From a virus, in the IMG/VR virus record IMGVR_UViG_3300035156_000177, positions 1 to 60,852 of that record: DNA of 60,852 nt. The stretch is one strand, 5' to 3'. Shown piece after piece: positions 1 through 60,852 of this stretch (its first letter is position 1; every line of letters begins with the position of its first letter). A program made the translations under genes and the position numbers. Under the pieces are notes generated by a model. The model ran no database searches. It saw only the letters and a program-made list of their open reading frames with translations, and was not told the origin of the DNA.

Positions 1-414
1 ACCGAGCCCGCCGCGTTCGAGGTCGCCGCCGGCGAATGGCGGAGCACCGCCGTTCATCAGCCCGTCGGCAAGTACAGCGTCACATCGAAGCCGGTCAAGC
101 CCCGCACGATCAGCAACGGCAAAACCATCACGGGGGTCCCGAAGCACTGGAAGGCGATGAGCAAAGCGCAGCAGCGCGGCCCCGTGTGCTCGAAGCTGGA
201 CGCCGTCGAAGAGGAGTGGCTCGGTGTCTGGGTCCGCTTCGGTGACGACAACATCGGCCAGGTCTGGTCGATCGCCTACTGGGGCAAGTACAACCGCCAG
301 GTCGCCGTCGCCGTCACCTCGCACTACTCCGGCGCCCCGAATTGGCTTACCACTGTCGACGTCAAGTCGCTCACTGTGATCGCCCCGCGATACGAGACCC
401 CCGACCTGTTCTGA
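1..414 (+). CDS. hypothetical protein, 5' end outside window
   Basis: The frame is open from base 1 to TGA at 412-414, giving 137 visible C-terminal residues; the true start lies upstream of the window. The protein is rich in aromatic and beta-forming residues and contains EEEWLGVWVRF. A similar EWLGVW string occurs in the protein encoded at 1552-1848, which may hint at a shared small domain or be chance. I do not recognise a family. A hairpin follows the stop codon. The frame is confidently coding because codon third positions are almost all G or C and it fills the space up to the next gene. Confidence 0.7.
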   Translation, partial: TEPAAFEVAAGEWRSTAVHQPVGKYSVTSKPVKPRTISNGKTITGVPKHWKAMSKAQQRGPVCSKLDAVEEEWLGVWVRFGDDNIGQVWSIAYWGKYNRQVAVAVTSHYSGAPNWLTTVDVKSLTVIAPRYETPDLF

Positions 415-423
415 CCCCGACCT

Positions 424-448
424 CAGCGCCCGACAGGAGCGGGCGTTG
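424..448 (+). terminator. hairpin after first gene, terminator-like
   Basis: CAGCGCCCG (424-432) pairs with CGGGCGTTG (440-448), with one G-T wobble and a 7-nt loop. It sits 10 bases after the stop codon. No T-tract follows, so it may be a weak terminator or a transcript-stabilising hairpin. Confidence 0.4.
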
Positions 449-481
449 AGCAGGCCAGTCAGCCACCACCGAAGGAGAGAC

Positions 482-607
482 ATGTCCCTATGGCATCGGC
501 TCCGCCGCTACCTGATCGAGTTCTGGCTCGGCCCGCTCCACAACCACGAGCAGGACGAACCCTGCGTCGACTGCTGGCAGCGCGCCGGTCGCTACGACAA
601 GAGTTGA
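482..607 (+). CDS. 41-residue hypothetical protein
   Basis: A short frame from ATG 482 to TGA 605-607, preceded by a strong ribosome binding site (AAGGAGAG, 471-478). It encodes a Trp/Arg-rich peptide (MSLWHRLRRYLIEFWLGPLH at the start) that could form an amphipathic membrane-associating helix, followed by an acidic stretch with CVDC, a possible metal or disulfide pair. The stop codon lies inside the -35 box of the next promoter. No family is recognised; the good Shine-Dalgarno and the fit between neighbours support it as real. Confidence 0.6.
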   Translation: MSLWHRLRRYLIEFWLGPLHNHEQDEPCVDCWQRAGRYDKS

Positions 608-632
608 CAGACCGCGGCGTGTGCCGTAGTGT
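604..632 (+). promoter_or_regulatory. sigma70-like promoter P1
   Basis: TTGACA (604-609), 17-base spacer, TAGTGT (627-632). The TTGACA contains the TGA stop codon (605-607) of the upstream small gene. The initially transcribed region through base 654 is identical to that of the promoter at 5802. It drives the ArdC-like gene. Confidence 0.8.
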
Positions 633-640
633 TTATCTCA

Positions 641-649
641 CCACCTACC
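641..649 (+). promoter_or_regulatory. leader motif CCAYCTACC
   Basis: CCACCTACC, located 14 bases before the start codon and directly before the Shine-Dalgarno. The same motif occurs at 3171, 5839, 12161 and 15597, each time 12-15 bases before a start codon. Confidence 0.5.
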
Positions 650-663
650 AAGGAAGGCCAGTC

Positions 664-1548
664 ATGGCAACCAAGACCCGCAAGACCTACACCCCCGCCA
701 GCGCCGACGAGAAGAAGGCGGCCGTCGAGGCAGCGCACGCCAAGATCGCCGAGCAGGTCGCCGCGATCACGACGAGCGAGGACTGGAAGAATTGGCTCCG
801 CCAGGCCGCCCGGTTCCACACCTACTCGTTCGGCAACATGCTGCTGATGACGGCCCAGGCCGGGCAGCGCGGCATGGACGAGATCACCCGGGTCGCCGGG
901 TTCCACGCCTGGAAGGACCTCGGCCGCTCGGTCAAGAAGGGCGAGACCGGTCTGCGCATCCTCCGCCCCATCTCTGTGGTGATCAAGCCGGGGGAGAAGG
1001 GCTACGTCGAGGGCCTTAAGAAGTCCCGCCTCGTCGGCTTCGGTCTGACCTCGGTGTTCGACCTCCAGCAGACCGAGGGCGAGCCGCTCGCCGCCCGGCC
1101 CACGTTCACCTACCCCGAGGGCGAGGTGCCCGAGGGCTTCCTCGACCGGCTGTACGCCCTCGCCGACACCTGGGGCTTCCCGATCCGCACCGGGGTCACC
1201 GCCAACGGCGGCCAGGCCGACGGCCACACCGACCCGGTCCGCAAGGAGATCGTGATGAGCCCCCGGCTTGCCGGGAAGGACGCCCGCTACGCCGGGACCG
1301 CGATCCACGAACTCGCCCACTCTCAGCTGCACATGGAAGAGGGCTACGACTACGCAGAGCACCGTGGCACCGCCGAGACCGAGGCGGAGTCGGTGGCCTT
1401 CGTGGTCGGCGAGTACTTCGGGCTCGACATGGGCACCGAGTCGTTCCACTACGTCGCCGGTTGGGGCAAGGATCCCGCCGTCGTCCTCAAGGCCGGCCAG
1501 CGCATCATGACCACCGCCCGCAAGATCATCGACGCCCTGGAGGGCTGA
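664..1548 (+). CDS. ArdC-like antirestriction protein with zincin metallopeptidase domain
   Basis: 294 residues, started at ATG 664, which has AAGGAAGG upstream and follows promoter P1; upstream in-frame starts would sit before the promoter. The N-terminal half (about 25-150) resembles the ArdC N-terminal ssDNA-binding domain (QAARFHTYSFGNMLLMTAQA, then AWKDLGRSVKKGETG). The C-terminal part carries a zincin motif HELAH (residues about 216-220) and a downstream glutamate in TEAESVAFVV, matching the metallopeptidase half of ArdC-type proteins on plasmids and phages. ArdC proteins protect entering DNA from restriction. As the first gene after a strong promoter it is plausibly expressed at once on entry. 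Confident on family, inferred on role. Confidence 0.88.
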   Translation: MATKTRKTYTPASADEKKAAVEAAHAKIAEQVAAITTSEDWKNWLRQAARFHTYSFGNMLLMTAQAGQRGMDEITRVAGFHAWKDLGRSVKKGETGLRILRPISVVIKPGEKGYVEGLKKSRLVGFGLTSVFDLQQTEGEPLAARPTFTYPEGEVPEGFLDRLYALADTWGFPIRTGVTANGGQADGHTDPVRKEIVMSPRLAGKDARYAGTAIHELAHSQLHMEEGYDYAEHRGTAETEAESVAFVVGEYFGLDMGTESFHYVAGWGKDPAVVLKAGQRIMTTARKIIDALEG

Positions 1549-1551
1549 CAC

Positions 1552-1848
1552 ATGGAACACATCATCTACAACATCCTCGTGATCGATGACGGCGAGATTC
1601 AGTTCGACCACGACGCCACGACCGAGGAAGGCCGCGAGGTGGCTCTCAAAGGCTGGGTCGTGCAGCGCTTCACCAAGCGTGCGCGCTCCGACATCAGCGA
1701 CTACAACGACCTCGACGAGTGGCTCGGGGTGTGGGGGTACGACGTCAAGCGCCGTGAGATTCACCAGCAGGTCTACACCCTGGCCGAGATCCGCAACGGC
1801 ACTGGCTTCCCCAGGGGTGCCCGGTTCGTGCAGGTGGCAGCGGAATGA
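1552..1848 (+). CDS. hypothetical protein
   Basis: 98 residues starting 3 bases after the ArdC-like stop codon, so translated in the same message. Acidic, with EWLGVWGYD near residue 57; a similar EWLGVW string is in the partial gene at 1-414. Ends by a 4-base overlap with the next gene. No recognised domain, no membrane segment, no cysteine motif. Confidence 0.8.
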   Translation: MEHIIYNILVIDDGEIQFDHDATTEEGREVALKGWVVQRFTKRARSDISDYNDLDEWLGVWGYDVKRREIHQQVYTLAEIRNGTGFPRGARFVQVAAE

Positions 1849-2150
1849 ATGACAACGGATACGCCGCCGCGTGCACCGCAGCGGTCACGCAGCAGGGGCT
1901 CGACCCCGTGATCGAGCGGCTTTACCTGGAGACCATCCACTACGAGGTCGAGCAGACCGGCGGGTTCTGCATGGTCGTGATCGTGCCGACCCCTGACGGG
2001 GTCTACGGCATCACCGCCGACACGCTCGACCCCAAGTACCTGCTCTGCTGGTACGAGAACGACGACTGGCAGGAAGGCCGCGGAGAGGCGGCCTTCTGGG
2101 AAGAGCAGACGCTCGACCAGGTCGTCGAGCACCTTCGGAGCGGGACATGA
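1845..2150 (+). CDS. hypothetical protein
   Basis: 101 residues, ATG overlapping the previous stop (ATGA at 1845). Acidic protein with predicted alternating strands (GFCMVVIVPTPDGVYGITAD) and a C-terminal helix. Not recognised. Translationally coupled on both sides, so part of the P1 operon. Confidence 0.8.
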   Translation: MNDNGYAAACTAAVTQQGLDPVIERLYLETIHYEVEQTGGFCMVVIVPTPDGVYGITADTLDPKYLLCWYENDDWQEGRGEAAFWEEQTLDQVVEHLRSGT

Positions 2151-2464
2151 GCCTGTTCTGCTGCCCCGTAGGGCACGCCGAGAACGCCCCCGAGACCTGG
2201 GAGGTCCGCAAGGCTTACCCGACCGGCCGGACCTGGGCGCTGGTCGCCCCGGCTGACCGGGCCTACCTCGGCCACTTCCTCGGGACGTTTCCCCGCAAGA
2301 TGGACGCCACCATGGCGCTCACCTGCGAGGACTCGTTCTGGCGCAAGCTGTACCGGGAGGAGGCTGCCTGGTACGCCGGCGAGCCGATCCCCGGTTGGCG
2401 GCCCTACGAGCCCCGCCCCTGCAAGACCCATCCCACCCCACAAGAGGAGAACCACCATGCATGA
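2147..2464 (+). CDS. hypothetical protein
   Basis: 105 residues, coupled to the preceding gene by ATGA. Begins MSLFCCPVGH, with two adjacent cysteines and a histidine that might bind metal. The last bases, including an AGAGGAG ribosome binding site for the next gene, overlap the next frame by 8 bases. Unknown function. Confidence 0.78.
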   Translation: MSLFCCPVGHAENAPETWEVRKAYPTGRTWALVAPADRAYLGHFLGTFPRKMDATMALTCEDSFWRKLYREEAAWYAGEPIPGWRPYEPRPCKTHPTPQEENHHA

Positions 2465-3152
2465 GAACCTGCTGTTCGCCGCGATCCGCGCCCAGCACTC
2501 CGAGCACCTCGGCGCCTGGCGCCTGGAGAGCAACGGCGCCTACGCCCTGCTGATCGCCGACGTGACCACCATCCGGGTCGAGAGGTTCGCCGGTGGCCAG
2601 AGTAGGACCAAGGTCAAGCTCGGAGAGGTCTGGATCGGGGGAGACGAGCCCGGCGGGATCTCGGGCTACCTGAACATCAACCTCGGCGGGGAGGGCGACG
2701 GCAACCCCTTCGACTCCGTGCCCATCACCCACGCCCACCTCAAGACTCGACGGGGCGAGGAGATCCAGAGCAGCGACCCCGATGCCGTCCGGAGCCCCTC
2801 GTTCCTCGGCGATGACCTGATCAACATGATCGGACGCATGGTCCGAGCGAGCGAGCACAAGATCACCCTGACGCGGTTCCACCTCGGGCTGCACGGTGAC
2901 CAGGACGTCTTCTACTTCACCATCGACGGGCGTGAGGGAGCGTTCCACTACGTCGTCGACGGCGAGGTGTTCGACCACCAGGGCATGCCCACCATTCCCC
3001 GATACGCCGACGGCGAGGACGCCACCAACGACCTCCTCAAGCTGACACGGGAATTCTCGGACGCCTACGATGCCCACTGGGGCACCTGGAACCTCGACAC
3101 CATGGTCGAAAGCGCCGCCGGGAACGTCCTGGCACGCGTCAACAACCACTGA
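2457..3152 (+). CDS. hypothetical protein
   Basis: 231 residues, ATG 2457 with a clear AGAGGAG upstream. Mostly predicted beta strands with glycine-rich turns; no catalytic motif or membrane segment visible. It closes the P1 operon, followed by a 42-base gap containing the CCAYCTACC leader motif of the methyltransferase gene. Not recognised. Confidence 0.82.
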   Translation: MHENLLFAAIRAQHSEHLGAWRLESNGAYALLIADVTTIRVERFAGGQSRTKVKLGEVWIGGDEPGGISGYLNINLGGEGDGNPFDSVPITHAHLKTRRGEEIQSSDPDAVRSPSFLGDDLINMIGRMVRASEHKITLTRFHLGLHGDQDVFYFTIDGREGAFHYVVDGEVFDHQGMPTIPRYADGEDATNDLLKLTREFSDAYDAHWGTWNLDTMVESAAGNVLARVNNH

Positions 3153-3170
3153 CCCCCTCCCTCCCCCGCA

Positions 3171-3179
3171 CCATCTACC
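3171..3179 (+). promoter_or_regulatory. leader motif CCAYCTACC
   Basis: CCATCTACC 15 bases before the methyltransferase start codon; one of five such leader motifs. Confidence 0.45.
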
Positions 3180-3194
3180 ACCTCGGAGTCACCC

Positions 3195-4460
3195 ATGACC
3201 ACGTTCGACTCGACCGACCTGTTCGCCGGTATCGGCGGCTGGGAGGTTCACGACCCCTACGCCAGCATCTCGATCGAGAAGAACCCGGCCGCCGTGAGCA
3301 CGCTGCGCATGGCGGGCGGCGACGTGATCGAGGGCGATGTCCGCAAGTTCGACCGGAGCAGCATCCCCGTCACCCGACGCCTCAAGGCGTCGCCGCCCTG
3401 CCAGTCCTTCTCCCGGGCTGGCAAGGGTGACGGCCGGTCGGAGTTGGACGAGATCGTCGCGGCCGCGAAAGTGATGGGCCGCTACGGCTCCGGCGAGCAC
3501 TTCAACTTCGGCAACGAGAACACCGACCTGGTCCTCGAGCCGCTCCGCTGGGCGCTCATGGCCCTGGAGAACCGCCGCCCCTACGAGAGCATCACGCTGG
3601 AGCAGGTCCCGGCCGTCCTCCCGGTCTGGGAGGCGTACGCCGAGGTCCTCAGGACGCTCGGCTACAGCGTCGCCACGGGGAACCTGAGGGCCGAGCAGTA
3701 CGGCGTCCCCCAGACCCGCGAGCGGGCCATCCTGATCGCCTCCAGGGTCCGCGCGGCGGCTCTGCCCACGCCGACCCACAGCCAGTTCCACAGCCGCACC
3801 CCGAGCCGTCTCGACGCCGGGGTGGCCAAGTGGGTCAGCATGGCCGAGGCCCTCGGCTGGGGCATGACCGAGCGGCCCTACTTCACCGTGGCGGCCGGGA
3901 CCAAGTCCGGCGGGTCGGACCCCGCCATGGTCGGCGGGTCCGGTGCCCGGGCGTCGCTCAAGAAGGAGCGCGACGAGGGCCGGTGGCTGGTCGGCTTCGG
4001 ACGGAAGTACGACGGCGGCTCGGGCGGCCCGGTGACCATCGGCGGGAAGGAGCTCCGCCGCCGTGACTACCGGTCCAGCGACCAGCCGTCGTTCGTGGTG
4101 ACCGAGAAGGCCCGGTCCTGGGTCCGCCACTACGTGGCGACGGACACCATGCCGGACGGCCGGCCGCGGCTGAACAACCAGTCGGGCACGGACTTCGACC
4201 TGTCCTGGCCGCTCGACCGGCCTTCGGCCGTGATCGCCGGTCGTGACCTGGTCACGATGCCCGGTGCCAACGCGAACCGGTTCAACGGCTCGACCAAGTC
4301 CCGCAACGACGGGATCCGGATCACTCAGCAGGAGGGTCTGCTGCTGCAGTCCTTCCCCGAGAACTACCCGCTGCAGGGAACGCGCACCGAGCAGTTCCAG
4401 CAGGTCGGCAACGCGATCCCTCCGCTGCTCGCCGAGCACATTCGTCGCCAGGTGGCTTGA
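3195..4460 (+). CDS. DNA (cytosine-5-)-methyltransferase
   Basis: 421 residues with the ordered motifs of C5 methyltransferases: motif I DLFAGIGG (8-15, SAM binding), motif IV PPCQSFS (about 66-72, catalytic cysteine), motif VI EQV (about 136, usually ENV), motif VIII QTRERAI (about 172-178) and motif X QVGNAIPPLLA (about 402). The stretch 200-370 is a long target-recognition region. It would methylate cytosines in a specific sequence in DNA, most simply to shield phage DNA from host restriction. No restriction endonuclease partner is adjacent, so it is an orphan methylase. Its TGA stop is part of the -35 box of the next promoter. Confidence 0.93.
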   Translation: MTTFDSTDLFAGIGGWEVHDPYASISIEKNPAAVSTLRMAGGDVIEGDVRKFDRSSIPVTRRLKASPPCQSFSRAGKGDGRSELDEIVAAAKVMGRYGSGEHFNFGNENTDLVLEPLRWALMALENRRPYESITLEQVPAVLPVWEAYAEVLRTLGYSVATGNLRAEQYGVPQTRERAILIASRVRAAALPTPTHSQFHSRTPSRLDAGVAKWVSMAEALGWGMTERPYFTVAAGTKSGGSDPAMVGGSGARASLKKERDEGRWLVGFGRKYDGGSGGPVTIGGKELRRRDYRSSDQPSFVVTEKARSWVRHYVATDTMPDGRPRLNNQSGTDFDLSWPLDRPSAVIAGRDLVTMPGANANRFNGSTKSRNDGIRITQQEGLLLQSFPENYPLQGTRTEQFQQVGNAIPPLLAEHIRRQVA

Positions 4461-4486
4461 CAGCAGGCTCGGTGGTGCCGTAGTGT
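4457..4486 (+). promoter_or_regulatory. sigma70-like promoter P2, probably leaderless
   Basis: TTGACA (4457-4462), 18-base spacer, TAGTGT (4481-4486). TTGACA includes the stop codon of the methyltransferase gene. The ATG of the next gene lies 7 bases after the -10 box, which is where transcription should begin, so the message is likely leaderless. Confidence 0.72.
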
Positions 4487-4493
4487 TCTCTGT

Positions 4494-4691
4494 ATGGACA
4501 CCGCGTGCGACACCGAGACCTGCTTCACCTGCCAGCAGCCCGCGATCGAGGGGCTCAACACCAAGGGCGAGTGCCTCGCCTGCGAGACCGGCGGCACCCT
4601 CGCCCACAACCTCCGCCTCATGGCGGCCGGTGTCACCCGCGACAAGGCCACCGGCCGTTACGCCTCGGTCAGGAAGGGAACTCCGATGTAG
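4494..4691 (+). CDS. small zinc-ribbon-like protein
   Basis: 65 residues. Two CxxC pairs (CFTC near 10 and CLAC near 28) are spaced as in a small zinc ribbon. No Shine-Dalgarno is visible; promoter P2 places the transcript start at the ATG. Could bind nucleic acid or protein; nothing more specific can be said. Followed by an 88-base gap containing a GGGCC/GGCCC hairpin and the Shine-Dalgarno of the next gene. Confidence 0.72.
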   Translation: MDTACDTETCFTCQQPAIEGLNTKGECLACETGGTLAHNLRLMAAGVTRDKATGRYASVRKGTPM

Positions 4692-4779
4692 GAACACGCC
4701 GAGCTGGGCCGAAGACCGGGCCCCGCGCTAGACAGGCAGACGGCGAATCTCCACCCCTCCCCTCAGAAAGGCACGGCCA

Positions 4780-5085
4780 ATGACCGTCATCCTCCCCCAG
4801 CAAGTCGCCTTCGCCCTGGCCCGCTCCGCCCGAGCGAAGATCAGCAAGACCTACGCGGGCGAGTACACCGTGACCTACCCGTTGCGGAACAAGATCTCGG
4901 ACAAGCGGGTCATCTACTCGGACCACCGGATCGCCCAGGACTGGCAGGACTTCGTCGTCCGGCGCAAGTCGGCCATGATCACCGATCTGGTCTTCCACGC
5001 CGAGATGACGCTCGGCATCACCATCACCAAGACACCTTTGACCGAGGCGCAGCAGCGCGCGGTCGACTCCCTGAAAGAGTGCTGA
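4780..5085 (+). CDS. hypothetical protein
   Basis: 101 residues, ATG 4780 with GAAAGG upstream. Basic, mixed helix and strand; no recognisable motif. Followed immediately by the next start codon. Confidence 0.75.
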   Translation: MTVILPQQVAFALARSARAKISKTYAGEYTVTYPLRNKISDKRVIYSDHRIAQDWQDFVVRRKSAMITDLVFHAEMTLGITITKTPLTEAQQRAVDSLKEC

Positions 5086-5086
5086 C

Positions 5087-5434
5087 ATGCGTGACAACGG
5101 CGCCGCGATCACCGCGGCACGGAAGGCCCAGGCGGCTCGTCTCCGGGCCGCCACGGCGAAGCTCCAGGCCCTGGGCGACCAGGAGAGCCACCAGTACCGG
5201 TACAGCGAGTGCCGCTACTGCACCCGCTACCGCCGCGCCTGCGGCCGGATCCACAGCGAGGCCACCCGGGGCGACTGGGGCCGGGACTGGGCCGGCAACG
5301 AGCCGGCGACCCCGCTATCCGACCTCGAGTCGGCCATGCTGAACCGTCCGCAGTTCGAGCACCTGGCCCGCGAGGGCCAGCGCGCGCAGTTCTTCGGTGA
5401 CGACGGCGACGTCCTGGCCGAGGAGCGGTTCTGA
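5087..5434 (+). CDS. hypothetical protein with cysteine cluster
   Basis: 115 residues. N-terminal helical, Ala/Arg-rich region; a central cluster CRYCTRYRRACGRIH (about 43-57) could hold one zinc ion. The last base of its stop codon is shared with the ATG of the next gene. Unknown role. Confidence 0.75.
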   Translation: MRDNGAAITAARKAQAARLRAATAKLQALGDQESHQYRYSECRYCTRYRRACGRIHSEATRGDWGRDWAGNEPATPLSDLESAMLNRPQFEHLAREGQRAQFFGDDGDVLAEERF

Positions 5435-5805
5435 TGACCGAGTTCACGCCAGCCAAGCGCGGAGACCTGATCGCCATCCGGACCGAGCGTCACGACTACG
5501 TCGTCGGGAAAGAGACCGAGATGACCATCACGGTCGAGATCGGCGTGGTCACCTCGGTCACCCGCGACGGCGTCGTCAAGGCCGCCGTGGTGCCCTACGG
5601 GCCCGAGAGCAACGGCCAGGTCGACCTCACCCGGCCCAACCACCGACGCAGCATCAGCATCGTCCCTCAGGACAAGATCGACGTCCGAGACGCGCTCGCC
5701 ACCTACCGCCAGCACACCTGGCCGGGACATCGCAGCACGCAGCCCTACGCCTCCCTCGACGAGGCCCGGGCAGCCCTTCGGCCTCATCTTCGCCAGAGGA
5801 GTTGA
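5434..5805 (+). CDS. hypothetical protein
   Basis: 123 residues, coupled start (TGATG at 5432-5436). Beta-rich N-terminal region with a possible SH3- or KOW-like small barrel (KRGDLIAIRTERHDYVVG), then a C-terminal helix. The stop codon lies in the -35 box of promoter P3. Not recognised. Confidence 0.75.
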   Translation: MTEFTPAKRGDLIAIRTERHDYVVGKETEMTITVEIGVVTSVTRDGVVKAAVVPYGPESNGQVDLTRPNHRRSISIVPQDKIDVRDALATYRQHTWPGHRSTQPYASLDEARAALRPHLRQRS

Positions 5806-5830
5806 CACCGCGCCGCAGTTGCCGTAGTGT
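5802..5830 (+). promoter_or_regulatory. sigma70-like promoter P3
   Basis: TTGACA (5802-5807), 17-base spacer, TAGTGT (5825-5830). A 33-base block (5820-5852) covering the -10 box and the leader is identical to 622-654 of P1. The upstream stop codon is again inside TTGACA. Confidence 0.8.
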
Positions 5831-5838
5831 TTATCTCA

Positions 5839-5847
5839 CCACCTACC
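5839..5847 (+). promoter_or_regulatory. leader motif CCAYCTACC
   Basis: CCACCTACC 12 bases before the start codon and directly upstream of AAGGAG; part of the 33-base block shared with P1. Confidence 0.5.
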
Positions 5848-5859
5848 AAGGAGCACGAC

Positions 5860-6186
5860 ATGACCAAGACCCTCGACCTCCGCCCCGGCGACAAGATCTC
5901 CCACAGCGGCCTCATCCGCACCGTCCGGGGCATCCGCCCCGACACCAGCTGGACGATCGGCTGCCCCGGGAAGCAGGTCTACGAGATCCTCCTCAAGTAC
6001 ATCCCCGGCGGGGTGTGGAGTGCCACGGGCACCGTCGACACCGAGTGGACCCTCGAGGAGGGCGAGGACGGCGACCTGTCCTCGTTCACCACCCGCCCCG
6101 CGCCGGCGAAGGTCCCCGACTACGCCGCGCGCGCCGCCGACGACCAGGCCGAGCGCCACTACGACGCCCGGATCGACGTCTACTGA
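5860..6186 (+). CDS. hypothetical protein
   Basis: 108 residues, ATG 5860 with AAGGAG upstream and promoter P3 in front. N-terminal half predicted beta (LRPGDKISHSGLIRTVRGI), C-terminal half acidic and helical. Unknown, but the strong conserved promoter suggests substantial early expression. Confidence 0.78.
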   Translation: MTKTLDLRPGDKISHSGLIRTVRGIRPDTSWTIGCPGKQVYEILLKYIPGGVWSATGTVDTEWTLEEGEDGDLSSFTTRPAPAKVPDYAARAADDQAERHYDARIDVY

Positions 6187-6202
6187 CCCGGAAGGGGTTC
6201 CC

Positions 6203-6484
6203 ATGCCCGACCCGCCCACCTACGACGGCACCGAGCCCTGGCACGGTGCCGACACCGACATCGGCTACACCAACCACAAGTGCCGGTGCCCCAAGTGCAC
6301 CGACACGCACGCCGCCGCGATCGCCCGGTTCCGCGAGGCCGCCAAGGACAAGCCACTGCCGCCGGGGGTCCACCCCGACAGCCTGACCGCCTACCAGTAC
6401 TACGGGTCCCGGACCCCCGGAGCTCTCCAGTCCAACCGCGATCGGGTCAACCGCCAGCGCGCGGCCCGCAAGGTCAACCGCTAG
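6203..6484 (+). CDS. hypothetical protein with cysteine motif
   Basis: 93 residues, ATG 6203 with GGAAGGGG upstream. Contains HKCRCPKC (about 30-37), a probable metal-binding knuckle, and an Arg-rich C-terminal tail that suggests nucleic acid contact. Family not recognised. Confidence 0.75.
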   Translation: MPDPPTYDGTEPWHGADTDIGYTNHKCRCPKCTDTHAAAIARFREAAKDKPLPPGVHPDSLTAYQYYGSRTPGALQSNRDRVNRQRAARKVNR

Positions 6485-6506
6485 CCATTCCTCCCCAAGG
6501 AGTCAC

Positions 6507-6665
6507 ATGTCAGAGAAGCGTCAGTGGGTCCGCGTCCTGGGTCTGGCCCTGATCGGGATCTCCGCCGGCCTCAGAGCCGTCATGGACGAGCTCGACGGCC
6601 GCCCGATCGTCCTGCAGCAAGCACCCCCGTTTCCGCCGCCCGACCCGGCGCGGCGCAACTACTAG
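6507..6665 (+). CDS. small membrane-associated protein
   Basis: 52 residues from ATG 6507 (AAGGAG at 6497-6502) to TAG 6663-6665. One short hydrophobic segment (VLGLALIGISAGL, about 10-22) followed by a proline-rich tail. It precedes another membrane protein with a proline-rich region, so the two may act together at the membrane. Confidence 0.65.
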   Translation: MSEKRQWVRVLGLALIGISAGLRAVMDELDGRPIVLQQAPPFPPPDPARRNY

Positions 6666-6681
6666 CCCTGAGAGGCACCCC

Positions 6682-7263
6682 ATGACCGACCAGCCGCAGT
6701 TCTACCAGCCCATCCCCCAAGGCCCACCGCCCCCGCCACCGCCTCCGCCGCCCCCATCCAGCAAGCCGCCGCGGGACGCGAAGCCGAAGCGGAAGTGGTG
6801 GCCGTTGGCTGCGGCCGGAGCGGCTGGTCTGGTCGTGGGCCTGCTGTTCGGCGGCGAGGAGACCCGGACGGTCACCGTGACCGAACCCGTCCCGACGGTC
6901 ACCGTCGGCACCGCTCAGGCCCCGGCACCGGACACCGAAGAGCCCGCACCCGTCGAGCCGCCGCCCGCTACGGTCGGGCCGAAGAACTTCAAGGTCGGGG
7001 TCAAGATCCTCAAGAAGCAGTGCTTCGGCGAGGCCGGGTGCAACGTCACCTACAAGATCAAGCCGGAGTGGGCCGGGCCGGGGGAGTACCCCGGGGGAGA
7101 CGCCGTGGTGACCTACGAGGTCTCCGGGCTCGAGGACGAGGCGATCAGCACCTTCACCGTCGACGACTCCGGGACCGCGCAGTTCGAAGAGGAGTACGGA
7201 TCGACCACGACGTCGACGGTCAAGCTCAAGGCGAAGGTGACGGAGGTCGAGCACACCCCATGA
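6682..7263 (+). CDS. single-pass membrane protein with proline-rich N terminus
   Basis: 193 residues. A proline-rich cytoplasmic tail (about 14-25) and basic stretch precede one membrane helix (WWPLAAAGAAGLVVGLLFGG, about 39-58). A Thr/Pro/Glu-rich linker and a beta-rich outer domain with a likely disulfide (QCFGEAGCN) follow. Topology resembles host MmpS-like or Pro-rich actinobacterial envelope proteins. In a phage it could alter the infected cell surface (superinfection exclusion), but that is a guess. Overlaps the helicase gene by 4 bases. Confidence 0.75.
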   Translation: MTDQPQFYQPIPQGPPPPPPPPPPPSSKPPRDAKPKRKWWPLAAAGAAGLVVGLLFGGEETRTVTVTEPVPTVTVGTAQAPAPDTEEPAPVEPPPATVGPKNFKVGVKILKKQCFGEAGCNVTYKIKPEWAGPGEYPGGDAVVTYEVSGLEDEAISTFTVDDSGTAQFEEEYGSTTTSTVKLKAKVTEVEHTP

Positions 7264-9014
7264 CCATCACCGCTCGCCTGGCCGGGGACGCCATCGACAT
7301 CGGGGTCGGCACCCTGCCGCTCACCCTGGAGGCCTGCCGGTCGCTCCGCAGCCTCTACGGCGACCAGCTGGTTATCGACCCCGACCTCGGCCGGTGGGCG
7401 CTGGAGGCCCGGAGGAACCCCGTGGCCCGGATCGCCCCGGCGATGGCGGCCGCCATGCGGTCGAGGCCGTTCCAGCTCACCGCGGCCCGGGCCGTCGCCG
7501 CGAAGCGCAACATCGGGATTCTCGACGAGGGCGGGCTCGGCAAGACGGTCGAGGCCCTGGCCGGGCTGATGCTCGCCGACAACTGGGAGGGTCGGCACCT
7601 GGTCATCTGCCCCAAGACCGCCGTGCTGTCCACCTGGGCCGCCGAGATCGAGAAGTGGACGGGCGGGCGCACCTGGGCCGCGGTGGACACCACCAAGAAG
7701 AAGCTCCAGGTGGTCGAGGACTTCCTCGCCGCCGACCGGGGCGCCCGGTTCCTGGTCACCAACCCCGAGAGCCTGCGCACCCGGGTCGAGAAGTTCTGCC
7801 CGAAGTGCGGCCGCTGGGTCAACAAGGCGCCCCAGGTCATCCCGCTCGAGCACGTCGGCCAGAACCACCCCACCCCCTACCGGGTCTACGAGCAGCCCGT
7901 CGCCCCGCTGTTCGGCATCGAGTGGGACAGCGTGATCGCCGACGAGGTCGACCAGTACATGCTCGGGCTCCGCCCCCAGACCGGGATCCGCTCGATGACC
8001 CTGGTCACCGAGGGGCTCATCCGGCTGCAGTCGAAGCAGCGGATCGCCATGACCGGCACCCCGTTCCACGGCAAGGAGCACAACATCTTCGGCATCCTGC
8101 ACTGGCTGGAGCCGAAGGAGCACAAGGCGTTCTGGCAGTTCGTCGAGTTCTTCTTCGAGGTCGAGATCAACCAGTTCGGGGACCGCACCATCGGCCGGGT
8201 CCGCCCCGAGCGCGCGGACCGCTTCGGGGCGCTGCTGGACCGCCACACCATCCGCCGGACCCGGGCCGAGGTCCGCGCCGAGCTCCCCGACAACCTCCAC
8301 CACGTCCACTGGGTCGAGCTGGAGGGCGAGCACCGCAAGCAGTACCAGGCCATGGAGGACGACGGGTTCGTCCGGCTCGGGGCTGACGTCCTCCAGGGCG
8401 CCGGCGTGCTCAGCGAGCTCACCCGGCTCAAGCAGATGGCGTTCGGGTCGTTCGACTACCGGGGCCAGACCCTCACCCCGAAGACGTCGCCCAAGTACGA
8501 CCTGCTGGTCGACATGCTGGCCGAGCGGGGCGTGACCATGAAAGGGCCGACGTTCGGTCACATGAAGTACATCGTGGCGTCGCAGTTCACCGACGTCCTG
8601 TCCTGGCTCGAGGCCAAGCTCAACAGCGGCCGCATCCCCACCCTGCGGATCGACGGATCGGTGACGGGCGCCGCCCGGCGAGCCGCGGTCGACGACTTTT
8701 CGTCCGAGGGCGGCGCTAGGGTGCTGCTGCTGAACACCTACGTCGCCCAGAGCATCACCCTGGACGCGTTCTGCGACGAGATGTTCATTCTCGACGAGAC
8801 GTTCGTCGAGGACGACCAGAACCAGCTGCGGTGGCGCATCGATAACCGGGGCGCTCGGGTGGCGGTGCGGGTGTTCCACTACCTCAGGACCAAGGACACG
8901 ATCGATCAGCGGATCGCCGACGACAACCTTGACCAGGCCGCGATGCAGGACCAGCTCCTCGACGGCCGCCGCGGCATCGAGGTCGCCAAACGCCTACTCG
9001 GAAGGGCAGCATGA
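7260..9014 (+). CDS. SNF2-type (superfamily 2) DNA helicase/ATPase
   Basis: 584 residues, start at ATG 7260 overlapping the previous stop. Walker A is seen at DEGGLGKTVEAL (about 88-99), the DExx box at IADEVDQ (about 226), motif III-like TGTPFHG (about 266), and a C-terminal helicase half ending with QNQLRWRIDNRGA (motif VI region). A CPKCGRW zinc knuckle sits near 180. It should be an ATP-driven DNA translocase in replication or recombination. Next to HNH and RecB-like nucleases, it probably belongs to the phage recombination/replication set. Confidence 0.9.
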   Translation: MTITARLAGDAIDIGVGTLPLTLEACRSLRSLYGDQLVIDPDLGRWALEARRNPVARIAPAMAAAMRSRPFQLTAARAVAAKRNIGILDEGGLGKTVEALAGLMLADNWEGRHLVICPKTAVLSTWAAEIEKWTGGRTWAAVDTTKKKLQVVEDFLAADRGARFLVTNPESLRTRVEKFCPKCGRWVNKAPQVIPLEHVGQNHPTPYRVYEQPVAPLFGIEWDSVIADEVDQYMLGLRPQTGIRSMTLVTEGLIRLQSKQRIAMTGTPFHGKEHNIFGILHWLEPKEHKAFWQFVEFFFEVEINQFGDRTIGRVRPERADRFGALLDRHTIRRTRAEVRAELPDNLHHVHWVELEGEHRKQYQAMEDDGFVRLGADVLQGAGVLSELTRLKQMAFGSFDYRGQTLTPKTSPKYDLLVDMLAERGVTMKGPTFGHMKYIVASQFTDVLSWLEAKLNSGRIPTLRIDGSVTGAARRAAVDDFSSEGGARVLLLNTYVAQSITLDAFCDEMFILDETFVEDDQNQLRWRIDNRGARVAVRVFHYLRTKDTIDQRIADDNLDQAAMQDQLLDGRRGIEVAKRLLGRAA

Positions 9015-9340
9015 CCGTCACACGAGGAACCAGTAACAGCGCCGCCCGAGGCTCCAGCTACGCCCGGGCCGCGCGCCGGCGCTACCTGGTCGAGACCTAC
9101 CGGGCCGATGTCGACGTCTGTGTCAACCATCACGTTTCGACTGCGGTCCACGTCGGCTGCAGCGAGACCGAGCCCGCCTGCCGGTGCTACCGGTGCGGTG
9201 ACCTCCTCACCGTCGACACGGTGAGCGTCGACCGGATCATCCCCGGCTGCCAGGGCGGAACCTACCGCCGCAACAACATCCGACCCGCCTGCCTCCGGTG
9301 CAACTCCGAGACCGGCGGCGCCACGAGGAGCAAGAAGTGA
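9011..9340 (+). CDS. HNH endonuclease
   Basis: 109 residues, ATGA overlap with the helicase. Cysteine pairs CYRC (about 58-61) and CLRC (about 96-99) frame the HNH core: DRIIPGCQGGTY, then NNIRPACLRCN. This is the short HNH form often free-standing in phages; it may be a homing-type or packaging-type nuclease. It lies in the replication region rather than next to the terminase, which argues mildly against a packaging role. Confidence 0.85.
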   Translation: MTVTRGTSNSAARGSSYARAARRRYLVETYRADVDVCVNHHVSTAVHVGCSETEPACRCYRCGDLLTVDTVSVDRIIPGCQGGTYRRNNIRPACLRCNSETGGATRSKK

Positions 9341-9555
9341 TCCAGTTCGCAGCAGGAGTTCTTGTCGGCGCGGCGGGTGTCGCCCTTGCGCATCTCGGCC
9401 GGTCAAGGTACGTTAGTAAACGTCAGAAGTGGTCAGAGTCCGAGAGGCCGACCCCGGTGCCCGCAAGGTTCCGGGTCGAGACTCAAGGGCAGCCGGCAGG
9501 CCAGGCCACCGTCAGAACAGCGCACATCCGTTCCCTCCCCAGGAAGCAACCATGA
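9337..9555 (+). CDS. small membrane protein
   Basis: 72 residues from GTG 9337 (GTGA overlap). An N-terminal hydrophobic segment (VIQFAAGVLVGAAGVALAHL, 1-20) could be a signal anchor, followed by a basic tail. No ribosome binding site beyond coupling. Unknown role. Confidence 0.6.
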   Translation: MIQFAAGVLVGAAGVALAHLGRSRYVSKRQKWSESERPTPVPARFRVETQGQPAGQATVRTAHIRSLPRKQP

Positions 9556-10004
9556 CCGCTAACTCGTTCATCCCCACCGGTCTCCGCGAGATCGACCAGC
9601 TGCAGGACAGGCTCTCCGCAGACATCCGCAACCTCGGCGAGCGGGTGGCCAGCATCAGCGTCCACGTCGGCCGGGACCTCACCGAGCAGCAGAAGCAGAT
9701 CGACGCCCAGCAGACTCACATCACCGAGATCCGCGAGGCCGTCGACACCGCGCTCGCCCTGCTCTCCGAGCAGATCAAGGCGGCGCTGGCCGAGGCACTG
9801 TCGTCGGACCTGGGCAACCGGATCGCCCGCCTCGAGCAGATCATCGAGCCGCTCCGGATCACCGCCGAGGACGTCGCCAACGGCGTCGAGCTGCGCTACC
9901 GGGGCACCGACGGCCGCTGGATCCCCCTGCAGGCCGCCGACGTCGCCGACTTCGTGATGGCCGGCAAGAAGGTCATCAAACTCGTCCCCCAGGTCGTCCA
10001 GTGA
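9552..10004 (+). CDS. coiled-coil protein
   Basis: 150 residues from ATG 9552 with AGGAAG upstream. Residues about 12-100 form a long heptad-patterned helix (LQDRLSADIRNLGERV onward), then a small C-terminal domain (RYRGTDGRWIPLQAADVADF). Likely an oligomeric structural or regulatory protein; family unknown. Confidence 0.75.
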   Translation: MTANSFIPTGLREIDQLQDRLSADIRNLGERVASISVHVGRDLTEQQKQIDAQQTHITEIREAVDTALALLSEQIKAALAEALSSDLGNRIARLEQIIEPLRITAEDVANGVELRYRGTDGRWIPLQAADVADFVMAGKKVIKLVPQVVQ

Positions 10005-10303
10005 AGCGCGCGATCGACTACGCCCATCTGGTCGGGAAGTACGTTCGAATGGAGAGGCCGCCTGTCGAGGTCGAATGGCTCGAAGAGAGGTCCAGCCGCG
10101 GCGGTGACGTACCTGCGGACTGGACCGTCGGTGCTGAGGGCACTGTCTCGGCGGTCTGGGACAGCAACACCCGGGTCGGTGGCCCTGCCGTCGAGGTGAT
10201 GATGGACTACGGGATGGGCTTCGCCATTTTCCCCGAGGACCAGGACGATTGGACCTTCCGCATCGCCGACACCCGCGAGACCATGAAGGCGACGGGCCGA
10301 TGA
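10001..10303 (+). CDS. hypothetical protein
   Basis: 100 residues, GTG 10001 overlapping the previous stop. Looks like a small beta-barrel (GTVSAVWDSNTRVGGPAVEV), with acidic C terminus. Not recognised. Coupled to the nuclease gene downstream by ATGA. Confidence 0.72.
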   Translation: MKRAIDYAHLVGKYVRMERPPVEVEWLEERSSRGGDVPADWTVGAEGTVSAVWDSNTRVGGPAVEVMMDYGMGFAIFPEDQDDWTFRIADTRETMKATGR

Positions 10304-11652
10304 TCGACAAGACGGGACGCATCCGCCGGGGGCCGGGGGAGCCCGAGTTCTTCATGCTCAAGGACAAGACCATCCCCAACAAGAGCATCCTGAGGGCCGC
10401 CTGGATCAAGCAGAAGACGGGCTACGACGTCGACCCTCGGACGGTCTACCTGACCGAGGCGACCCGCGGGCTCTACTACCGCACCCGGCCCCCGGAGTAC
10501 CGCAAGCTCGACGTCGCCTCCCGTGAGTACCTGATCCCCGAGGTGATGGAGCTCCGGACGTCGGAGCGCAACACGTTCTCCACCTGCCACTACCAGTGGT
10601 GGTGGCGCTACGTCGAGTGGCTCACCCCGCGCCGCCCGGCGACCGCCCTGTGGTTCGGCTCCGCCGTGCACGTCGCCCTCGCCGGGTACTACCTCCAGGG
10701 GCTGCAGCGGGGCGCCCACCCCGCCGAGACCTTCACCAAGGTCCTCGACGGCGACCGGAAGACCTGGAACAACGAGGTCACCGAGGAGGACGAGGCCAAG
10801 TGGGTCGACGCCCGGGCGCTGGGGATCGACATGCTGAACAACTACATCGCCACCTACGGGACCGACCCCCAGTACTACGTCCTGGCCACCGAGCAGACCT
10901 TCGCCCTGCAGTTCAAGCGCAACGGCCGCCCCTACCTGCGCTACCTGCTGACCATCGACGGGCTGATCCGGGACATGGACAACGGCCAGATCCGGATCCT
11001 GGAGCACAAGACGGCCCGGGACTGGGGCATCCTCAAGCGCCTCCGGCTCGACAACCAGGCCGGATCGTACTTCGCCGCGGCCCCGCACGTCATGCCGCTG
11101 CACGACCTGCTCAAGCCCGGCGAGAAGATCTCGGGGATCGACTACAACATCCTCCGCAAGGCGATGAAGGACACCCGCCCCGAGAACGCCGCTGGCGCCA
11201 AGACCAACAAGCCGACCAAGGCCCACTACGTCCAAGCCATCATGACCGCCACCACCGAGGAGCAGTACCCGGCCGGCACGCTGCAGAAGATGAAGCTTGA
11301 GGACCTCGAGGGTGTGGCCCTGTTCCACAACATCACCGTCCTCGGCGACGTCAGCAAGCAGCAGCCCGACAAGTACTTCCACCGCGAGCCGGTGTTCCGC
11401 AGCCCCGAGGAGCAGGAGGGGCAGCTCAAGCGGATCCAGGACGAGGCGAAGTACATGGAGGGGATGCGCTACGGCAACCCCGACTACCCCATCCTCAAGA
11501 CCCCGGGCGACCACTGCGCGTGGTGCCCGTTCAAGGTCATGTGCGAGCTGCACGAGAGCGGCGACGACGACGCCGTCGAGGGCTTCAAGACCGCCATGAT
11601 GACCACCGAGGACCCTTATCTTGCGTATCACTCCCATGGCAAGGTGGCATGA
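10300..11652 (+). CDS. RecB/Cas4-like PD-(D/E)XK nuclease
   Basis: 450 residues. The pattern fits the PD-(D/E)XK RecB family found in phages: an N-terminal cysteine/tryptophan region (TCHYQWWWRY, about 97-106), the catalytic core with LTIDGLIRDM (about 218) and ILEHKTAR (about 232, E-x-K), and a C-terminal CAWCPFKVMC cluster (about 406-415) like the iron-sulfur or zinc cluster of Cas4/AddB nucleases. It probably makes single-stranded ends for recombination with the Sak4-like ATPase and ssDNA-binding protein that follow. Confidence 0.85.
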   Translation: MIDKTGRIRRGPGEPEFFMLKDKTIPNKSILRAAWIKQKTGYDVDPRTVYLTEATRGLYYRTRPPEYRKLDVASREYLIPEVMELRTSERNTFSTCHYQWWWRYVEWLTPRRPATALWFGSAVHVALAGYYLQGLQRGAHPAETFTKVLDGDRKTWNNEVTEEDEAKWVDARALGIDMLNNYIATYGTDPQYYVLATEQTFALQFKRNGRPYLRYLLTIDGLIRDMDNGQIRILEHKTARDWGILKRLRLDNQAGSYFAAAPHVMPLHDLLKPGEKISGIDYNILRKAMKDTRPENAAGAKTNKPTKAHYVQAIMTATTEEQYPAGTLQKMKLEDLEGVALFHNITVLGDVSKQQPDKYFHREPVFRSPEEQEGQLKRIQDEAKYMEGMRYGNPDYPILKTPGDHCAWCPFKVMCELHESGDDDAVEGFKTAMMTTEDPYLAYHSHGKVA

Positions 11653-11996
11653 TGCCGAAGGGCTACCCGCTGGTCCCACGAGACCCTGCCGCGACCATGC
11701 ATCCATATCGAAATGCTCATCGGCGAGTCAAGAAATCTCGCGGTCGGGCCAGCGAGCTGCTGTGCTGGGGATGCAGGAAGCCCGCTGTCGACTGGTCGCA
11801 CATCCACGGCACCGATCCCCACGACCCCGAGAACTACCAGCCGCTGTGCCGGAAATGCCATTACGACTACGACACCACACCGGAACGCATCGAAGCGATC
11901 CGCGAAGTCGGCAAGAAAAACGCTGGCCGCAAGCGGCCGGACAACATCGAACGCAACCAGCGTCGAGCGAAGATCTACCACGGAAAGGCCGCCTGA
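11649..11996 (+). CDS. HNH endonuclease
   Basis: 115 residues, ATGA overlap. CWGC (about 39-42) and CRKC (about 66-69) zinc pairs, with DWSHIHG and ENYQPLCRKCHYDYD forming the H-N-H core. A second HNH nuclease in this region, not closely similar to the one at 9011. May be homing-like or involved in DNA processing. Confidence 0.82.
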   Translation: MMPKGYPLVPRDPAATMHPYRNAHRRVKKSRGRASELLCWGCRKPAVDWSHIHGTDPHDPENYQPLCRKCHYDYDTTPERIEAIREVGKKNAGRKRPDNIERNQRRAKIYHGKAA

Positions 11997-12130
11997 TGGG
12001 GCAGATTGGGACTTTCTCCTACCCCGAAGAGACGGTGTGGGGGTGGATCGCCCGCATGGTCGGGGTGTCGCTGGCCATGGGTCTGATCATCGGGCTCCTG
12101 GCCTGGATCACCGCCGTCATCCTGCTATAA
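11996..12130 (+). CDS. small membrane protein
   Basis: 44 residues from ATG 11996 (TGATG overlap) to TAA. Residues about 18-43 form one strong membrane helix (MVGVSLAMGLIIGLLAWITA). The stop codon overlaps a TATAAC box. Unknown role. Confidence 0.65.
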   Translation: MGQIGTFSYPEETVWGWIARMVGVSLAMGLIIGLLAWITAVILL

Positions 12131-12131
12131 C
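12126..12131 (+). promoter_or_regulatory. possible -10 box ahead of the Sak4-like gene
   Basis: TATAAC overlaps the TAA stop codon of the preceding gene. No convincing -35 is seen 17 bases upstream. The leader then contains CCACCTACC (12161-12169) 15 bases before the start codon. Confidence 0.4.
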
Positions 12132-12160
12132 TGTCGGACCTCCCCGCAAGACTGAACGTT

Positions 12161-12169
12161 CCACCTACC
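12161..12169 (+). promoter_or_regulatory. leader motif CCAYCTACC
   Basis: CCACCTACC 15 bases before ATG 12185, followed by the AGAGAGG Shine-Dalgarno; one of five such leaders. Confidence 0.5.
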
Positions 12170-12184
12170 CCAGAGAGGCCAGAG

Positions 12185-12964
12185 ATGCCTGTTCCCGAGA
12201 TCCACGACCTGAGGATGCCGAAGCGGCTCCGCATGATGGTCGCCGCGCACAGCGGCTTCGGCAAGACCGTGTTCTGCGGCACCGCCCCCAACGCCCTGTT
12301 CCTCACCACCGACCCCGAGGGGACCGCCTCGGCGGCCGCGTTCGGGTCGACGGCGAGGGAGATGGAGATCCACAACCAGGACGAGCTCAACGACGCCTAC
12401 GTCTACCTCGAGCAGGGCGGCATCGCCGAGCTCGGCCTGGACTTCGTCATCGTCGACAACCTCACCGAGGTCCAGGCGATGTTCATGGGCGCCGCCATGG
12501 AGGCCGCGGTGCGCCAGGGTGAGAAGAAGGGCTCCCCGCGCAACCCCTTCGTCCCCGACAAGTACGAGTACCAGGTCGAGCAGAACGCCACCGTCGACTT
12601 CGTCAAGCGGATGAACAGCCTGCCGGTGCACGTCATCTTCACCGCCCACCTCAAGGGCATGGAGGACGGCGACGCCAACGAGTTCTTCTCGGTGGCCATC
12701 CGCGGCAAGCAGGGCGAGATCGCCCAGCAGTGCCTCGGCTACATGAACGTCATCGGCATGGGCGCCGTGGTCGACACCCCCAAGGGTGCGGCCCGGCGGA
12801 TGTACTTCGACCACGTCGGCAAGTACCGGGGCAAGGACCGCTTCGTCAAGCTGGGCCGGGCCAAGGACAACCTGACCGTCCCCGACATGATGTCCCTGCT
12901 CTGGCCCAACGGGGCGACCCCGGCCAAGGCCGGCCCCAAGCGGATCGTCCGCAAAGCCTCCTGA
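12185..12964 (+). CDS. Sak4-like RecA-fold recombination ATPase
   Basis: 259 residues. Walker A AHSGFGKT (about 21-28) near the N terminus, Walker B-like FVIVDNLTE (about 87-95) and sensor VIFTAHLKG (about 149-157) fit the AAA_24/Sak4 group of phage RecA-like ATPases. These act as single-strand annealing or strand-exchange proteins. It is followed directly by a probable ssDNA-binding protein and preceded by a RecB-like nuclease, the usual partners. Confidence 0.85.
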   Translation: MPVPEIHDLRMPKRLRMMVAAHSGFGKTVFCGTAPNALFLTTDPEGTASAAAFGSTAREMEIHNQDELNDAYVYLEQGGIAELGLDFVIVDNLTEVQAMFMGAAMEAAVRQGEKKGSPRNPFVPDKYEYQVEQNATVDFVKRMNSLPVHVIFTAHLKGMEDGDANEFFSVAIRGKQGEIAQQCLGYMNVIGMGAVVDTPKGAARRMYFDHVGKYRGKDRFVKLGRAKDNLTVPDMMSLLWPNGATPAKAGPKRIVRKAS

Positions 12965-13031
12965 GTCAACGAGGGGCGCGGCTCGGACAACGCGCACCCA
13001 ACCAACCGGGCACCCAACCCAGAGGAGCAAC

Positions 13032-13961
13032 ATGCCCAAGATCACCCGCAAGACATCCGGCGCTCGCAAGATCGGCGTCTACGCCGGCGACCCGCCGACC
13101 CCCGGCGTCTACCACGGCGTCATCACGTCGGTGTCTTTCATCACCTACGACAGCGGCACCCAGGCCATCAACGTCGGGGTCAAGCTCGAGGCGCCGGACC
13201 CCGACAGCCCGAAGGCCCAGTACGACGGCTACCCGTCCTGGACCAAGCTGTTCCTTGGCGACGAGGACTTCAAGGTCGAGCGCGAGAACGCCTTCTACCG
13301 GGCGGTGGCCGGCAAGGAGGACGTCGACATCATCGTCGGCGAGACCAACGACAAGGGGGCGGCCCAGATCGAGAAGATCGGCAACAAGAAGCCGGTGGGC
13401 ACCCCGGTGCTCGTCGACCTGATCCTCGGCAACGAGTACCAGGGAGAACGCCGAATCGAGGGCCGGGCGGTCTACCCGGTCACCGAGCGCAAAGCCGCCC
13501 CGGCAGCGCCCAAGGGTGACGGCCTGGCCGAGGACGACCTGATCGCCGGTCAGATCTCCGACACCGCGGCCGCCGAGTTCAGCGGGGCAGCAGCGGCTGA
13601 TGAGCCGGAGGTCGACGACAAGGTCGAGGTGCAGGCGGAGGCCCCGGCCAAGGACGACGACCTCGACCATCACGCGATGTCGGCGCCCGCGCTGCGCAAG
13701 TACGCGGCCAGCAAGGGGATCGAGGTCAAGGGCAAGGTCAAGGCCGACCTGCTCGCCGCGCTGGACGCCCTGCAGGGCGGCGGGGAAGCGGTGGGGGAGC
13801 CCCGGACCGCTGAGGACCTGGAGAAGATGACGGTCGACGAGATCAAGGCCTGGGCCAAGCCCCAGACTGAGAACCCCGAGGACCTTGACGACTACGAGGA
13901 CGACGACAAGGACGGGCTGATCGAGATGCTCGTCGAGCTGGAGTTCGTTACCGCCTTCTGA
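13032..13961 (+). CDS. probable ssDNA-binding protein with SAP-like domain
   Basis: 309 residues, AGAGGAG upstream of ATG 13032. The N-terminal 150 residues are beta-rich (VYHGVITSVSFITYDSG, then KLEAPDP) and resemble the DUF669-type phage ssDNA-binding proteins that follow Sak4 genes. An acidic Ala/Glu/Asp linker follows. A SAP/HeH-like helix-extension-helix (APALRKYAASKGIEVKG, about 219-235) and a second helical repeat (LEKMTVDEIKAWA) lead to an acidic C-terminal tail as in SSB proteins. Function is inferred from context and shape. Confidence 0.6.
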   Translation: MPKITRKTSGARKIGVYAGDPPTPGVYHGVITSVSFITYDSGTQAINVGVKLEAPDPDSPKAQYDGYPSWTKLFLGDEDFKVERENAFYRAVAGKEDVDIIVGETNDKGAAQIEKIGNKKPVGTPVLVDLILGNEYQGERRIEGRAVYPVTERKAAPAAPKGDGLAEDDLIAGQISDTAAAEFSGAAAADEPEVDDKVEVQAEAPAKDDDLDHHAMSAPALRKYAASKGIEVKGKVKADLLAALDALQGGGEAVGEPRTAEDLEKMTVDEIKAWAKPQTENPEDLDDYEDDDKDGLIEMLVELEFVTAF

Positions 13962-14005
13962 GACCGGGACCGCCGTCGATTTCCCCACTTCCCCGGCGGC
14001 GGTCT
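13961..14005 (+). terminator. hairpin after ssDNA-binding protein gene
   Basis: AGACCG (13961-13966) and CCGCCG (13970-13975) pair with CGGCGG (13994-13999) and CGGTCT (14000-14005): 12 base pairs with a 3-base bulge and 18-base loop, starting at the stop codon. No T-tract follows, so termination is uncertain. Confidence 0.5.
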
Positions 14006-14007
14006 CT

Positions 14008-14082
14008 AGGGCCGGGTGGACGCACCCACATGGATAAAGGGCGCCGAAGGCGCACCGAGGAGGTTCGAGCCCTCCAGGCCCA
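14008..14082 (+). other. tRNA-like fold, not a canonical tRNA
   Basis: A perfect T-arm (GGAGG 14059-14063, loop TTCGAGC, CCTCC 14071-14075) is followed by AGGCCC, which pairs with GGGCC at 14009-14013 as an acceptor-like stem. A hairpin GGGT/ACCC (14014-14027) sits at the D-arm position and GCGCC-GAA-GGCGC (14041-14053) at the anticodon position. The anticodon arm has a 3-base loop and no 5+7+5 arrangement fits; U8 and the CCA end are missing. It could be a decayed tRNA or a tRNA-mimicking RNA. Fills the 152-base gap before the HTH gene. Confidence 0.35.
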
Positions 14083-14113
14083 CGCATGTACCCACCCACC
14101 CCAGGAAGAGACC

Positions 14114-14293
14114 ATGCCCCCACCGAAGAGATACGGATACGCTGAGGCCGCGACCTACCTCGGCATCAGCGAGCGCACCCTGCGCCGGATCAAGAACGCC
14201 GGCGGCGGCATCCGCTACTACAAGGTCGGGCGCCGGATCGAGTTCACCCAGGCCCAGCTCGACGAGTGGCTCAAAAACCAGGAGAACGCATGA
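14114..14293 (+). CDS. excisionase-like helix-turn-helix protein
   Basis: 59 residues, ATG 14114 with AGGAAGAG upstream. YGYAEAATYLGISERTLRRI then YYKVGRRIEFTQAQLDEWL is the classic small MerR/excisionase-type winged HTH (HTH_17). Such proteins act as recombination directionality factors or local repressors. No integrase is seen in this window, so a regulatory role is equally possible. Overlaps the next gene by 4 bases. Confidence 0.8.
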   Translation: MPPPKRYGYAEAATYLGISERTLRRIKNAGGGIRYYKVGRRIEFTQAQLDEWLKNQENA

Positions 14294-15081
14294 TCGCCCT
14301 AGTCCTCGGCGGCGACGTCGCCGCCATGGTCGCCACCTACGCCATCACCATCAGCGACCACAACGGGGGGTGTCGGGCGATCGTCCCGTCATTCGACGGG
14401 ACCGTGTCCCTGATGTGCCCGGTCACCAACGACCTCGTCCCCGCCGGCATCCCCGCCCTGGGCAAGGCCGCTGAGCCCCGCAAGGTCTACCTGCAGCCGT
14501 CCGGCCAGGCCGAGGACTGGGCCGACAAGGTGGGCCGCCCCGACCGGATCGCCGAGCACTTCCCCCACAACGGGGCCACCGAGTTCTTCGCCCATCTGTC
14601 GCGGGACCTGTTCAACAGCCTGGCCCCCGGATTCGCCTCGTTCATCGGGCCTTGGCAGATGGACAGGCAGGCGCTCGGCGACATCGTCAACGCCATGCAC
14701 CCCGACGTCATCATCAACACCCTCCCCCGGCAGCTGCTGTGCGAAAAGCCCGACGACCACGGCTTCCCCCGTCAGCAGGTGTGGGTGTCGCATCTGGTCG
14801 GTCCCCAGATCACCGACAACCAGGTCCTGGTCAACGCCGAGGACGCACCGGCCTGGTACACCGCGTCGAAGTTCGACGGGCACCTGGTCACCAAGTGGCT
14901 CGGCCAGAAGCCACCGTTCAACTCCATCCAGGAGGACAGCGTTCCGATCTCGACCAACTGCGACTGTGCCCCGTTCGGGATGGTCCACGTCGGCGCCGAG
15001 GCCCGCTGCAACCCCGTCCTCACCCTGGCCGACGTCTACTCCGACACCGTCGGCGCCGTAATGGCCGGGGCGAGCGTCTGA
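14290..15081 (+). CDS. unrecognised protein with Rossmann-like N terminus
   Basis: 263 residues, ATGA overlap. It begins with a beta-strand/Gly/helix pattern (MIALVLGGDVAAMVATYAI) like a dinucleotide-binding fold but without the full GxGxxG. A later stretch DVIINTLPRQLLC (about 140-152) is like the second cofactor-contact strand in FAD enzymes of the UDP-galactopyranose mutase type. The C-terminal half has several cysteines (NCDCAPF). A flavin- or NAD-linked enzyme is possible but weakly supported. Confidence 0.75.
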   Translation: MIALVLGGDVAAMVATYAITISDHNGGCRAIVPSFDGTVSLMCPVTNDLVPAGIPALGKAAEPRKVYLQPSGQAEDWADKVGRPDRIAEHFPHNGATEFFAHLSRDLFNSLAPGFASFIGPWQMDRQALGDIVNAMHPDVIINTLPRQLLCEKPDDHGFPRQQVWVSHLVGPQITDNQVLVNAEDAPAWYTASKFDGHLVTKWLGQKPPFNSIQEDSVPISTNCDCAPFGMVHVGAEARCNPVLTLADVYSDTVGAVMAGASV

Positions 15082-15290
15082 TGCAGATCATCGGCACGGT
15101 TCCGATTGAGAACACCCACGACAGCGAACGAAACCGCTCGATCGCCTGCGCGGAGGAGACAATCCGCATCGTCGGCGACCTGATCGACACCCCGGGCTGG
15201 CAGGATGCCGGGCTGACGATCGCCGGGACCATCCGCCGGGTCGGGGACCGCTTCGAGATCGAGTTCGCCTCGAAGGTCGGTCTGCCATGA
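15081..15290 (+). CDS. hypothetical protein
   Basis: 69 residues, ATG 15081 sharing a base with the previous stop. Compact alpha/beta protein with no recognisable motif (ETIRIVGDLIDTPGWQDAGL). Coupled to the next gene by ATGA. Confidence 0.7.
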   Translation: MQIIGTVPIENTHDSERNRSIACAEETIRIVGDLIDTPGWQDAGLTIAGTIRRVGDRFEIEFASKVGLP

Positions 15291-15589
15291 CCATCCGCGA
15301 CGTCACCCTGCACTTCGACGACGCCGGCGTGATCGAGCCGTTCGGGGTCGAGGTGATCCAAGCGGCCTGCGACAACTTCGAGACCCTCTTCAACATGGGC
15401 CTGATCCAGTTCTCCCTCGACCAGAACGTCGACCACGATGACCTCTTCGGCGACGAGCGCGTGGTCAAACGGATAGTGGTCCGCGACGTCTGGACCGTCG
15501 ACGCGCGGCCCCGCAGCCCCAACGAGAACGGGCCCCAGGTCGCCATCTGCCCCGACGGGATGGAGCCCATCATCATCCCGCAGCGCTAG
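15287..15589 (+). CDS. hypothetical protein
   Basis: 100 residues, coupled start. Acidic, mixed alpha/beta; no motif recognised. Its TAG stop codon is part of a TAGAGT box (15587-15592), a possible -10 element for the polymerase gene. Confidence 0.72.
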   Translation: MTIRDVTLHFDDAGVIEPFGVEVIQAACDNFETLFNMGLIQFSLDQNVDHDDLFGDERVVKRIVVRDVWTVDARPRSPNENGPQVAICPDGMEPIIIPQR

Positions 15590-15605
15590 AGTCCCTCCAT
15601 CTACC
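15587..15605 (+). promoter_or_regulatory. possible -10 box and leader motif of the polymerase gene
   Basis: TAGAGT (15587-15592) overlaps the upstream stop codon and fits a TANNNT -10 box; no clear -35 is present. CCATCTACC follows at 15597-15605, 15 bases before ATG 15621. Confidence 0.4.
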
Positions 15606-15620
15606 GAAGGGTCCCTCCCC

Positions 15621-18600
15621 ATGGACATGAAGTTCGTCAGCCTCCACAACCACACGACCCTCTCCTACGGGGACGGGTTCGGCCTGCCCGCCGCGCACGC
15701 CGCCCGGGTCGCCGACCTCGGGATGACCGCCTGGGCCACCACCGAGCACGGCAACATGACCTCGGTGGTCAAGGCCGCCCAGGCGTCAGCCGGGTTGGGG
15801 CTCAAGTACATCCCCGGCCTCGAGGCCTACACCGGCCCGGCGAACATGAAGGAGATCAAGTTCCAGCGGAAGTGGCACCAGACCATGCTGGCCAGCACCC
15901 AGGTCGGCTACCAGAACCTGATGCAGCTGGTCGGGCGGTCCTGGTCGGAGGAGGGCTTCTACCGCTGGCCCACGGTCACGACCCCGATGCTGCGCGACCA
16001 CCACGAGGGGCTCATCGTCACCTCGGGCTGCGCTGACTCCCTGCTCGCCTGCCAGCTGCTCGGAGGGAAGGGCCTCAAGCCCGACATCGCGGCCGCCGAG
16101 CGGACGCTCAAGGGGTTCCTGCGGCTGTTCGGGGACCGCTACTACCTGGAGACCCAGCGGTTCCCCCAGCTGGACCGCACGCACGCGATCAACGCCCAGT
16201 ACGAGGAGTGGTCCCGCCGGTTCAAGGTGCCCCTGGTGGCCACTGCCGACGTCCACTACCCGATGCCCGAGGACAACGCGATGCAGCGGATCCTGCACGC
16301 CGCGAGCCGCAACACGGGCACGGTGGAGGCGGCCGACGCGTCGTGGGAGTACAACATCCTGCTGACCTACCCCCAGTCCGACTTCGAGGTCTACGAGCAC
16401 CTGATGGGCACCGGGCTGTCCCGGTCGGCCACCGAGCAGGCGATCGCCTCCACCGGGGAGATCGCCGACCGCTGCAACGTGGTGCTGCCGGTCATGGACC
16501 GCCTGGTCTACCCGTTCGCCGAGGACGGTGCGTCCTCGGAGCTCGAGCTGCTCAAGCGGTGGCTCAACGAGGGCCTCAAGCACCGCCAGATCCCCCGCTC
16601 CCGGCTCACCGAGGTCCGCCGGCGGGTGATGTGGGAGGTCGAGCAGATCGAGGCCAAGGGCTTCGTGTCGTACTTCCTGATGATCGCCGACATCGTCCGC
16701 TGGGCCAAGGACCGCGGGATCGCCGTCGGGCCCGGCCGCGGGTCCGGTGCCGCGTCCATGGTGCTGTACCTGCTGCGCGTGTCCGAGGTCAACAGCATGG
16801 ACTTCCCCCTGATGCTGTTCGAGCGGTTCATCGCCCCCGACCGCGACGACCTGCCCGACGTCGACATCGACTTCGAGGTCGAGCGCCGCGACGAGGTGCG
16901 CCAGTACGCGATCAGCAAGTACGGCGAGGAGATGGTCGGAAACGTCGGCACCCTGACCTACTACCGCGGCAAGAACGCCGTGGCCGACGTCGCTCGGGTC
17001 TACGAGGTGCCGTTCACCATCGCCCAGCAGGTCAAGGACATGATCGTCGACAGCGACGACGGCGACCAGGTGGCCAAGACCCGCGAGCTGTTCCCCACGG
17101 TGGAGGCCATCTTCAAGCGCTACCCCGACCTCGCCCACGCCGAGCGGCTGGAGGGCCAGATCAAGGGCTTCGGGGTGCACGCCGCCGGGCTGGTGATCGG
17201 GTCCAAGCCGCTGAGCAACTACACGACCACCTACGAGAAGCACAACGTCGGCAAGAGCAAGAAGACGGTGCAGGTGCTGAGCGTCGACAAGTACGACGCC
17301 GAGCCGCTGGGTCTGCTCAAGCTGGACGCGCTGGGGCTCAAGACCATGAGCATCATCTCGACCGCCGCGCAGATGGTCGGGCTGACCATGGAGGAGGTCT
17401 ACCGGCTACCGCTGAACGACCCGGCGGTCCTGCAGGGGTTCCGCGACGGCCACGTCGGCGGCGTATTCCAGTTCGAGGGGGCCACCACACGCGACATCTG
17501 CGTCGAGGTCGCACCACGTCTGTTCATGGATCTCGCCCACGTTACTTCCCTGAGTCGCCCGGGCCCGCTCCACGGCGGCAGCACGGCGGACTTCATCCGG
17601 AGCCGCAACGGTGAGAGCGTCCGCGATCGCTACCCGGAGGTGGTCGAGAGCGTACTTGAGGCGACGGAGGGGGAGGTCGTCTATCAGGAGCAGGTCATCA
17701 TGCTCGCCAAGGCCGTAGGCCAGTTCGACGCGGAATCGGCCTCCAAGATCCGGGCCATCATCAGCAAGAAGAAGGGTCAGGCTGCCTTCGCACAGTTCTA
17801 CGACCAGTTCGTTGACGGTGCGGCACAGCAGGGGGTCGGAGCAGAGGTGGCCGCTGCCATCTGGAAGAAGATGGTCACCTCGGGTGCCTACTCGTTCAAC
17901 GCTGCTCACGCGGTCTCCTACTCGGTGCTGTCGGTGTGGTGCATGTGGTTCCGGGTGCATCACCCGCTGGCCTACTTCTACGCCCGGCTGATGGCCAATG
18001 TCGACGCCGCGAAGGACGCCAAGACCAAGATCCACCCCACGGAGACGATCTTGAAGGACATGGCGGCCTCGACCGACATCAAGGTACTCCCGCTGGACCC
18101 CGAGCGCTCTCAGACGGACTGGACGGTCGAGGACGGCGCGCTGCGCCCCGGCTTCCGCCAGGTCCCCGGTGTCGGTGTCACCCAGGGCGACAACATCGTC
18201 AAGTGGCGGGCCGAGCACGGGGCTCCGGACTGGGTGCAGACCCTGATCGAGGAGACCATGCCCGAGGGTGTCACCGCGGCTCCGCTGGAGAGCCCGTGGC
18301 AGCGGCTGCTGGCCGTCAGCATGGTCGGGCAGGGGACGGTCGACAAGCTGAGGGCGTTTGCCGAGCACCCCGATCCGTTCGGGGTCGGCAAGATCGGGCG
18401 CAACGTCAAGTCGATCGTCGACTGGATCCCGACGTCGGGGGAGGACTGCCCGACCCCGGACAAGCTCTCCTCAGACATCCCCTACTCGGCCGGCCGCTGG
18501 GACGGGGTGCTGCTCGGGGTGGTCCAGGAGATCCAGTTCCGCGACTTGTTCGAGTCGCACAAGAACCGCACCGGCGAGGACCTGGACCCGGCCAAGGTGT

Positions 18601-18824
18601 CCGACCCGCACCTGAGGAAGTCGGCGACGATCTACCTCGAGGACACTCGGGGCCGGTTCAAGGTGAACGTGGGCCGCAAGACGTTTCCCCGCTACCGTGA
18701 GGACCTGCAGCGGATCAGGGTCCAGCACGACTACCTGCTCGTGCAGGTCGGGAAGTCGACCAACTTCCCCGGCAAGACCCTGTTCGCCAACAACCTCTGG
18801 CCGATCACGCCGGACGAGGACTGA
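15621..18824 (+). CDS. dnaE: DNA polymerase III alpha subunit (DnaE type)
   Basis: 1067 residues, a little shorter than the usual bacterial DnaE (about 1160-1190). The PHP domain is at the N terminus (SLHNHTTLSYGDG, EHGNM). The palm carries GPGRGSGAASMVLYLL (about 370) and the catalytic PDVDIDF (about 412-418). The fingers include YQEQVIMLAKAVGQFD and SGAYSFNAAHAVSYSVLSV, and a C-terminal region looks OB-like (TIYLEDTRGRFKVNVGRKTF). This is the phage replicative polymerase. It likely works with the primase-helicase downstream; no clamp or clamp loader gene is seen here, so the host's may be borrowed. Codon choice loosens between about 17460 and 17940. Confidence 0.97.
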   Translation: MDMKFVSLHNHTTLSYGDGFGLPAAHAARVADLGMTAWATTEHGNMTSVVKAAQASAGLGLKYIPGLEAYTGPANMKEIKFQRKWHQTMLASTQVGYQNLMQLVGRSWSEEGFYRWPTVTTPMLRDHHEGLIVTSGCADSLLACQLLGGKGLKPDIAAAERTLKGFLRLFGDRYYLETQRFPQLDRTHAINAQYEEWSRRFKVPLVATADVHYPMPEDNAMQRILHAASRNTGTVEAADASWEYNILLTYPQSDFEVYEHLMGTGLSRSATEQAIASTGEIADRCNVVLPVMDRLVYPFAEDGASSELELLKRWLNEGLKHRQIPRSRLTEVRRRVMWEVEQIEAKGFVSYFLMIADIVRWAKDRGIAVGPGRGSGAASMVLYLLRVSEVNSMDFPLMLFERFIAPDRDDLPDVDIDFEVERRDEVRQYAISKYGEEMVGNVGTLTYYRGKNAVADVARVYEVPFTIAQQVKDMIVDSDDGDQVAKTRELFPTVEAIFKRYPDLAHAERLEGQIKGFGVHAAGLVIGSKPLSNYTTTYEKHNVGKSKKTVQVLSVDKYDAEPLGLLKLDALGLKTMSIISTAAQMVGLTMEEVYRLPLNDPAVLQGFRDGHVGGVFQFEGATTRDICVEVAPRLFMDLAHVTSLSRPGPLHGGSTADFIRSRNGESVRDRYPEVVESVLEATEGEVVYQEQVIMLAKAVGQFDAESASKIRAIISKKKGQAAFAQFYDQFVDGAAQQGVGAEVAAAIWKKMVTSGAYSFNAAHAVSYSVLSVWCMWFRVHHPLAYFYARLMANVDAAKDAKTKIHPTETILKDMAASTDIKVLPLDPERSQTDWTVEDGALRPGFRQVPGVGVTQGDNIVKWRAEHGAPDWVQTLIEETMPEGVTAAPLESPWQRLLAVSMVGQGTVDKLRAFAEHPDPFGVGKIGRNVKSIVDWIPTSGEDCPTPDKLSSDIPYSAGRWDGVLLGVVQEIQFRDLFESHKNRTGEDLDPAKVSDPHLRKSATIYLEDTRGRFKVNVGRKTFPRYREDLQRIRVQHDYLLVQVGKSTNFPGKTLFANNLWPITPDED

Positions 18825-18826
18825 CA

Positions 18827-19090
18827 ATGAAGATCAAGACGAAAGAGGACTGGGCTCGGTTCGTGGCCCAGAAGCACCCCGACCGGGTCGTCGAGACCCT
18901 GTGGACCCTGCAGGGGCTGTTGCTGGGGGACGAGCAGAACCTGCACGGCGAATTCGGCAGCAGCTACGACATCGACGACTTCGACATCGACGAGGAGCTG
19001 GCCAAGGACGTCGATGAATCGGTGGCCAGCATCAAGAAGATGCTGGTCGATCATCACGCCTACCTGGCACAACTAGAGAAAGAGGACTGA
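18827..19090 (+). CDS. hypothetical acidic protein
   Basis: 87 residues starting just after the polymerase stop codon. Very acidic centre (YDIDDFDIDEELAKDVDE) flanked by helices. Might be a polymerase partner or DNA mimic; no direct evidence. Confidence 0.72.
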   Translation: MKIKTKEDWARFVAQKHPDRVVETLWTLQGLLLGDEQNLHGEFGSSYDIDDFDIDEELAKDVDESVASIKKMLVDHHAYLAQLEKED

Positions 19091-19091
19091 G

Positions 19092-19232
19092 ATGGCATTG
19101 CATGCGATCATGGCCGAGGACTGCCCCTACAAGGACGACCTGGCCAACCACCCCGGTGAGGAGTGGGTCGACTGGAAGAACAACGCCAAAGGCCGTCACT
19201 TCCACCTCGAGGACGACGAGGCCGGCGCGTGA
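19092..19232 (+). CDS. 46-residue hypothetical protein
   Basis: ATG 19092 follows AAAGAGG in the end of the previous gene; TGA at 19230-19232. Acidic peptide with several Trp and His; not recognised. Coupled to the next gene by GTGA, which supports translation. Confidence 0.58.
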   Translation: MALHAIMAEDCPYKDDLANHPGEEWVDWKNNAKGRHFHLEDDEAGA

Positions 19233-19393
19233 GGTCGGCGTCGCACTGGGCCGAGGACAAGAAGGAGGGCATGACCCTCGAGGAGCTCGCCGCGTTCGTC
19301 CAGGACTGCCTCCGGATCGACATCGACCCCAGGACCCGCATCAAGGCCCAGATCGGGTTCGGCAGCCAGCTGCAGAGAGTGGAGACCAAATGA
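19229..19393 (+). CDS. 54-residue hypothetical protein
   Basis: GTG 19229 overlaps the previous stop. Helical (TLEELAAFVQDCLRIDIDP), no recognised domain. Ends in an ATGA overlap with the next gene. Confidence 0.58.
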   Translation: MRSASHWAEDKKEGMTLEELAAFVQDCLRIDIDPRTRIKAQIGFGSQLQRVETK

Positions 19394-19686
19394 TCGACCG
19401 CCAGACGCTGATCACAGAGGCTCTCGATCGCTTGGACTGGCAGGGTGAGGGGACCGACTTGGACAAGGTCGAGCGCATTGTCGACGAGGTGCTGATCCCC
19501 GAGCTGGCCAAGCATGAGGACCAGAACCTGCAGCTGCGGATCGCCGCGGCGGTGGACGCGTGTGGGCAGTCCTACCAGGCCGCCATCAAGCGTCAGCGGG
19601 ACAGCATCACCCGCCTCCTTGAGGAACGCAAGGCGCTCAAAAACCAGATCGACACGCTGGAAGACCAGGTGCGCGCCGCTCGTTGA
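19390..19686 (+). CDS. coiled-coil hypothetical protein
   Basis: 98 residues. The C-terminal half (about 55-98) has heptads (ITRLLEERKALKNQIDTLED), suggesting oligomerisation. Its TGA stop is inside the TTGACA box of promoter P4. Confidence 0.7.
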   Translation: MIDRQTLITEALDRLDWQGEGTDLDKVERIVDEVLIPELAKHEDQNLQLRIAAAVDACGQSYQAAIKRQRDSITRLLEERKALKNQIDTLEDQVRAAR

Positions 19687-19711
19687 CAGATAGTGGTTCA
19701 CCTGTAAGAAT
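19683..19711 (+). promoter_or_regulatory. sigma70-like promoter P4
   Basis: TTGACA (19683-19688) again contains the upstream stop codon. An extended -10 TGTAAGAAT follows with a 17-base spacer to AAGAAT (19706-19711). It opens the RuvC/DUF4031/primase operon. Confidence 0.65.
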
Positions 19712-19732
19712 CGTTAACGGTAGATGGGACCA

Positions 19733-19794
19733 GGGGCCCCCATCCTGATGCAGGCCGCGGAACCGAGCCGCACGCCTATCAGGGTGGGGGCCTC
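19733..19794 (+). promoter_or_regulatory. long hairpin in the 5' leader of the RuvC-like gene
   Basis: GGCCCCCATCCTGAT (19735-19749) pairs with ATCAGGGTGGGGGCC (19778-19792), extendable to 17 base pairs with wobbles. An inner GCGG/CCGC hairpin lies in the loop. It fills most of the 149-base leader between P4 and ATG 19836, which has no clear Shine-Dalgarno. It could control translation or transcription read-through. Confidence 0.5.
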
Positions 19795-19835
19795 ATGGCC
19801 TCTCGGACTCTCCCCAACAGAACGGACCCCTCCCC

Positions 19836-20528
19836 ATGGGCACCAACAGCGCACCCTTCCAGGCGTTCCTCATCGCCTCCCAGACCGCCCGGAGCATCGC
19901 TCCCGGGCTCGTCCGCTGGACGGCATGGATGGACCCCGGCGTCCACACCGGCTTCGCCATGGTCACCTACGCCCGCTCGCCCGCTTCCGAGGCGCTCTTC
20001 GACGACGGCATGAAGAGGGTCGGGATCTGTGGCTGGCACGGCGTCCCCGGCGTGGTCAAGCGACCCGACGGCGAGGGCCTCTTCGACGTCTGCAGCGCCG
20101 CGATCCTCTCCATCCACACCGAGCTGCTCACCGACCACGAGCCTCAGCAGGTCCGCACCGCCATCGCGCGCGTGCGCCAGCTGGGCGCGGTGTTCACCGG
20201 CTCGTCGATGTGGAACCTGCCCCTCGGAGCGGCCGATGAGTACACCCTCGACCCGCACCTCGGCGCGGCCGGCGTCGGGGCTGAGACCTTCATCAACCTG
20301 AGACCTGAGCGATCGGCCGAGTACCTGAGTCCCGTGCGGATAAGGTCGATGTTCCAGTACGCGCTGGAGGACGAGTTCGGGATCGAGATGGCGGGCCAGA
20401 TGCCCGGTGATGCCAAGAACACCTTCACCGACATCCGCACGAAGAAGCTGGGGCTCTACATCCCCGGTCCGGACCACGTCCGCGACGCCCTGGCCCACGC
20501 CCTCCTCGCTATCCGGAAGCACGGCTGA
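19836..20528 (+). CDS. RuvC-like Holliday junction resolvase
   Basis: 230 residues. WMDPGVHTGFAMV (about 31-43) has the first RuvC Asp and the following glycine/threonine turn. The C-terminal DHVRDALAHALLAIR (about 213-227) matches the last catalytic Asp helix of RuvC-type resolvases. It would resolve branched replication or recombination intermediates before packaging. First gene of the operon with DUF4031 and the primase. No good Shine-Dalgarno precedes the ATG. Confidence 0.72.
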   Translation: MGTNSAPFQAFLIASQTARSIAPGLVRWTAWMDPGVHTGFAMVTYARSPASEALFDDGMKRVGICGWHGVPGVVKRPDGEGLFDVCSAAILSIHTELLTDHEPQQVRTAIARVRQLGAVFTGSSMWNLPLGAADEYTLDPHLGAAGVGAETFINLRPERSAEYLSPVRIRSMFQYALEDEFGIEMAGQMPGDAKNTFTDIRTKKLGLYIPGPDHVRDALAHALLAIRKHG

Positions 20529-20529
20529 C

Positions 20530-20856
20530 ATGACTGTTTACGTCGACGACATGCGCATGCAGGCCCAGGTGGGCCGCCTGAACGCCCGATGGTCCCACCT
20601 GATGGCCGACACCCGCGAAGAGCTGGTCGAGTTCGGCAAGAGGATCGGGATGCAGGAGCGCTGGCTCCAGGACAAGCGGTCAGGGGTCCACTTCGACGTC
20701 ACCGATCCCAAGCGCACCAGGGCCATCATGCTCGGCGCGGTGCCGATCGAGTGCTCGAGCCCTGAGTGGCGCCGCGTGGTCCAGCTGGCCCGTCAGCAGC
20801 ACCTCACCGACTCACACCGCAAGTGCCTGCCAGGGTGCAAAGGGGTCCGGTCGTGA
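20530..20856 (+). CDS. DUF4031 family protein
   Basis: 108 residues. The start MTVYVDDMRMQAQVGRLNAR and the later HFDVTDPKRTRAIMLGA are characteristic of DUF4031, a short family common in actinobacteria and their phages, of unknown function. Last bases overlap the primase GTG start (GTGA). Confidence 0.85.
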   Translation: MTVYVDDMRMQAQVGRLNARWSHLMADTREELVEFGKRIGMQERWLQDKRSGVHFDVTDPKRTRAIMLGAVPIECSSPEWRRVVQLARQQHLTDSHRKCLPGCKGVRS

Positions 20857-23324
20857 TCACCCCAGAGCACGAGCGTCTGCTGTCAGAGCGGCACGCCATC
20901 ACCCCACAGGTCGCCGAGGACTTCGGGATCTACTCCGTGACCACCGTCGACCAGCTGCCCACAGAGTTCGCCTGGGTGGGCGAGGAGGGGCTGCCAGGCC
21001 TCGTCTTCCCCTGGGTGTCCACCTCGGGCGACAAGGTGCCCCAGTACCGCCCCGACACCCCCATCGAGGTCGAGGACGAGGACCGCCCCCGCAAGTACCT
21101 CTGGCCCAAGGGCTCCGGCTCGGTGATCGGGGTGGTCCGGGAGGACGACAGCGACCTGGCGATCATCGTGGAAGGCACCAAGCAGGCCATCGTCTGCGCC
21201 GCCTACACCGAGGTGGGGTCGGTCTACGCCGTCGCCGGGTGCCGCAACTGGTCCGAGGACGGGGTGCCCAACGCCGACCTGTCGGTGGTCGAGGACAAGC
21301 GCGTCCTGGTCATGTTCGACGGCGACGTCCGGACCAACCTCGACGTGTGGACCGCCGCCAACCGGCTCAAAGAGGCCCTCATCCCCGAGGGCGCCACCTC
21401 GGTCGAGTTCGTCAACGTCCCCGCCGCCGGGACCGCAGCCCTCGACGACGTCCTCGCGCGCCGGCCCGAGGACAAGCGCTCCCCCTACGTCACCCGCCTC
21501 CTCAAGACCGGCAAGGCGAACCTCGGCGCCGCCCCCAAGGCCAAGCCCCGGCGCCGCAAGACCGACGCCGACGGCCGCCCCGTGGTCACCGTCAACGGGG
21601 ACCGCTACACCGCCATCGAGACCCTCACGGCGGCCCTGGTGAACCGCTACGACGCCGACGTGCTGTTCAACTTCGGCGGGCTGATCGCCCAGCGCCAGGG
21701 GGCGGCGATGGCCCCGGTCACCCACGGCATGTTCCCCCGCCTGGTCCACACCGCGGCGATGTGCATGGCCCTGAACGCCAAGGGCGAGGTCGTGGCCTCA
21801 GAGCCCTCCCAGCAGGTGATGAGCGCCTGCCTGCACAGTGCTGAGTTCTTCTCCCCGCTGGAGAAGATCGCCCAGGCCCCGTTCGTCCGTGAGGACGGCA
21901 CCATCTGCCAGACGTCGGGCTACGACGCCCAGTCCGAGACCTACGTGGTCCTCACCCCCGAGCTCGAGCGGATCGACGTGCCCGAGTTTCCCACCGCAGT
22001 CCAGCGAGAAAGAGCACTCGCCGACCTGCATCACTGGCTGATCGACTTCCTGGCCATCATGCCCACCGACGCCGACAAGGCCAACGCCCTCGGCCTGGTC
22101 CTCACCCCGTTCGTCCGGGGCCTGTGCGGCACGGTGCCGCTGGCCGTGGTCAACGGGCTGCAGATGGGGGTGGGCAAGAACATGTTCGCCGACATCCTCT
22201 CCCTGCTGGTCACCGGCGAGCGCGCGGCCGCCCTGCCCTGGTCGAAGGAGGACGAGGAGAACCGCAAGGTGATCACCGCGGCCTTCCGGTCCGGGGCCAA
22301 GCTGTTCGTGTTCGACGAGGCCCACAAGATCGAGGGGATCTCACTCAGTCGGGCCCTGACCGGGGACACCTACACCGACCGGATCCTGGGCTCGTCGACC
22401 AACGTCGAGCTGCCCAACAACGTGACCTGGGTGGCCCTGGGGAACAACGTCACGGTCAACGGGGACACCTCCCGCCGGTACTACACCATCCGCCTCGAGC
22501 CCCAGACGCCCAACCCCCAGGACCGCTCGGCCGACGCCTTCACCCACGCCGACGTCCGGCAGTACACCCTGGACAACCGGGTGGCGCTGCTGGAGGCCCT
22601 GCTGACCCTGGTGCGGGCCTGGTTCGTCGCCGGGCAGCCCCAGAGCGCCGCGGGGCGCCGGTTCGGGTCGTTCGAGTCCTGGGGTGGGATGGTCGGCGGG
22701 ATCCTCCAGGTGGCCGGCGTCGAGGGCTTCCTGGGCAACCTGGTCGAGACCCGTTCGGAGTCCGACTACGAGCGCACCTACTGGCTCGACCACTACCGCT
22801 GGCTCACCCGGAAGTTCGGGGTGGGCACCAGTTTCACGGTCGGTTCAGTCGTAAGAAAGCTCCTGGAGGACGGTCCGGGGACTGCTGAGTGTCCTCCGGG
22901 GCTCGAAGATCCGGAGGCCAAGGGGTACAACCGGCGGCTCGGACAGGCCTACCGGCACCAGAAAAACAAGGTTTTAGACGATCTGCAGCTGATCCAGAGT
23001 CGTCGGTCGGACCACCACGGGAACTCGTGGACGGTCGTGGTTCGTGATCGGAGCCTCCAAAACCCGGCCAAAGAGCCCGAAAAAACCTTAAAACTGGGTG
23101 ATAGGGGTATTAGGGGTGTTAGATCTAACGTAGATTCTAAATGTGCGAGGCTTCGCACGAATGAACCTAGTGAACCGATACCTGTAGAGACCGATACGCG
23201 TTTATTGGCCGAGAGGACGAAACCTAACACCCAACATCACCCCTATCACCCCGACGGCCTCTCGGAGGTCCTGGAGGGGCTGAACGGCCGTGAGGGTAGT
23301 CGAGCAAGGTTCAGAAGGGTATGA
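20853..23324 (+). CDS. Toprim/AAA primase-helicase
   Basis: 823 residues; GTG 20853 chosen because it overlaps the previous stop (GTGA). The N-terminal third has a Toprim-like core: AIIVEGTKQAIV (about 104, Glu) and MFDGDVR (about 155, DxD-like). The C-terminal part is an AAA/SF3-like motor with Walker A GLQMGVGKN (about 435), Walker B KLFVFDEAHK (about 483) and an arginine-rich sensor NGDTSRRYYTIRL (about 540). It should unwind DNA and prime synthesis for DnaE. The last about 80 codons lie in a low-GC inverted-repeat element (23096-23252) and encode an atypical tail (LGDRGIRGVRS, later NTQHHPYHPD). Confidence 0.88.
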   Translation: MITPEHERLLSERHAITPQVAEDFGIYSVTTVDQLPTEFAWVGEEGLPGLVFPWVSTSGDKVPQYRPDTPIEVEDEDRPRKYLWPKGSGSVIGVVREDDSDLAIIVEGTKQAIVCAAYTEVGSVYAVAGCRNWSEDGVPNADLSVVEDKRVLVMFDGDVRTNLDVWTAANRLKEALIPEGATSVEFVNVPAAGTAALDDVLARRPEDKRSPYVTRLLKTGKANLGAAPKAKPRRRKTDADGRPVVTVNGDRYTAIETLTAALVNRYDADVLFNFGGLIAQRQGAAMAPVTHGMFPRLVHTAAMCMALNAKGEVVASEPSQQVMSACLHSAEFFSPLEKIAQAPFVREDGTICQTSGYDAQSETYVVLTPELERIDVPEFPTAVQRERALADLHHWLIDFLAIMPTDADKANALGLVLTPFVRGLCGTVPLAVVNGLQMGVGKNMFADILSLLVTGERAAALPWSKEDEENRKVITAAFRSGAKLFVFDEAHKIEGISLSRALTGDTYTDRILGSSTNVELPNNVTWVALGNNVTVNGDTSRRYYTIRLEPQTPNPQDRSADAFTHADVRQYTLDNRVALLEALLTLVRAWFVAGQPQSAAGRRFGSFESWGGMVGGILQVAGVEGFLGNLVETRSESDYERTYWLDHYRWLTRKFGVGTSFTVGSVVRKLLEDGPGTAECPPGLEDPEAKGYNRRLGQAYRHQKNKVLDDLQLIQSRRSDHHGNSWTVVVRDRSLQNPAKEPEKTLKLGDRGIRGVRSNVDSKCARLRTNEPSEPIPVETDTRLLAERTKPNTQHHPYHPDGLSEVLEGLNGREGSRARFRRV
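23096..23252 (+). repeat. low-GC inverted-repeat element, copy A
   Basis: Left arm GGGTGATAGGGGT then GGGTGTTAG (23096-23122) and right arm CTAACACCC then ACCCCTATCACCC (23224-23251) are inverted repeats of each other with one gap and three mismatches. The interior is AT-rich with a 12-bp palindrome GTTAGATCTAAC (23118-23129) and a hairpin GTGCGA-GGCT-TCGCAC (23143-23158). It is inside the primase reading frame. A second copy in opposite orientation lies at 59474-59640. Confidence 0.8.
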
Positions 23325-23641
23325 TGGTTCACATGACACAGCTCAAGCCGCTGGAGCCGGTGCGGTACTACCTGCCGGTCGACGACGCCACGGTGCTCAA
23401 GGTCCTCAACGGGCTGCCCTCGGGGGTCTACGCCTCCAAGGCCCTGCACGAGCGCTACGTCGCCCTCGCCCCACCCAGCGAGGTCGCGGGGATGCAGCCG
23501 GCATCGGTCCAGAAGTTCGGTGCCCGGCTCCGTGAGCTGGGGTTCAAGCCGGTGCACAAGCACGGTGTCCGGTCCTGGGTGATCAACAACCGCCAGACGC
23601 TGCGCCTGGTGGCCGAGCTCGCAGAGGGGTACCAGCGATGA
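23321..23641 (+). CDS. small DNA-binding-like protein
   Basis: 106 residues; ATG 23321 overlaps the primase stop and has AGAAGG upstream. Pattern suggests a winged helix (VYASKALHERYVALAP, then SVQKFGARLRELGFKPVHKH) similar to C-terminal domains of phage/plasmid primases. Probably binds DNA and assists the primase-helicase. Confidence 0.68.
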   Translation: MMVHMTQLKPLEPVRYYLPVDDATVLKVLNGLPSGVYASKALHERYVALAPPSEVAGMQPASVQKFGARLRELGFKPVHKHGVRSWVINNRQTLRLVAELAEGYQR

Positions 23642-23835
23642 GGGAGAACAACCGCAAAACTTCAAGTTCGGTTGAGGTTTCGTTTGACGAGCATGTCCGG
23701 ACATTGCCGGTGGCTTGTCCCTGGCTCCCCTACGAGCGGACCTGGGGCATCAGGCGCTACCTCGAGCAGGCCCTGACCCCGCCCCGCCGTTCCCAGCGCC
23801 ACCCCGAGCACCTCCACCTGAACTTCCCCGTCTGA
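23638..23835 (+). CDS. hypothetical protein
   Basis: 65 residues, ATGA overlap with the previous gene. Basic protein with several Pro and His; the first 50 bases are less GC-rich than the surroundings. Not recognised. The stop shares a base with the next start. Confidence 0.62.
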   Translation: MRENNRKTSSSVEVSFDEHVRTLPVACPWLPYERTWGIRRYLEQALTPPRRSQRHPEHLHLNFPV

Positions 23836-24317
23836 TGGCCGAGATCACTCGCGATCTCGTGACGACACTGGTCGCATGCGAGCGAGCTCAGCTCGAACCC
23901 GACCAGTGGATCATTGGTCTGGCCCAGTCCTGGCTGGAGCGTGACCAGGCCGCACGGGACGCCGAAGCCAAACTGGCGGCGGTGGCCAAGTTCGCCCAGG
24001 ACTGCCACACAGAGGTCGAGCGTCGGCAGGCGATGAAGATGCACGGCCCGCACCTCGACGCGGCACAGGTAGCCCAACGGCTCGACGACCTGGTGGGTGG
24101 CGACCAGGAACAGCCGAAGCCCGAACCCGTGTGCGACAAGTGCCACAAGGGGATGACCTACCGGCTGGAAGACGGACGGGAGTCGTGCTGGTGCGGTGCC
24201 CTCAAGGAGCCGAAGCCGGTCGACGCCATCGTGGGCGCCCCTGCAGCGGCTGCGGTCGAGGACGTGACCCCGCCGTGGCACGGGCCCCACCACGCCGAGC
24301 TCGGGGGTGTGAAGTGA
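23835..24317 (+). CDS. hypothetical protein with zinc motif
   Basis: 160 residues. Helical N-terminal two thirds; then CDKCHKG (about 99) and CWCG (about 118), a four-cysteine zinc ribbon; then a Pro/Ala-rich tail ending in WHGPHHAELGG. Unknown role. GTGA overlap with the next gene. Confidence 0.72.
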   Translation: MAEITRDLVTTLVACERAQLEPDQWIIGLAQSWLERDQAARDAEAKLAAVAKFAQDCHTEVERRQAMKMHGPHLDAAQVAQRLDDLVGGDQEQPKPEPVCDKCHKGMTYRLEDGRESCWCGALKEPKPVDAIVGAPAAAAVEDVTPPWHGPHHAELGGVK

Positions 24318-24538
24318 GCTGGTGGCGCTGGAGGCGCTCAGAGCCCCGCAGACGCTCCTGGGAGGATTGGCCCGCCCCGGGCTCCGCAGACGCTCCTGGC
24401 CCCGCCAGGGCCCCGGGATCTGACCCTGTAGCCGAAGGGGTGGACCCCGGGATGACCGTCGTGTCGCCCCAGGGGATCCGGCTCGTCAAGCAGCCCGACG
24501 GGTCTTTCACCAACGCCGACCCCATCAACCTGCCCTGA
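24314..24538 (+). CDS. hypothetical protein
   Basis: 74 residues from GTG 24314. Basic Trp/Arg-rich start (SWWRWRRSEPRRRSW), Pro/Ala-rich centre, and a C-terminal MTVVSPQGIRLVKQPDG. A 16-bp direct repeat (24346 and 24384) lies in its first half. Last gene before the terminator at 24551. Unknown. Confidence 0.55.
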   Translation: MSWWRWRRSEPRRRSWEDWPAPGSADAPGPARAPGSDPVAEGVDPGMTVVSPQGIRLVKQPDGSFTNADPINLP

Positions 24539-24550
24539 TGGAGACCTGCA

Positions 24551-24581
24551 GAAGGGGCCGGTCGTGATGACCGGCCCCTTC
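24551..24581. terminator. bidirectional terminator
   Basis: Perfect 13-bp stem GAAGGGGCCGGTC / GACCGGCCCCTTC (24551-24563, 24569-24581) with loop GTGAT, between a plus gene ending at 24538 and a minus gene ending at 24600. No long T run, but position and strength fit a shared terminator. Confidence 0.75.
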
Positions 24582-24599
24582 GCTTTCAAGCGGCGAGGA

Positions 24600-24983
24600 C
24601 TACCAGCCGCCGGCGCCCCGATGGTTCAGGTACACCGACGTGGCGATCGCGGTGGGTGTCCGCCAGCAGCGGGTGCTGTCGGAGTACCGGATGATGTACC
24701 ACGGGGACGCCGACCCCGACGTGCGGGCGACGATGAGGATCGACCCCACCGACCCCACCCCGTGAGCCAGCTCGCCGACGTCGACGAAGTCCCGGGTGCC
24801 GGTGCAGTTGTTGGAGTGGTAGGCGTACAGCGCGGTGTTCGACCGGCTGGAGTTCCCCAGGACGGTCACCGCCTGAGGTGTGGCCGGTGCCGGCTCGGGT
24901 GCGGCCGCCTCCGCTGTGGACGCCAGTGCCCCGGACAGGGCCAAGCCTGCGGTGACGATCGCTGCGGCCTTGAGTGTGTTCAT
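24600..24983 (-). CDS. secreted protein, lone minus-strand gene
   Basis: 127 residues; ATG at 24983 chosen because GAGGAG precedes it on the minus strand and it starts a signal peptide (MNTLKAAAIVTAGLALSGAL, cut probably after ASTAEA near 31). The mature part is small and beta-rich with cysteines in NNCTGTRDF and STRCW, likely one disulfide, and many Ser/Tyr/Thr. It resembles small secreted actinobacterial proteins. As a monocistronic gene opposite to its surroundings, flanked by a terminator and a divergent promoter, it has the layout of a lysogenic-conversion or moron gene. Confidence 0.78.
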   Translation of the reverse strand: MNTLKAAAIVTAGLALSGALASTAEAAAPEPAPATPQAVTVLGNSSRSNTALYAYHSNNCTGTRDFVDVGELAHGVGSVGSILIVARTSGSASPWYIIRYSDSTRCWRTPTAIATSVYLNHRGAGGW

Positions 24984-25062
24984 GCTGCTCCTCGATCTCG
25001 TCCCCCGAGATCGGAACATCCGATGCGCCCACTGTGTCCGGCACGAGGGTCATCTCACCCGG

Positions 25063-25068
25063 TAACGT
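25063..25068 (+). promoter_or_regulatory. -10 box of a leaderless transcript
   Basis: TAACGT lies 7 bases before ATG 25076 with no Shine-Dalgarno between; the same arrangement as at 4481 and 27761. No clear -35. It is in the 92-base divergent region with the secreted-protein gene. Confidence 0.45.
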
Positions 25069-25075
25069 GGGATCC

Positions 25076-25345
25076 ATGGCCTACGACCCGCTCAACTCCG
25101 CGAAGAACCGTGACCCCAGTGAGTTCGGCGGGTCCGCGGGCCACCCCCAGCCGCTGGCCATGGGCCACGTCGAGCTCACCCCGCAGGAGAAGCGGATGAT
25201 CGTCCAGCGCGAGACCATCGCCTCGGCCGGCGTCATGGAGGACCTCGACCCCACCGACGAGCACTACGCCGCGGTGATCGACCTCGCCGAGAAGCGGCGC
25301 GACATCTACCGCTCCGGCCACTCCCTGGGGGATGCACTGTCATGA
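25076..25345 (+). CDS. hypothetical protein
   Basis: 89 residues. Starts MAYDPLNSAKNRDPSEFGG; helical with acidic stretches; no recognised domain. First gene of the 25-27.6 kb operon ending with the terminase small subunit. ATGA overlap with the next gene. Confidence 0.75.
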   Translation: MAYDPLNSAKNRDPSEFGGSAGHPQPLAMGHVELTPQEKRMIVQRETIASAGVMEDLDPTDEHYAAVIDLAEKRRDIYRSGHSLGDALS

Positions 25346-25551
25346 GGTTCTGGACCATCGTCACTTCGGGCTACCCGATCTCTGAGATCTCGAATCGTCT
25401 GCAGGAATGGGCGTGGCGCGAGGCCGCGCATCGGCTTCCTCGACGTTTGGCGTACTGGTCGTTCATTGACAGTGGGATTCGCGCTCTGGGCCCGAACGAC
25501 GTGGTCCCTGAGGCCCGCTACATGGACTTGCTGGAGAGGCTGGAGAAGTGA
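25342..25551 (+). CDS. hypothetical protein
   Basis: 69 residues, coupled start. Trp/Arg-rich amphipathic helices (LQEWAWREAAHRLPRRLAYW). Codon use is a little less GC-biased than its neighbours. Unknown. Confidence 0.62.
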   Translation: MRFWTIVTSGYPISEISNRLQEWAWREAAHRLPRRLAYWSFIDSGIRALGPNDVVPEARYMDLLERLEK

Positions 25552-26081
25552 GGCTCGTGGAGCCCACGCCGTACATGCTCGACCAGGCCGCGGCGCACTT
25601 CCTCGAGCAGGTCGAGCTCACCGAGTCGGGGCTGCTGCCCGCCGGCGAGTCCGAGATTCAGCACACCTACCGCGGCGAGGAGGGGTGCGGGGTGTTCTTC
25701 TACCCCGACCGCAAGTTCGCCACCGGCACCAGGGAGCAGGCCTGTGTCGCCCAGTTCATCCCCATCGTCAACCGCTCCACCCACCCTGCCGACTCGTTCG
25801 AGTTCGACTACGAGGCCATGGAGCGCGCGATCCGCTGGGAGTACACCGGCGCCCCGTCGGGGTTCGTCCAGGTCGTGCACTCCCACCTCGACGACTCCGC
25901 TCCCAGCCCCGAGGACTTTGCCATGGTCGACGCCCTGGCGGACGGCATGGACAGCCACCCCATCTGGCACCCCACCGAGGCGCACAAGCTCTTCTGCATC
26001 CCGTCAAAGCGCTGGATCGACTTCTCCTCCACCGTGGCCGAGGACACGTTCTCCGCCTCCACCAACCAGGGCCGCCTGTGA
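25548..26081 (+). CDS. JAB/MPN (JAMM) metalloprotease-like protein
   Basis: 177 residues from GTG 25548. The metal and catalytic residues of the prokaryotic JAB family are visible: Glu in GEEGCGVFF (43-51), then HSHLDDSAPSPED (111-123) matching the H-x-H...S-x-x-D motif with one residue fewer than usual between HSH and Ser. The surrounding pattern (NRSTHP..SFEFD, then VQVVHSHLDDSAP) closely follows the JAB domain of lambda K-type tail proteins. It lies far from the tail genes and lacks an NlpC domain, so it may be a soluble isopeptidase or processing protease. Confidence 0.72.
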   Translation: MRLVEPTPYMLDQAAAHFLEQVELTESGLLPAGESEIQHTYRGEEGCGVFFYPDRKFATGTREQACVAQFIPIVNRSTHPADSFEFDYEAMERAIRWEYTGAPSGFVQVVHSHLDDSAPSPEDFAMVDALADGMDSHPIWHPTEAHKLFCIPSKRWIDFSSTVAEDTFSASTNQGRL

Positions 26082-26236
26082 AGCGCAAGGCCGACAAGGA
26101 CCTCGAGGTCGCGCGCCTCAAGGCGGTCCTCGCCGAGGGACTGGACGCGCACGACCTGCAGCTGTGGAAGAAGGGCAGCATCCAGACCGGCGCGAAGAAG
26201 GTCCACCGCATCCTCGCCGCGCGGGGTCTGCTGTGA
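26078..26236 (+). CDS. 52-residue hypothetical protein
   Basis: GTG 26078 overlapping the previous stop. Basic and helical (KADKDLEVARLKAVLAEGLD), possibly DNA- or protein-binding. Ends in a GTGA overlap with the nuclease gene. Confidence 0.6.
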   Translation: MKRKADKDLEVARLKAVLAEGLDAHDLQLWKKGSIQTGAKKVHRILAARGLL

Positions 26237-26658
26237 CGACGCTGCAGCACATCCGCAAGGTGATCACCCTGCTCCCGGTGCGGGTCGTCGACGGCGACTC
26301 GTGGTGGTGCTACGTCGACCAGGACTTCCGCGAGATCGGCTACCACGAGTTCCGCCTGGACGGCTGGGACACCCCGGAGAAACAGGGCCCGCTGGTCACC
26401 CCGTTCGAGCGGGAGAAGGCGCGCCAGGCCACCGAGGACGTGCGCGAGTGGTGGGCCTACGCCATCGACCACGACCTGACCGTCTACGTCAAGACCAAGC
26501 CCGACCCCGAGAAGTACGGGCGCTGGCTCGCCGGCCTGTGGGCCGAGGACGAGCACGAGGTCGAGACACACCTGGGCCCGCACCTGTTCACCCTCGGTCT
26601 CGCCGTCCCCTCCAGGGGCACCGCGGGCAACCGCTGGCGGGACACCTACCGTGGCTGA
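26233..26658 (+). CDS. staphylococcal nuclease-like (thermonuclease family) protein
   Basis: 141 residues from GTG 26233. VRVVDGDSWW (16-25), FRLDGWDTPEKQG (40-52) and KYGRWLAGLW (94-103) supply the equivalents of the metal-binding Asp residues, catalytic Arg35, Asp40-Thr41, Glu43 and Arg87 of staphylococcal nuclease. All key residues appear present, so it should be active on DNA or RNA with calcium. No signal peptide is seen, so it would act in the cytoplasm, for instance on host DNA. Confidence 0.82.
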   Translation: MTTLQHIRKVITLLPVRVVDGDSWWCYVDQDFREIGYHEFRLDGWDTPEKQGPLVTPFEREKARQATEDVREWWAYAIDHDLTVYVKTKPDPEKYGRWLAGLWAEDEHEVETHLGPHLFTLGLAVPSRGTAGNRWRDTYRG

Positions 26659-26914
26659 CAACGACGAGCTCCGCGCGGCTATCGAGAAGGCGTGCCAGGG
26701 CGAGGCGCTGACCAAGAGTGACGAGATCATTAAAGACCTGCTGCTGCTCGAGTTTGTGGTGGTGGCCTGCCGCAAGGGCTTCGACGACGAAGGCAAGGAG
26801 ATCACCCAGATCGTCCTGATCCCTGACGGTGGAGCCGACCACCAGATCGCCGGCCTGCTGCGCAACGCAACGTTGCGCATGGATCTCGAAATGATGGATG
26901 TCTACGGTGAGTAA
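26651..26914 (+). CDS. hypothetical protein
   Basis: 87 residues from GTG 26651, overlapping the nuclease end by 8 bases. Helical N terminus, central LLLLEFVVVACRKGFDDEGK then strands; no family recognised. Short proteins like this often precede the terminase in actinophages. Confidence 0.7.
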   Translation: MADNDELRAAIEKACQGEALTKSDEIIKDLLLLEFVVVACRKGFDDEGKEITQIVLIPDGGADHQIAGLLRNATLRMDLEMMDVYGE

Positions 26915-27065
26915 CGTCCACGTCGAGCCGATCAACGACCTGATCGAGCACCAGGACGAGGACTGCCCGTGCGGTCCCGAGACAGAGCCCGTGCCGCGCG
27001 AAGACGGTAGCATCGGCTGGCTGATCATTCACCACTCCCTCGACGGCAGAGAGCTCAACGAATGA
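26907..27065 (+). CDS. small conserved phage protein
   Basis: 52 residues from GTG 26907. Contains DEDCPCGPET and ends in GWLIIHHSLDGREL, a C-terminal pattern I recall from many actinobacteriophage small proteins lying just before terminase genes. Function unknown; the CxC could bind metal. ATGA overlap with the terminase small subunit gene. Confidence 0.7.
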   Translation: MSNVHVEPINDLIEHQDEDCPCGPETEPVPREDGSIGWLIIHHSLDGRELNE

Positions 27066-27622
27066 CCGCGGTGGCACCGGAGGGGCGCCAGCAGTGGGGC
27101 GGCAAGAAGCGGGTGCGCAAGAAGCGGGCCAAGGTTCCCGAGCGCTACCAGCAGCTGATCGACGGGGTGATCACCGTCGACGACCTGGACGACGACGAGA
27201 TCGCGCGCGGCCAGCTGCGCAACCGCAACGGCGGGTTCTCCTCGCCGCCGCAGGCGATCCCCTGGGTGATGCACGACGCGCTGAGGGCCAGCATGGAGCG
27301 CCGGATCCAGCGCCAGCTGATGAGCAAGATGACCGAGGTCACCGACGCCCTGATCAAGATCGCCACCAACGACTACGGCAGCGCTGAGGCCCGGGTGAAG
27401 GCCATGGCGCTGATCTTCGACCGGGCTCTGGGCAAGGTCCCGGAGAAGTCGGAGAGCAAGGTCACGATCACGGCGAAGTGGGAGGACGCGGCCGCCGGCG
27501 GCCGGTTGTTCATCGACCTCGACGAGCCCGAGGGCGACGTCGTCGACGCCGAGGTGGTGCAGACCCCGGAGATCGAGGCGAAGAACACAGGAACTCGGCA
27601 GCGCTCGGGCATCGTGCTCTGA
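27062..27622 (+). CDS. terminase small subunit (putative)
   Basis: 186 residues. Basic N terminus (GGKKRVRKKRAKVPERYQQL), then ELxxGQLRxxNGGF-type sequence (EIARGQLRNRNGGFSSPP, about 49-66) and a long helical region (MERRIQRQLMSKMTEVTDAL). This pattern is typical of small terminase or terminase-associated proteins in actinophages. It would recognise packaging sites and recruit the large subunit, which here lies 17 kb downstream. Followed by an intrinsic terminator. Confidence 0.62.
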   Translation: MTAVAPEGRQQWGGKKRVRKKRAKVPERYQQLIDGVITVDDLDDDEIARGQLRNRNGGFSSPPQAIPWVMHDALRASMERRIQRQLMSKMTEVTDALIKIATNDYGSAEARVKAMALIFDRALGKVPEKSESKVTITAKWEDAAAGGRLFIDLDEPEGDVVDAEVVQTPEIEAKNTGTRQRSGIVL

Positions 27623-27669
27623 TAACCTGGACGTCGACTCTCTGGGGAGGGATGTCGCCCGAAAGATCA

Positions 27670-27711
27670 AACCCGCTTGCTGGCCCCCAACCGACGGCAG
27701 GCGGGTTTTTT
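27670..27711 (+). terminator. intrinsic terminator
   Basis: AACCCGCTTGC (27670-27680) pairs with GCAGGCGGGTT (27697-27707) with one wobble; six T residues (27706-27711) follow. Textbook rho-independent terminator after the terminase small subunit operon. Confidence 0.9.
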
Positions 27712-27735
27712 CTTGCCCGGACACGGTGTCGGGCT

Positions 27736-27766
27736 GTAGCGCACTAGTGCTGTCCAGTGCTACGGT
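27736..27766 (+). promoter_or_regulatory. operator-like site and leaderless promoter
   Basis: GTAGCGCACTA (27736-27746) is identical to a sequence in the control region of the antisense operon (34470-34480, other strand). It overlaps a 10-bp palindrome GCACTAGTGC and sits where the -35 should be. A TACGGT -10 box (27761-27766) lies 6 bases before ATG 27773, giving a leaderless message. Confidence 0.55.
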
Positions 27767-27772
27767 GAGGGC

Positions 27773-28027
27773 ATGTCATCCTACCTATCAGAAGCTGACC
27801 GCCGCATCCTCGAGAAGGACCTTCCCGAGACCAAGCCCAAGGACCCCGAGCCCCCGGAGGACCACGACGACGACGACGAAGACGGTGGAGGCGGTGGTGG
27901 ACTGCACTTCCACCTCGACGGGCTCTTCGCCGCGATCGCCGTGATCGCGTCGGTCTACATGATCACCCGGGCCCTGGTCCTGATCTTCGCCCCGGAGGCG
28001 GCGTGGGCCCTGCTGAGCCACCCGTGA
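27773..28027 (+). CDS. single-pass membrane protein
   Basis: 84 residues. N-terminal charged region rich in Asp/Glu/Pro, a DDDDEDGGGGGG linker, then one membrane helix (LFAAIAVIASVYMITRALVL, about 51-70). Leaderless start. First gene of the small accessory operon facing the antisense FtsK operon. Unknown role. Confidence 0.75.
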   Translation: MSSYLSEADRRILEKDLPETKPKDPEPPEDHDDDDEDGGGGGGLHFHLDGLFAAIAVIASVYMITRALVLIFAPEAAWALLSHP

Positions 28028-28356
28028 TCACGGGCTACAACCTCAGCAGGATCGCCTTCGGCGCCGACCCCAGCCCGGTCGAGCCGTTCGCTGAGCGCAC
28101 GCCCGGCCAGCTCTGGCACCACCTGCTGACCCTCGACCCCAACGAGCGCCTCGAGGTCCTGGCCAACCTGCAGGAGTCGGCGCGCCTGGGCTACGAGAGC
28201 GTCGTCCAGGACCTCCGGGGCAAGGCCGACTACCTGGCGCGCATCGAGGCCGCGCGGTCGAAGGTGGCGTGGTCACCGCCGGCCGAGGAGGACTGCATGT
28301 GCCGGGGTGCGTTCCACTACCCCAACTGCCCGCACGGCCCGAAGGACGGGGAGTGA
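28024..28356 (+). CDS. hypothetical protein with C-terminal cysteine motif
   Basis: 110 residues from GTG 28024 (GTGA overlap). Helical body, then CMCRGAFHYPNCPHG near the C terminus, a compact Cys/His zinc-binding pattern. Not recognised. Confidence 0.7.
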   Translation: MITGYNLSRIAFGADPSPVEPFAERTPGQLWHHLLTLDPNERLEVLANLQESARLGYESVVQDLRGKADYLARIEAARSKVAWSPPAEEDCMCRGAFHYPNCPHGPKDGE

Positions 28357-28463
28357 GCACCGCGGCGGGGGTCATCGCCCTGATCCTGATCCCCATCGTG
28401 ATCATCAAAGAGATCCGAGATGCTGTGAGGAGGCACCGTGACAACCGCGGTCGAAAGGGCTAG
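28353..28463 (+). CDS. 36-residue membrane peptide
   Basis: GTG 28353 overlaps the previous stop. Hydrophobic helix (AAGVIALILIPIVIIKEI) followed by a basic tail; a single-pass small membrane protein. Its 3' end overlaps the next start by 26 bases, with the next gene's AGGAGG inside it. Confidence 0.55.
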   Translation: MSTAAGVIALILIPIVIIKEIRDAVRRHRDNRGRKG

Positions 28464-28644
28464 GGCTGACGTCGAGGCCCAGCGCGATCGGCTTGAGGCG
28501 TTCGAGCTGCACCTGCAGACCGTGACCCTGGAGGCGCTCCAGCTGGGTGTGTCGATCACCGAGGCTGCCCGGCAGGCCGGGGTCAACCGGTCGACGATCT
28601 ACCGCTGGCAGGGCGTCAGCGACCACGAGAGGACCCCCGCATGA
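28438..28644 (+). CDS. helix-turn-helix protein
   Basis: 68 residues from GTG 28438, preceded by GAGGAGG. N-terminal coiled helix, then a resolvase-like HTH (SITEAARQAGVNRSTIYRW, about 40-58). A candidate regulator of the two operons that share the GTAGCGCACTA site. Confidence 0.75.
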   Translation: MTTAVERARADVEAQRDRLEAFELHLQTVTLEALQLGVSITEAARQAGVNRSTIYRWQGVSDHERTPA

Positions 28645-28922
28645 TGAGCAACGAGCCCGTCGCCGATTCCGCCCAGCCCACGATCATCAACGCCTTGGAG
28701 AGGCAGGAGAAGGCGCTCGCACAACTGCTCGAGGCGACCAACCACCTCGAGTCGAAACTGGGCCACATTCTCTTGCCTGAACAAGAGAGCGAGTCCAAGC
28801 AGGTCGTCACCCCCGTTGACGATTCGAACACGTCCTTGGTGCGCTCCCGGGTGGAGGTAGCCACGTATCGCATCGGAAGCCTGGCTCGATGCTTGCGTGA
28901 TCTGGTCGATCGCATCGAGTAG
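28641..28922 (+). CDS. coiled-coil hypothetical protein
   Basis: 93 residues, ATGA overlap with the HTH gene. Helical with heptads (LERQEKALAQLLEATNHLES), acidic. Codon use is less GC-biased than in the core phage genes. Last gene before the bidirectional terminator. Confidence 0.65.
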   Translation: MMSNEPVADSAQPTIINALERQEKALAQLLEATNHLESKLGHILLPEQESESKQVVTPVDDSNTSLVRSRVEVATYRIGSLARCLRDLVDRIE

Positions 28923-28933
28923 TCCTGACAACG

Positions 28934-28972
28934 ACAAAGCCCCCGTCCCTGTGAGGAGGACGGGGGCTTTGT
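28934..28972. terminator. strong bidirectional terminator
   Basis: Perfect 15-bp stem: left arm 28934-28948 (ACAAAGCCCCCGTCC), right arm 28958-28972, 9-base loop. It stands between the plus operon ending at 28922 and the minus operon ending at 28978. The AAAG/CTTT ends supply short A/T tracts on both sides. Confidence 0.9.
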
Positions 28973-28977
28973 GCTGT

Positions 28978-29232
28978 CTACGACCGGGCGATCAGCTGTT
29001 TGATCCTCTCACGGGACGCGCCGGCCTTCTTGACCCGGTCCTCGCCCCAGCCCTTGGCCAGCAGCCCGTCGCGGACCATCTGCTCGATCTCGGCGTAGGT
29101 GAGGTTGGCGTCGCGGTGCAGGCACGCCATCGACGCGGCGCTGGACCGCATCCGCTTGGCCACCTCGTCCTCGGCGCGGAGCTTGACGTGGAAGTCCTGG
29201 ACCACCGAGGCGACCAGGTCCGCCACGATCAC
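28978..29232 (-). CDS. hypothetical protein of the antisense operon
   Basis: 84 residues from GTG at 29232, overlapping the stop of the upstream gene (GTGA). Helical, with an amphipathic N-terminal region (VIVADLVASVVQDFHVKL) and a basic C terminus (GEDRVKKAGASRERIKQL). Last gene of the antisense operon. Not recognised. Confidence 0.7.
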   Translation of the reverse strand: MIVADLVASVVQDFHVKLRAEDEVAKRMRSSAASMACLHRDANLTYAEIEQMVRDGLLAKGWGEDRVKKAGASRERIKQLIARS

Positions 29233-29492
29233 CCGGCGTCCTGACCGGGCAGGCCGGCGATCAGCAGCAGCACGACGATCAGCGGCAGCTCGACGGCGAA
29301 CCAGGTCTGCAGGTAGACCATCGCGGGCACGGTCTGCTTGCGGGTGATGGTCTGCAGCACCCCGCCCTCCCCCCACGACTGCTGGTGTTGGTCACCGTCG
29401 GGCTTCCAGGACGAGACCACGGTCACCAGCCCCGCGATCACTGTGGCGAGGACCGTGGCTACGATCAGCCCCGCCTTGACTCCGATGTTCAT
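29229..29492 (-). CDS. two-helix membrane protein
   Basis: 87 residues, ATG at 29492 in an ATGA overlap with the hydrolase stop. Two membrane segments: KAGLIVATVLATVIAGLVTV (about 6-25) and FAVELPLIVVLLLIAGL (about 66-82). Holin-sized, and it follows a cell-wall hydrolase, so it could be a holin or a membrane partner of the FtsK-like pump. Confidence 0.7.
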   Translation of the reverse strand: MNIGVKAGLIVATVLATVIAGLVTVVSSWKPDGDQHQQSWGEGGVLQTITRKQTVPAMVYLQTWFAVELPLIVVLLLIAGLPGQDAG

Positions 29493-31516
29493 GCTTGTGT
29501 CCCCTTGTCCCTGTTGAATGAGAGGTGGACGTGCCCCTCGTGGTTGGACGCCCCCGAGTAGGGCCGCCATCCGTCTCCTGACCTATCCAAGGTCCAGATC
29601 TGGTTGTTGTGGATCACCTGCTCGACCCCCAGCTGCCGGGCGTTCGCTCGGGCCCAGCGCGAGATGTCGAACCCGAGCTGCTTCCTCGACCCGGTCATGA
29701 TGTCGCAGGCGTGGCCGGTGTAGTGGAACGAGTTGGCTACGTGCCCCGACTTCTGGATCGCGCAGTCGGCGACCCTGACCTTGATCGGGAAGTGCTTCAT
29801 GACCAGCTCGCGGCCGCGCGCGGTGTTCGGGGCCATGTTGTCGGAGCGGATCGGCCAGCCCGCGGGAGGCCCGCCCTTGAGGGTGGCCTTGGCCAGGCTC
29901 GGCGTGCCCTTGGATCCGATCTCGAAGACCCTCAGGCGGCGCTTGTCGCCGGTGAAGACCTTGACCCCGATCATGTTCCCGAAGACACCCTCGGGCTCCC
30001 GGTTGCCCTTCTTCTCGCCCTTGCGGAACCCGACGTCGGTGACGTCGCGGATCCCGATGCGCTTGCCGGTGGTGAACGACCAGGTCTCCATCGAAGCCGG
30101 GCCGTTGGTCTTGCCGGACAGGATGGTCAGGATCTTCCCGCTCACCCCGAACCCCTGCCGCATCCCCGGGGCGGTCTTGATCTGGACCCCGATCTCCTTC
30201 TTGGTGGCCATGTCGTAGAGCCGGTACTTGTTGCCGCGGCGGATGACCGCCCGGTCGGCGTGGGGGTCGATGCTGATCTCGCCGTGCCAGCCGGTCTTGC
30301 TCTGGCTGCCGCCGTCGATCGTCGTCCCGCCCCGGTAGGGGAACGAGACCACGGTGTCGGAGACGTCGGCGTAGACGATGCCCTTGCGGACCCCGATCCC
30401 GGTGGGGTGCATCTCGCCTCGGACACGCATCTCCGAGACCTGCTGGCCGGCGCCGTTGAGCTGGTGGACCACCGCGGCGTTGTTGCCGGTGGTGGCCTTG
30501 GCGACGTACCAGTACGGGCCGTCCTTGGCCATGGTCTGGAAGTTCCCGGCGCCCGAGGGGTTGAGGCTGATGACCTCGCGGACCGTGCCGTTGATGTCGC
30601 CGGTGGCGGTGCCCAGACCGGGGTCGCCGGTCGGCGGCTGGGCGCAGTCGGTGGGGTTGGGCACCGGGTCGTTGGGGTCGGCCTGCATGGCGTTGGGCAG
30701 TTGCTCGACACGGACCCCGGGCTGGTTGGGGACGAGGTTCTCGTACTGCGGCGCGTCGCTCTGGGCGGAGTGCCGGGTCGACCAGGGGTAGTACGGGCTG
30801 CGGCCGTTGGCGACGCTGTCACGCGCCACCTCGAGGGCCTTGCGTGCGTTGGCGTACGGGTCCTGCCAGTTCGGGATCTTCCAGTACTGGTCGTTCAGCT
30901 GCCACATCCCCCGCATGGTCCCGGCTCCCACCGTGGGGCCGACGGCCTTGGGGTTGAACGAGGACTCGTGCTTGGCGATGGCGATGAACATGGCGATCCA
31001 CTTCTTGGGGAACCCCGCCCGGGAGAGGGCGTCGGCGGCCAGCTCGGCGCCGGAGAGCTCCTTGGTGGTCGACAGGCTCGCGGGCTGTACGGTCCCTCCC
31101 CCGCTCTGTGGGGGCGTGCCGGGCTGTTCGACGGGCACGGTGGCCAGGGTGGGGCAGCACGACGCCAGGGCGGCCTCGTAGGACGCCTGGCCGGTGCTCT
31201 GCCAGGCGGCCGACAGCGGCGTCTCGGGGGCGTTGGCGCCGTACTTGACGTGGGCGACGAAGTCCTGGCGCCACATGTCGATGATCCCGATCCCGCCCAT
31301 CACGGTCTTGTGGATCTGGGCGTACGAGGGCTGCTTGCCGGTCTGGCTGATGTCGTGCAGGAACGTCCCGGCGATGCCGGTGTACTCGAGCCCGCGGACG
31401 GCGGGGATGGTGGTGACCTGGGGGCCGCAGTTGACCTTGACCTCGGTCTGGTTGACCGCCACGGCGCCGGCGATGAGGACGGTCGACACGATGATCGGGG
31501 TCCAGTGGACAGACAT
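29489..31516 (-). CDS. membrane-anchored transglycosylase/propeller/peptidase-like protein
   Basis: 675 residues; ATG at 31516 shares a base with the previous stop. An N-terminal membrane anchor (about 6-22) is followed by a lytic transglycosylase-type domain (about 155-250) with catalytic Glu in AKHESSFNP (E184) and GMWQLNDQYW. Next come a beta-propeller (about 307-535) and a C-terminal domain with HYTGHACDIM (598-607) and HEGHVHLSF (659-667), like the ARB_07466-type peptidoglycan domain of actinobacteria. The protein would cut both glycan and peptide of the wall, a VirB1-like role beside the FtsK-like pump. The propeller is related to that in the endolysin (34905). Confidence 0.82.
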   Translation of the reverse strand: MSVHWTPIIVSTVLIAGAVAVNQTEVKVNCGPQVTTIPAVRGLEYTGIAGTFLHDISQTGKQPSYAQIHKTVMGGIGIIDMWRQDFVAHVKYGANAPETPLSAAWQSTGQASYEAALASCCPTLATVPVEQPGTPPQSGGGTVQPASLSTTKELSGAELAADALSRAGFPKKWIAMFIAIAKHESSFNPKAVGPTVGAGTMRGMWQLNDQYWKIPNWQDPYANARKALEVARDSVANGRSPYYPWSTRHSAQSDAPQYENLVPNQPGVRVEQLPNAMQADPNDPVPNPTDCAQPPTGDPGLGTATGDINGTVREVISLNPSGAGNFQTMAKDGPYWYVAKATTGNNAAVVHQLNGAGQQVSEMRVRGEMHPTGIGVRKGIVYADVSDTVVSFPYRGGTTIDGGSQSKTGWHGEISIDPHADRAVIRRGNKYRLYDMATKKEIGVQIKTAPGMRQGFGVSGKILTILSGKTNGPASMETWSFTTGKRIGIRDVTDVGFRKGEKKGNREPEGVFGNMIGVKVFTGDKRRLRVFEIGSKGTPSLAKATLKGGPPAGWPIRSDNMAPNTARGRELVMKHFPIKVRVADCAIQKSGHVANSFHYTGHACDIMTGSRKQLGFDISRWARANARQLGVEQVIHNNQIWTLDRSGDGWRPYSGASNHEGHVHLSFNRDKGTQA

Positions 31517-31791
31517 CACTTCCCCTTCGAGCGCAGGACGAAGCTGAGCAGAATCGAGACGATGCCGACCGCGCAGCACACCAGCTGGACGCTGTTGGGG
31601 AGCGAGGACATCATGGTCCCGCCCAGCGAGCACCCCGTCCCGATGATGCCGAGGTTGGTGCCCAGCGACGCCTTCTTCTGGGGCTGGGGCTGGACGCCCT
31701 TGCTGTCGGCGCGCTCGTAGGTGGTGGCGCGGACGTGGACGGTCTTGCCGTTGCGCGTGTAGCTGTAGGGCTTGCGGTGCACCGTGGTCAT
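31516..31791 (-). CDS. small membrane protein
   Basis: 91 residues, ATG at 31791 overlapping the translocase end by 4 bases. A basic, Tyr/Arg-rich N-terminal half (HRKPYSYTRNGKTVHV) and a C-terminal membrane region (SVQLVCCAVGIVSILLSFVL, about 66-85). Unknown; possibly a membrane partner of the neighbours. Confidence 0.7.
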   Translation of the reverse strand: MTTVHRKPYSYTRNGKTVHVRATTYERADSKGVQPQPQKKASLGTNLGIIGTGCSLGGTMMSSLPNSVQLVCCAVGIVSILLSFVLRSKGK

Positions 31792-33974
31792 TCCGAGAAC
31801 CCCCAGCCCTGGACGGGGCCGCCGGGCCGGGAGGCGCCGACGAGGTGGGTCAGGTGGAAGTTGTCGTCGGTGCCGGTGGGCGCCAGGTCGTAGCCATCGG
31901 GCTCAGGCACAACATCGTTGCTCGGCGTGGGCTCTTCTTTGCGTATCGGTGTCACAGACGCAACTTCCTTGTCTACTGGCGCAACTTTCTTGCGTACGAT
32001 CCGGCGCTTCCGCTTCGCCTCGGTGGCTGCGGCCTGCTCCTCGGTGGGGGTGGTGAGCACGTACGGCTCGCGCTCGACCAGGGACGCCTTGAAGTGCCGC
32101 TTCTTGGTCTCGACCGGCTTCTCGTCGTCGATCACCTTGCCGTCGATCGTCATGGACGGGCCGCGGTAGGTGAGCCGGGTCAGGTGGACCTTGCGGTTGT
32201 TCCCGGCCCCGGCGATGTTGAACATCGGCTGCAGCGCGTGGATCTCGGCCTTCTCCATGGCGACTGCCAGGTCGTGCCCGGCGACGACGCAGGACATGGT
32301 GAAGAGTGCGTGCTTCTCCCACCACCGGCAGTCCTGAACGGTGCAGATCGGGCACTCGCCCTTCCACACATCGTCCCTGCGGTGCTCTTTGTAGCGGCGC
32401 TCCCGGTTGTTCGTCTCGCCGGTGTAGATATGACCGATCTTCCTGTTCTTGAGATATCCGAACGTCCGGTACAGGTAATGCGGCCTCTGCCCGTTCCGCA
32501 ATTCGCGGGCCAGGTCCCGGGTCATCATTCCCTCGGGTAAAGTCCCGGTGGTCATGACGTGGCGGATATGGACCTTGGTGACATTAGCGGTTCTGAACTT
32601 AGCTTTCTGACCGCTTTCGGTGACATAGAAACCCACACCCGGCATATCGAACGGAATGGAGGTGCAGGGAACCCCATCGCTTTCACTGATACCGAGGGCC
32701 GCCTTTGTCGCCTCGGCGGTCATCTGACGAAGGCTGACTTTCATCTGGAATGCCTTGCCGATCCCGCCGATCTCGGCCACGGTGGCGGCCTGGACGCCCA
32801 TCCAGACGAAGTCCTTGGTGCGCCGACCCTGGGACATGTAGACGCCCATGTTGGTGTTCGCCATCCCCTTCTGGAACAGCGGAGCGACGTCCAGGCCCTC
32901 GTCGATGATTGTCCACTGGGCCCGGAACTCATCGGTCGGGTGCTCGAGCTCCTCGCCCGGTCCGAACATCCGGTCGGCCCTGGCCTGGCGCCGGTGCAGC
33001 TCGTGGCGCATCTTGAGGAAGTGCGCCTCGGCCTCCTCGAGCACTCGGTTGTGCACCTCGTCGTCCTCGACGTCCTCGTCCTCTTCGGGCCCGATGTAGG
33101 TGACGATGCGGATGCGGCCGTTGGCGAAGGACTTGCCTTCCCACTGCTTGAACCAGGCGAACTCGCTCTTGGGGTCGATCAGGGTCATGTCGGTCGGGGT
33201 GCCCGGGAGCGAGGGGTCGAGGTTGTCGCGCAGCAGGTCGAAGAACGCGTTCCAGATGAACTTCGACTTGCCGGCGTTGGAGGTCGCCGAGATCTGGAGG
33301 TTGTAGCCGAACGGGACGGTGGCCGCGTTGCCGTCGTTGAGCCACCCGAAGGTCAGCGACCTCGCACCGGACGGGGGTAGGTCCAGCACGGTCCGGGGCG
33401 CCTCGAGGGGGCTCTTCTTGTAGAAGGTCAGCCATGCCGAGCCGGTGGTGACGGGGCTGACCGAGACTTCCTGGCAGTCCATGATGCCGGGGAGGATGGT
33501 GACGGCGTCGGCCGCGATCCGGGCCAGGTCGCCGCCGACCTTGCCGGGGTTGACCATGGCCTTGATCTCCCCGGTGGAGGTCATCTTCTTGGCGTAGAGC
33601 TTGGGCTCGACGTTGGTGAACGGGCGCTTCGGCCCGGTGACGTAGATCTCCCAGCGGGCGTCGGTGTCGCCGAACTTGTTGGTCGAGGAGAACACGTTCT
33701 TGAGCAGCTGCAGGAACCCGCCCTCGACGCCCTCATCGCGGAGGTCGGTGAACCGGTCGTACACCTTGAGGAAGCCGACCCACAGCCCGAGGCCGGCGAG
33801 GACGCCGAGCACCATGCCGCCGCCTTTGAAGATGTCCCCGGTCCACCCCCAGAACTTCCACCAGGCCAGCAGGACCAGGAAGGCGAAGATGCGGGGCGGG
33901 AAGTCCAGGACGGCGCGGTTGGGGTTGCGGACCCAGCGGTAGAGGGCGGGGACCTCGAGGAGGAACTTCTTCAC
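31788..33974 (-). CDS. FtsK/TraB-like DNA translocase fused to a GIY-YIG nuclease domain
   Basis: 728 residues from GTG at 33974 (weak Shine-Dalgarno; no earlier in-frame start). Two membrane segments (about 28-45 and 52-68) precede a motor with Walker A ISATSNAGKSK (228-238), the FtsK-like TLIDPKSEFAW (264-274) and Walker B QWTIIDEGLD (353-362). Residues about 499-590 form a complete-looking GIY-YIG domain: HYLYR, HIYTGETNNRERRYKEH, and Glu in EKAEIHALQPMFNI. A Lys/Arg-rich and then acidic tail follows. Membrane FtsK-type pumps of this shape move double-stranded DNA between mycelial actinobacteria during conjugation. The nuclease fusion is unusual. Base composition drops between about 32290 and 32740. 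Confidence 0.85.
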   Translation of the reverse strand: MKKFLLEVPALYRWVRNPNRAVLDFPPRIFAFLVLLAWWKFWGWTGDIFKGGGMVLGVLAGLGLWVGFLKVYDRFTDLRDEGVEGGFLQLLKNVFSSTNKFGDTDARWEIYVTGPKRPFTNVEPKLYAKKMTSTGEIKAMVNPGKVGGDLARIAADAVTILPGIMDCQEVSVSPVTTGSAWLTFYKKSPLEAPRTVLDLPPSGARSLTFGWLNDGNAATVPFGYNLQISATSNAGKSKFIWNAFFDLLRDNLDPSLPGTPTDMTLIDPKSEFAWFKQWEGKSFANGRIRIVTYIGPEEDEDVEDDEVHNRVLEEAEAHFLKMRHELHRRQARADRMFGPGEELEHPTDEFRAQWTIIDEGLDVAPLFQKGMANTNMGVYMSQGRRTKDFVWMGVQAATVAEIGGIGKAFQMKVSLRQMTAEATKAALGISESDGVPCTSIPFDMPGVGFYVTESGQKAKFRTANVTKVHIRHVMTTGTLPEGMMTRDLARELRNGQRPHYLYRTFGYLKNRKIGHIYTGETNNRERRYKEHRRDDVWKGECPICTVQDCRWWEKHALFTMSCVVAGHDLAVAMEKAEIHALQPMFNIAGAGNNRKVHLTRLTYRGPSMTIDGKVIDDEKPVETKKRHFKASLVEREPYVLTTPTEEQAAATEAKRKRRIVRKKVAPVDKEVASVTPIRKEEPTPSNDVVPEPDGYDLAPTGTDDNFHLTHLVGASRPGGPVQGWGFSE

Positions 33975-34043
33975 GGGAGGCCTTTGGTCTGGGAGGGGGA
34001 GGTAGGGGCGCCCCGCACGGGTGAGGTGCGGGGCGCCGGGTGG

Positions 34044-34283
34044 TCAGGGCGCGATGCCCTTGGTGGGCTTGCTCGCTGCGTTCTTGGCCGCGGCGAACTT
34101 GTCGCCTCCGCCGGACAGCGAGCCGACCAGGATTCCGCTGCCGACCTCGCCGGTGTCGCGGACGTAGTTGACGCCGGTTGCGGCGGAGTTGATCCCGTCG
34201 ATCCGGGCCCAGCATCCGATCGCCAGTGCGGCGATGACGAATGCGCCGGCGAGCCACCGGCTGAGCGTTCCTTTCTTGAACAC
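34044..34283 (-). CDS. small membrane protein, first gene of the antisense operon
   Basis: 79 residues; GTG at 34283 with GAGAGGA upstream. One membrane helix (WLAGAFVIAALAIGCWARI, about 10-28), then a Gly/Ser/Ala/Lys-rich outer or cytoplasmic tail (KFAAAKNAASKPTKG). Could be secreted or anchored; no family recognised. A 69-base gap separates it from the translocase gene. Confidence 0.7.
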   Translation of the reverse strand: MFKKGTLSRWLAGAFVIAALAIGCWARIDGINSAATGVNYVRDTGEVGSGILVGSLSGGGDKFAAAKNAASKPTKGIAP

Positions 34284-34453
34284 GATGGTTCCTCTCGGTT
34301 GTGAGCCCTGGGGCTCCGGTGGGGGAGACGCCCTCGCCTTCGGTTCTCGGCTGAGTAGACAGAGAGCCGGTCCCCGACAGAGCTGCTCCCCCATGGGGCT
34401 CTGCCGCGGACCGGCCTCGGCGTACTCGCCTCCTCCCGGCCTCGATGTCGTCG

Positions 34454-34481
34454 GGTAACACGCTACCGGTAGTGCGCTACC
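34454..34481. promoter_or_regulatory. tandem 14-bp palindromes, operator candidate
   Basis: GGTAACACGCTACC (34454-34467) and GGTAGTGCGCTACC (34468-34481) lie back to back; each is an imperfect palindrome GGTAnnnnnnTACC. On the minus strand they overlap possible promoter boxes (TTGGTA, 17 bases, TGTTAC) of the antisense operon. They contain GTAGCGCACTA, also found at 27736. Confidence 0.6.
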
Positions 34482-34760
34482 AAAGCGAGCAAACATGTGC
34501 CGTTTTCCGTGCGAATGTTGAACTTTGTTGCGTGCGGGGTTAGGCTCGGCGCGCATCCACTCGCTTCGCTCGCTGCGCGCGCCGGACCGGCTCCTCCCTC
34601 GACGAGTCCCGATCCGCTAGAGTTGGGCCCACGTCTTCCGCTCCGGTGCTGGCACACCGTCCGCAGGTTCCACCACAACCTCGATGCGGTCGACGTCAGA
34701 CTTCCGAAGCCACCTCGTCGAGTCCCCGATGTCACCGCTCGATCAGGTTCTGGCCACCTG

Positions 34761-34785
34761 TTGACACATCCGTCGCCCGTATGCT
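34761..34785 (+). promoter_or_regulatory. possible promoter of the lysis genes
   Basis: TTGACA (34761-34766) and TATGCT (34780-34785) are only 13 bases apart, shorter than usual; an alternative -10 at 34784 is poor. ATG 34792 lies 6 bases after TATGCT, as in the leaderless genes elsewhere. Confidence 0.35.
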
Positions 34786-34791
34786 GTGCGT

Positions 34792-34914
34792 ATGCCACCT
34801 GCTCTCGTGCTCTCCCGGATGCACCAGGTTCCGAGGACGCTCTCCAGCGTCTCGGGCTTGTTCGTGCCTTCTGGCTCTGCCCTTCTCCAGGGGGGTGTGG
34901 GGGGATGGCGGTGA
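34792..34914 (+). CDS. possible 40-residue leader peptide of the lysin gene
   Basis: ATG 34792, directly after a TATGCT box, opens a frame (MPPALVLSRMHQVPRTLSSV at the start) that stops at TGA 34912-34914, 10 bases inside the lysin gene. It lacks a Shine-Dalgarno and its third positions are less GC-biased than core genes. It may be a leader peptide coupling translation to the lysin, or not be translated at all. Confidence 0.3.
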   Translation: MPPALVLSRMHQVPRTLSSVSGLFVPSGSALLQGGVGGWR

Positions 34915-36617
34915 AGATCTTCAAGCTGGCCCGGTGGACGGGGCCTTGGGGTGTGGACCTGATCCAGGGGGTCAAGTACATCCGGATGAGGAGCGGCAAG
35001 ATCCGCTACGTGATCGCCCAGGCGGAGAAGGTCCGGGGTCAGGACGAGGAGGACACGGTTTTCCGGGAGACCGACGGCGACGGGAACTTCGTGGCCACCT
35101 GGGTCCAGAAGCGCGGCGGTCACGGGTCGAGTTTCGGGTTGGACGAGATCGACGGGGACCTGTGCGTGTGGCAGGGGCATCTGGTGAAGGGCGTCGGCTG
35201 GTGGCCGCTGGGCCGGCCCGGTGAGTTCCATCCCGTCAAAGGTGTTCCGAACGGCGACGTTTCTGTTGATCCGAAGGACGATTTGCTGTCGGTGCGTCGC
35301 GGTAACCGCCATATTGTCTACGCGCTGTCATCTGTGAAGGACGGCGCACCGATTGTGTTGGCCGATACGACGGTTCCGTCGTGGGGGAAGCGGTTTCAGG
35401 GTTCGATGGTCACACAGCTCGCCGACGGCCGGATCGCGCAGCTGGTGCACCGTGATGTCGAGTCGAACGGGGCGTCGCGGGCGCACCGGTTCGTGATCGA
35501 GAAGGGCGAGCTCGTCGAGGACGGGTGGGTGGACACCGCACCGTTGCCGGGCAAGACGTCGAGGGAGGCCGAGGGGTTCCTCGAGGAGGAGGGCGTGATC
35601 AGTGCGACCTTCCGGATCGGCGGGAACAACTCGTCGAGGACAGTGATGGCGGTCCCGCTGCAGTGGCAGGGCCTTGTCGAGGTGGGCTGCGACAGCCCGC
35701 CCCCAGAGATTCAGGAGCTCGAGATGGCCAAGGACTACACGACCGGATATGGGTGGACCGCGTCGCCGGACCCCGACACGTGGGGCGGCAACGCGACGAT
35801 CGACTGCTACGGGACCAAGTTCCGGGTGCGCCGGGACCTGGTGATCGGGAGCAAGGACGGCATCCTCGCCGACGCCTTCCGCTACCTGATCTTCTCGTTC
35901 AACCGGCGGGTGGAGCGGATCTCGGAGTACGCGAAGGGCGACGACTGGTCGTTCTACTTCAAGGCCAACGCCAACAACCCGAACAAGATCTCCGAGCACG
36001 GCGGCGGGGTGGCGATCGACATCAACGCGACCCAGCACCCCAACGGCGCAAGCAGCAAGTACGTGGGGTTTACCAAGGCCCAGGTCGCCGAGATCGACCA
36101 GATCCTCGATGAGATGGAGGGGATCATGGAGTGGGGCGGCAACTGGCGTTCCACGATCGACGGGATGCACTTCAACATGGCGCCGGGGACGAACAGCACG
36201 GCGGGCAAGAAGGAGGTGGCCCGGGTGGTGGGTGAGCTGCGGAAGCGGATGAAGGCGGACCCGACCAACTTCGGTCTGCCGGGGATGCCGCCGGCCAAGC
36301 CGTTGATCTCGCTGCGGGCGGTCCAGAAGGCGATTGAGGGCCGGGAGCGGCTCGACCTGGGGGAGGACGGGAAGCAGTACCAGACCATGCTCAACCGGTT
36401 CCACGACTATGTCCTCGAGGTCGACGGAATTCTCGGGAAGGACACGCGCCGGTCGACGTCTTTGGCCCAGCTGAAAGTCGCCCAGGGAAATGGCAACACG
36501 ACGTTGGACAAGGACGACTGCTGGCAGGACGGTAAAACCGACTTCCATCCTGACCTGGACGGTATTCCCGGTAAAGAGCTGTTCGCCGCTCTCGGCATTG
36601 ATAACAGTGACTCATGA
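34905..36617 (+). CDS. endolysin: beta-propeller plus M15 peptidase
   Basis: 570 residues. ATG 34905 chosen because a GGGGGTGTGGGGGG purine tract precedes it and upstream sequence is not coding-like. Residues about 50-255 form a propeller-like repeat region related to that of the antisense hydrolase (for example NGDVSVDPKDDLLSVRRGN). Then an M15/VanY-type peptidase: SEHGGGVAIDIN (363-374; His365, Asp372) and DGMHFNM (419-425; His422). The C-terminal 110 residues (SLRAVQKAIEGRERL onward) look like a wall-binding domain. It should cut peptide bonds in peptidoglycan at lysis. Overlaps the holin gene by 4 bases. Confidence 0.88.
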   Translation: MAVKIFKLARWTGPWGVDLIQGVKYIRMRSGKIRYVIAQAEKVRGQDEEDTVFRETDGDGNFVATWVQKRGGHGSSFGLDEIDGDLCVWQGHLVKGVGWWPLGRPGEFHPVKGVPNGDVSVDPKDDLLSVRRGNRHIVYALSSVKDGAPIVLADTTVPSWGKRFQGSMVTQLADGRIAQLVHRDVESNGASRAHRFVIEKGELVEDGWVDTAPLPGKTSREAEGFLEEEGVISATFRIGGNNSSRTVMAVPLQWQGLVEVGCDSPPPEIQELEMAKDYTTGYGWTASPDPDTWGGNATIDCYGTKFRVRRDLVIGSKDGILADAFRYLIFSFNRRVERISEYAKGDDWSFYFKANANNPNKISEHGGGVAIDINATQHPNGASSKYVGFTKAQVAEIDQILDEMEGIMEWGGNWRSTIDGMHFNMAPGTNSTAGKKEVARVVGELRKRMKADPTNFGLPGMPPAKPLISLRAVQKAIEGRERLDLGEDGKQYQTMLNRFHDYVLEVDGILGKDTRRSTSLAQLKVAQGNGNTTLDKDDCWQDGKTDFHPDLDGIPGKELFAALGIDNSDS

Positions 36618-36895
36618 GTATCTGGCAGAAGGATTTCTGGAAGGCTGCGGTCGAGCGCATGGTTCGGGGTGCGGCTATCGGGGCAGGGACAATTGTCGGC
36701 GGTGACGTGTTCAATGCCTTCGAGGCTGACTGGGAGCGGATTGGCGGGGCCGCTGCGGGCGGGGCGTTCCTGTCGTTGCTGTTCTCGCTGATCGGTAACG
36801 CCGCCTCGGGGAACGGTCCGTCGTTCACCAGCACCGAGCAGGTCGCCACCGGCTACGGCACGTCGCTTGCGGAGCGGGAAGCGGGCGAGAAGTAG
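36614..36895 (+). CDS. holin (r1t-like)
   Basis: 93 residues. MSIWQKDFWKAAVERMVRG at the start is typical of r1t-type holins, followed by two hydrophobic segments (about 17-33 and 44-62) and a charged tail. It would form membrane holes at lysis. Placed between the endolysin and the glycoside hydrolase, with coupled starts on both sides. Confidence 0.85.
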   Translation: MSIWQKDFWKAAVERMVRGAAIGAGTIVGGDVFNAFEADWERIGGAAAGGAFLSLLFSLIGNAASGNGPSFTSTEQVATGYGTSLAEREAGEK

Positions 36896-37920
36896 TGCCG
36901 ACGCCGGAGGAGGTCCAGGCTGTCGTTGACGAGGCGGTTGCCGGCCTGGGCGCGCGGATCCACGCCATGTTCGGCACGACCCCACCCCCGCCGGACCCGT
37001 TGGCGGAGAATCTGGGCCTGATGATCTTCGTCAAGGAGGAGACCTTCGACCGGGACCTGGCCGAGCTGGTCGCCACGGGCGCGACCTGGGGCCGGTTCGA
37101 CATCCCGATCGGTGCGTACGGGTCGATCAGCAACGGGGTGTTCACTCGAAACGCAGCCAAGGCCATCTTCTACAAGCAGGCCATGGCCCAGGTCCGCGCG
37201 GCCGGCATCAAGGTCGTCCTGGTGATGGCGTCGCTCTACGTCAACAACACCTGGTCCGAGGCCCAGTTCAACGACTACAACGGCCAGTACGTCAAGGCGG
37301 TCGCCGAGGACATCGGGGAGTTCGTCGACCTGTGGCAGATCTACAACGAGCACGACGGGCGGGACTACCGCAACCATGCGTCGCTCAACAACGTGCTGTC
37401 GCCGACTTACCTGCAGCGCATGAACACGTCTCTGACCGTCATGCGCGACCGGATCCGCTCGGTGGCCGGGCTCGAGGCGGCGAAGATCACCACGACCCCG
37501 TTCGGCTACCCCGTCAACGATGCGAGAGTGGCGAAGTGGAAGGCGTTCTTCGACGGGCTGCCCGTGCTGGACGTCATCTGCGTGCACGCCTACCCGGAGA
37601 AGTCGGCGACCGCGATGTCGATCATGACGGTTGCGATGCGTGAGCTTCGAGCCCGCTACGGCAAGCCGGTTGGGATCCTGGAGTTCGGGCTGCCGTCGGT
37701 GACGTCGTACGGGACCTTCGATGTGGTCGGGGATGCGGTCGTGGCCCAGATCCACGCGGTGATGCTGGCCGACCCGTTCGTCGCCACCCTCTACCAGCTG
37801 CGAGACCGCGGGGTGTCGTCCACCAACGGTGAGCTCGCGTTCGGGATCCTGACCAACGGGTTCTCACCGAAGGCCGGGATCTACGACAAGGTGGTCGCCA
37901 AGATCAAGACTTACCGCTGA
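36895..37920 (+). CDS. glycoside hydrolase (TIM-barrel type) in the lysis cassette
   Basis: 341 residues from GTG 36895, overlapping the holin stop. Pattern of a clan A (beta/alpha)8 glycoside hydrolase: strand-ending WGRFDIPIG, the acid/base motif LWQIYNEHD (about 144-152; Glu before His-Asp) and the nucleophile strand VGILEFGLPS (about 258-267). Similar proteins act on cell-wall arabinogalactan or other polysaccharides. Its position with endolysin and holin suggests it helps to break the host envelope; a virion depolymerase is the alternative. Confidence 0.75.
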   Translation: MPTPEEVQAVVDEAVAGLGARIHAMFGTTPPPPDPLAENLGLMIFVKEETFDRDLAELVATGATWGRFDIPIGAYGSISNGVFTRNAAKAIFYKQAMAQVRAAGIKVVLVMASLYVNNTWSEAQFNDYNGQYVKAVAEDIGEFVDLWQIYNEHDGRDYRNHASLNNVLSPTYLQRMNTSLTVMRDRIRSVAGLEAAKITTTPFGYPVNDARVAKWKAFFDGLPVLDVICVHAYPEKSATAMSIMTVAMRELRARYGKPVGILEFGLPSVTSYGTFDVVGDAVVAQIHAVMLADPFVATLYQLRDRGVSSTNGELAFGILTNGFSPKAGIYDKVVAKIKTYR

Positions 37921-37993
37921 CCGGGCGTGTCCCGAGCTGCAGCGTCGGGTCTGTGGCACCCTGAGGCGTAGCCCCTCGACCGGGCATCGCCGG

Positions 37994-38026
37994 AACCCCC
38001 TCTCCTCCAGCCTGGGAGAGGGTGTT
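37994..38026 (+). terminator. terminator-like hairpin after the lysis cassette
   Basis: AACCCCCTCTCC (37994-38005) pairs with GGAGAGGGTGTT (38015-38026) with one mismatch and a 9-base loop; a short T-rich stretch follows (TGTTCTGCGTTT). Confidence 0.7.
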
Positions 38027-38042
38027 CTGCGTTTGGGGGCTG

Positions 38043-38048
38043 CTACGG
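38043..38048 (+). promoter_or_regulatory. possible -10 box before the fibre genes
   Basis: TACGGT in the context TGCTACGGT, the same 9 bases as at 27758-27766. It lies 38 bases before ATG 38087, which has its own AAGGG. No clear -35. It follows the terminator directly, so a new transcript is expected about here. Confidence 0.4.
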
Positions 38049-38086
38049 TTGACCCCGTCGAGGCCAACGATTCCGAAGGGCTCGAC

Positions 38087-38437
38087 ATGCCTCTCTCCGT
38101 TGCTGCGAAGAACACGATGCTCACCGCTCTGGCCGGTGTCTCGGGCTTCGCCTCCCTCCACACGGCCGACCCGGGCACCACGGGCGCCAGCGAGGCCACG
38201 GGTGGCGCCCCGGCCTACGCTCGCAAGGCGATCACCTGGAACGCCGCGGCCGCGGGTTCGCTGGACAACAACGCCAACCCCGTCTTCGACGTCCCGGCCG
38301 GCACCTACACCCACTTCGGCCTGTGGTCGGCGGTGACCGGCGGCACCTTCCAGGGCGGCGGCACGCTGTCGGCGTCGGAGACCTTCGCCGCCCAGGGCCA
38401 GTACACCCTGAGCGACTGCGACATCAACCTGCCCTGA
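38087..38437 (+). CDS. small tail-associated protein (putative)
   Basis: 116 residues, AAGGG before ATG 38087. Starts MPLSVAAKNTMLTALAGVSG and has SLHTADPG and a beta-rich C terminus (TYTHFGLWSAVTGGTF). I recall similar short proteins beside tail fibre genes in many actinophages. Probably a structural fibre accessory; the exact role is unknown. Confidence 0.7.
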   Translation: MPLSVAAKNTMLTALAGVSGFASLHTADPGTTGASEATGGAPAYARKAITWNAAAAGSLDNNANPVFDVPAGTYTHFGLWSAVTGGTFQGGGTLSASETFAAQGQYTLSDCDINLP

Positions 38438-38482
38438 TGGTCGTAGGGGAGAACAGCGCCCCGGAGTCCGAGAGCGGTTGAC

Positions 38483-40399
38483 ATGGTGGTGCTCGACGAG
38501 ACCTTGGCCGCGTACGAGGCGGACCACCGGCTCCACCACCAGGTCCTGCGCGACGCGTTTCTGATGCGCAACCCTGCGGCGCAGCTGCCGGTGTTCGTGA
38601 ACTACGGGGTGGTCCACGACGAGATCCATGCGACCCTGCACGACGAGCACAACGACCTGGGGCTGACCCCGACGCTCCCGACGGCCATTGGCGGATCTGA
38701 GCACGTCGAGCACCACGAGATCCTGGCAGCCGCCCACAACGTGCGGGAGGTTACCCCGGACATTCCCCAGACGGCGCTGCGCGGGTGGTGGAAGGCCGAC
38801 GCGATCACCGGGGTGGCGTCGGGGGCGGCGCTGACGTCGTGGCCGAGCTCGGTCGACGGCGGGGTTCCGTTGACGGCGACTACGGGCCCGTTGTACGTGT
38901 CGGAGGGGGCGGTACTGTCCAACACCCGCCCTGCGGTGCAGTTCACCGGCGCGGTCAACATGGTCTCGACCACCGATAACAACACCGCCTCCACCAAGTT
39001 CATCGTGCTCCGCCCTGGGTCGTTCGGTGGTGGGTCTTCGTTCTACGCCGGGTCCGGTGGCAACGGCTACGAGCTGGGCCTGGGCCCCGGTGGGAAGTTC
39101 GACGTGTTCGTGGGAAACACCATCGTGGCTCGCACGGGGACCGCTGAGGGGACCCCGATCCCGATCAACACCTGGCACGTCCTGGCGGTGCGGGGCAACG
39201 GGTCCAACTCGACGACCACCTACATCGACGGGGTGCAGGACGGGCCGACGTCGACCGCCGGCCACAGTCCGGCCTCCACCGGGACCATCGTGGGGTCGTC
39301 GAACGGGGGCGGGTACTTCAACGGCTGGATCTCGGAGGTCATCGACTACAGCGTCGCGCTGAGCGACCTCGAGATGGGCGAGGTGACCGACTACCTGCTG
39401 ACCAAGTACGCGATCGGCGAGGTGGGTGCGCCGGACCTGACAGGGGTGTTCCGCAACTTTGACTGGGACACCTCGGAGAACCAGGCGTTCACGCACTCGG
39501 CGTCGGACTACCAGGTCGGCGCCGCTCACCAGCACGCGTGGCTGACCACCCCCACCCGATTGGGCACCGGCCACTCGGAGCGCTTCGAGTGCCACGGTCA
39601 GGCCACCGACATCGCCGGTGGGAACTCGTACCGGGCGATGATGGACGTCGTCGACACCAACGAGGGCGGCGACACGGTGGGAGCGGTGATCGGCTATCCC
39701 GAGGTCTACTATGCCCTGTCGACGTTCTGGCCGACGGTGGCCGGGACCCCGTCGCAGGCGACGATCACCCCGGGCTACTCCCAGGTCGGGATCCCGTTCG
39801 AGTCCATCATGGAGATCCACGAGCGGGGGAACGTCAACGGTGGCACGGTCGGGATCAACAACCTCAACCAGGTGACCAACCACCACATCGGGCTCCGCAA
39901 CGGCCAGTTGCAGTACCGCGGCTGCAACGGGACCTGGACGTGGAACGGGAGCGGTTGGACGCAGCCGGCGTGGAACACGGGCACCCCGGGGACGACGGGG
40001 AAGAACGACCAGATCCCGGTGCCGATCGTGAAGCCGGGTGTGACGGACGCGGCGATGCCGTCGGACACCTGGGTCGACATCATCATCCACATCCTCTTCC
40101 GCAAGGACTCGACGGGGCTGGTCGAGGTGTGGGCCCGGCAGGCGGGGCAGGAGTTCACCACCCTGCCGGGGGTCACGATCAACGGCCCGACACACAAGGT
40201 CGCGGTCGGCTCCGACGGAGTCACCCGCTCGTCGGCCGACTACGAGGCGGCGAACCTGGTCACCGGGTGCTACTTCCACTGCGGTCTCTACCCGGCCGGG
40301 ACGGTCTGGGCCGACGGGACCAACGGGGCGCATGTGCAGATCATCGACGAGCTGCGGCGTTACGGAACGCTGGCCGAAGCCAAAGCCAACTGGGAGTAG
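38483..40399 (+). CDS. tail fibre protein with LamG-like domain
   Basis: 638 residues. N-terminal 95 residues are His-rich and helical (attachment region). A LamG/concanavalin-like beta-sandwich (about 98-310: LRGWWKADAITG, then TWHVLAVRGNGSNSTTTYID and FNGWISEVIDYSVALS) is followed by a C-terminal jelly-roll resembling polysaccharide-lyase-like folds (YALSTFWP, IMEIHE, TWVDIIIHILFRKDSTG). Likely binds or degrades host surface polysaccharide. Start at ATG 38483 has only a weak Shine-Dalgarno. Confidence 0.8.
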   Translation: MVVLDETLAAYEADHRLHHQVLRDAFLMRNPAAQLPVFVNYGVVHDEIHATLHDEHNDLGLTPTLPTAIGGSEHVEHHEILAAAHNVREVTPDIPQTALRGWWKADAITGVASGAALTSWPSSVDGGVPLTATTGPLYVSEGAVLSNTRPAVQFTGAVNMVSTTDNNTASTKFIVLRPGSFGGGSSFYAGSGGNGYELGLGPGGKFDVFVGNTIVARTGTAEGTPIPINTWHVLAVRGNGSNSTTTYIDGVQDGPTSTAGHSPASTGTIVGSSNGGGYFNGWISEVIDYSVALSDLEMGEVTDYLLTKYAIGEVGAPDLTGVFRNFDWDTSENQAFTHSASDYQVGAAHQHAWLTTPTRLGTGHSERFECHGQATDIAGGNSYRAMMDVVDTNEGGDTVGAVIGYPEVYYALSTFWPTVAGTPSQATITPGYSQVGIPFESIMEIHERGNVNGGTVGINNLNQVTNHHIGLRNGQLQYRGCNGTWTWNGSGWTQPAWNTGTPGTTGKNDQIPVPIVKPGVTDAAMPSDTWVDIIIHILFRKDSTGLVEVWARQAGQEFTTLPGVTINGPTHKVAVGSDGVTRSSADYEAANLVTGCYFHCGLYPAGTVWADGTNGAHVQIIDELRRYGTLAEAKANWE

Positions 40400-40456
40400 A
40401 CAATGAAGTCTTTGAGGCACGTCGGCCTTTCGACCGTGACGTCGATCGGCTGATCC

Positions 40457-43400
40457 ATGGCTGACCCCACGACAGTCGCAGGGCTACGAGGGCGGTGGCG
40501 CGCGTCGACCATCGACTCGCCCCCGGTTGACGGGGGTGCCCTGCAGACCTGGACCGACACCTCGGCCTCCGGTGCGCACGCGGTCCAGGCCACGGTCGGT
40601 TTCCGTCCGGTCTACCGGACCTCGGGCGCCGCCCTGCCCAACGGCAAGCCGATCGTGGAGTTCACCTCGGCCAGCTCGCAGCGGGTGGTGGCCACGCTGC
40701 CCCAGAACACGGCGGTCACCCGGTTCCTGGTGATCCGGCTCAAGACGCTGTCGGCCAACCAGTCGGTGACCTCGTCGCCGCTGCAGCAGATCGTCACCAC
40801 CGCAGGTAAGTACTCCACCGGTGTGCAGAACGTGGCGTTCCTGGTCAACGCCACCGGTGCCGCGGTGCTGGCCGTCGACACCTGGTACATCCTCACCGTC
40901 ACCGACAACGGGTCGAACTCCGACACCACGTTCGTCAACGGGGCCCAGGACGGCACGTCGGCGACCGCTCACACGAACACCGGGACCGCGCTCACTATCG
41001 GAGCGAAGACCGACGGCGGCGAGTCACTCAACGGCTACGTCGCGGAGGTCCTGGACTACAGCTCGGTCCTCTCGGCCGCTGACCGGGCCACGGTCCACAC
41101 GTACCTGTCCGACGAGTACGGCATAGCGGTCGCGGACTATGTCGACCCCGCTGCGATCAGCCTGCGCGCGGTCGGTGCTCACACGGCGGCCGCAGCCGCG
41201 GTTAGCCCGCTGGTCCCGACGACGCCAGCGGGGCTGACTGCGGACGACATCTCGATCCTCACCGTGCAGGGCAAGCGTTCGGTGGCGGCCACCGCCCCGA
41301 CGGTCAGCACCCCGGTCGGGTGGACCCTGCTCGACATCACCCACGCTCCAGGGGTGGTGGCCGGGGTGGACACGGGGTCGAACACGGTGGCCACGTTCTA
41401 CCGGGTCGGGACCTACACCGACCCGTCGATCACGACGACCGGGTTCAACTCGGTGGGCGCGGTGATCGTGGCCTACACCCCGGGCACCGGCAAGACCTGG
41501 GTCAACCCCGTATCGACTTCGGGGTCGGACACCACATCGGGTGCGAACGGGGCGATCACGGCGGACGCGGGGCTCGACGTCCAGCCCTACGACCTGGTGC
41601 TCGTGGCGGCCGGCCTGTCCGGTGATGCGGGCACGGTGACCGCGCCGACCATCGGCGGGATGACCGGGGCGACCACCCTCCCGACCGTGACCCAGGTCAA
41701 CTTCGCGGTCACCACTGGCAACGATGTCCGCACCCTGATCGCTGACGAGAAGGTCAGCGCGGGCACCTCCAGTGTCGCGCCGACGTTCGCTTACACCAAC
41801 GCCTCGTCGCTCACGTCGCACGCCCAGTTCGTCCGGCTCCGCGCGGTCGCACAGTCGACCAGCGCATCAGGCACCGGAGAGATCAGTCAGACCTCAGCGC
41901 TCACCTCGACCGGCGAGAAGGGTGCGCAGGCGACGGGAGAGATCAGCCAGTCCTCGACCGTCGAATCGAATGGCACCAAGGCCGCGATCGCCACCGGGAC
42001 GATCAGCCAGAGTTCGACGGTCACCTCGACGGGCGCGAAGTCGACCACGGGTACGGGTGCGATCAGCCAGACGTCGGCGGTCGTCTCGACGGGTCTCAAG
42101 GGGGCCTCGGGCACCGGGTCGGTCTCCCAGACAGACGATTTGACGTCGGTCGGCCTCAAAGGTGGCCTGGGGACCACGACGGTCAGCCAGACGCACAACC
42201 TCACGTCGACCGGCTACCAGATCCGGTCCGGCACTGGGACGCTGTCCCAGACGCACGCCACGTCGTCGGAGGGCACCAAGACGGGCGCCGGGACCACGAC
42301 CCTCGCCCAGACGTCTACCGTCGCTTCGGCGGGGGCCAAGGGCTCTTCCGGGTCCGGCTCGGTGTCGCAGTCTTCGGCGCTGACGTCGACCGGGTTCGGG
42401 ACCGACATCGGCGACATCTTCCTCCCCGAGTACGACCAGACCGAAGAGGTCGGCGGGTCTGGCCTGATCACCCAGACGCACGCCATGACCAGCACCGGGT
42501 CCAAGGCGGGGCAGGGCACCGGCTCGATCGACCAGGCGCACGCCCTGGTCGTCACCTCGGGGAAGGTCTCCTCCGGGACCGCGCAGGTCGCCCAGAGCAG
42601 CGACCTCGCCTCGAGTGGCGCCAAGTTCGGGTCGGGCTCGGGGCAGGTGTCGCAGAGCAACGACGTGTCGTCGACCGGGGCCAAGACTGGCATCGGCACC
42701 TCGGTCCTGTCCCAAACCAACGACCTGACCTCGACGGGTAGCAAGGCGGCTGCTGCGACCGGGTCCGTCGACCAGGCCTCGACGGCCACTTCGACCGGGG
42801 CCAAGACCGGGCTCGGGTCGGGGTCAATCAGCCAGACCAGCACGCTGACGGCGACCTCGGGCAAGGTGGTCACCGGAACGGCGACCCTCAGCCAGGTCTC
42901 CGACGTCACCTCGTCGGGCTCGAAGAGCACGACCGGGACCGGCTCGGTCAGCTCGATGTCCGACCTGACCGGTACCGGTGGCAAGCAGGCATCGGGCAGT
43001 GGCTCGATCACCCAGACGCACACTCTGACGTCGTCGGGGCAGCGGGTGCTGGCCAACCAGGGGTTCGGCTCGATCGACCAGACCCACGCCCTGACCTCGA
43101 GCGGCGCGAAGACCGCAGCGTCGGGGACGGGGCAGATCAGCCAGAGCCACACCCTGGCCGCGGTGTCCGGGAAGGTGTCAGCGGGCACCGCTACCCTTTC
43201 CCAGGCCTCGACCCTGATCACGACCGGCAGCAAGACCGCCGAGGGCAGCGCCACCATCGTCCAGGTGTCGGACCTGACGTCGGCGGGCAGCAAGGTCCAA
43301 GCCAACGCTGGCGCGGTGTCTATTGATCAGCCGAGCGATCTGACCGGCTCGGGGTCGAAGAGCGCTGCAGGTCAAGCCGAGTTGGATGTGCCGAGCAACA

Positions 43401-43960
43401 TCCAAGTTTCCGGGCAGAAACTTGGGTTTGGGCTGGGGGCTGTCGAGCAGACCAGCACCTATACCGGTTCGGGTGCTAAGACCGGTGTCGGGTCCGGGAC
43501 GATCAGTCAGGGGTCGTCGGTCACCGGTGGCGGCGAGACCATCATCGACGCCCGGTCCGGGTCTGGCACCCTCAGCCAGGCGAGCACCCTGTCGGCAGCT
43601 GGCGGCAAGACCATCACCGGCTCGGGCAGCATGACAACCTCGGCCGCTACGACCAGCTCGGTCGGGCTCAAGATGGCGGCCGGGGCCGGGTCGGTCGACC
43701 AGTCGGTGGCCATCACTGTCGAAGACTTCCGGTCTGGTTTCGGGATCGGCCACATCGACCAGGGTTCGGCGCTGCAGGCGGCGGGCAGTAAGCAGGCGGG
43801 CGGGCTCGGGACGGTCGCTCAGACCTCGACACTCTCCAGCTCGGGCGGCAAACTGGTCATCCAGTCGCGCGACATCGACTGCACTTTCACCCTGCTCGGA
43901 TCGCGCTACACCTTCGACGTGGTGCCGAGCCGTTATCTGTTCGAGATGGAGCCACGATGA
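40457..43960 (+). CDS. long tail fibre: LamG domain plus about 33 repeats
   Basis: 1167 residues. A LamG-like domain at about 8-225 (LRGRWRASTIDSPP to LSDEYGI) is similar to the one in the preceding fibre. A beta-rich domain follows (about 230-470). Residues about 471-1130 are tandem repeats of about 20 residues of the form GTGxxSQTSxLTSTGxK, interrupted once near 650 by IFLPEYDQTEEVG. The C terminus ends with a short beta region (FTLLGSRYTFDVVPSRYLFE). The repeats probably build a long thin trimeric shaft. High GC third positions make a long false reading frame on the other strand. Confidence 0.82.
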   Translation: MADPTTVAGLRGRWRASTIDSPPVDGGALQTWTDTSASGAHAVQATVGFRPVYRTSGAALPNGKPIVEFTSASSQRVVATLPQNTAVTRFLVIRLKTLSANQSVTSSPLQQIVTTAGKYSTGVQNVAFLVNATGAAVLAVDTWYILTVTDNGSNSDTTFVNGAQDGTSATAHTNTGTALTIGAKTDGGESLNGYVAEVLDYSSVLSAADRATVHTYLSDEYGIAVADYVDPAAISLRAVGAHTAAAAAVSPLVPTTPAGLTADDISILTVQGKRSVAATAPTVSTPVGWTLLDITHAPGVVAGVDTGSNTVATFYRVGTYTDPSITTTGFNSVGAVIVAYTPGTGKTWVNPVSTSGSDTTSGANGAITADAGLDVQPYDLVLVAAGLSGDAGTVTAPTIGGMTGATTLPTVTQVNFAVTTGNDVRTLIADEKVSAGTSSVAPTFAYTNASSLTSHAQFVRLRAVAQSTSASGTGEISQTSALTSTGEKGAQATGEISQSSTVESNGTKAAIATGTISQSSTVTSTGAKSTTGTGAISQTSAVVSTGLKGASGTGSVSQTDDLTSVGLKGGLGTTTVSQTHNLTSTGYQIRSGTGTLSQTHATSSEGTKTGAGTTTLAQTSTVASAGAKGSSGSGSVSQSSALTSTGFGTDIGDIFLPEYDQTEEVGGSGLITQTHAMTSTGSKAGQGTGSIDQAHALVVTSGKVSSGTAQVAQSSDLASSGAKFGSGSGQVSQSNDVSSTGAKTGIGTSVLSQTNDLTSTGSKAAAATGSVDQASTATSTGAKTGLGSGSISQTSTLTATSGKVVTGTATLSQVSDVTSSGSKSTTGTGSVSSMSDLTGTGGKQASGSGSITQTHTLTSSGQRVLANQGFGSIDQTHALTSSGAKTAASGTGQISQSHTLAAVSGKVSAGTATLSQASTLITTGSKTAEGSATIVQVSDLTSAGSKVQANAGAVSIDQPSDLTGSGSKSAAGQAELDVPSNIQVSGQKLGFGLGAVEQTSTYTGSGAKTGVGSGTISQGSSVTGGGETIIDARSGSGTLSQASTLSAAGGKTITGSGSMTTSAATTSSVGLKMAAGAGSVDQSVAITVEDFRSGFGIGHIDQGSALQAAGSKQAGGLGTVAQTSTLSSSGGKLVIQSRDIDCTFTLLGSRYTFDVVPSRYLFEMEPR
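41871..43850 (+). repeat. tandem degenerate coding repeats of about 60 bp
   Basis: Roughly 33 in-frame repeats of 57-63 bp encoding GTG-x-x-SQTS-x-LTSTG-x-K type units. The units are diverged at DNA level but keep the protein pattern, so they are old duplications under selection. Confidence 0.8.
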
Positions 43961-44271
43961 GAACGATCCGAGTCAGCCAGGGTTTCACCGACTTCGCCGA
44001 GGGGATCCTCACCGAGGTCGACAGTAAGGACCTGACGTTGACTGACAAGCGGATCGCCTTGGTGGCTGCGGGATCTCTCCCGCCGGCGCCGGGAACGGAC
44101 GGCTGGAAGACACCAGACCGGCTGGAGCGGCTAGCCGACCACCGGTGGAGGCTGAGCCTGTTCGTTGACAGCTCGTACGCGCTGGGTCAGTACTACCTAT
44201 GGGCGTTGCCGGTTGACAACCCGACGGAGACCCCTGTCCAGGCCAGCAACCACATGATCGTGCTGATCTAA
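43957..44271 (+). CDS. hypothetical structural-region protein
   Basis: 104 residues, ATGA overlap with the fibre gene. Beta-rich (WRLSLFVDSSYALGQYYLWA). Position suggests a fibre-tip or chaperone role; no family recognised. Confidence 0.72.
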   Translation: MRTIRVSQGFTDFAEGILTEVDSKDLTLTDKRIALVAAGSLPPAPGTDGWKTPDRLERLADHRWRLSLFVDSSYALGQYYLWALPVDNPTETPVQASNHMIVLI

Positions 44272-44308
44272 GATCGGCACCGTGAGCAACTACTAAGGAA
44301 GAGGGATC

Positions 44309-44521
44309 ATGGCCGTTTCACGCAAGCGGGTCGGAATCGTCAAGAATGACGGGTCCGGTTTCAAGCACAGCGACTTCTCGGTCGCGGCGCTCAACGAGTT
44401 ACGGGCTGGCCAGGTCCCGGAAGACTTCGGTGGCGACACCCACCACAACCTCCCCGAGTACCTCGGTGAGGGCCAGGCCGCCCAGCACGCCGCGACCCCG
44501 TACGACGACGGCGGGTACTGA
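44309..44521 (+). CDS. hypothetical protein
   Basis: 70 residues, ATG 44309 with AAGGAAGAGG. Contains VGIVKNDGSGFKHSDFSVAA; acidic C terminus. The stop shares a base with the next ATG. Unknown. Confidence 0.7.
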   Translation: MAVSRKRVGIVKNDGSGFKHSDFSVAALNELRAGQVPEDFGGDTHHNLPEYLGEGQAAQHAATPYDDGGY

Positions 44522-44826
44522 TGGCCGGACGTGTCCTCAGGGACAGCAAGGGACGCTACGCCGGGTCGACGCGCGGCTGGGGCAGGGGGGTGAGCCGCGG
44601 CGGCAAGGGCGGTGCGTCCGGTGGCGGGCGGATCAAGAAGAAGGGGTCGGGGGTGATCTACTCCCGGCCCGCTGCGGTGGGGATGGCGATCAAGCGGGGC
44701 GTGTCGGTGGGCGGTCCGATCGCCGCGCTGAACCGTCGCAGCCCGTCGGCTCTGGCGACCGCGGCGGCCGTGGCGTCGGTGACCGGTGCGCAGACGTACC
44801 GCAAGGCGCGTACCGGGCGGCTGTGA
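44521..44826 (+). CDS. basic glycine-rich protein
   Basis: 101 residues, coupled start. Very basic and Gly-rich N terminus (SKGRYAGSTRGWGRGVSRGG, then GGRIKKKGSG), followed by an Ala-rich helical part. Likely contacts DNA or another virion component; it lies just before the large terminase gene. Unknown family. Confidence 0.68.
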   Translation: MAGRVLRDSKGRYAGSTRGWGRGVSRGGKGGASGGGRIKKKGSGVIYSRPAAVGMAIKRGVSVGGPIAALNRRSPSALATAAAVASVTGAQTYRKARTGRL

Positions 44827-44830
44827 GCTG

Positions 44831-46216
44831 ATGCCCAAGAAGGCCCTGAGCCTGTCCGGGGTCTTCGCTGAGATCGGTTACCGACCCCACGCGGTGCAGA
44901 AGCGGATCCATGGCCAGATGGAGCGGTCGCGGTTCCGGGTGGTGTGCGCCGGCCGCCGGACCGGCAAGTCGACCCTCGGTGGGCACGAGCTCGTCCCTCG
45001 TGCCCTGGAGGCGTACCTCAACCGTGCGCAGCTGGAGCCGCACGGCAAGCGCGACGAGTTCTGGATCGTCGGGCCGGAGTACTCCGATGCGGAGAAGGAG
45101 TTCCGCGTGCTGTGGAACGACCTGGAGAAGCTCGAGGTGCCGCTCGACCGGCCGGGCTCGTACAACGACCCGATCTCGGGCAACATGCACATCAGCCTCT
45201 GGGGCGGCCGGTTCCTGGTGCACGCCAAGTCGGCGAAGTACCCGCAGACCCTGGTCGGTGAGGCGCTCAAGGGTGTGATCCTGGCGGAGGCGGCGAAGCT
45301 CAAGCCGTCGGTATGGACCAAGTACATCCGCCCGACGCTGGCCGACTACCGGGGGTCGGCGCTGTTCTCCAGCACGCCGGAGGGCAAAAACTGGTTCTAC
45401 GAGCTGTGGCAGCGGGGCCAGCAGGGCCAGGACGGGTGGTGGTCGATCCGGATGCCCAGCTGGACCAACGACATCCTGTTCCCGGCGGGCCGGTTCGACC
45501 CGGAGATCCGGGCCATGGAGTCGGAGATGACCCGCGAGAAGTTCATGCAGGAGATCGGCGCGGACTTCACCGAGAACGTGGGGGCGGTGTTCAAGGACTT
45601 CGACGAGGAGATCCACGTCACCCACCTGTTCTACGACCCCAAGCTGCCGCTCTACCTGGCTACCGACTACGGCTTCACCAACCCCAACGTCGTGCTGTTC
45701 ATCCAGCTGGACATGTGGGACAACGTCTACGTGATCGGGGAGTACTACCAGCGCCGGCGCACGACCCCGGAGATGATCGCCGACATCGACGCCGACCCCC
45801 GGCTGGGCCCGCTCACCCGGGTCGCCCTGGCGCTCTACCCGGACCCGGAGGCGCCGGGGGATGCGAACCAGCAGTCGAGCGCCTGGAACGTGCCACTGCG
45901 GGGCGGGACGGGCGGTCTGATCCTGGACCGGGTCGACATGATCCGGCGGTGGCTCAAGATCGGGCCGGACTACCTCGAGGAGGGCCACCCGGACCGGGCG
46001 CCGCGGCTCTACTTCGACCACAGCTGCACCAACGCGATCCGTGAGATGCAGGACTATCGATACCCTGAGACGAAGTCCGAGCAGAACGACACCGAGAACC
46101 CCCTCAAGAAGGACGACCACGTCCCGGAGGCGCTCGGTCGGTTCATGGCCGGGCACTACTCCCAGTCGGTCACCAAGCCAGGCACGGCCACCGTGCGCAA
46201 ATCCAGGTCCGCTTAG
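44831..46216 (+). CDS. terminase large subunit
   Basis: 461 residues from ATG 44831. ATPase domain with Walker A CAGRRTGKST (about 39-48), a Walker B-like GVILAEAAK (about 148) and motif SALFSSTPEG (about 177-186). The nuclease domain has LYLATDYGFTNPN (about 274, first catalytic Asp) and later acidic residues (LYFDHSCTNAIREM). It pumps and cuts DNA into the prohead. Its small-subunit candidate is 17 kb upstream. Confidence 0.93.
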   Translation: MPKKALSLSGVFAEIGYRPHAVQKRIHGQMERSRFRVVCAGRRTGKSTLGGHELVPRALEAYLNRAQLEPHGKRDEFWIVGPEYSDAEKEFRVLWNDLEKLEVPLDRPGSYNDPISGNMHISLWGGRFLVHAKSAKYPQTLVGEALKGVILAEAAKLKPSVWTKYIRPTLADYRGSALFSSTPEGKNWFYELWQRGQQGQDGWWSIRMPSWTNDILFPAGRFDPEIRAMESEMTREKFMQEIGADFTENVGAVFKDFDEEIHVTHLFYDPKLPLYLATDYGFTNPNVVLFIQLDMWDNVYVIGEYYQRRRTTPEMIADIDADPRLGPLTRVALALYPDPEAPGDANQQSSAWNVPLRGGTGGLILDRVDMIRRWLKIGPDYLEEGHPDRAPRLYFDHSCTNAIREMQDYRYPETKSEQNDTENPLKKDDHVPEALGRFMAGHYSQSVTKPGTATVRKSRSA

Positions 46217-46224
46217 GAGCGCCC

Positions 46225-47799
46225 ATGGTCCTCTACAACACCGCCGCCCCCTTCTTCGGCGCGCCTCCGGACTGGCTCAACGCGACCGACGCGCGGCGGC
46301 TGGCGGCGTATGAGTTCTACAAGGCGCTCTACAAGAACGACAACACGACCTACAAGGTCGACCTGCGCGGCGACGAGGAGAACCCGCTCTACGTCCCGGC
46401 GGCCAAGCGCATCGTCAAGACCATGGCCCGCTACGTGTGCAAGGGGCTCGGCTTCACTCCGGTGATCGACCCGCTGTTCACGGTGGCCGACGACCAGCAG
46501 GCGGCGATGATCACCGCCTACGGCAACCTGTTCAAGCGGGAGGAGTTCTTCGCCAACTTCCGTGACGCGCTGGAGATGGGGATCGCCCAGGGCGACTTCT
46601 GCCTGTACGTGTCCGGGGACGTGGCCAAGCCGGAGGGGTCGAGGATCACCCTGCGGTTCATCGACCCGGGCACCTACTTCCCGATGACGGACCCGATGGA
46701 CGCGCAGCGGGTGGTCGGGCAGCAGATGGTCGAGCGGGTGTTCCTCAACGCGTCGCTGCAGGCCAGGATGCCGGACTCGACGACGGAGTACCTGCGTCGG
46801 CAACGGTGGCTCAAGGTCACCTCGCCGTTGCACCCGGGATACGTCGAGCCTCCGGGGGTGCCGAACTACGAGACGCCGATCCAGTACGAGTCGGTGATCA
46901 TGAACACCCGGGACTGGGAGGATCCGGCCAAGGCCGAGATCGTCCGGGTCGACTTCCCGCTGGCCGAGCTGCCCGGCATCACCCAGCTGCCGATCTACCA
47001 CTTCGTCAACAAGGGCGAGACCGGTGAGCTGATGGGTGTGAGTGAGCTGGAGGGCTTCGAGCGTCTGGTGATGGGCGTCAACCAGGCGATCACCGACGAG
47101 GACGTCGCGCTGGCCATGCAGGGGCTCGGGATGTACGTCACCGACCAGGTCCCGGTGAACGCCGACGGGGAGCGCACGGACTGGGTTCTGGGGCCGCGCC
47201 GGGTGGTGGAGGTGTCGGCGAACGGCACGTTCACCCGGGTCGGCGGGGTCGAGAAGATCACGGCCTACCAGGACCACATCGGCTACCTGCAGGACCAGGC
47301 CGAGAGCACGGCGGGGATCTCCGATGTGGCGCTGGGCCAGGTCGACACCTCGGTCGCCGACTCCGGGATCGCGCTGGCGCTGCGGTTCGGCCCGCTGCTC
47401 GACGAGGCCGAGCGGAAGGACGACCGGGTGATCCCCAAGCTCAACCAGTTCTCCTACGACCTGCGGCAGTGGTTCGCGGTCTACGAGGGAACGCAGTTCC
47501 CCGACGGGCTGACCATCGAGTTCGAGGCCGGCGACAAGCTGCCCCAGGACCGTGACAAGTTGCTGGCCACCTACCAGGACCTGTTCGTCAACGGGGTCCT
47601 GACGATGCGGCTCTACATCGAGAAGCTCAACGAGCTCGGCTTCAACCTGGGCGACCCGGCCAAGCTGATCGCCGAGCAGGAGGCGGATGCGCAGAAGTCG
47701 CTGGAGCGTCAGCAGGCGATGATGGCCGCCGACCCGACCGCGGAGGACGGCAACCGGCTGGACGCCGAGGCGGAGGCACCTGACGACGCGGAGGTCTGA
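46225..47799 (+). CDS. portal protein
   Basis: 524 residues, AGGAG before ATG 46225. SPP1/A118-type portal pattern: N-terminal WLNATDARRLAAYEFYKALY, clip/wing region, long helix with SVADSGIALALRFGPLL (about 377) and an acidic C-terminal tail. It forms the dodecameric DNA channel at one capsid vertex, between terminase and head connectors. Confidence 0.92.
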   Translation: MVLYNTAAPFFGAPPDWLNATDARRLAAYEFYKALYKNDNTTYKVDLRGDEENPLYVPAAKRIVKTMARYVCKGLGFTPVIDPLFTVADDQQAAMITAYGNLFKREEFFANFRDALEMGIAQGDFCLYVSGDVAKPEGSRITLRFIDPGTYFPMTDPMDAQRVVGQQMVERVFLNASLQARMPDSTTEYLRRQRWLKVTSPLHPGYVEPPGVPNYETPIQYESVIMNTRDWEDPAKAEIVRVDFPLAELPGITQLPIYHFVNKGETGELMGVSELEGFERLVMGVNQAITDEDVALAMQGLGMYVTDQVPVNADGERTDWVLGPRRVVEVSANGTFTRVGGVEKITAYQDHIGYLQDQAESTAGISDVALGQVDTSVADSGIALALRFGPLLDEAERKDDRVIPKLNQFSYDLRQWFAVYEGTQFPDGLTIEFEAGDKLPQDRDKLLATYQDLFVNGVLTMRLYIEKLNELGFNLGDPAKLIAEQEADAQKSLERQQAMMAADPTAEDGNRLDAEAEAPDDAEV

Positions 47800-47801
47800 C
47801 C

Positions 47802-49742
47802 GTGGACTGGAACCGCTACATCGTCAACAAGCTCTTCATCGCCATCCCCGAGCTCGGCACCAACCAGCCGTTCCTCAAGCGGCTCGTCTCGGAGGGGATC
47901 ATCCCGGAGGGGATGGTCGACTTCTACCGGGCAGTCGCCGCGCTGCACCCGGGGGTCAAGGCGCCGAAGGGTCAGCCGCTGCTGCGGCGGATCCTGATGA
48001 TCGCCCCCGAGCTGCTGAGTGTGCGGCTGATGGAGGCGCTCAAGGCGATGCGGCTGGTGTCGACCAAGGACGCCCACATCCTGACGGTGCTGCTCAAGTC
48101 GTCGTCGCGGCTGGTGCCGGGCACGTTGTCGAACGAGACCATCTGGTCGCGGATGGCCATGGTCTTCGACGACGTGTTCTCCCCGGAGATGGTGTCCTAC
48201 ATCCGGGCGCTCGACAACGAGGAGATCGCTGCGCTGCGGCAGTTCCTGCTGGCGGGCAGGACCCGGTTGGGGTCGGGGGAGGCGGAGGTGATCCGGACCC
48301 TGCTGGCGCAGTCGGTGGCCCGGGCCCAGATCCTGAGGTCGATCATCTCGACCGGCCGGGGGATCCGGGCGAGCCTGGCGCAGTCGCGCGAGCTCGACGA
48401 CGTGTGGGACGTGATGACGCTGGCGTTCGACAACCTGTTCTCGGAGAAGCTGCTGCGCAACCTGGTGCGGGCGGGGGTGATCTCCCCGGAGCGCTACGCC
48501 CTGGCCCGGTCGCTGCAGGAGTTGGGGGCGGGAGTGTGGCGCAAGGCGAACCTGGCGCACACCTACCCGGGCTGGGCGGCCCGGTCGCTACTGCTGTCCG
48601 AGGGCATCCTGTCCCCGGAGACGATCAAGGTGCTGCAGGCCCTCAACCTGATCACCCCGGCCCACGCCCGGCTGCTCTACCCGGTGGCGCAGCTGGTCCG
48701 CGGGGTGACCCGGACCGCCGGCGCCCAGTGGCGGAAGTCGCAGCGCTACCGGATCGTCCCCGGTGAGAAGCCGATCAAGACGTTCGCCCGGATGACGCAG
48801 CAGACCGACAAGGCGATCCTCAAGCTGCTGGCCGACGCCGCGCGTGACGCGTCCAGGGAGGCGGAGCGGCTGGCGTCGGCCAAGGGCTTCGCTAAGCTCA
48901 CCCGGTCGGCTCAGCAGCGCACGGTGGCGCGCGCGGTGCACACCTCGATGCGGGACATGTTCGAGCACGTGGGCTCGATGATCATCTTCGGGGAGAAGCA
49001 GGCGGCGCAGGCGGCGCTCGAGGCGTTCACCTTCCTCAACCAGCCCTACGGGGCGAGCGGGCGCGACCTGCAGCGGATGCTGCGCTACACCGCCCAGTCG
49101 GGCATCGACTCCTACATCAGCCGGGAGGAGAACCTGGTGCCGCTGGCGCGCCGGGTCTACCGCAACCAGGCGGTGCTGCGGGGGCAGGTGGACCGGGAGA
49201 TCGCCAAGGGGCTGATCCGGGGGCTGACGTCGCAGGAGCTGGCGCAGAGCGTGCTGAGGTTCATCGACCCGGGCACGCCGGGCGGGGCGTCGTATGCGGC
49301 GATGCGGCTGGCCCGGACCGAGATCAACAACGCGTTCCATTTCACCCAGATCCGCTACACCCGGGAGATGCCGTGGGTGGAGGGGTACAAGTGGAACCTG
49401 TCCGGGTCGCACGGCCGGCCCGACGTCTGCAACCAGATGGCCGAGCACTCCGAGGGGCTCGGGCGAGGGGTCTACGGGAAGGGCGGGGTGCCGGGGAAGC
49501 CGCACCCGATGTGTCTGTGCTTCATCACCACCGAGACCGTCGACAACGCCACGTTCTACAAGCGCTACCGGTCCGGGGCCTACGACCGCTACACCGACTC
49601 GGTCCAGAAGGGCGGGATCTTCGAGGAGGACACCTACACCTCGACCCGCAACGCCGACGTCGCCCGGTCGGCGGCTAAGAGCGTTCTGCTCAACCTGCTG
49701 GTCGAGGTCTCACGCATCGCCGGGTCTCAACTCTTACGTTAG
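47802..49742 (+). CDS. MuF-type head morphogenesis protein
   Basis: 646 residues from GTG 47802. The C-terminal 150 residues match the SPP1 gp7/MuF domain (MRLARTEINNAFHFTQIRY, then SHGRPDVCNQMAEH and GKPHPMCLC). The long N-terminal part (1-450) is all-helical and unusually large for this family. Minor capsid protein bound to portal, possibly ejected with DNA. No toxin domain is evident. Confidence 0.88.
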   Translation: MDWNRYIVNKLFIAIPELGTNQPFLKRLVSEGIIPEGMVDFYRAVAALHPGVKAPKGQPLLRRILMIAPELLSVRLMEALKAMRLVSTKDAHILTVLLKSSSRLVPGTLSNETIWSRMAMVFDDVFSPEMVSYIRALDNEEIAALRQFLLAGRTRLGSGEAEVIRTLLAQSVARAQILRSIISTGRGIRASLAQSRELDDVWDVMTLAFDNLFSEKLLRNLVRAGVISPERYALARSLQELGAGVWRKANLAHTYPGWAARSLLLSEGILSPETIKVLQALNLITPAHARLLYPVAQLVRGVTRTAGAQWRKSQRYRIVPGEKPIKTFARMTQQTDKAILKLLADAARDASREAERLASAKGFAKLTRSAQQRTVARAVHTSMRDMFEHVGSMIIFGEKQAAQAALEAFTFLNQPYGASGRDLQRMLRYTAQSGIDSYISREENLVPLARRVYRNQAVLRGQVDREIAKGLIRGLTSQELAQSVLRFIDPGTPGGASYAAMRLARTEINNAFHFTQIRYTREMPWVEGYKWNLSGSHGRPDVCNQMAEHSEGLGRGVYGKGGVPGKPHPMCLCFITTETVDNATFYKRYRSGAYDRYTDSVQKGGIFEEDTYTSTRNADVARSAAKSVLLNLLVEVSRIAGSQLLR

Positions 49743-49750
49743 GGTTCAGG

Positions 49751-49756
49751 TACTAT
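49751..49756 (+). promoter_or_regulatory. -10 box before scaffold and capsid genes
   Basis: TACTAT in a locally AT-rich stretch right after the MuF stop codon, 26 bases before GTG 49777, whose AGGAGG Shine-Dalgarno (49766-49771) is the strongest in this region. No convincing -35. Suggests extra expression of scaffold and capsid. Confidence 0.45.
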
Positions 49757-49776
49757 TTCCGTGCCAGGAGGTTTTT

Positions 49777-50460
49777 GTGCAGAGCACCCCGAGGTTGCGC
49801 CTCGAACTCCCGACCTGGAGGAACTTCACCGTCTGCGGCGCCAGCGCCGGGGCACCGGAGACTCCGCCAGCCGGACAAGAAAGCGGTAGTGCCGCAGCAG
49901 GAAGCGGAACCGGTAGCGCCGGGGCCGATGAGGAGATCAAGGATCCGAAGGCAAAGATCCTGTCTCTGACAGAGGAGAAGGACCGTCACTGGGCTCGCGC
50001 GCAGGAGGCGGAGAGGAAGCTGAATGAACGGCTTGCGGCCGACGCTGAGGCAGAACGGAAGGCTCTGAGTGAGGCCGAGAGGACCAAAAAGGACCTCGAG
50101 ACAGCACAAGGTCAATCCGCGAAGCTGATCGAGACCAATCGCCGGCTTTCTCTCCACAACGCTTTCCTGCTCGAGAACGACGTCATGTGGCACAACCCAG
50201 CGCACGCTCTCTCGCTGGCTGATCTCTCCGCTGTTGAGACCGAGGACGACGGGACCATCAAAAACCCCGACGCCCTCAAGTCGGCGATCAAGGACCTGGC
50301 CAAGCACAACGCTTACCTGGTCAAGACCGCCGATGCCCCGCCTGCGGGCAAGGCTCCGCCGCCCTCGTCCGGCAGCGCCCCTCAGGGGACGCCACCGCCG
50401 ACGAACGGTCTGGACGCCGAAACCCTCAAGCGGAAGTTTCCGGCACTGCGCGCGCACTAG
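49777..50460 (+). CDS. scaffold protein
   Basis: 227 residues; GTG 49777 chosen for the AGGAGG 5 bases upstream. Gly/Ser/Ala-rich N terminus, a long charged coiled coil (EKDRHWARAQEAERKLNERL to AERTKKDLETAQ, about 65-115) and a Pro/Ser-rich C-terminal tail ending KRKFPALRAH. Typical of capsid scaffolds lying between portal/MuF and capsid genes. Codons are less GC-biased than the neighbours. Confidence 0.8.
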   Translation: MQSTPRLRLELPTWRNFTVCGASAGAPETPPAGQESGSAAAGSGTGSAGADEEIKDPKAKILSLTEEKDRHWARAQEAERKLNERLAADAEAERKALSEAERTKKDLETAQGQSAKLIETNRRLSLHNAFLLENDVMWHNPAHALSLADLSAVETEDDGTIKNPDALKSAIKDLAKHNAYLVKTADAPPAGKAPPPSSGSAPQGTPPPTNGLDAETLKRKFPALRAH

Positions 50461-50490
50461 CGCGACAGAGACAACTAGGGAGTTCCGAGC

Positions 50491-50850
50491 ATGGCTCGAG
50501 TGGACAAGACTGAGTCCGCCATCGGTGTCACTCGCGGAACCCTGCTGGCAGATATCGCCCAGGCCGACTGGGGCAAGATCATCGGCGTGGGCATCAACGC
50601 GGCAGGGCTCACCGTGAGGGGCGCCGGGCAGACCGGCATCGTCGGAGTGTGCATCTTCGACAAGACCAACTACAAGGCGGGCACCCGCTGCGACATCTTC
50701 GGGAACGGCTCCGAGATCGTCGAGGCCGCGGGCCTGGCCCCCGGCACCGTTTACTACGCCGCCGCAGCTGACGGCGTCATCTCCACGACCAACACCGGCG
50801 TCCGCGTCGGCTGGACCGTCGAGGCCGACCGACTGGTGGTGACCCTGTGA
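50491..50850 (+). CDS. capsid decoration or stabilisation protein
   Basis: 119 residues. Small beta-rich protein (GVGINAAGLTVRGAGQTGIV, then AAGLAPGTVYYAAAADGVIS) like the short head proteins that precede the capsid gene in many siphoviruses. GTGA overlap with the capsid gene. Confidence 0.75.
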   Translation: MARVDKTESAIGVTRGTLLADIAQADWGKIIGVGINAAGLTVRGAGQTGIVGVCIFDKTNYKAGTRCDIFGNGSEIVEAAGLAPGTVYYAAAADGVISTTNTGVRVGWTVEADRLVVTL

Positions 50851-51992
50851 GGACCATGGCCTCCGACCTGATCGGTCGCAACTTCACCATCCGAGGCAAC
50901 GCGCCGTCCGGCTACAACGCCGCAGCCGACCTCATCACCCAGACGGTCGACGGGTTCGACCTCAACACCATCTGGAACGAGTTCTCAGCGTCGGTGGCGC
51001 TGCAGAATGCGCAGCGCTCGGCGATCGTCGACCTGCTGACCTTCCCCGTCACCGACCTGATCGAGCGCGTGGCGCAGATCTCGTCCGGTGCCTTCGAGGA
51101 GGCCAGCGAGTACGGCGAGCCCCGTGGTCTGCGGCCCACCGGTTCGTACTTCAACCTGGGCTACGACTTCAAGTGGTACGACCTGGCGGCCCGCTTCACC
51201 TGGAAGTTCCTGGCCGACGCGCCGGTCTCCCAGGTCGAGGCGATCAACCAGATGGCGCTCGAGGCTGACAACCAGCTGGTGTTCTCGAAGGTCATGAACG
51301 CGATCTTCGACAACCGCAACCGCGAGGCCAACATCAACGACCAGCTCGTGCCGGTCTACCCGCTCTACAACGGCGACGGCACGGTACCGCCGAAGTACAA
51401 GAGCAACACGTTCACCGGCTCCGAGACCCACTACCTCGTCAGCGGGGCGGCCACGGTCGACGGTGGGGACCTGGACCAGATGTACGAGAAGATGCGGTCC
51501 AAGGGCTACTCGATGGAGAACGGGGTCCGGCACATCCTGCTGGTCAACCACCGCGAGGGCATGACGATCCGGGGCTTCCGGGTGGCGACGGGGTCGACGT
51601 ATGACTTCATCCCTGCCGCGGGCACGCCGGCGCAGTACATGCCGATCGACGTCACCCTGTTCGGTGGCGCGCAGCCCGCGGGCACCTACCAGGGGCTCAC
51701 CGCGATCGGGTCCTACGGCCCGTTCCTGGTGGTCGAGGACGACCTGTTCCCGCCGACCTACATGGTCGCCGTGGGCACGGGCGGCCGGGCCAACCTGAAC
51801 AACCCGGTCGGCATCCGCGAGCACTCCAACCCCCAGCTGCGCGGCCTGCGGCTGGTCAAGGGTGCGACCCCGGACTACCCGCTGATCGACTCGTTCTACC
51901 AGCGCGCGTTCGGCACCGGCATCCGGCAGCGCGGCGGTGCTGTGGTGATGCAGGTCAAGGCGTCCGGGACTTACGACATCCCGGTCATCTGA
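50847..51992 (+). CDS. major capsid protein
   Basis: 381 residues if started at GTG 50847 (overlap with the decoration gene); ATG 50856, three codons later, has GAGG closer and may be the true start. Sequence organisation fits an HK97-fold capsid: N-terminal arm, E-loop region (YGEPRGLRPTGSYFNLGYDF), P-domain helix (VEAINQMALEADNQLVFSKV), C-terminal A-domain. Placed after scaffold and decoration genes, as expected. A hairpin follows the gene. Confidence 0.9.
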   Translation: MRTMASDLIGRNFTIRGNAPSGYNAAADLITQTVDGFDLNTIWNEFSASVALQNAQRSAIVDLLTFPVTDLIERVAQISSGAFEEASEYGEPRGLRPTGSYFNLGYDFKWYDLAARFTWKFLADAPVSQVEAINQMALEADNQLVFSKVMNAIFDNRNREANINDQLVPVYPLYNGDGTVPPKYKSNTFTGSETHYLVSGAATVDGGDLDQMYEKMRSKGYSMENGVRHILLVNHREGMTIRGFRVATGSTYDFIPAAGTPAQYMPIDVTLFGGAQPAGTYQGLTAIGSYGPFLVVEDDLFPPTYMVAVGTGGRANLNNPVGIREHSNPQLRGLRLVKGATPDYPLIDSFYQRAFGTGIRQRGGAVVMQVKASGTYDIPVI

Positions 51993-52003
51993 CCCTCTGA
52001 TCC

Positions 52004-52061
52004 TGTGGCAGGGGTCGCGTATTCGTCGACTGGCCTCGACCTGGGAACGGCCCCTGTCACA
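52004..52061 (+). terminator. hairpin after the capsid gene
   Basis: TGTGGCAGGGG (52004-52014) pairs with CCCCTGTCACA (52051-52061) with one mismatch, enclosing a GTCGA/TCGAC inner stem. No T run; may attenuate transcription or protect the capsid message. Confidence 0.5.
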
Positions 52062-52083
52062 GCCCCACCCCGAAAGGAACCGC

Positions 52084-52509
52084 ATGTCCCGCAAGATTGA
52101 TCTGGACAGTGACCTGTCCGCCGACGACGCGCTCTACCTGCAAGACCGGCCCGACCTCATCAACGAGGCGAAGCTGCAGGGTGCGTCCGACATCGAGGAG
52201 CGCATCGCCTCCGCCCTGGAACCTGACCCTGTACCTGAGGTTCAGACTTCGGACGACGACGTCGCCACCTTCACCAACTACGAGGGCCTCGGACTGGCCG
52301 ACCTGCGCAAGCTGGCCGCCTCCCGCGGACTCTCCGACTCCGGAGCCAAGAAGGTCATCACCGACCGACTCCGGGCGGCCGACGTCTCCACCGGCGTCAC
52401 CGCGACCGTCTCCCGCGAGGCTGAGGGCGCCGTGGGCGCCACGGCACCGCCCGAGGCACCTGAGGACTCGGCGGGCACCACGCCCGTTGATCAGGACGGC
52501 AGCGCCTAG
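52084..52509 (+). CDS. head protein with SAP-like motif
   Basis: 141 residues, GAAAGGA before ATG 52084. Acidic N terminus, then a SAP/HeH-like helix-turn-helix (YEGLGLADLRKLAASRGLSD, about 63-82) and an acidic Pro/Ala tail. SAP-like motifs occur in head-tail connector-region proteins of actinophages. Probably a structural or DNA-contact protein of the head. Confidence 0.65.
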   Translation: MSRKIDLDSDLSADDALYLQDRPDLINEAKLQGASDIEERIASALEPDPVPEVQTSDDDVATFTNYEGLGLADLRKLAASRGLSDSGAKKVITDRLRAADVSTGVTATVSREAEGAVGATAPPEAPEDSAGTTPVDQDGSA

Positions 52510-52511
52510 TC

Positions 52512-52817
52512 ATGGCGAACGTCGACGAGTTGCAAGAGCTGCGTGAGCTGGGCCCGGATGCGAGCCTGGACGACGCAACTCTCAGCGCGCTCGTCGACCA
52601 GCTGGGTGTCTCCGGTGCTCTGGCCCATCTGTGGGCGCGCAGGGCATCGGAGACGGCCAGCCTCGTCGACGTCACCGAGTCGGGGTCCTCCCGCAAGCTG
52701 TCGGGAATCCACAGCCAGGCCCTCGGTCTGGCCGCACGGTACAAGGCGCTGGCCGACGAGGAGGCCGCGGTGTCCACCCCGACCAACATCGCCCGGACGG
52801 GACTGATCACCCGATGA
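52512..52817 (+). CDS. head-tail connector protein
   Basis: 101 residues, helical (VDELQELRELGPDASLDDAT, then ALAHLWARRASETASLVD). Size, fold type and position match the first adaptor (gp15/gp6-like) that docks below the portal. ATGA overlap with the next gene. Confidence 0.68.
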   Translation: MANVDELQELRELGPDASLDDATLSALVDQLGVSGALAHLWARRASETASLVDVTESGSSRKLSGIHSQALGLAARYKALADEEAAVSTPTNIARTGLITR

Positions 52818-53206
52818 TCAGCACGGCCGAGCGCGCGGTCCAGGAGCAGGCCACCCGGGACTTCATCGCGGCCGACCCCGAACAACTGGAGATCTGGCGG
52901 ACCAGCCCGACCGTGTCCGACGGGGCCGGCGGCAAGGTGGAGGGCACCGCGTTCGTGGTCGCCCCCGACCAGGTGTGCCGTCTGCTCCCCCAGTCCCGCA
53001 ACAGCACCCAGGTCACCAGTCAGACGGCCGCCGGCAATCTGGACAGCCCCCGGTTCGTGGTGATGACCACTAGCGAGTTCGCGTTCGAGCACGGCGACTT
53101 CTTCATCTGGAAGGGCTTCGAGTGGCTGGTCGACTCCGTGCACGAGGTCCCCGAGTACGAGTCGAAGGCCGACGTCCACCGCGGCAGGAAGGTGACCGAT
53201 GGCTAA
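52814..53206 (+). CDS. head closure (stopper) protein
   Basis: 130 residues. Helix then beta-barrel-like region (EIWRTSPTVSDGAGGKV, FFIWKGFEWLVDSVHEV) as in SPP1 gp16-type stoppers. It should seal the connector after packaging. Overlaps the next gene by 8 bases. Confidence 0.68.
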   Translation: MISTAERAVQEQATRDFIAADPEQLEIWRTSPTVSDGAGGKVEGTAFVVAPDQVCRLLPQSRNSTQVTSQTAAGNLDSPRFVVMTTSEFAFEHGDFFIWKGFEWLVDSVHEVPEYESKADVHRGRKVTDG

Positions 53207-53594
53207 GGGCGACTTCGCGCTCAGCGTCGGTGGCGAGTTCTGCAAGATCGTCTGGAACTCCGAGGCCCGCAACCTGGGCCGCAAGCTGGCGAACGGGCCC
53301 AAGATGGTCCACGACGCTTCGGTCCTGATCGCCCACCGGATGGCGCCCCAGGTGGCGAATCACATGAAGACGAACGCGCCCTGGACCGACCGGACCGGCA
53401 ACGCCCGCAACGGGCTCGCCGCGCAGCCCTACGACGAGGGCGACGCCGTCGGCATCGTGCTCTACCACCAGGTGTCCTACGGGATCTGGCTCGAGGTGCG
53501 CTGGGGTGGGCGGTACGCCATCATCAACCCCACGATCGACGTGATGGGGCCGCGGGTGATGAGCCAGTACAACAACCTCCTGGCGCGACTGTGA
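53199..53594 (+). CDS. HK97 gp10-like tail completion protein
   Basis: 131 residues. TNAPWTDRTGNARNGL (about 60-75) and YGIWLEVRWGGRYAIINPT (about 90-108) are hallmark stretches of the HK97 gp10 family, which complete the tail at the neck. Confidence 0.85.
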   Translation: MAKGDFALSVGGEFCKIVWNSEARNLGRKLANGPKMVHDASVLIAHRMAPQVANHMKTNAPWTDRTGNARNGLAAQPYDEGDAVGIVLYHQVSYGIWLEVRWGGRYAIINPTIDVMGPRVMSQYNNLLARL

Positions 53595-53980
53595 GGCGCC
53601 TCGTGCAGCAGCTGCTGGAGTCGGCGTCGCCCGACCTGGTGCCCCCTGACCGGATCCTGCAGGGGTCCTCGGTCGAGGAGGCCCCGCCCGACTTCCCGTT
53701 CATCATCCACAAGTACTCGATCGGCAACCGGTCGGTGTCCGGCCGGGGGCGTCCGGGGCTCGAGGTGTGGGTCTACGACCGGCCCGGGTCGTACCTGCGG
53801 ATCGACAAGATTCTCCGCGACGTCCGCTACCGGTTCGCGGGCTACCCGTTCACCACTTCGGACGGGGAGGAGCACATCGCGGTGGTTGACTGGACCAACG
53901 ACTCAGCAGACCTCCCCGCCGAAGAGTTCCACGGAATCACGCGCATGAGCGCGTTCAACCTAGTAGGGAGATCAGCATGA
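53591..53980 (+). CDS. tail terminator protein
   Basis: 129 residues from GTG 53591. Alternating helix/strand layout, position after the gp10-like gene and before the tail tube gene fit tail terminators. It ends the tube and binds the head connector. Family match not provable by eye. Confidence 0.65.
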   Translation: MRRLVQQLLESASPDLVPPDRILQGSSVEEAPPDFPFIIHKYSIGNRSVSGRGRPGLEVWVYDRPGSYLRIDKILRDVRYRFAGYPFTTSDGEEHIAVVDWTNDSADLPAEEFHGITRMSAFNLVGRSA

Positions 53981-54336
53981 GTCACCAGATCAAGTACCTG
54001 GGCCCGACCCAGCACACCCGCCAGATCAGCAGGGCCGACGCCAAGACCGCCGGCTTCGTGCTGGCCGAGGACCTGGAGTGGAGCCTGGCCAACCGGCACA
54101 GCCTGATCCTGGACGACCTCGACGAGACCGCGCTGGAGTACTTCGCCGGCGACCCCGACTTTCGGGTCAAGGAGGTCGCCAGCGAGGACGAGGCCGAGGT
54201 GAGGCTGACTAAGAAGGAGGCGGCTGACGCCGAGGTCGCAGCGTCCAGCGCCGGGGGTGCGTCCGGGGGCGGCGCGGCTGCCGGGACCACCCGGGGCGGC
54301 CGTACGACCACCTCGACCACCACGGCGACCACGTAA
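53977..54336 (+). CDS. hypothetical tail-region protein
   Basis: 119 residues, ATGA overlap. Folded N-terminal part (IKYLGPTQHTRQISRADAKT) and a low-complexity Ala/Gly/Thr-rich tail ending in STTTATT. Common in this position in actinophages; unknown role. Confidence 0.7.
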   Translation: MSHQIKYLGPTQHTRQISRADAKTAGFVLAEDLEWSLANRHSLILDDLDETALEYFAGDPDFRVKEVASEDEAEVRLTKKEAADAEVAASSAGGASGGGAAAGTTRGGRTTTSTTTATT

Positions 54337-54344
54337 CATCAGCC

Positions 54345-54542
54345 GTGGCAGTAGAACTCCGATGCGACAGCTCGATCCTGTTCGGCATCCTCGACGACTG
54401 CGTCCTCGAGGTGAAGTGCAGGTCGGACCGTTGCGCGGACCGCGTACGAGGAGTGGTAGTCATTCACCGCTTCGACATGCGCAGTGGGGACCTCTTGGCA
54501 ACGAGCAAGTTCAGAGACCCCGCTATCAGGAAAGGTAGGTAG
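54345..54542 (+). CDS. small cysteine-motif protein
   Basis: 65 residues from GTG 54345. Four cysteines (RCDSS, DDCVLE, KCRSDRC) suit a small zinc ribbon, and the stretch LEVKCRSDRCADR resembles Com-type zinc fingers of Mu-like phages. May bind RNA or DNA; function unknown. Confidence 0.7.
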   Translation: MAVELRCDSSILFGILDDCVLEVKCRSDRCADRVRGVVVIHRFDMRSGDLLATSKFRDPAIRKGR

Positions 54543-54545
54543 GAG

Positions 54546-55088
54546 ATGCCTCTCTCCGAGTCACTCCCCTACGGCATCCGAGACATCAAGCTCACGCCGG
54601 TCACCGCGGCCGGCGTCCTCGGAACGTCCGTAGACCTCCCCAACGCTCGCACGCTCTCCTTCGAGGAGGGCGAGGAGTTCGAGGAGCTCCGCGGTGACGA
54701 CAAGGTAGTCGCCACCCGTGGATCAGGCCCAGCTGTGTCCTGGGAGCTGGAGTCTGGGGGCATCAGCCTCGAGGCTCTGGTCGTGCTCAACGGCGGGACG
54801 TGCACCGTGTCCGGTGTGACGCCGTCGCAGAAGAAGGTCTACAAGAAGTTGGCGTCTGACGCTCGACCGGAGTTCAAGGTCGAGGGCCAGGCGATGAGCG
54901 AGTCGGGTGGAGACTTCCACACGATTCTCTGGCGTTGCAAGTCGACCGAGGAGATCTCGGGCGAGTTCAGCGACGGCGGCTTCTTCCTGACCGCGGCGTC
55001 CGGGTCGGCCCTGCCGTCCAAGACGACCGGCAGCATCGACGAGCTCTACCAGTTCGTCCACAACGAGACAGCAGCTGCGATCGTCTGA
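54546..55088 (+). CDS. major tail tube protein
   Basis: 180 residues, GGTAGGTAGGAG before ATG 54546. Begins MPLSESLPYGIRDIKLTPV; beta-rich (FEELRGDDKVVATRGSGPAV, then SWELESGGISLEALVVLNGG), like Ig/tube-fold tail proteins in siphoviruses. Position directly before the chaperone pair confirms the assignment. Confidence 0.88.
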   Translation: MPLSESLPYGIRDIKLTPVTAAGVLGTSVDLPNARTLSFEEGEEFEELRGDDKVVATRGSGPAVSWELESGGISLEALVVLNGGTCTVSGVTPSQKKVYKKLASDARPEFKVEGQAMSESGGDFHTILWRCKSTEEISGEFSDGGFFLTAASGSALPSKTTGSIDELYQFVHNETAAAIV

Positions 55089-55118
55089 TCAGCTGCCCAA
55101 CCAGATCGGAGCACACGG

Positions 55119-55718
55119 ATGCCAACATCTGCAGCGCGGAGCGGAAACCCCGCGAAGAGGGCCGCGGCGAAGCCAGTCAGCGTTTCCTCGGCGTCGTCGT
55201 TCAAGAAGAAGCTGGTGGCCCAACCGGTCACCCTGCCCTCCGGTGAGGTCGCCCGGATCCGGCGCATCGAACTCACCACCCTGCTGGCCGAGGGGCTACT
55301 CGGCGACGAGATCTCCGTGATCGCCCAGAAGGCCATCGACAGCGGCAAGGGCGTCAGCCCGGCCCAGCAGAAGGAGATGACCGAGGACCCGTCCAAGGTC
55401 GGCGCCATGCTCGACGCCTTCGACCGGATCGTCTGCCGGACCTGGGTCGAGCCGACGGTGATCTACTACCGCGCGGTTTGGAACGAGGACGCCGGGACCT
55501 GGGTCATGCCGGACCCCAATACCCAGACCCCGGTCGTGCCCGAGACCGAGCGCGACGAGGAGCAGCTGTTCTCCGACGAGTTGAGCATGGACGACAAGAT
55601 CTTCACGTTCAACTACATCTCAGGGGGTAGCCCTGACCTGGCTGAGTTTCGCAAGCAATTCGGCGAATCTCTGGCGCACCTATCAGATGGCCAAGGAGTG
55701 GTCATGCCGGCCGAGTGA
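55119..55718 (+). CDS. tail assembly chaperone (short form)
   Basis: 199 residues. Contains FKKKLVAQPVTLPSGEVARI, VWNEDAGTWVMP and DKIFTFNYISGGSPDLAEF, the usual pattern of gpG-like chaperones in actinophages. Terminates at TGA 55716-55718 within the overlap with the second chaperone frame. It wraps the tape measure during tail assembly. Confidence 0.85.
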   Translation: MPTSAARSGNPAKRAAAKPVSVSSASSFKKKLVAQPVTLPSGEVARIRRIELTTLLAEGLLGDEISVIAQKAIDSGKGVSPAQQKEMTEDPSKVGAMLDAFDRIVCRTWVEPTVIYYRAVWNEDAGTWVMPDPNTQTPVVPETERDEEQLFSDELSMDDKIFTFNYISGGSPDLAEFRKQFGESLAHLSDGQGVVMPAE

Positions 55719-55932
55719 GATCCTCGCCGTCGCCGACCCGGTGACCGCGTTCTGCTTCGACCGGGCGGTCTACCTCTTCGGCACCGCACTCTCGAGCGAG
55801 TTGGAGAACGTGAAGGCGAAGACCGACAAGGAGCGCAAGAACAAGCAGGACCGCATTCTCAGCAAGTGGATCCCAGAAGCCAAGGCCAGGCAGAAGAGCA
55901 AGTTCAAGGACCCGGCCAGCAGACAGGGATAG
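55585..55932 (+). CDS. tail assembly chaperone, frameshift extension (gpGT-like)
   Basis: This frame is open from 55585 to TAG at 55930-55932 and is +1 relative to the first chaperone; the usable overlap is 55585-55716. The extension reads naturally after the QFG codons (GNLWRTYQMAKEW, with a +1 step at GGC-GAA near 55660). ATG 55687 could be an independent start but has only AGATGG upstream. Expected product is a fusion of 55119-about 55665 with this frame. The basic C-terminal part (KAKTDKERKNKQDRILSKW) would bind the tape measure. Confidence 0.75.
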   Translation, partial: AWTTRSSRSTTSQGVALTWLSFASNSANLWRTYQMAKEWSCRPSEILAVADPVTAFCFDRAVYLFGTALSSELENVKAKTDKERKNKQDRILSKWIPEAKARQKSKFKDPASRQG

Positions 55933-55935
55933 ACC

Positions 55936-58900
55936 ATGGCAGCGAACCTCGGCACCGCGTCGGGCCGCATCGAGATCGACGGCTCGGGCGCGCAGCAGGG
56001 GTTCGCCACCGCCCAGGCCGCTGCTGACGCGTTCTTCTCGGCGATCTCCAACAAAATCTCCGACGTCGAGTCCATCGGTCACAAGCTGCAGGCCGTCGGC
56101 GCTGTGGCGGCCACCGGGTTCGGGCTGGCCGTCAACAGCGCTGCGTCCTTCGAGCAGGCCCTGGACGGCATCCAGGCCGTCTCAGGGGCCACCGAGGAGC
56201 AGATGTCGGCCGTGTCGGCGGCGGCCCTGCGGATCGGCAAGGACACCCAGTACAGCGCCACAGAGGCCGCTGCAGCGATCGAGGAGATCATCAAGGCGGG
56301 CGTCTCCGTAGAGGACGCCCTGAACGGGGCTGCAGACGCCACCGTGGCCCTGGCAGCGGCTGGCGGGATCTCACTGCCCGAGGCCGCCTCGATCGCCTCC
56401 AACGCCCTCAACGTGTTCAACCTCAAGGGTCAGGACATGGCGCACGTCGCCGACCTGATCGCCGGGGCCGCGAACGCCAGCGCCATCGACGTGTCCCAAT
56501 TCGGCATGTCGCTGTCCCAGGCCGGGGCCGTGGCCAACCTGACCGGGATGTCCTTCGACGACCTGTCGGTGGCGATCGCCGAAATGGGCCAGGCGGGTAT
56601 CAAGGGGTCCGATGCGGGCACCTCCATCAAGACCTTCCTGACCAACCTGATCCCGACCACGAACGCCCAGACGGCAGAGTTCAAGCGGCTCGGCCTGGTG
56701 TCGGTGGACACGACCGCCGACATGCAGAAGCTCGCCAAGATGGGCATCAAGCCGACCTCGATGGCCTACGACGACGTGTCGAAGGCCCTGGGCAAGTACG
56801 TCGAGGCCAGCGGTGGCGGAGCCGTGGGGACGGCCAAGAACGCGAAGGCCTCGGCCAAGCTCGGCCAGGAGCTCGGCATCCTCAAGAACAACTTCTTCGA
56901 CGCCGAGGGCAACCTCAAGTCCTTCGCCGACGTGCAGGGCGAGCTCCAGCGGGCCACGGCCGGGATGACCAAGGAGCAGAAGCTCCAGTCGCTCGAGCTG
57001 CTGTTCGGGTCCGACGCGATCCGGGCGGCCGCGGTGTTCGCCGACCAGGGGGCGGCCGGCTTCGACAAGATGGCGGCCAGCATGTCCAAGGTGACGGCCG
57101 CCCAGGTGGCCGCGACCCGGATGGGCAACCTCCGAGGGGCCATCGAGGAGCTCAAGGGCTCGCTTGAGACCGCGGCCATCATCATCGGCAACGTCTTCCT
57201 GCCCGTGGTGACCAAGATCGTCCAGGCCGTGACGGCTGTGGTCAACGTCTTCAACAACATGCCTGCCGGAATGCAGCGGGCCATCGCGGTGATCCTCGGG
57301 GTCGGGGCGGCCCTGGCAGCCCTGGTGGGGACCCTGCTGACCCTGATCGTCCCGATAACGCTGCTGATCGCCAAATTCGCCGGGTTCGCGGTCCTCAAGA
57401 GCATCTTCTCGATCTTCACAACAGGGTTTGCCGCGCTCAGGAGCGGCGCTGGCGTCATGGCAGCCGTTGCGGCGACCGCGGCTAGGGCTGGGGTGGTGTT
57501 CGGCCGTCTGGCGGGCTTCGGGCGGCTCCTGTTCGCCGCTGTCTCCCGGATCCCGGCGGCCTTCCTGCTGCTCCGGGGCATCGGGGGCATCGTGTTCGGG
57601 CCGATCGGTCTGGCCATCGGGCTGGCGATCACCGCCCTGCAGCTGCTCTACAGGCACTTCGCCCCTTTCCGGAACATGGTCAACCAGGCTGCCTCGGCCG
57701 TCCAGGGCGGGTTTCTGGCGGCGCTGCGGGGCATCGGGGTCGCGGCCGGGATCGTGGCCGACGGGTTCCGTAACGGGGTCACCGGCGGGTCGGCGTTCGC
57801 CACCTTCCTGCAGACCGTCGGCGCCGGCGCGCGGATCCTGTGGAACGCCCTCCAGCAGCTCGCCGCGGCTTTCACGGGCCAGCTGCTCCCGGCCCTGCGG
57901 GCGGCGGGGGCGGCCCTGGGAGGGGCCTTCATGTCGGCCTGGACGTCGATCTCGGCGGCGGTGACCGGCACCCTCCTTCCGGCTTTCCGCCAGCTCGGCG
58001 CGGCCCTGGCACCCCTGATGCCCTACCTCGTCCAGTTCGGGGCGATGCTGCTCAAGATCGTCGGGGCCATCCTGCTGGCTGCGGCGGCCGTGGTCGGCGG
58101 GCTGCTGCTCGGGCTGATCAAGCTGGCCACCCTGATCGTCGGCACCGTGCTCCCGGCCATCATTCAGTTCGGCGCCTTCATCCTGTCGGCGATCGTCCCG
58201 GCGATCGCGGCCGTGGTGGGGTGGATCGTCCAGTTCGTCGCCGCCTTGGTCGGCTTCGTGACCGGCTTCGTGACCATGTGGCAGACGGCGGCCGCGGCGA
58301 CGTCGACCGGTGTGTCGGCCATCACCGGATTCCTGGTCGGCATCGCGGCCTTCTTCGCCTCGGTGTTCACCGCGATCCGCACCGTAGTGGTCACCGTGAT
58401 GACGGCCATCATGACCACGATCCTCACCATCACCGCCTCCATCAAGGCCGCCTGGTTCGCCTTCTGGAACTCGAGCTTCGGGCAGCTGGTGCTGCAGGCC
58501 CTGGGGCTGGTCCGCGACATCGTGGTCCTGGTGATGAACGTGATCCGGCTGGCGATCATCGTGGCCCTGCAGGGGATCCGGGCCGTCTGGACGGCGACCT
58601 GGAACACCGTGCGGGCCGTGGTGCTGGCGGTGTGGGCCGGGATCCGGGCCCAGGTGTCCGCGGCCGCCTCGGCGGTGGCGTCGGTGGTGACGTCGGCGTT
58701 CAACCGGGTCAGGTCCGTCGTGGTGTCGGTCTCGGGAGCGGTCCGGTCGGCGGTGTCCTCGGCCTGGAGCGCGGTGCGGTCGGTGACGACCTCGGCCTAC
58801 AACGCGGTCGCCAACGCCGTCCGGTCGGCCATGACCAGGGTCCTGTCGGTGGTCCGCACCCAGACGGCCGGGGTCCGCGCGGCCATCTCGTCGGCCTGGA

Positions 58901-59466
58901 ACGCGGCGAAGACCCTCACGGCGTCCATCTGGGCCGGGCTGCTGGCGGCGGTGACGTCGAAGATCCAGGCGATCATGGCCAAGGTCCGCTCGATCAAGGG
59001 TCAGGTGATCGGGGCGTTCGCCGGCGCCGGGTCCTGGCTGGCAGGGGCGGGGCGCGCGATCGTGCAGGGGCTGATCGGCGGGATCTCGAGCAGACTGGGG
59101 GCGGCCAGGGCCAAGGTCCGCGAACTCACCTCGATCGTCAAGAAGGCTGCTGCGGCCGCCCTCAAGATCGGGTCCCCGTCGAAGGTGTTCGCCCAGTACG
59201 GCTCGTGGACGGTGGAAGGCTTCGAGCAGGGCGTCGACTCCCGGCTGATCAACCTCAGGCGAACGATGGCCAGCATGGGGGATGTGGTGGTCGACAGTCC
59301 CCGGGTGGCCGGTCAGCAGGAGGCGCCGGTCAGGGGTCGGACGCAGGAGGCTCCGACGGCGACGGGGCCGGCGGTGCACCAGGAGATCACCATCAACAAC
59401 CCCGAGCGGGTGCGGGACAGCAAGGATCTGGACCGTTCGCTGCAGTTGGCCGGAGCGTTCCTGTGA
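55936..59466 (+). CDS. tape measure protein
   Basis: 1176 residues, largest gene of the window. N-terminal helical region with TMP-type motifs (SAAALRIGKDTQYSATEAAA, ELLFGSDAIRAAAVFADQG), central hydrophobic segments (about 440-850) with many VTxxx/Ala-rich membrane-like helices, and a C-terminal KIGSPSKVFAQYGSW motif (about 1077-1091) common to tape measures. It sets tail length; at about 0.15 nm per residue the tail would be near 175 nm (family rule, inference). Confidence 0.95.
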   Translation: MAANLGTASGRIEIDGSGAQQGFATAQAAADAFFSAISNKISDVESIGHKLQAVGAVAATGFGLAVNSAASFEQALDGIQAVSGATEEQMSAVSAAALRIGKDTQYSATEAAAAIEEIIKAGVSVEDALNGAADATVALAAAGGISLPEAASIASNALNVFNLKGQDMAHVADLIAGAANASAIDVSQFGMSLSQAGAVANLTGMSFDDLSVAIAEMGQAGIKGSDAGTSIKTFLTNLIPTTNAQTAEFKRLGLVSVDTTADMQKLAKMGIKPTSMAYDDVSKALGKYVEASGGGAVGTAKNAKASAKLGQELGILKNNFFDAEGNLKSFADVQGELQRATAGMTKEQKLQSLELLFGSDAIRAAAVFADQGAAGFDKMAASMSKVTAAQVAATRMGNLRGAIEELKGSLETAAIIIGNVFLPVVTKIVQAVTAVVNVFNNMPAGMQRAIAVILGVGAALAALVGTLLTLIVPITLLIAKFAGFAVLKSIFSIFTTGFAALRSGAGVMAAVAATAARAGVVFGRLAGFGRLLFAAVSRIPAAFLLLRGIGGIVFGPIGLAIGLAITALQLLYRHFAPFRNMVNQAASAVQGGFLAALRGIGVAAGIVADGFRNGVTGGSAFATFLQTVGAGARILWNALQQLAAAFTGQLLPALRAAGAALGGAFMSAWTSISAAVTGTLLPAFRQLGAALAPLMPYLVQFGAMLLKIVGAILLAAAAVVGGLLLGLIKLATLIVGTVLPAIIQFGAFILSAIVPAIAAVVGWIVQFVAALVGFVTGFVTMWQTAAAATSTGVSAITGFLVGIAAFFASVFTAIRTVVVTVMTAIMTTILTITASIKAAWFAFWNSSFGQLVLQALGLVRDIVVLVMNVIRLAIIVALQGIRAVWTATWNTVRAVVLAVWAGIRAQVSAAASAVASVVTSAFNRVRSVVVSVSGAVRSAVSSAWSAVRSVTTSAYNAVANAVRSAMTRVLSVVRTQTAGVRAAISSAWNAAKTLTASIWAGLLAAVTSKIQAIMAKVRSIKGQVIGAFAGAGSWLAGAGRAIVQGLIGGISSRLGAARAKVRELTSIVKKAAAAALKIGSPSKVFAQYGSWTVEGFEQGVDSRLINLRRTMASMGDVVVDSPRVAGQQEAPVRGRTQEAPTATGPAVHQEITINNPERVRDSKDLDRSLQLAGAFL

Positions 59467-59473
59467 TGGGGGT

Positions 59474-59640
59474 TAGGGGTGATGTTGGGTGTTACGTTTC
59501 GCTCCCTCGACCAATAAACGCGTATGTGCGTAAGTTACCCGTCAGTAGGTTACTGGCCAGTAACTTAAAACATGCGATTTTCACACGCGTACGCCGCAAC
59601 CTAACACCCCTAATACTCCTAACACCCCGTATCACCCCTA
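59474..59640 (-). repeat. low-GC inverted-repeat element, copy B
   Basis: On the minus strand this copy carries the same arms as copy A. 59474-59525 matches 23194-23245 at 47 of 52 positions, including a 21-base identical end. 59601-59617 matches 23106-23122 at 16 of 17. The interior differs and holds a 16-bp palindrome GTTACTGGCCAGTAAC (59549-59564). It occupies the 205-base gap between the tape measure and distal tail genes, in opposite orientation to copy A. Confidence 0.82.
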
Positions 59641-59645
59641 TTTTC

Positions 59646-59661
59646 TACTGTTTAGCGCACT
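59646..59661 (+). promoter_or_regulatory. possible promoter and TAGCGCACT site before distal tail genes
   Basis: TACTGT (59646-59651) fits a -10 box; TAGCGCACT (59653-59661) repeats the core of the operator-like sites at 27738 and 34471. A strong TTGGAGG Shine-Dalgarno precedes ATG 59672. No clear -35. Confidence 0.4.
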
Positions 59662-59671
59662 TGGAGGACCG

Positions 59672-60607
59672 ATGAGGGACCTGATCGTCGACGGAGTGCC
59701 GCTGCGCGACCCTCTCGGGGAGTGGTTCATCGACTACACGCGGTCGCGGATGCTCCCCGAGATCCAGCGCGAGTACGACTCCGACCCCGCCTACGGCGTG
59801 CACGGCTCCCCCGCCCTCCCCGCTGGTTCAGAGGCCTACTTCACCACCGGCAAGGAGTCCTGGGTCCTCAACATCACCGGCACCGACGCAGGAGACTTCG
59901 CCCAGAACTTCGGCGGGCTGGAGGGGCACCTGTCCCGGCCCGAGCTCACCGTCCTCGGCGCACCCCAACGCTCGCCGCTCGTGTCGTCAACCGCCCGGGT
60001 CTCGGCCGCCTTCAACGTGTCCGCCGACCTGGTCCAGTACGCCCGGTTCCGCAAGCTCGGCTCGACGGCGGTCGAGCGCATCGGCGAGACCGCCGCCCGG
60101 TGCACCTACACCATGGAGAACCTCACCCCGTTCTGGATGAGCAACCCCTACTACACCTCCGGCTCCCAGGCCCTGGCCAGCGCCACCCAGACCGTCACCC
60201 TGGACGGCACCGCGGCGGGGTCGACCGCCCTGATCACCGACGGCCTCGTCCGGATCAAAGGACCGCTCACCGTCGGCGGCTCGGTGACCGTCCGGGACCG
60301 GGGCGACACCTTCCGCGCCGTCCGCTACACCGCCACCACCGCGCTCGGCGCCGGCGAGTACGTCGTCATCGACATGGCCACCCTCCGGGCCCGGCTGCAC
60401 GCTACGGCGATCTGGGACCTCACCGGGGGCACCGACGTCGCCTCGCGGGTCACCACGTCCGGGGACGGGGCCTTCTACCTGTCCGGCTCCCCCGGTGCGT
60501 CCTGGCCCGGCGGCAACCAGAGCTACTACGCCGTCGCCTTCGGTGTCGGGCACACGAACGGCAGCACCGCCGTCGACTTTCGGATCCGGAGGTCCTACGC
60601 CGCATGA
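59672..60607 (+). CDS. distal tail protein (Dit-like minor tail protein)
   Basis: 311 residues, GGAGG before ATG 59672. Follows the tape measure gene and has the expected layout: N-terminal beta-sandwich (MRDLIVDGVPLRDPLGEWFI, later SPLVSSTARVSAAFNVSADL) and a C-terminal carbohydrate-module-like part (LTPFWMSNPYYTSGSQALAS). Forms the ring joining tail tube to baseplate hub. ATGA overlap with the next gene. Confidence 0.78.
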   Translation: MRDLIVDGVPLRDPLGEWFIDYTRSRMLPEIQREYDSDPAYGVHGSPALPAGSEAYFTTGKESWVLNITGTDAGDFAQNFGGLEGHLSRPELTVLGAPQRSPLVSSTARVSAAFNVSADLVQYARFRKLGSTAVERIGETAARCTYTMENLTPFWMSNPYYTSGSQALASATQTVTLDGTAAGSTALITDGLVRIKGPLTVGGSVTVRDRGDTFRAVRYTATTALGAGEYVVIDMATLRARLHATAIWDLTGGTDVASRVTTSGDGAFYLSGSPGASWPGGNQSYYAVAFGVGHTNGSTAVDFRIRRSYAA

Positions 60608-60852
60608 TCAGCAAGTACCGGTTCATCGCCTACACCCCGTTCGGCGCCGCCCTCGGCCAGCTCACCCACCCCTCCAGCTGGAAGTTCGGGCCCACCTACA
60701 ACGAGGTGCCCGGCATGACCATGAACTACCGGGACGACGCGGCCAACGCCGACCGGCTGTTCTCGGTGTGCGAGGTGGCCGCGGAGTACTCCGTCGACGG
60801 CACGACCTGGGTGGAGCCGCCCAACGCCCGCTTCCTGCGGCTCGGCCGCGGC
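60604..60852 (+). CDS. minor tail protein, 3' end outside window
   Basis: 83 visible residues (MISKYRFIAYTPFGAALGQL at the start). Position after the distal tail gene and the opening pattern are consistent with the hub/tail-associated proteins of the ReqiPepy6 Gp37-like kind, but too little is present to be sure. Confidence 0.65.
   Translation, partial: MISKYRFIAYTPFGAALGQLTHPSSWKFGPTYNEVPGMTMNYRDDAANADRLFSVCEVAAEYSVDGTTWVEPPNARFLRLGRG

Follow-up and report, generated by a model that had tools for sequence, protein, structure and literature searches.

Background

Phages and conjugative elements are usually regarded as separate routes by which DNA is spread. What, then, is a set of genes for a putative membrane DNA pump, a wall hydrolase and several small membrane proteins doing in the genome of a tailed phage? 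The question is raised by IMG/VR record IMGVR_UViG_3300035156_000177, positions 1 to 60,852 (hereafter the window, i.e. the whole 60,852-nucleotide stretch analysed). An initial annotation had proposed that this phage, or a lysogenic or plasmid form of it, might spread by conjugation. No description of a phage module of this kind was found in the open-access literature. Here we report the gene content, domain organization and occurrence of the cassette, and we tentatively favour, over several competing explanations, the view that it encodes a small trans-envelope DNA transporter moving DNA out of the infected cell, most likely to a neighbouring cell or compartment.

Results

Organization of the cassette

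A codon-usage gene caller predicted 84 genes in the window, seven of them on the minus strand; six of these seven form one contiguous block (28978-34283), and every gene outside the cassette but one lies on the plus strand. The block was correctly placed by the initial annotation between the gene for the terminase small subunit (27062-27622) and the lysis genes (endolysin, 34905-36617; holin, 36614-36895). Its genes, in order of transcription, are:

Gene A, 34044-34283, minus strand: 79 aa, GTG start, first gene of the module
Gene B, 31788-33974, minus strand: 728-aa putative membrane motor of the FtsK superfamily with a C-terminal GIY-YIG nuclease domain
Gene C, 31516-31791, minus strand: 91-aa predicted membrane protein, conserved in order
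Gene D, 29489-31516, minus strand: 675-aa modular wall hydrolase, predicted to be membrane-anchored
Gene E, 29229-29492, minus strand: 87 aa, two predicted transmembrane (TM) segments
Gene F, 28978-29232, minus strand: 84-aa small, predicted soluble protein, conserved in position

Genes B to F overlap one another by 1-4 bp, an arrangement like that of a single operon. Codon scores reach 415 for B and 404 for D, both strong values, and those of the small genes are all positive (44-59). The identical gene order recurs in two further phage records, G002 and G018, so that the cassette cannot be attributed to chance. Gene calls, codon scores and recurrence therefore confirm the six-gene opposite-strand module first noted. 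The antisense orientation holds for the window but was dropped as a hallmark of the cassette, since the G018 module runs in the same direction as its neighbours.

Motor protein B and its nuclease domain

The following regions were delimited in B:

N-terminal membrane segment(s), 33765-33896, minus strand: residues ~27-70, with one segment (48-66) by hydropathy
Motor core, 32556-33386, minus strand: Walker A, IDPK, Walker B (IIDEG) and sensor-like segments, from motif alignment
GIY-YIG nuclease domain, 32157-32555, minus strand: with a CxxC...C...H zinc-finger-like insertion

Judged from these motifs, which align in order with those of pIJ101 Tra, FtsK and EccC in an alignment of 19 motors, B is a putative membrane motor and a divergent ATPase of the FtsK superfamily. 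Its Walker A is non-canonical in the window copy (ATSNAGKS) and reads AASGAGKS in the relatives, the sequence preceding Walker B is alike in pIJ101 (HERLELIPRGQDVIQISPERPRITVFIDEG) and the phage (HERQDMLPPGEDLDDPTDEMPGVLTIIDEG), and a motif HLTHxxG...SE is conserved at the C terminus. The nuclease domain, overlooked by the initial annotation, appears to have its catalytic residues intact: the pattern Y-Y-G-R-E-N (Y, Y-x-G, R, E, N) is invariant in all three copies of B. This domain matches Pfam PF01541 with an E-value of 0.0016 and a score of 19.1, under the cut-off of 22.6, and PHROG endonucleases with E-values of 0.004-0.007. PDB sequence searches using the motor and nuclease alignments returned no match, and no FtsK gamma domain was matched in B at E-values up to 10. 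AlphaFold models reached a pLDDT of 31 for full-length B (two sequences) and 35 for the motor core (three sequences), with values near 70 only at helices 27-45 and 48-80.

The sole significant NCBIfam match of B, found in all three copies (best E-value 5.4e-7), is the EccCa profile; that its strongest single-family match is a protein secretion ATPase was counted against a DNA transporter. PF01580 was matched in one copy only, under its cut-off (E-value 0.023). In a small panel of known motors, where even the two highest bit scores are low (31 and 18), a profile of the three B copies scored best against an FtsK protein encoded by a Bifidobacterium plasmid (31.2 bits; E-values of 1.6e-12 and 4e-9 from two hhalign runs) and second best against pIJ101 Tra (17.9 bits; hhalign E-value 5e-7), cellular FtsK being weaker than both plasmid motors at 10.3 bits at most. 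VirD4, VirB4 and a Streptomyces EccC gave no hhalign alignment to this profile, and the other plasmid Tra proteins of the panel did not match it; of the transfer motors from Streptomyces that the panel contained, a single sub-group matched. The pump first proposed is thus borne out as a membrane motor of the FtsK superfamily that scores higher with plasmid FtsK/Tra proteins than with cellular FtsK within this panel.

The initial annotation had depended on the motor not grouping with cellular FtsK; in the best tree the phage proteins do fall outside the FtsK clade, yet a phage+FtsK grouping is not rejected by the AU test (p 0.24), and neither is phage+pIJ101 (p 0.42) or phage+EccC (p 0.31). The low motor scores, the size of the panel and this AU result were likewise weighed against a transporter. 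In tblastn searches with B no phage or plasmid relative was found at an E-value of 0.001, matches at an E-value of 10 being at chance level, and scans of a genome collection, which require near-exact short peptides, yielded no cellular relative.

Wall hydrolase D

Protein D consists of a TM anchor, a lysozyme/SLT domain, a propeller-like centre and a C-terminal peptidase-like domain, in agreement with the membrane-anchored wall hydrolase initially proposed. SLT (PF01464) was matched above its cut-off, SLT_3 with an E-value of 1e-5 and Phage_RBD_prop with an E-value of 0.0035, and the C-terminal part matches phrog_32486 (E-value 3e-6). Membrane anchor, muramidase and peptidase are thus all present, the peptidase being weakly identified in the window copy; D of G002 additionally contains an EEP domain, as does, by similarity, that of G018. 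Among the three phages, conservation of D is highest in its anchor:

N-terminal anchor region of D, 31112-31516, minus strand: ~135 aa

Identity in this region is 60% and 35% across phages while the catalytic heads differ, a pattern that docking of the anchor to a complex would be expected to produce. The architecture is VirB1/CwlT-like and is not exclusive to conjugation. Relatives of the enzymatic domains adjoin SCO6880/TraM/VirD4 genes of type IV secretion systems (T4SS) on actinobacterial conjugative plasmids. Domains of the same types also serve ordinary endolysins and tail proteins, a fact that we counted on the negative side of the transporter's balance.

Small proteins

The initial annotation had counted four small proteins, at least three of them in the membrane, which agrees with the TM segments predicted in A, C and E and the lack of any in F. 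Protein A has one N-terminal TM segment and a conserved tail, SGGGDKF, and is 56% (G002) and 55% (G018) identical to its orthologues (z ~33-36 versus shuffled sequences). The TM segment of C is C-terminal (z 6.5-28.6 between copies), and E has two in all three copies (z 18.7 with G002, 4.2 with G018). Similarity of F across phages is weak (z 3.2, 5.7 and 0.3).

Noncoding DNA and candidate regulatory signals

The cassette is flanked by the following features:

Noncoding region, 34284-34904, no strand: 621 bp separating the module from the divergently oriented endolysin gene
Two adjacent GGTA-N6-TACC palindromes, 34454-34467 and 34468-34481, no strand: candidate operator
Terminator-like hairpin, bidirectional, 28940-28967, no strand: separating the end of the module from the rightward genes, from a consensus scan only

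Noncoding DNA of 645 and 813 bp likewise precedes gene A in the two relatives. The palindrome occurs twice in the entire window and once in all of G002 (shuffled expectation ~0.55 per genome), and in G002, as in the window, it is 170 bp away from gene A.

Occurrence in other phages

The cassette is present in the sister phage G002, whose motor is 58% identical to that of the window, and also in G018, an unrelated phage with a different capsid, portal and terminase, whose motor is 73% identical to that of G002 (pairwise range for the three copies, 56-73%). Its presence in both lineages indicates that it moves between phages; the hosts of both are probably actinobacteria. The GC content of the cassette agrees with that of the phage, and both G002 and G018 have genes for secreted PLD-family proteins close to their modules. 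The searched relatives of the window's phage group lack the module, G002 excepted. Viral scans recovered these two further copies only and, because both come from one metagenome, absence from other viruses is weak evidence.

Hallmarks of conjugative, plasmid and lysogenic elements

No tyrosine integrase, serine recombinase or relaxase of families PF03432 and PF08751 was found in the three records, and the suggested lysogenic or plasmid form was abandoned for that reason. VirB4 was not found either, and the module contains no second ATPase gene. The clt loci of Streptomyces TraB/Tra are clusters of 8-bp repeats. Neither the window nor G002 contains a cluster of at least four identical 8-mers within 160 bp, and the idea of clt/TRS-like repeats bound by the motor was discarded; the 8-mer clusters of G018 do not adjoin its module. 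That no relaxase of these families, VirB4, integrase or clt-like repeats were found, and that a nuclease stands where TraB has a winged-helix domain, was also set against a transporter.

Discussion

Comparison with known systems

Like Streptomyces pIJ101 Tra, accompanied by SpdA/SpdB/KilB, B is a predicted FtsK-superfamily membrane motor encoded beside small membrane proteins. It differs from Streptomyces TraB in that a GIY-YIG nuclease replaces the C-terminal winged-helix DNA-recognition domain, and the cassette differs from Tra/TraB systems in its dedicated wall hydrolase, its carriage by phages and the clt-like repeats that were sought and not found. The top match to the motor profile, the FtsK/SpoIIIE-domain protein of Bifidobacterium choerinum plasmid pBC, is of putative function and adjoins a replication initiation factor-type gene; unlike B, it is a 253-aa motor only, without a nuclease or an adjoining hydrolase. 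Actinobacterial conjugative plasmids with a T4SS (SCO6880, TraM/VirD4, SLT/NlpC or M23 hydrolases) share with the phages SLT-plus-peptidase wall hydrolases, one Pimelobacter plasmid match spanning the lysozyme and EEP parts of G002 D, whereas the phage motor matches no VirB4- or VirD4-like protein and no relaxase (PF03432/PF08751) accompanies it. Thermus TdtA, a ring motor of the FtsK/HerA type that cooperates with a nuclease when DNA is donated from one cell to another, is comparable in function only; the Thermus nuclease is a separate protein of another family, and the system lies on an integrative element (PMC5365140).

A candidate DNA transporter and its rivals

Several lines of evidence lead us to prefer, with reserve, a trans-envelope DNA transporter. 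B, D and three small membrane proteins are joined in one operon in each of the three phages, which represent two unrelated lineages. Kinship of B to the FtsK superfamily is shown by the EccCa profile in all three copies and by the ordered motifs; plasmid motors rank above cellular FtsK, and VirD4, VirB4 and EccC give no hhalign alignment. D retains its membrane anchor although its heads change. Relatives of D's enzymatic domains lie beside plasmid T4SS genes, and there are precedents for the motor: TraB alone moves double-stranded DNA, with spd genes often in the same unit (PMC12857230), and TdtA, encoded beside a NurA-like nuclease, is required for DNA donation in Thermus (PMC5365140).

We infer that the proteins form a complex with DNA as its substrate. 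B would be a membrane-anchored ring motor, kin to Tra-type plasmid motors, driving double-stranded DNA across the cytoplasmic membrane, and its attached nuclease may cut the DNA and so start or end movement. Tethered by its conserved anchor, D would open the peptidoglycan locally, its enzymatic heads perhaps being swapped to match the wall of the host. A, C and E could act as membrane partners in a role comparable to that of plasmid Spd proteins, with F as a soluble accessory. The cassette would be expressed during infection from its own regulated promoter, and phage DNA would be transported by preference, most likely from the infected cell to a neighbouring cell or compartment; cell-to-cell transfer is possibly its purpose.

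The main rival, less likely but the most serious, is superinfection exclusion or action against competitors, in which the motor captures incoming phage or plasmid DNA, the GIY-YIG domain cuts it, and the wall is altered, or DNA outside the cell degraded, by the hydrolase together with secreted phosphodiesterases. A separate transcription unit with a candidate operator, a motor fused to a nuclease, exchange of the cassette by unrelated phages whose host is probably the same, and the PLD-family proteins and EEP domains of the relatives all suit such a device; a complex-docked wall hydrolase, however, has no obvious place in it, and the other known DNA pumps of the FtsK type that come with wall hydrolases belong to transfer systems. 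Nor do known defence families help: PADLOC gave no match for B or D of the window and only weak partial matches in the relatives, none meaningful (mad8, E-value 0.001, one copy), and on these family matches we rejected a known anti-phage defence system.

A role in handling DNA inside the cell in the course of lytic growth (host chromosome breakdown, processing of concatemers or pulling in of the injected genome at the membrane, with the hydrolase remodelling the wall or promoting early lysis) seems quite unlikely. It would fit lytic-type phages without an integrase and the domain types that D shares with the phage's own endolysin region, but terminase, nuclease and helicase genes already exist elsewhere in the phage, gene order ties D to B, and the lack of the module from the searched relatives other than G002 shows that it is not essential for growth in this group. 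Export of proteins by a type VII-related device, with B as an EccC-like ATPase, is very improbable: the EccCa match speaks for it, but B has one ATPase domain and not three, Streptomyces EccC does not align with it, no Ecc or WXG100 match was found among the scanned module proteins, partner genes of type VII secretion are lacking, and the fused nuclease points to DNA. The weakest explanation, that the cassette is a passenger acquired from a conjugative plasmid and does nothing for the phage, would account for the resemblance to plasmid transfer genes and the patchy distribution but is hardly credible given frames intact in three phages, active sites kept between motors only 56-73% identical, an operator position conserved in two phages and GC content matching the phage.

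Conclusions

In the furthest-reaching view, which we regard as unlikely, a movable machine resembling a conjugation system is carried by lytic phages from two or more unrelated lineages and pumps phage DNA straight from the infected cell through membrane and wall into its neighbour, giving the phages another means of transmission in addition to virions. A cassette of plasmid-transfer-like motor, nuclease and wall-opener passing between unrelated phages would be either a second transmission route or a new exclusion device. These phages may have a way of moving DNA through the cell envelope that does not depend on their virions, and the cassette offers a defined minimal gene set for asking what single-motor DNA transfer needs at the Gram-positive wall.

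Results

The phage genome in the window

The window record (60,852 bp, GC 67%, IMG/VR virus), in which no end repeats were found, is most of a tailed phage. Besides the features listed below, it carries further structural genes (portal, head protein) and genes for a DnaE-type polymerase, an SNF2-type helicase, a PD-(D/E)XK nuclease and an AAA-type ATPase.

28978-34283, minus strand, six-gene module (A to F)
44831-46216, terminase large subunit
50856-51992, major head protein
55936-59466, tape measure protein

The host is likely an actinobacterium, since the terminase is close to those of Arthrobacter and Microbacterium phages (59% identity to Arthrobacter phage Wollypog, 55% to Microbacterium Krampusvirus phages). 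All annotated genes of Wollypog, and those in the first 50 kb of Krampus, lie on a single strand, with no module relative found among them. The left end of the record encodes an ArdC-like antirestriction protein and a cytosine-C5 methylase (490-1548 and 3195-4460).

The module recurs in other phages

Three module copies were compared, two of them from one metagenome. A sister phage of the window, G002 (IMGVR_UViG_3300025875_000012, 68.6 kb), has a major head protein 90%, a DnaE 73% and a portal 63% identical, and about 9 kb of content absent from the window by our reading of gene order; its module has the same place and strand, with a motor 58% identical to the window's. Two large window proteins at the tail-fibre position (38483-40399 and 40457-43960) have a common domain (36% over 221 aa) and counterparts in G002. 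The third phage, G018 (IMGVR_UViG_3300025875_000011, 76.2 kb), has a module motor 73% identical to that of G002, while different PHROG families cover its portal, major head and terminase proteins (104, 10 and 9, versus 64, 3990 and 2); with G002 it has in common no more than a handful of small genes, a single mid-size gene and a stretch of one tail protein. The module thus has a history distinct from the phage backbone's, and these comparisons imply horizontal exchange between phages.

Homology across the three phages extends to five of the six module genes, with weaker support for gene E of G018 (z 4.2 to the window, 8.4 to G002); pairwise comparison of the three copies did not support it for gene F. 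The antisense orientation described in the initial annotation holds for the window and G002, but the G018 module is co-directional with the genes around it. Close to the module, G018 and G002 encode secreted PLD-family proteins with weak DrmC-like matches (loci L084:5774-6853 and L030:4377-5573, respectively). A secreted glycerophosphodiester phosphodiesterase-like protein is encoded in G018 as well (L084:2342-3145); no counterpart of either was noticed in the window.

Layout and upstream region

The six minus-strand genes, of which B to F overlap by 1-4 bp, lie between a rightward block including the terminase small subunit and a divergent endolysin-holin block, and a predicted terminator-like hairpin closes the downstream end. 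The 621 bp of noncoding DNA separating module and endolysin gene contain a pair of adjacent GGTA-N6-TACC palindromes, with no others elsewhere in the window; G002 has one in its whole genome, 170 bp from gene A, the same distance as in the window. Shuffled sequence would hold about 0.55 per genome; because the motif was chosen after both upstream sequences were viewed, this count describes the rarity and is no prior test of it. The palindrome pair is a candidate operator.

Noncoding DNA upstream of gene A in G018 (L084:8045-8613) holds an imperfect, nested inverted repeat whose arms, about 190 nt long and 77-87% complementary, flank a 190-nt spacer; the corresponding regions of the window and G002 lack this repeat. 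A seventh minus-strand gene of the window (24600-24983, 127 aa) has an apparent signal peptide and no PHROG match; small signal-peptide-like genes of different sequence also occur in G002 and G018.

The motor, gene B

Single-sequence Pfam searches gave no FtsK match for the window's B. It is the three copies together that make the case for an FtsK-superfamily motor: NCBIfam EccCa matches all three (best 5.4e-7), PF01580 matches one (E = 0.023), and Walker A, DPK, Walker B and subsequent motifs line up in order with those of 16 known members of the superfamily. Against 24 proteins and shuffled controls (best control 2.3 bits), the top match of the phage motor profile was an FtsK protein of a Bifidobacterium plasmid (31.2 bits), followed by pIJ101 Tra (17.9) and then cellular-type FtsK (at most 10.3). 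Profile-profile comparison aligned it with the Bifidobacterium protein (E = 1.6e-12; repeated with default alignment settings, 4e-9) and pIJ101 Tra (5e-7), and gave no alignment with VirD4, VirB4-like proteins, EccC or the FtsK group. The FtsK/TraB-like pump proposed initially is retained as to superfamily motifs and best panel matches, which are plasmid motors, but kinship with TraB as a whole is not established, because a number of the panel's other Streptomyces transfer motors failed to match. In the motor tree the phage motors sit on a long branch without firm placement, FtsK proteins forming a clade without them (99/98); AU tests rejected none of the groupings with FtsK (p = 0.24), pIJ101 Tra (0.42) or EccC (0.31).

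Residues ~474-606 of B resemble GIY-YIG domains (Pfam E = 0.0016, under the cut-off; PHROG endonucleases, 0.004-0.007). The catalytic Tyr, Gly, Arg, Glu and Asn pattern and a cysteine-rich insertion are invariant in all three copies, and on this conserved pattern we assign a predicted GIY-YIG nuclease domain of putative activity.

The wall hydrolase, gene D

The N-terminus of D comprises a membrane segment and a conserved region of ~135 aa (60% and 35% identity), after which the heads differ.

Domain heads of D (some names for G002 and G018 combine sequence reading and weak matches)
Window: SLT lysozyme, propeller-like, peptidase-like
G002: lysozyme-like, EEP, NlpC/P60
G018: SLT-like, EEP, M15-like

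Relatives of D domains adjoin T4SS genes on actinobacterial plasmids and also occur inside mycobacteriophage tape measure proteins. In G002 and the window, the central domain resembles an adjacent lysis-side gene of the same genome (EEP in G002, 33% over 237 aa, E = 3.6e-23; propeller in the window, weakly, 25%, E = 6e-4 with composition correction off), from which we infer that envelope-directed domains have been exchanged.

Features of conjugation

The suggestion of a lysogenic or plasmid form found no support in the three records, where neither an integrase nor a relaxase of two tested families (PF03432, PF08751) was found; nor was VirB4 found for the module. The clt/TRS-like repeats proposed as a check were likewise missing, with no 8-mer cluster in the window or G002 and none beside the module in G018. 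Noncoding 8-mer clusters far above shuffled expectation do occur in G018 (22590-25135, near 22921 and 24917), without adjoining the module.

Discussion

Superinfection exclusion is the main rival account of the module, and a rather unlikely one. We tentatively favour a trans-envelope DNA transporter, possible though short of probable, because the parts fit a DNA conduit and have precedents. In Streptomyces, TraB alone moves double-stranded DNA, and Spd membrane proteins are often encoded in its unit (PMC12857230); in Thermus, DNA donation by the motor TdtA is aided by a NurA-like nuclease encoded next to it (PMC5365140). Direction and substrate of transport we can only infer. In such a transporter, B would be a DNA motor positioned at the membrane, D would be a wall-opening enzyme kept there, and the three small membrane proteins would complete the conduit, so that the needs of a DNA conduit may be met by the module's own parts.
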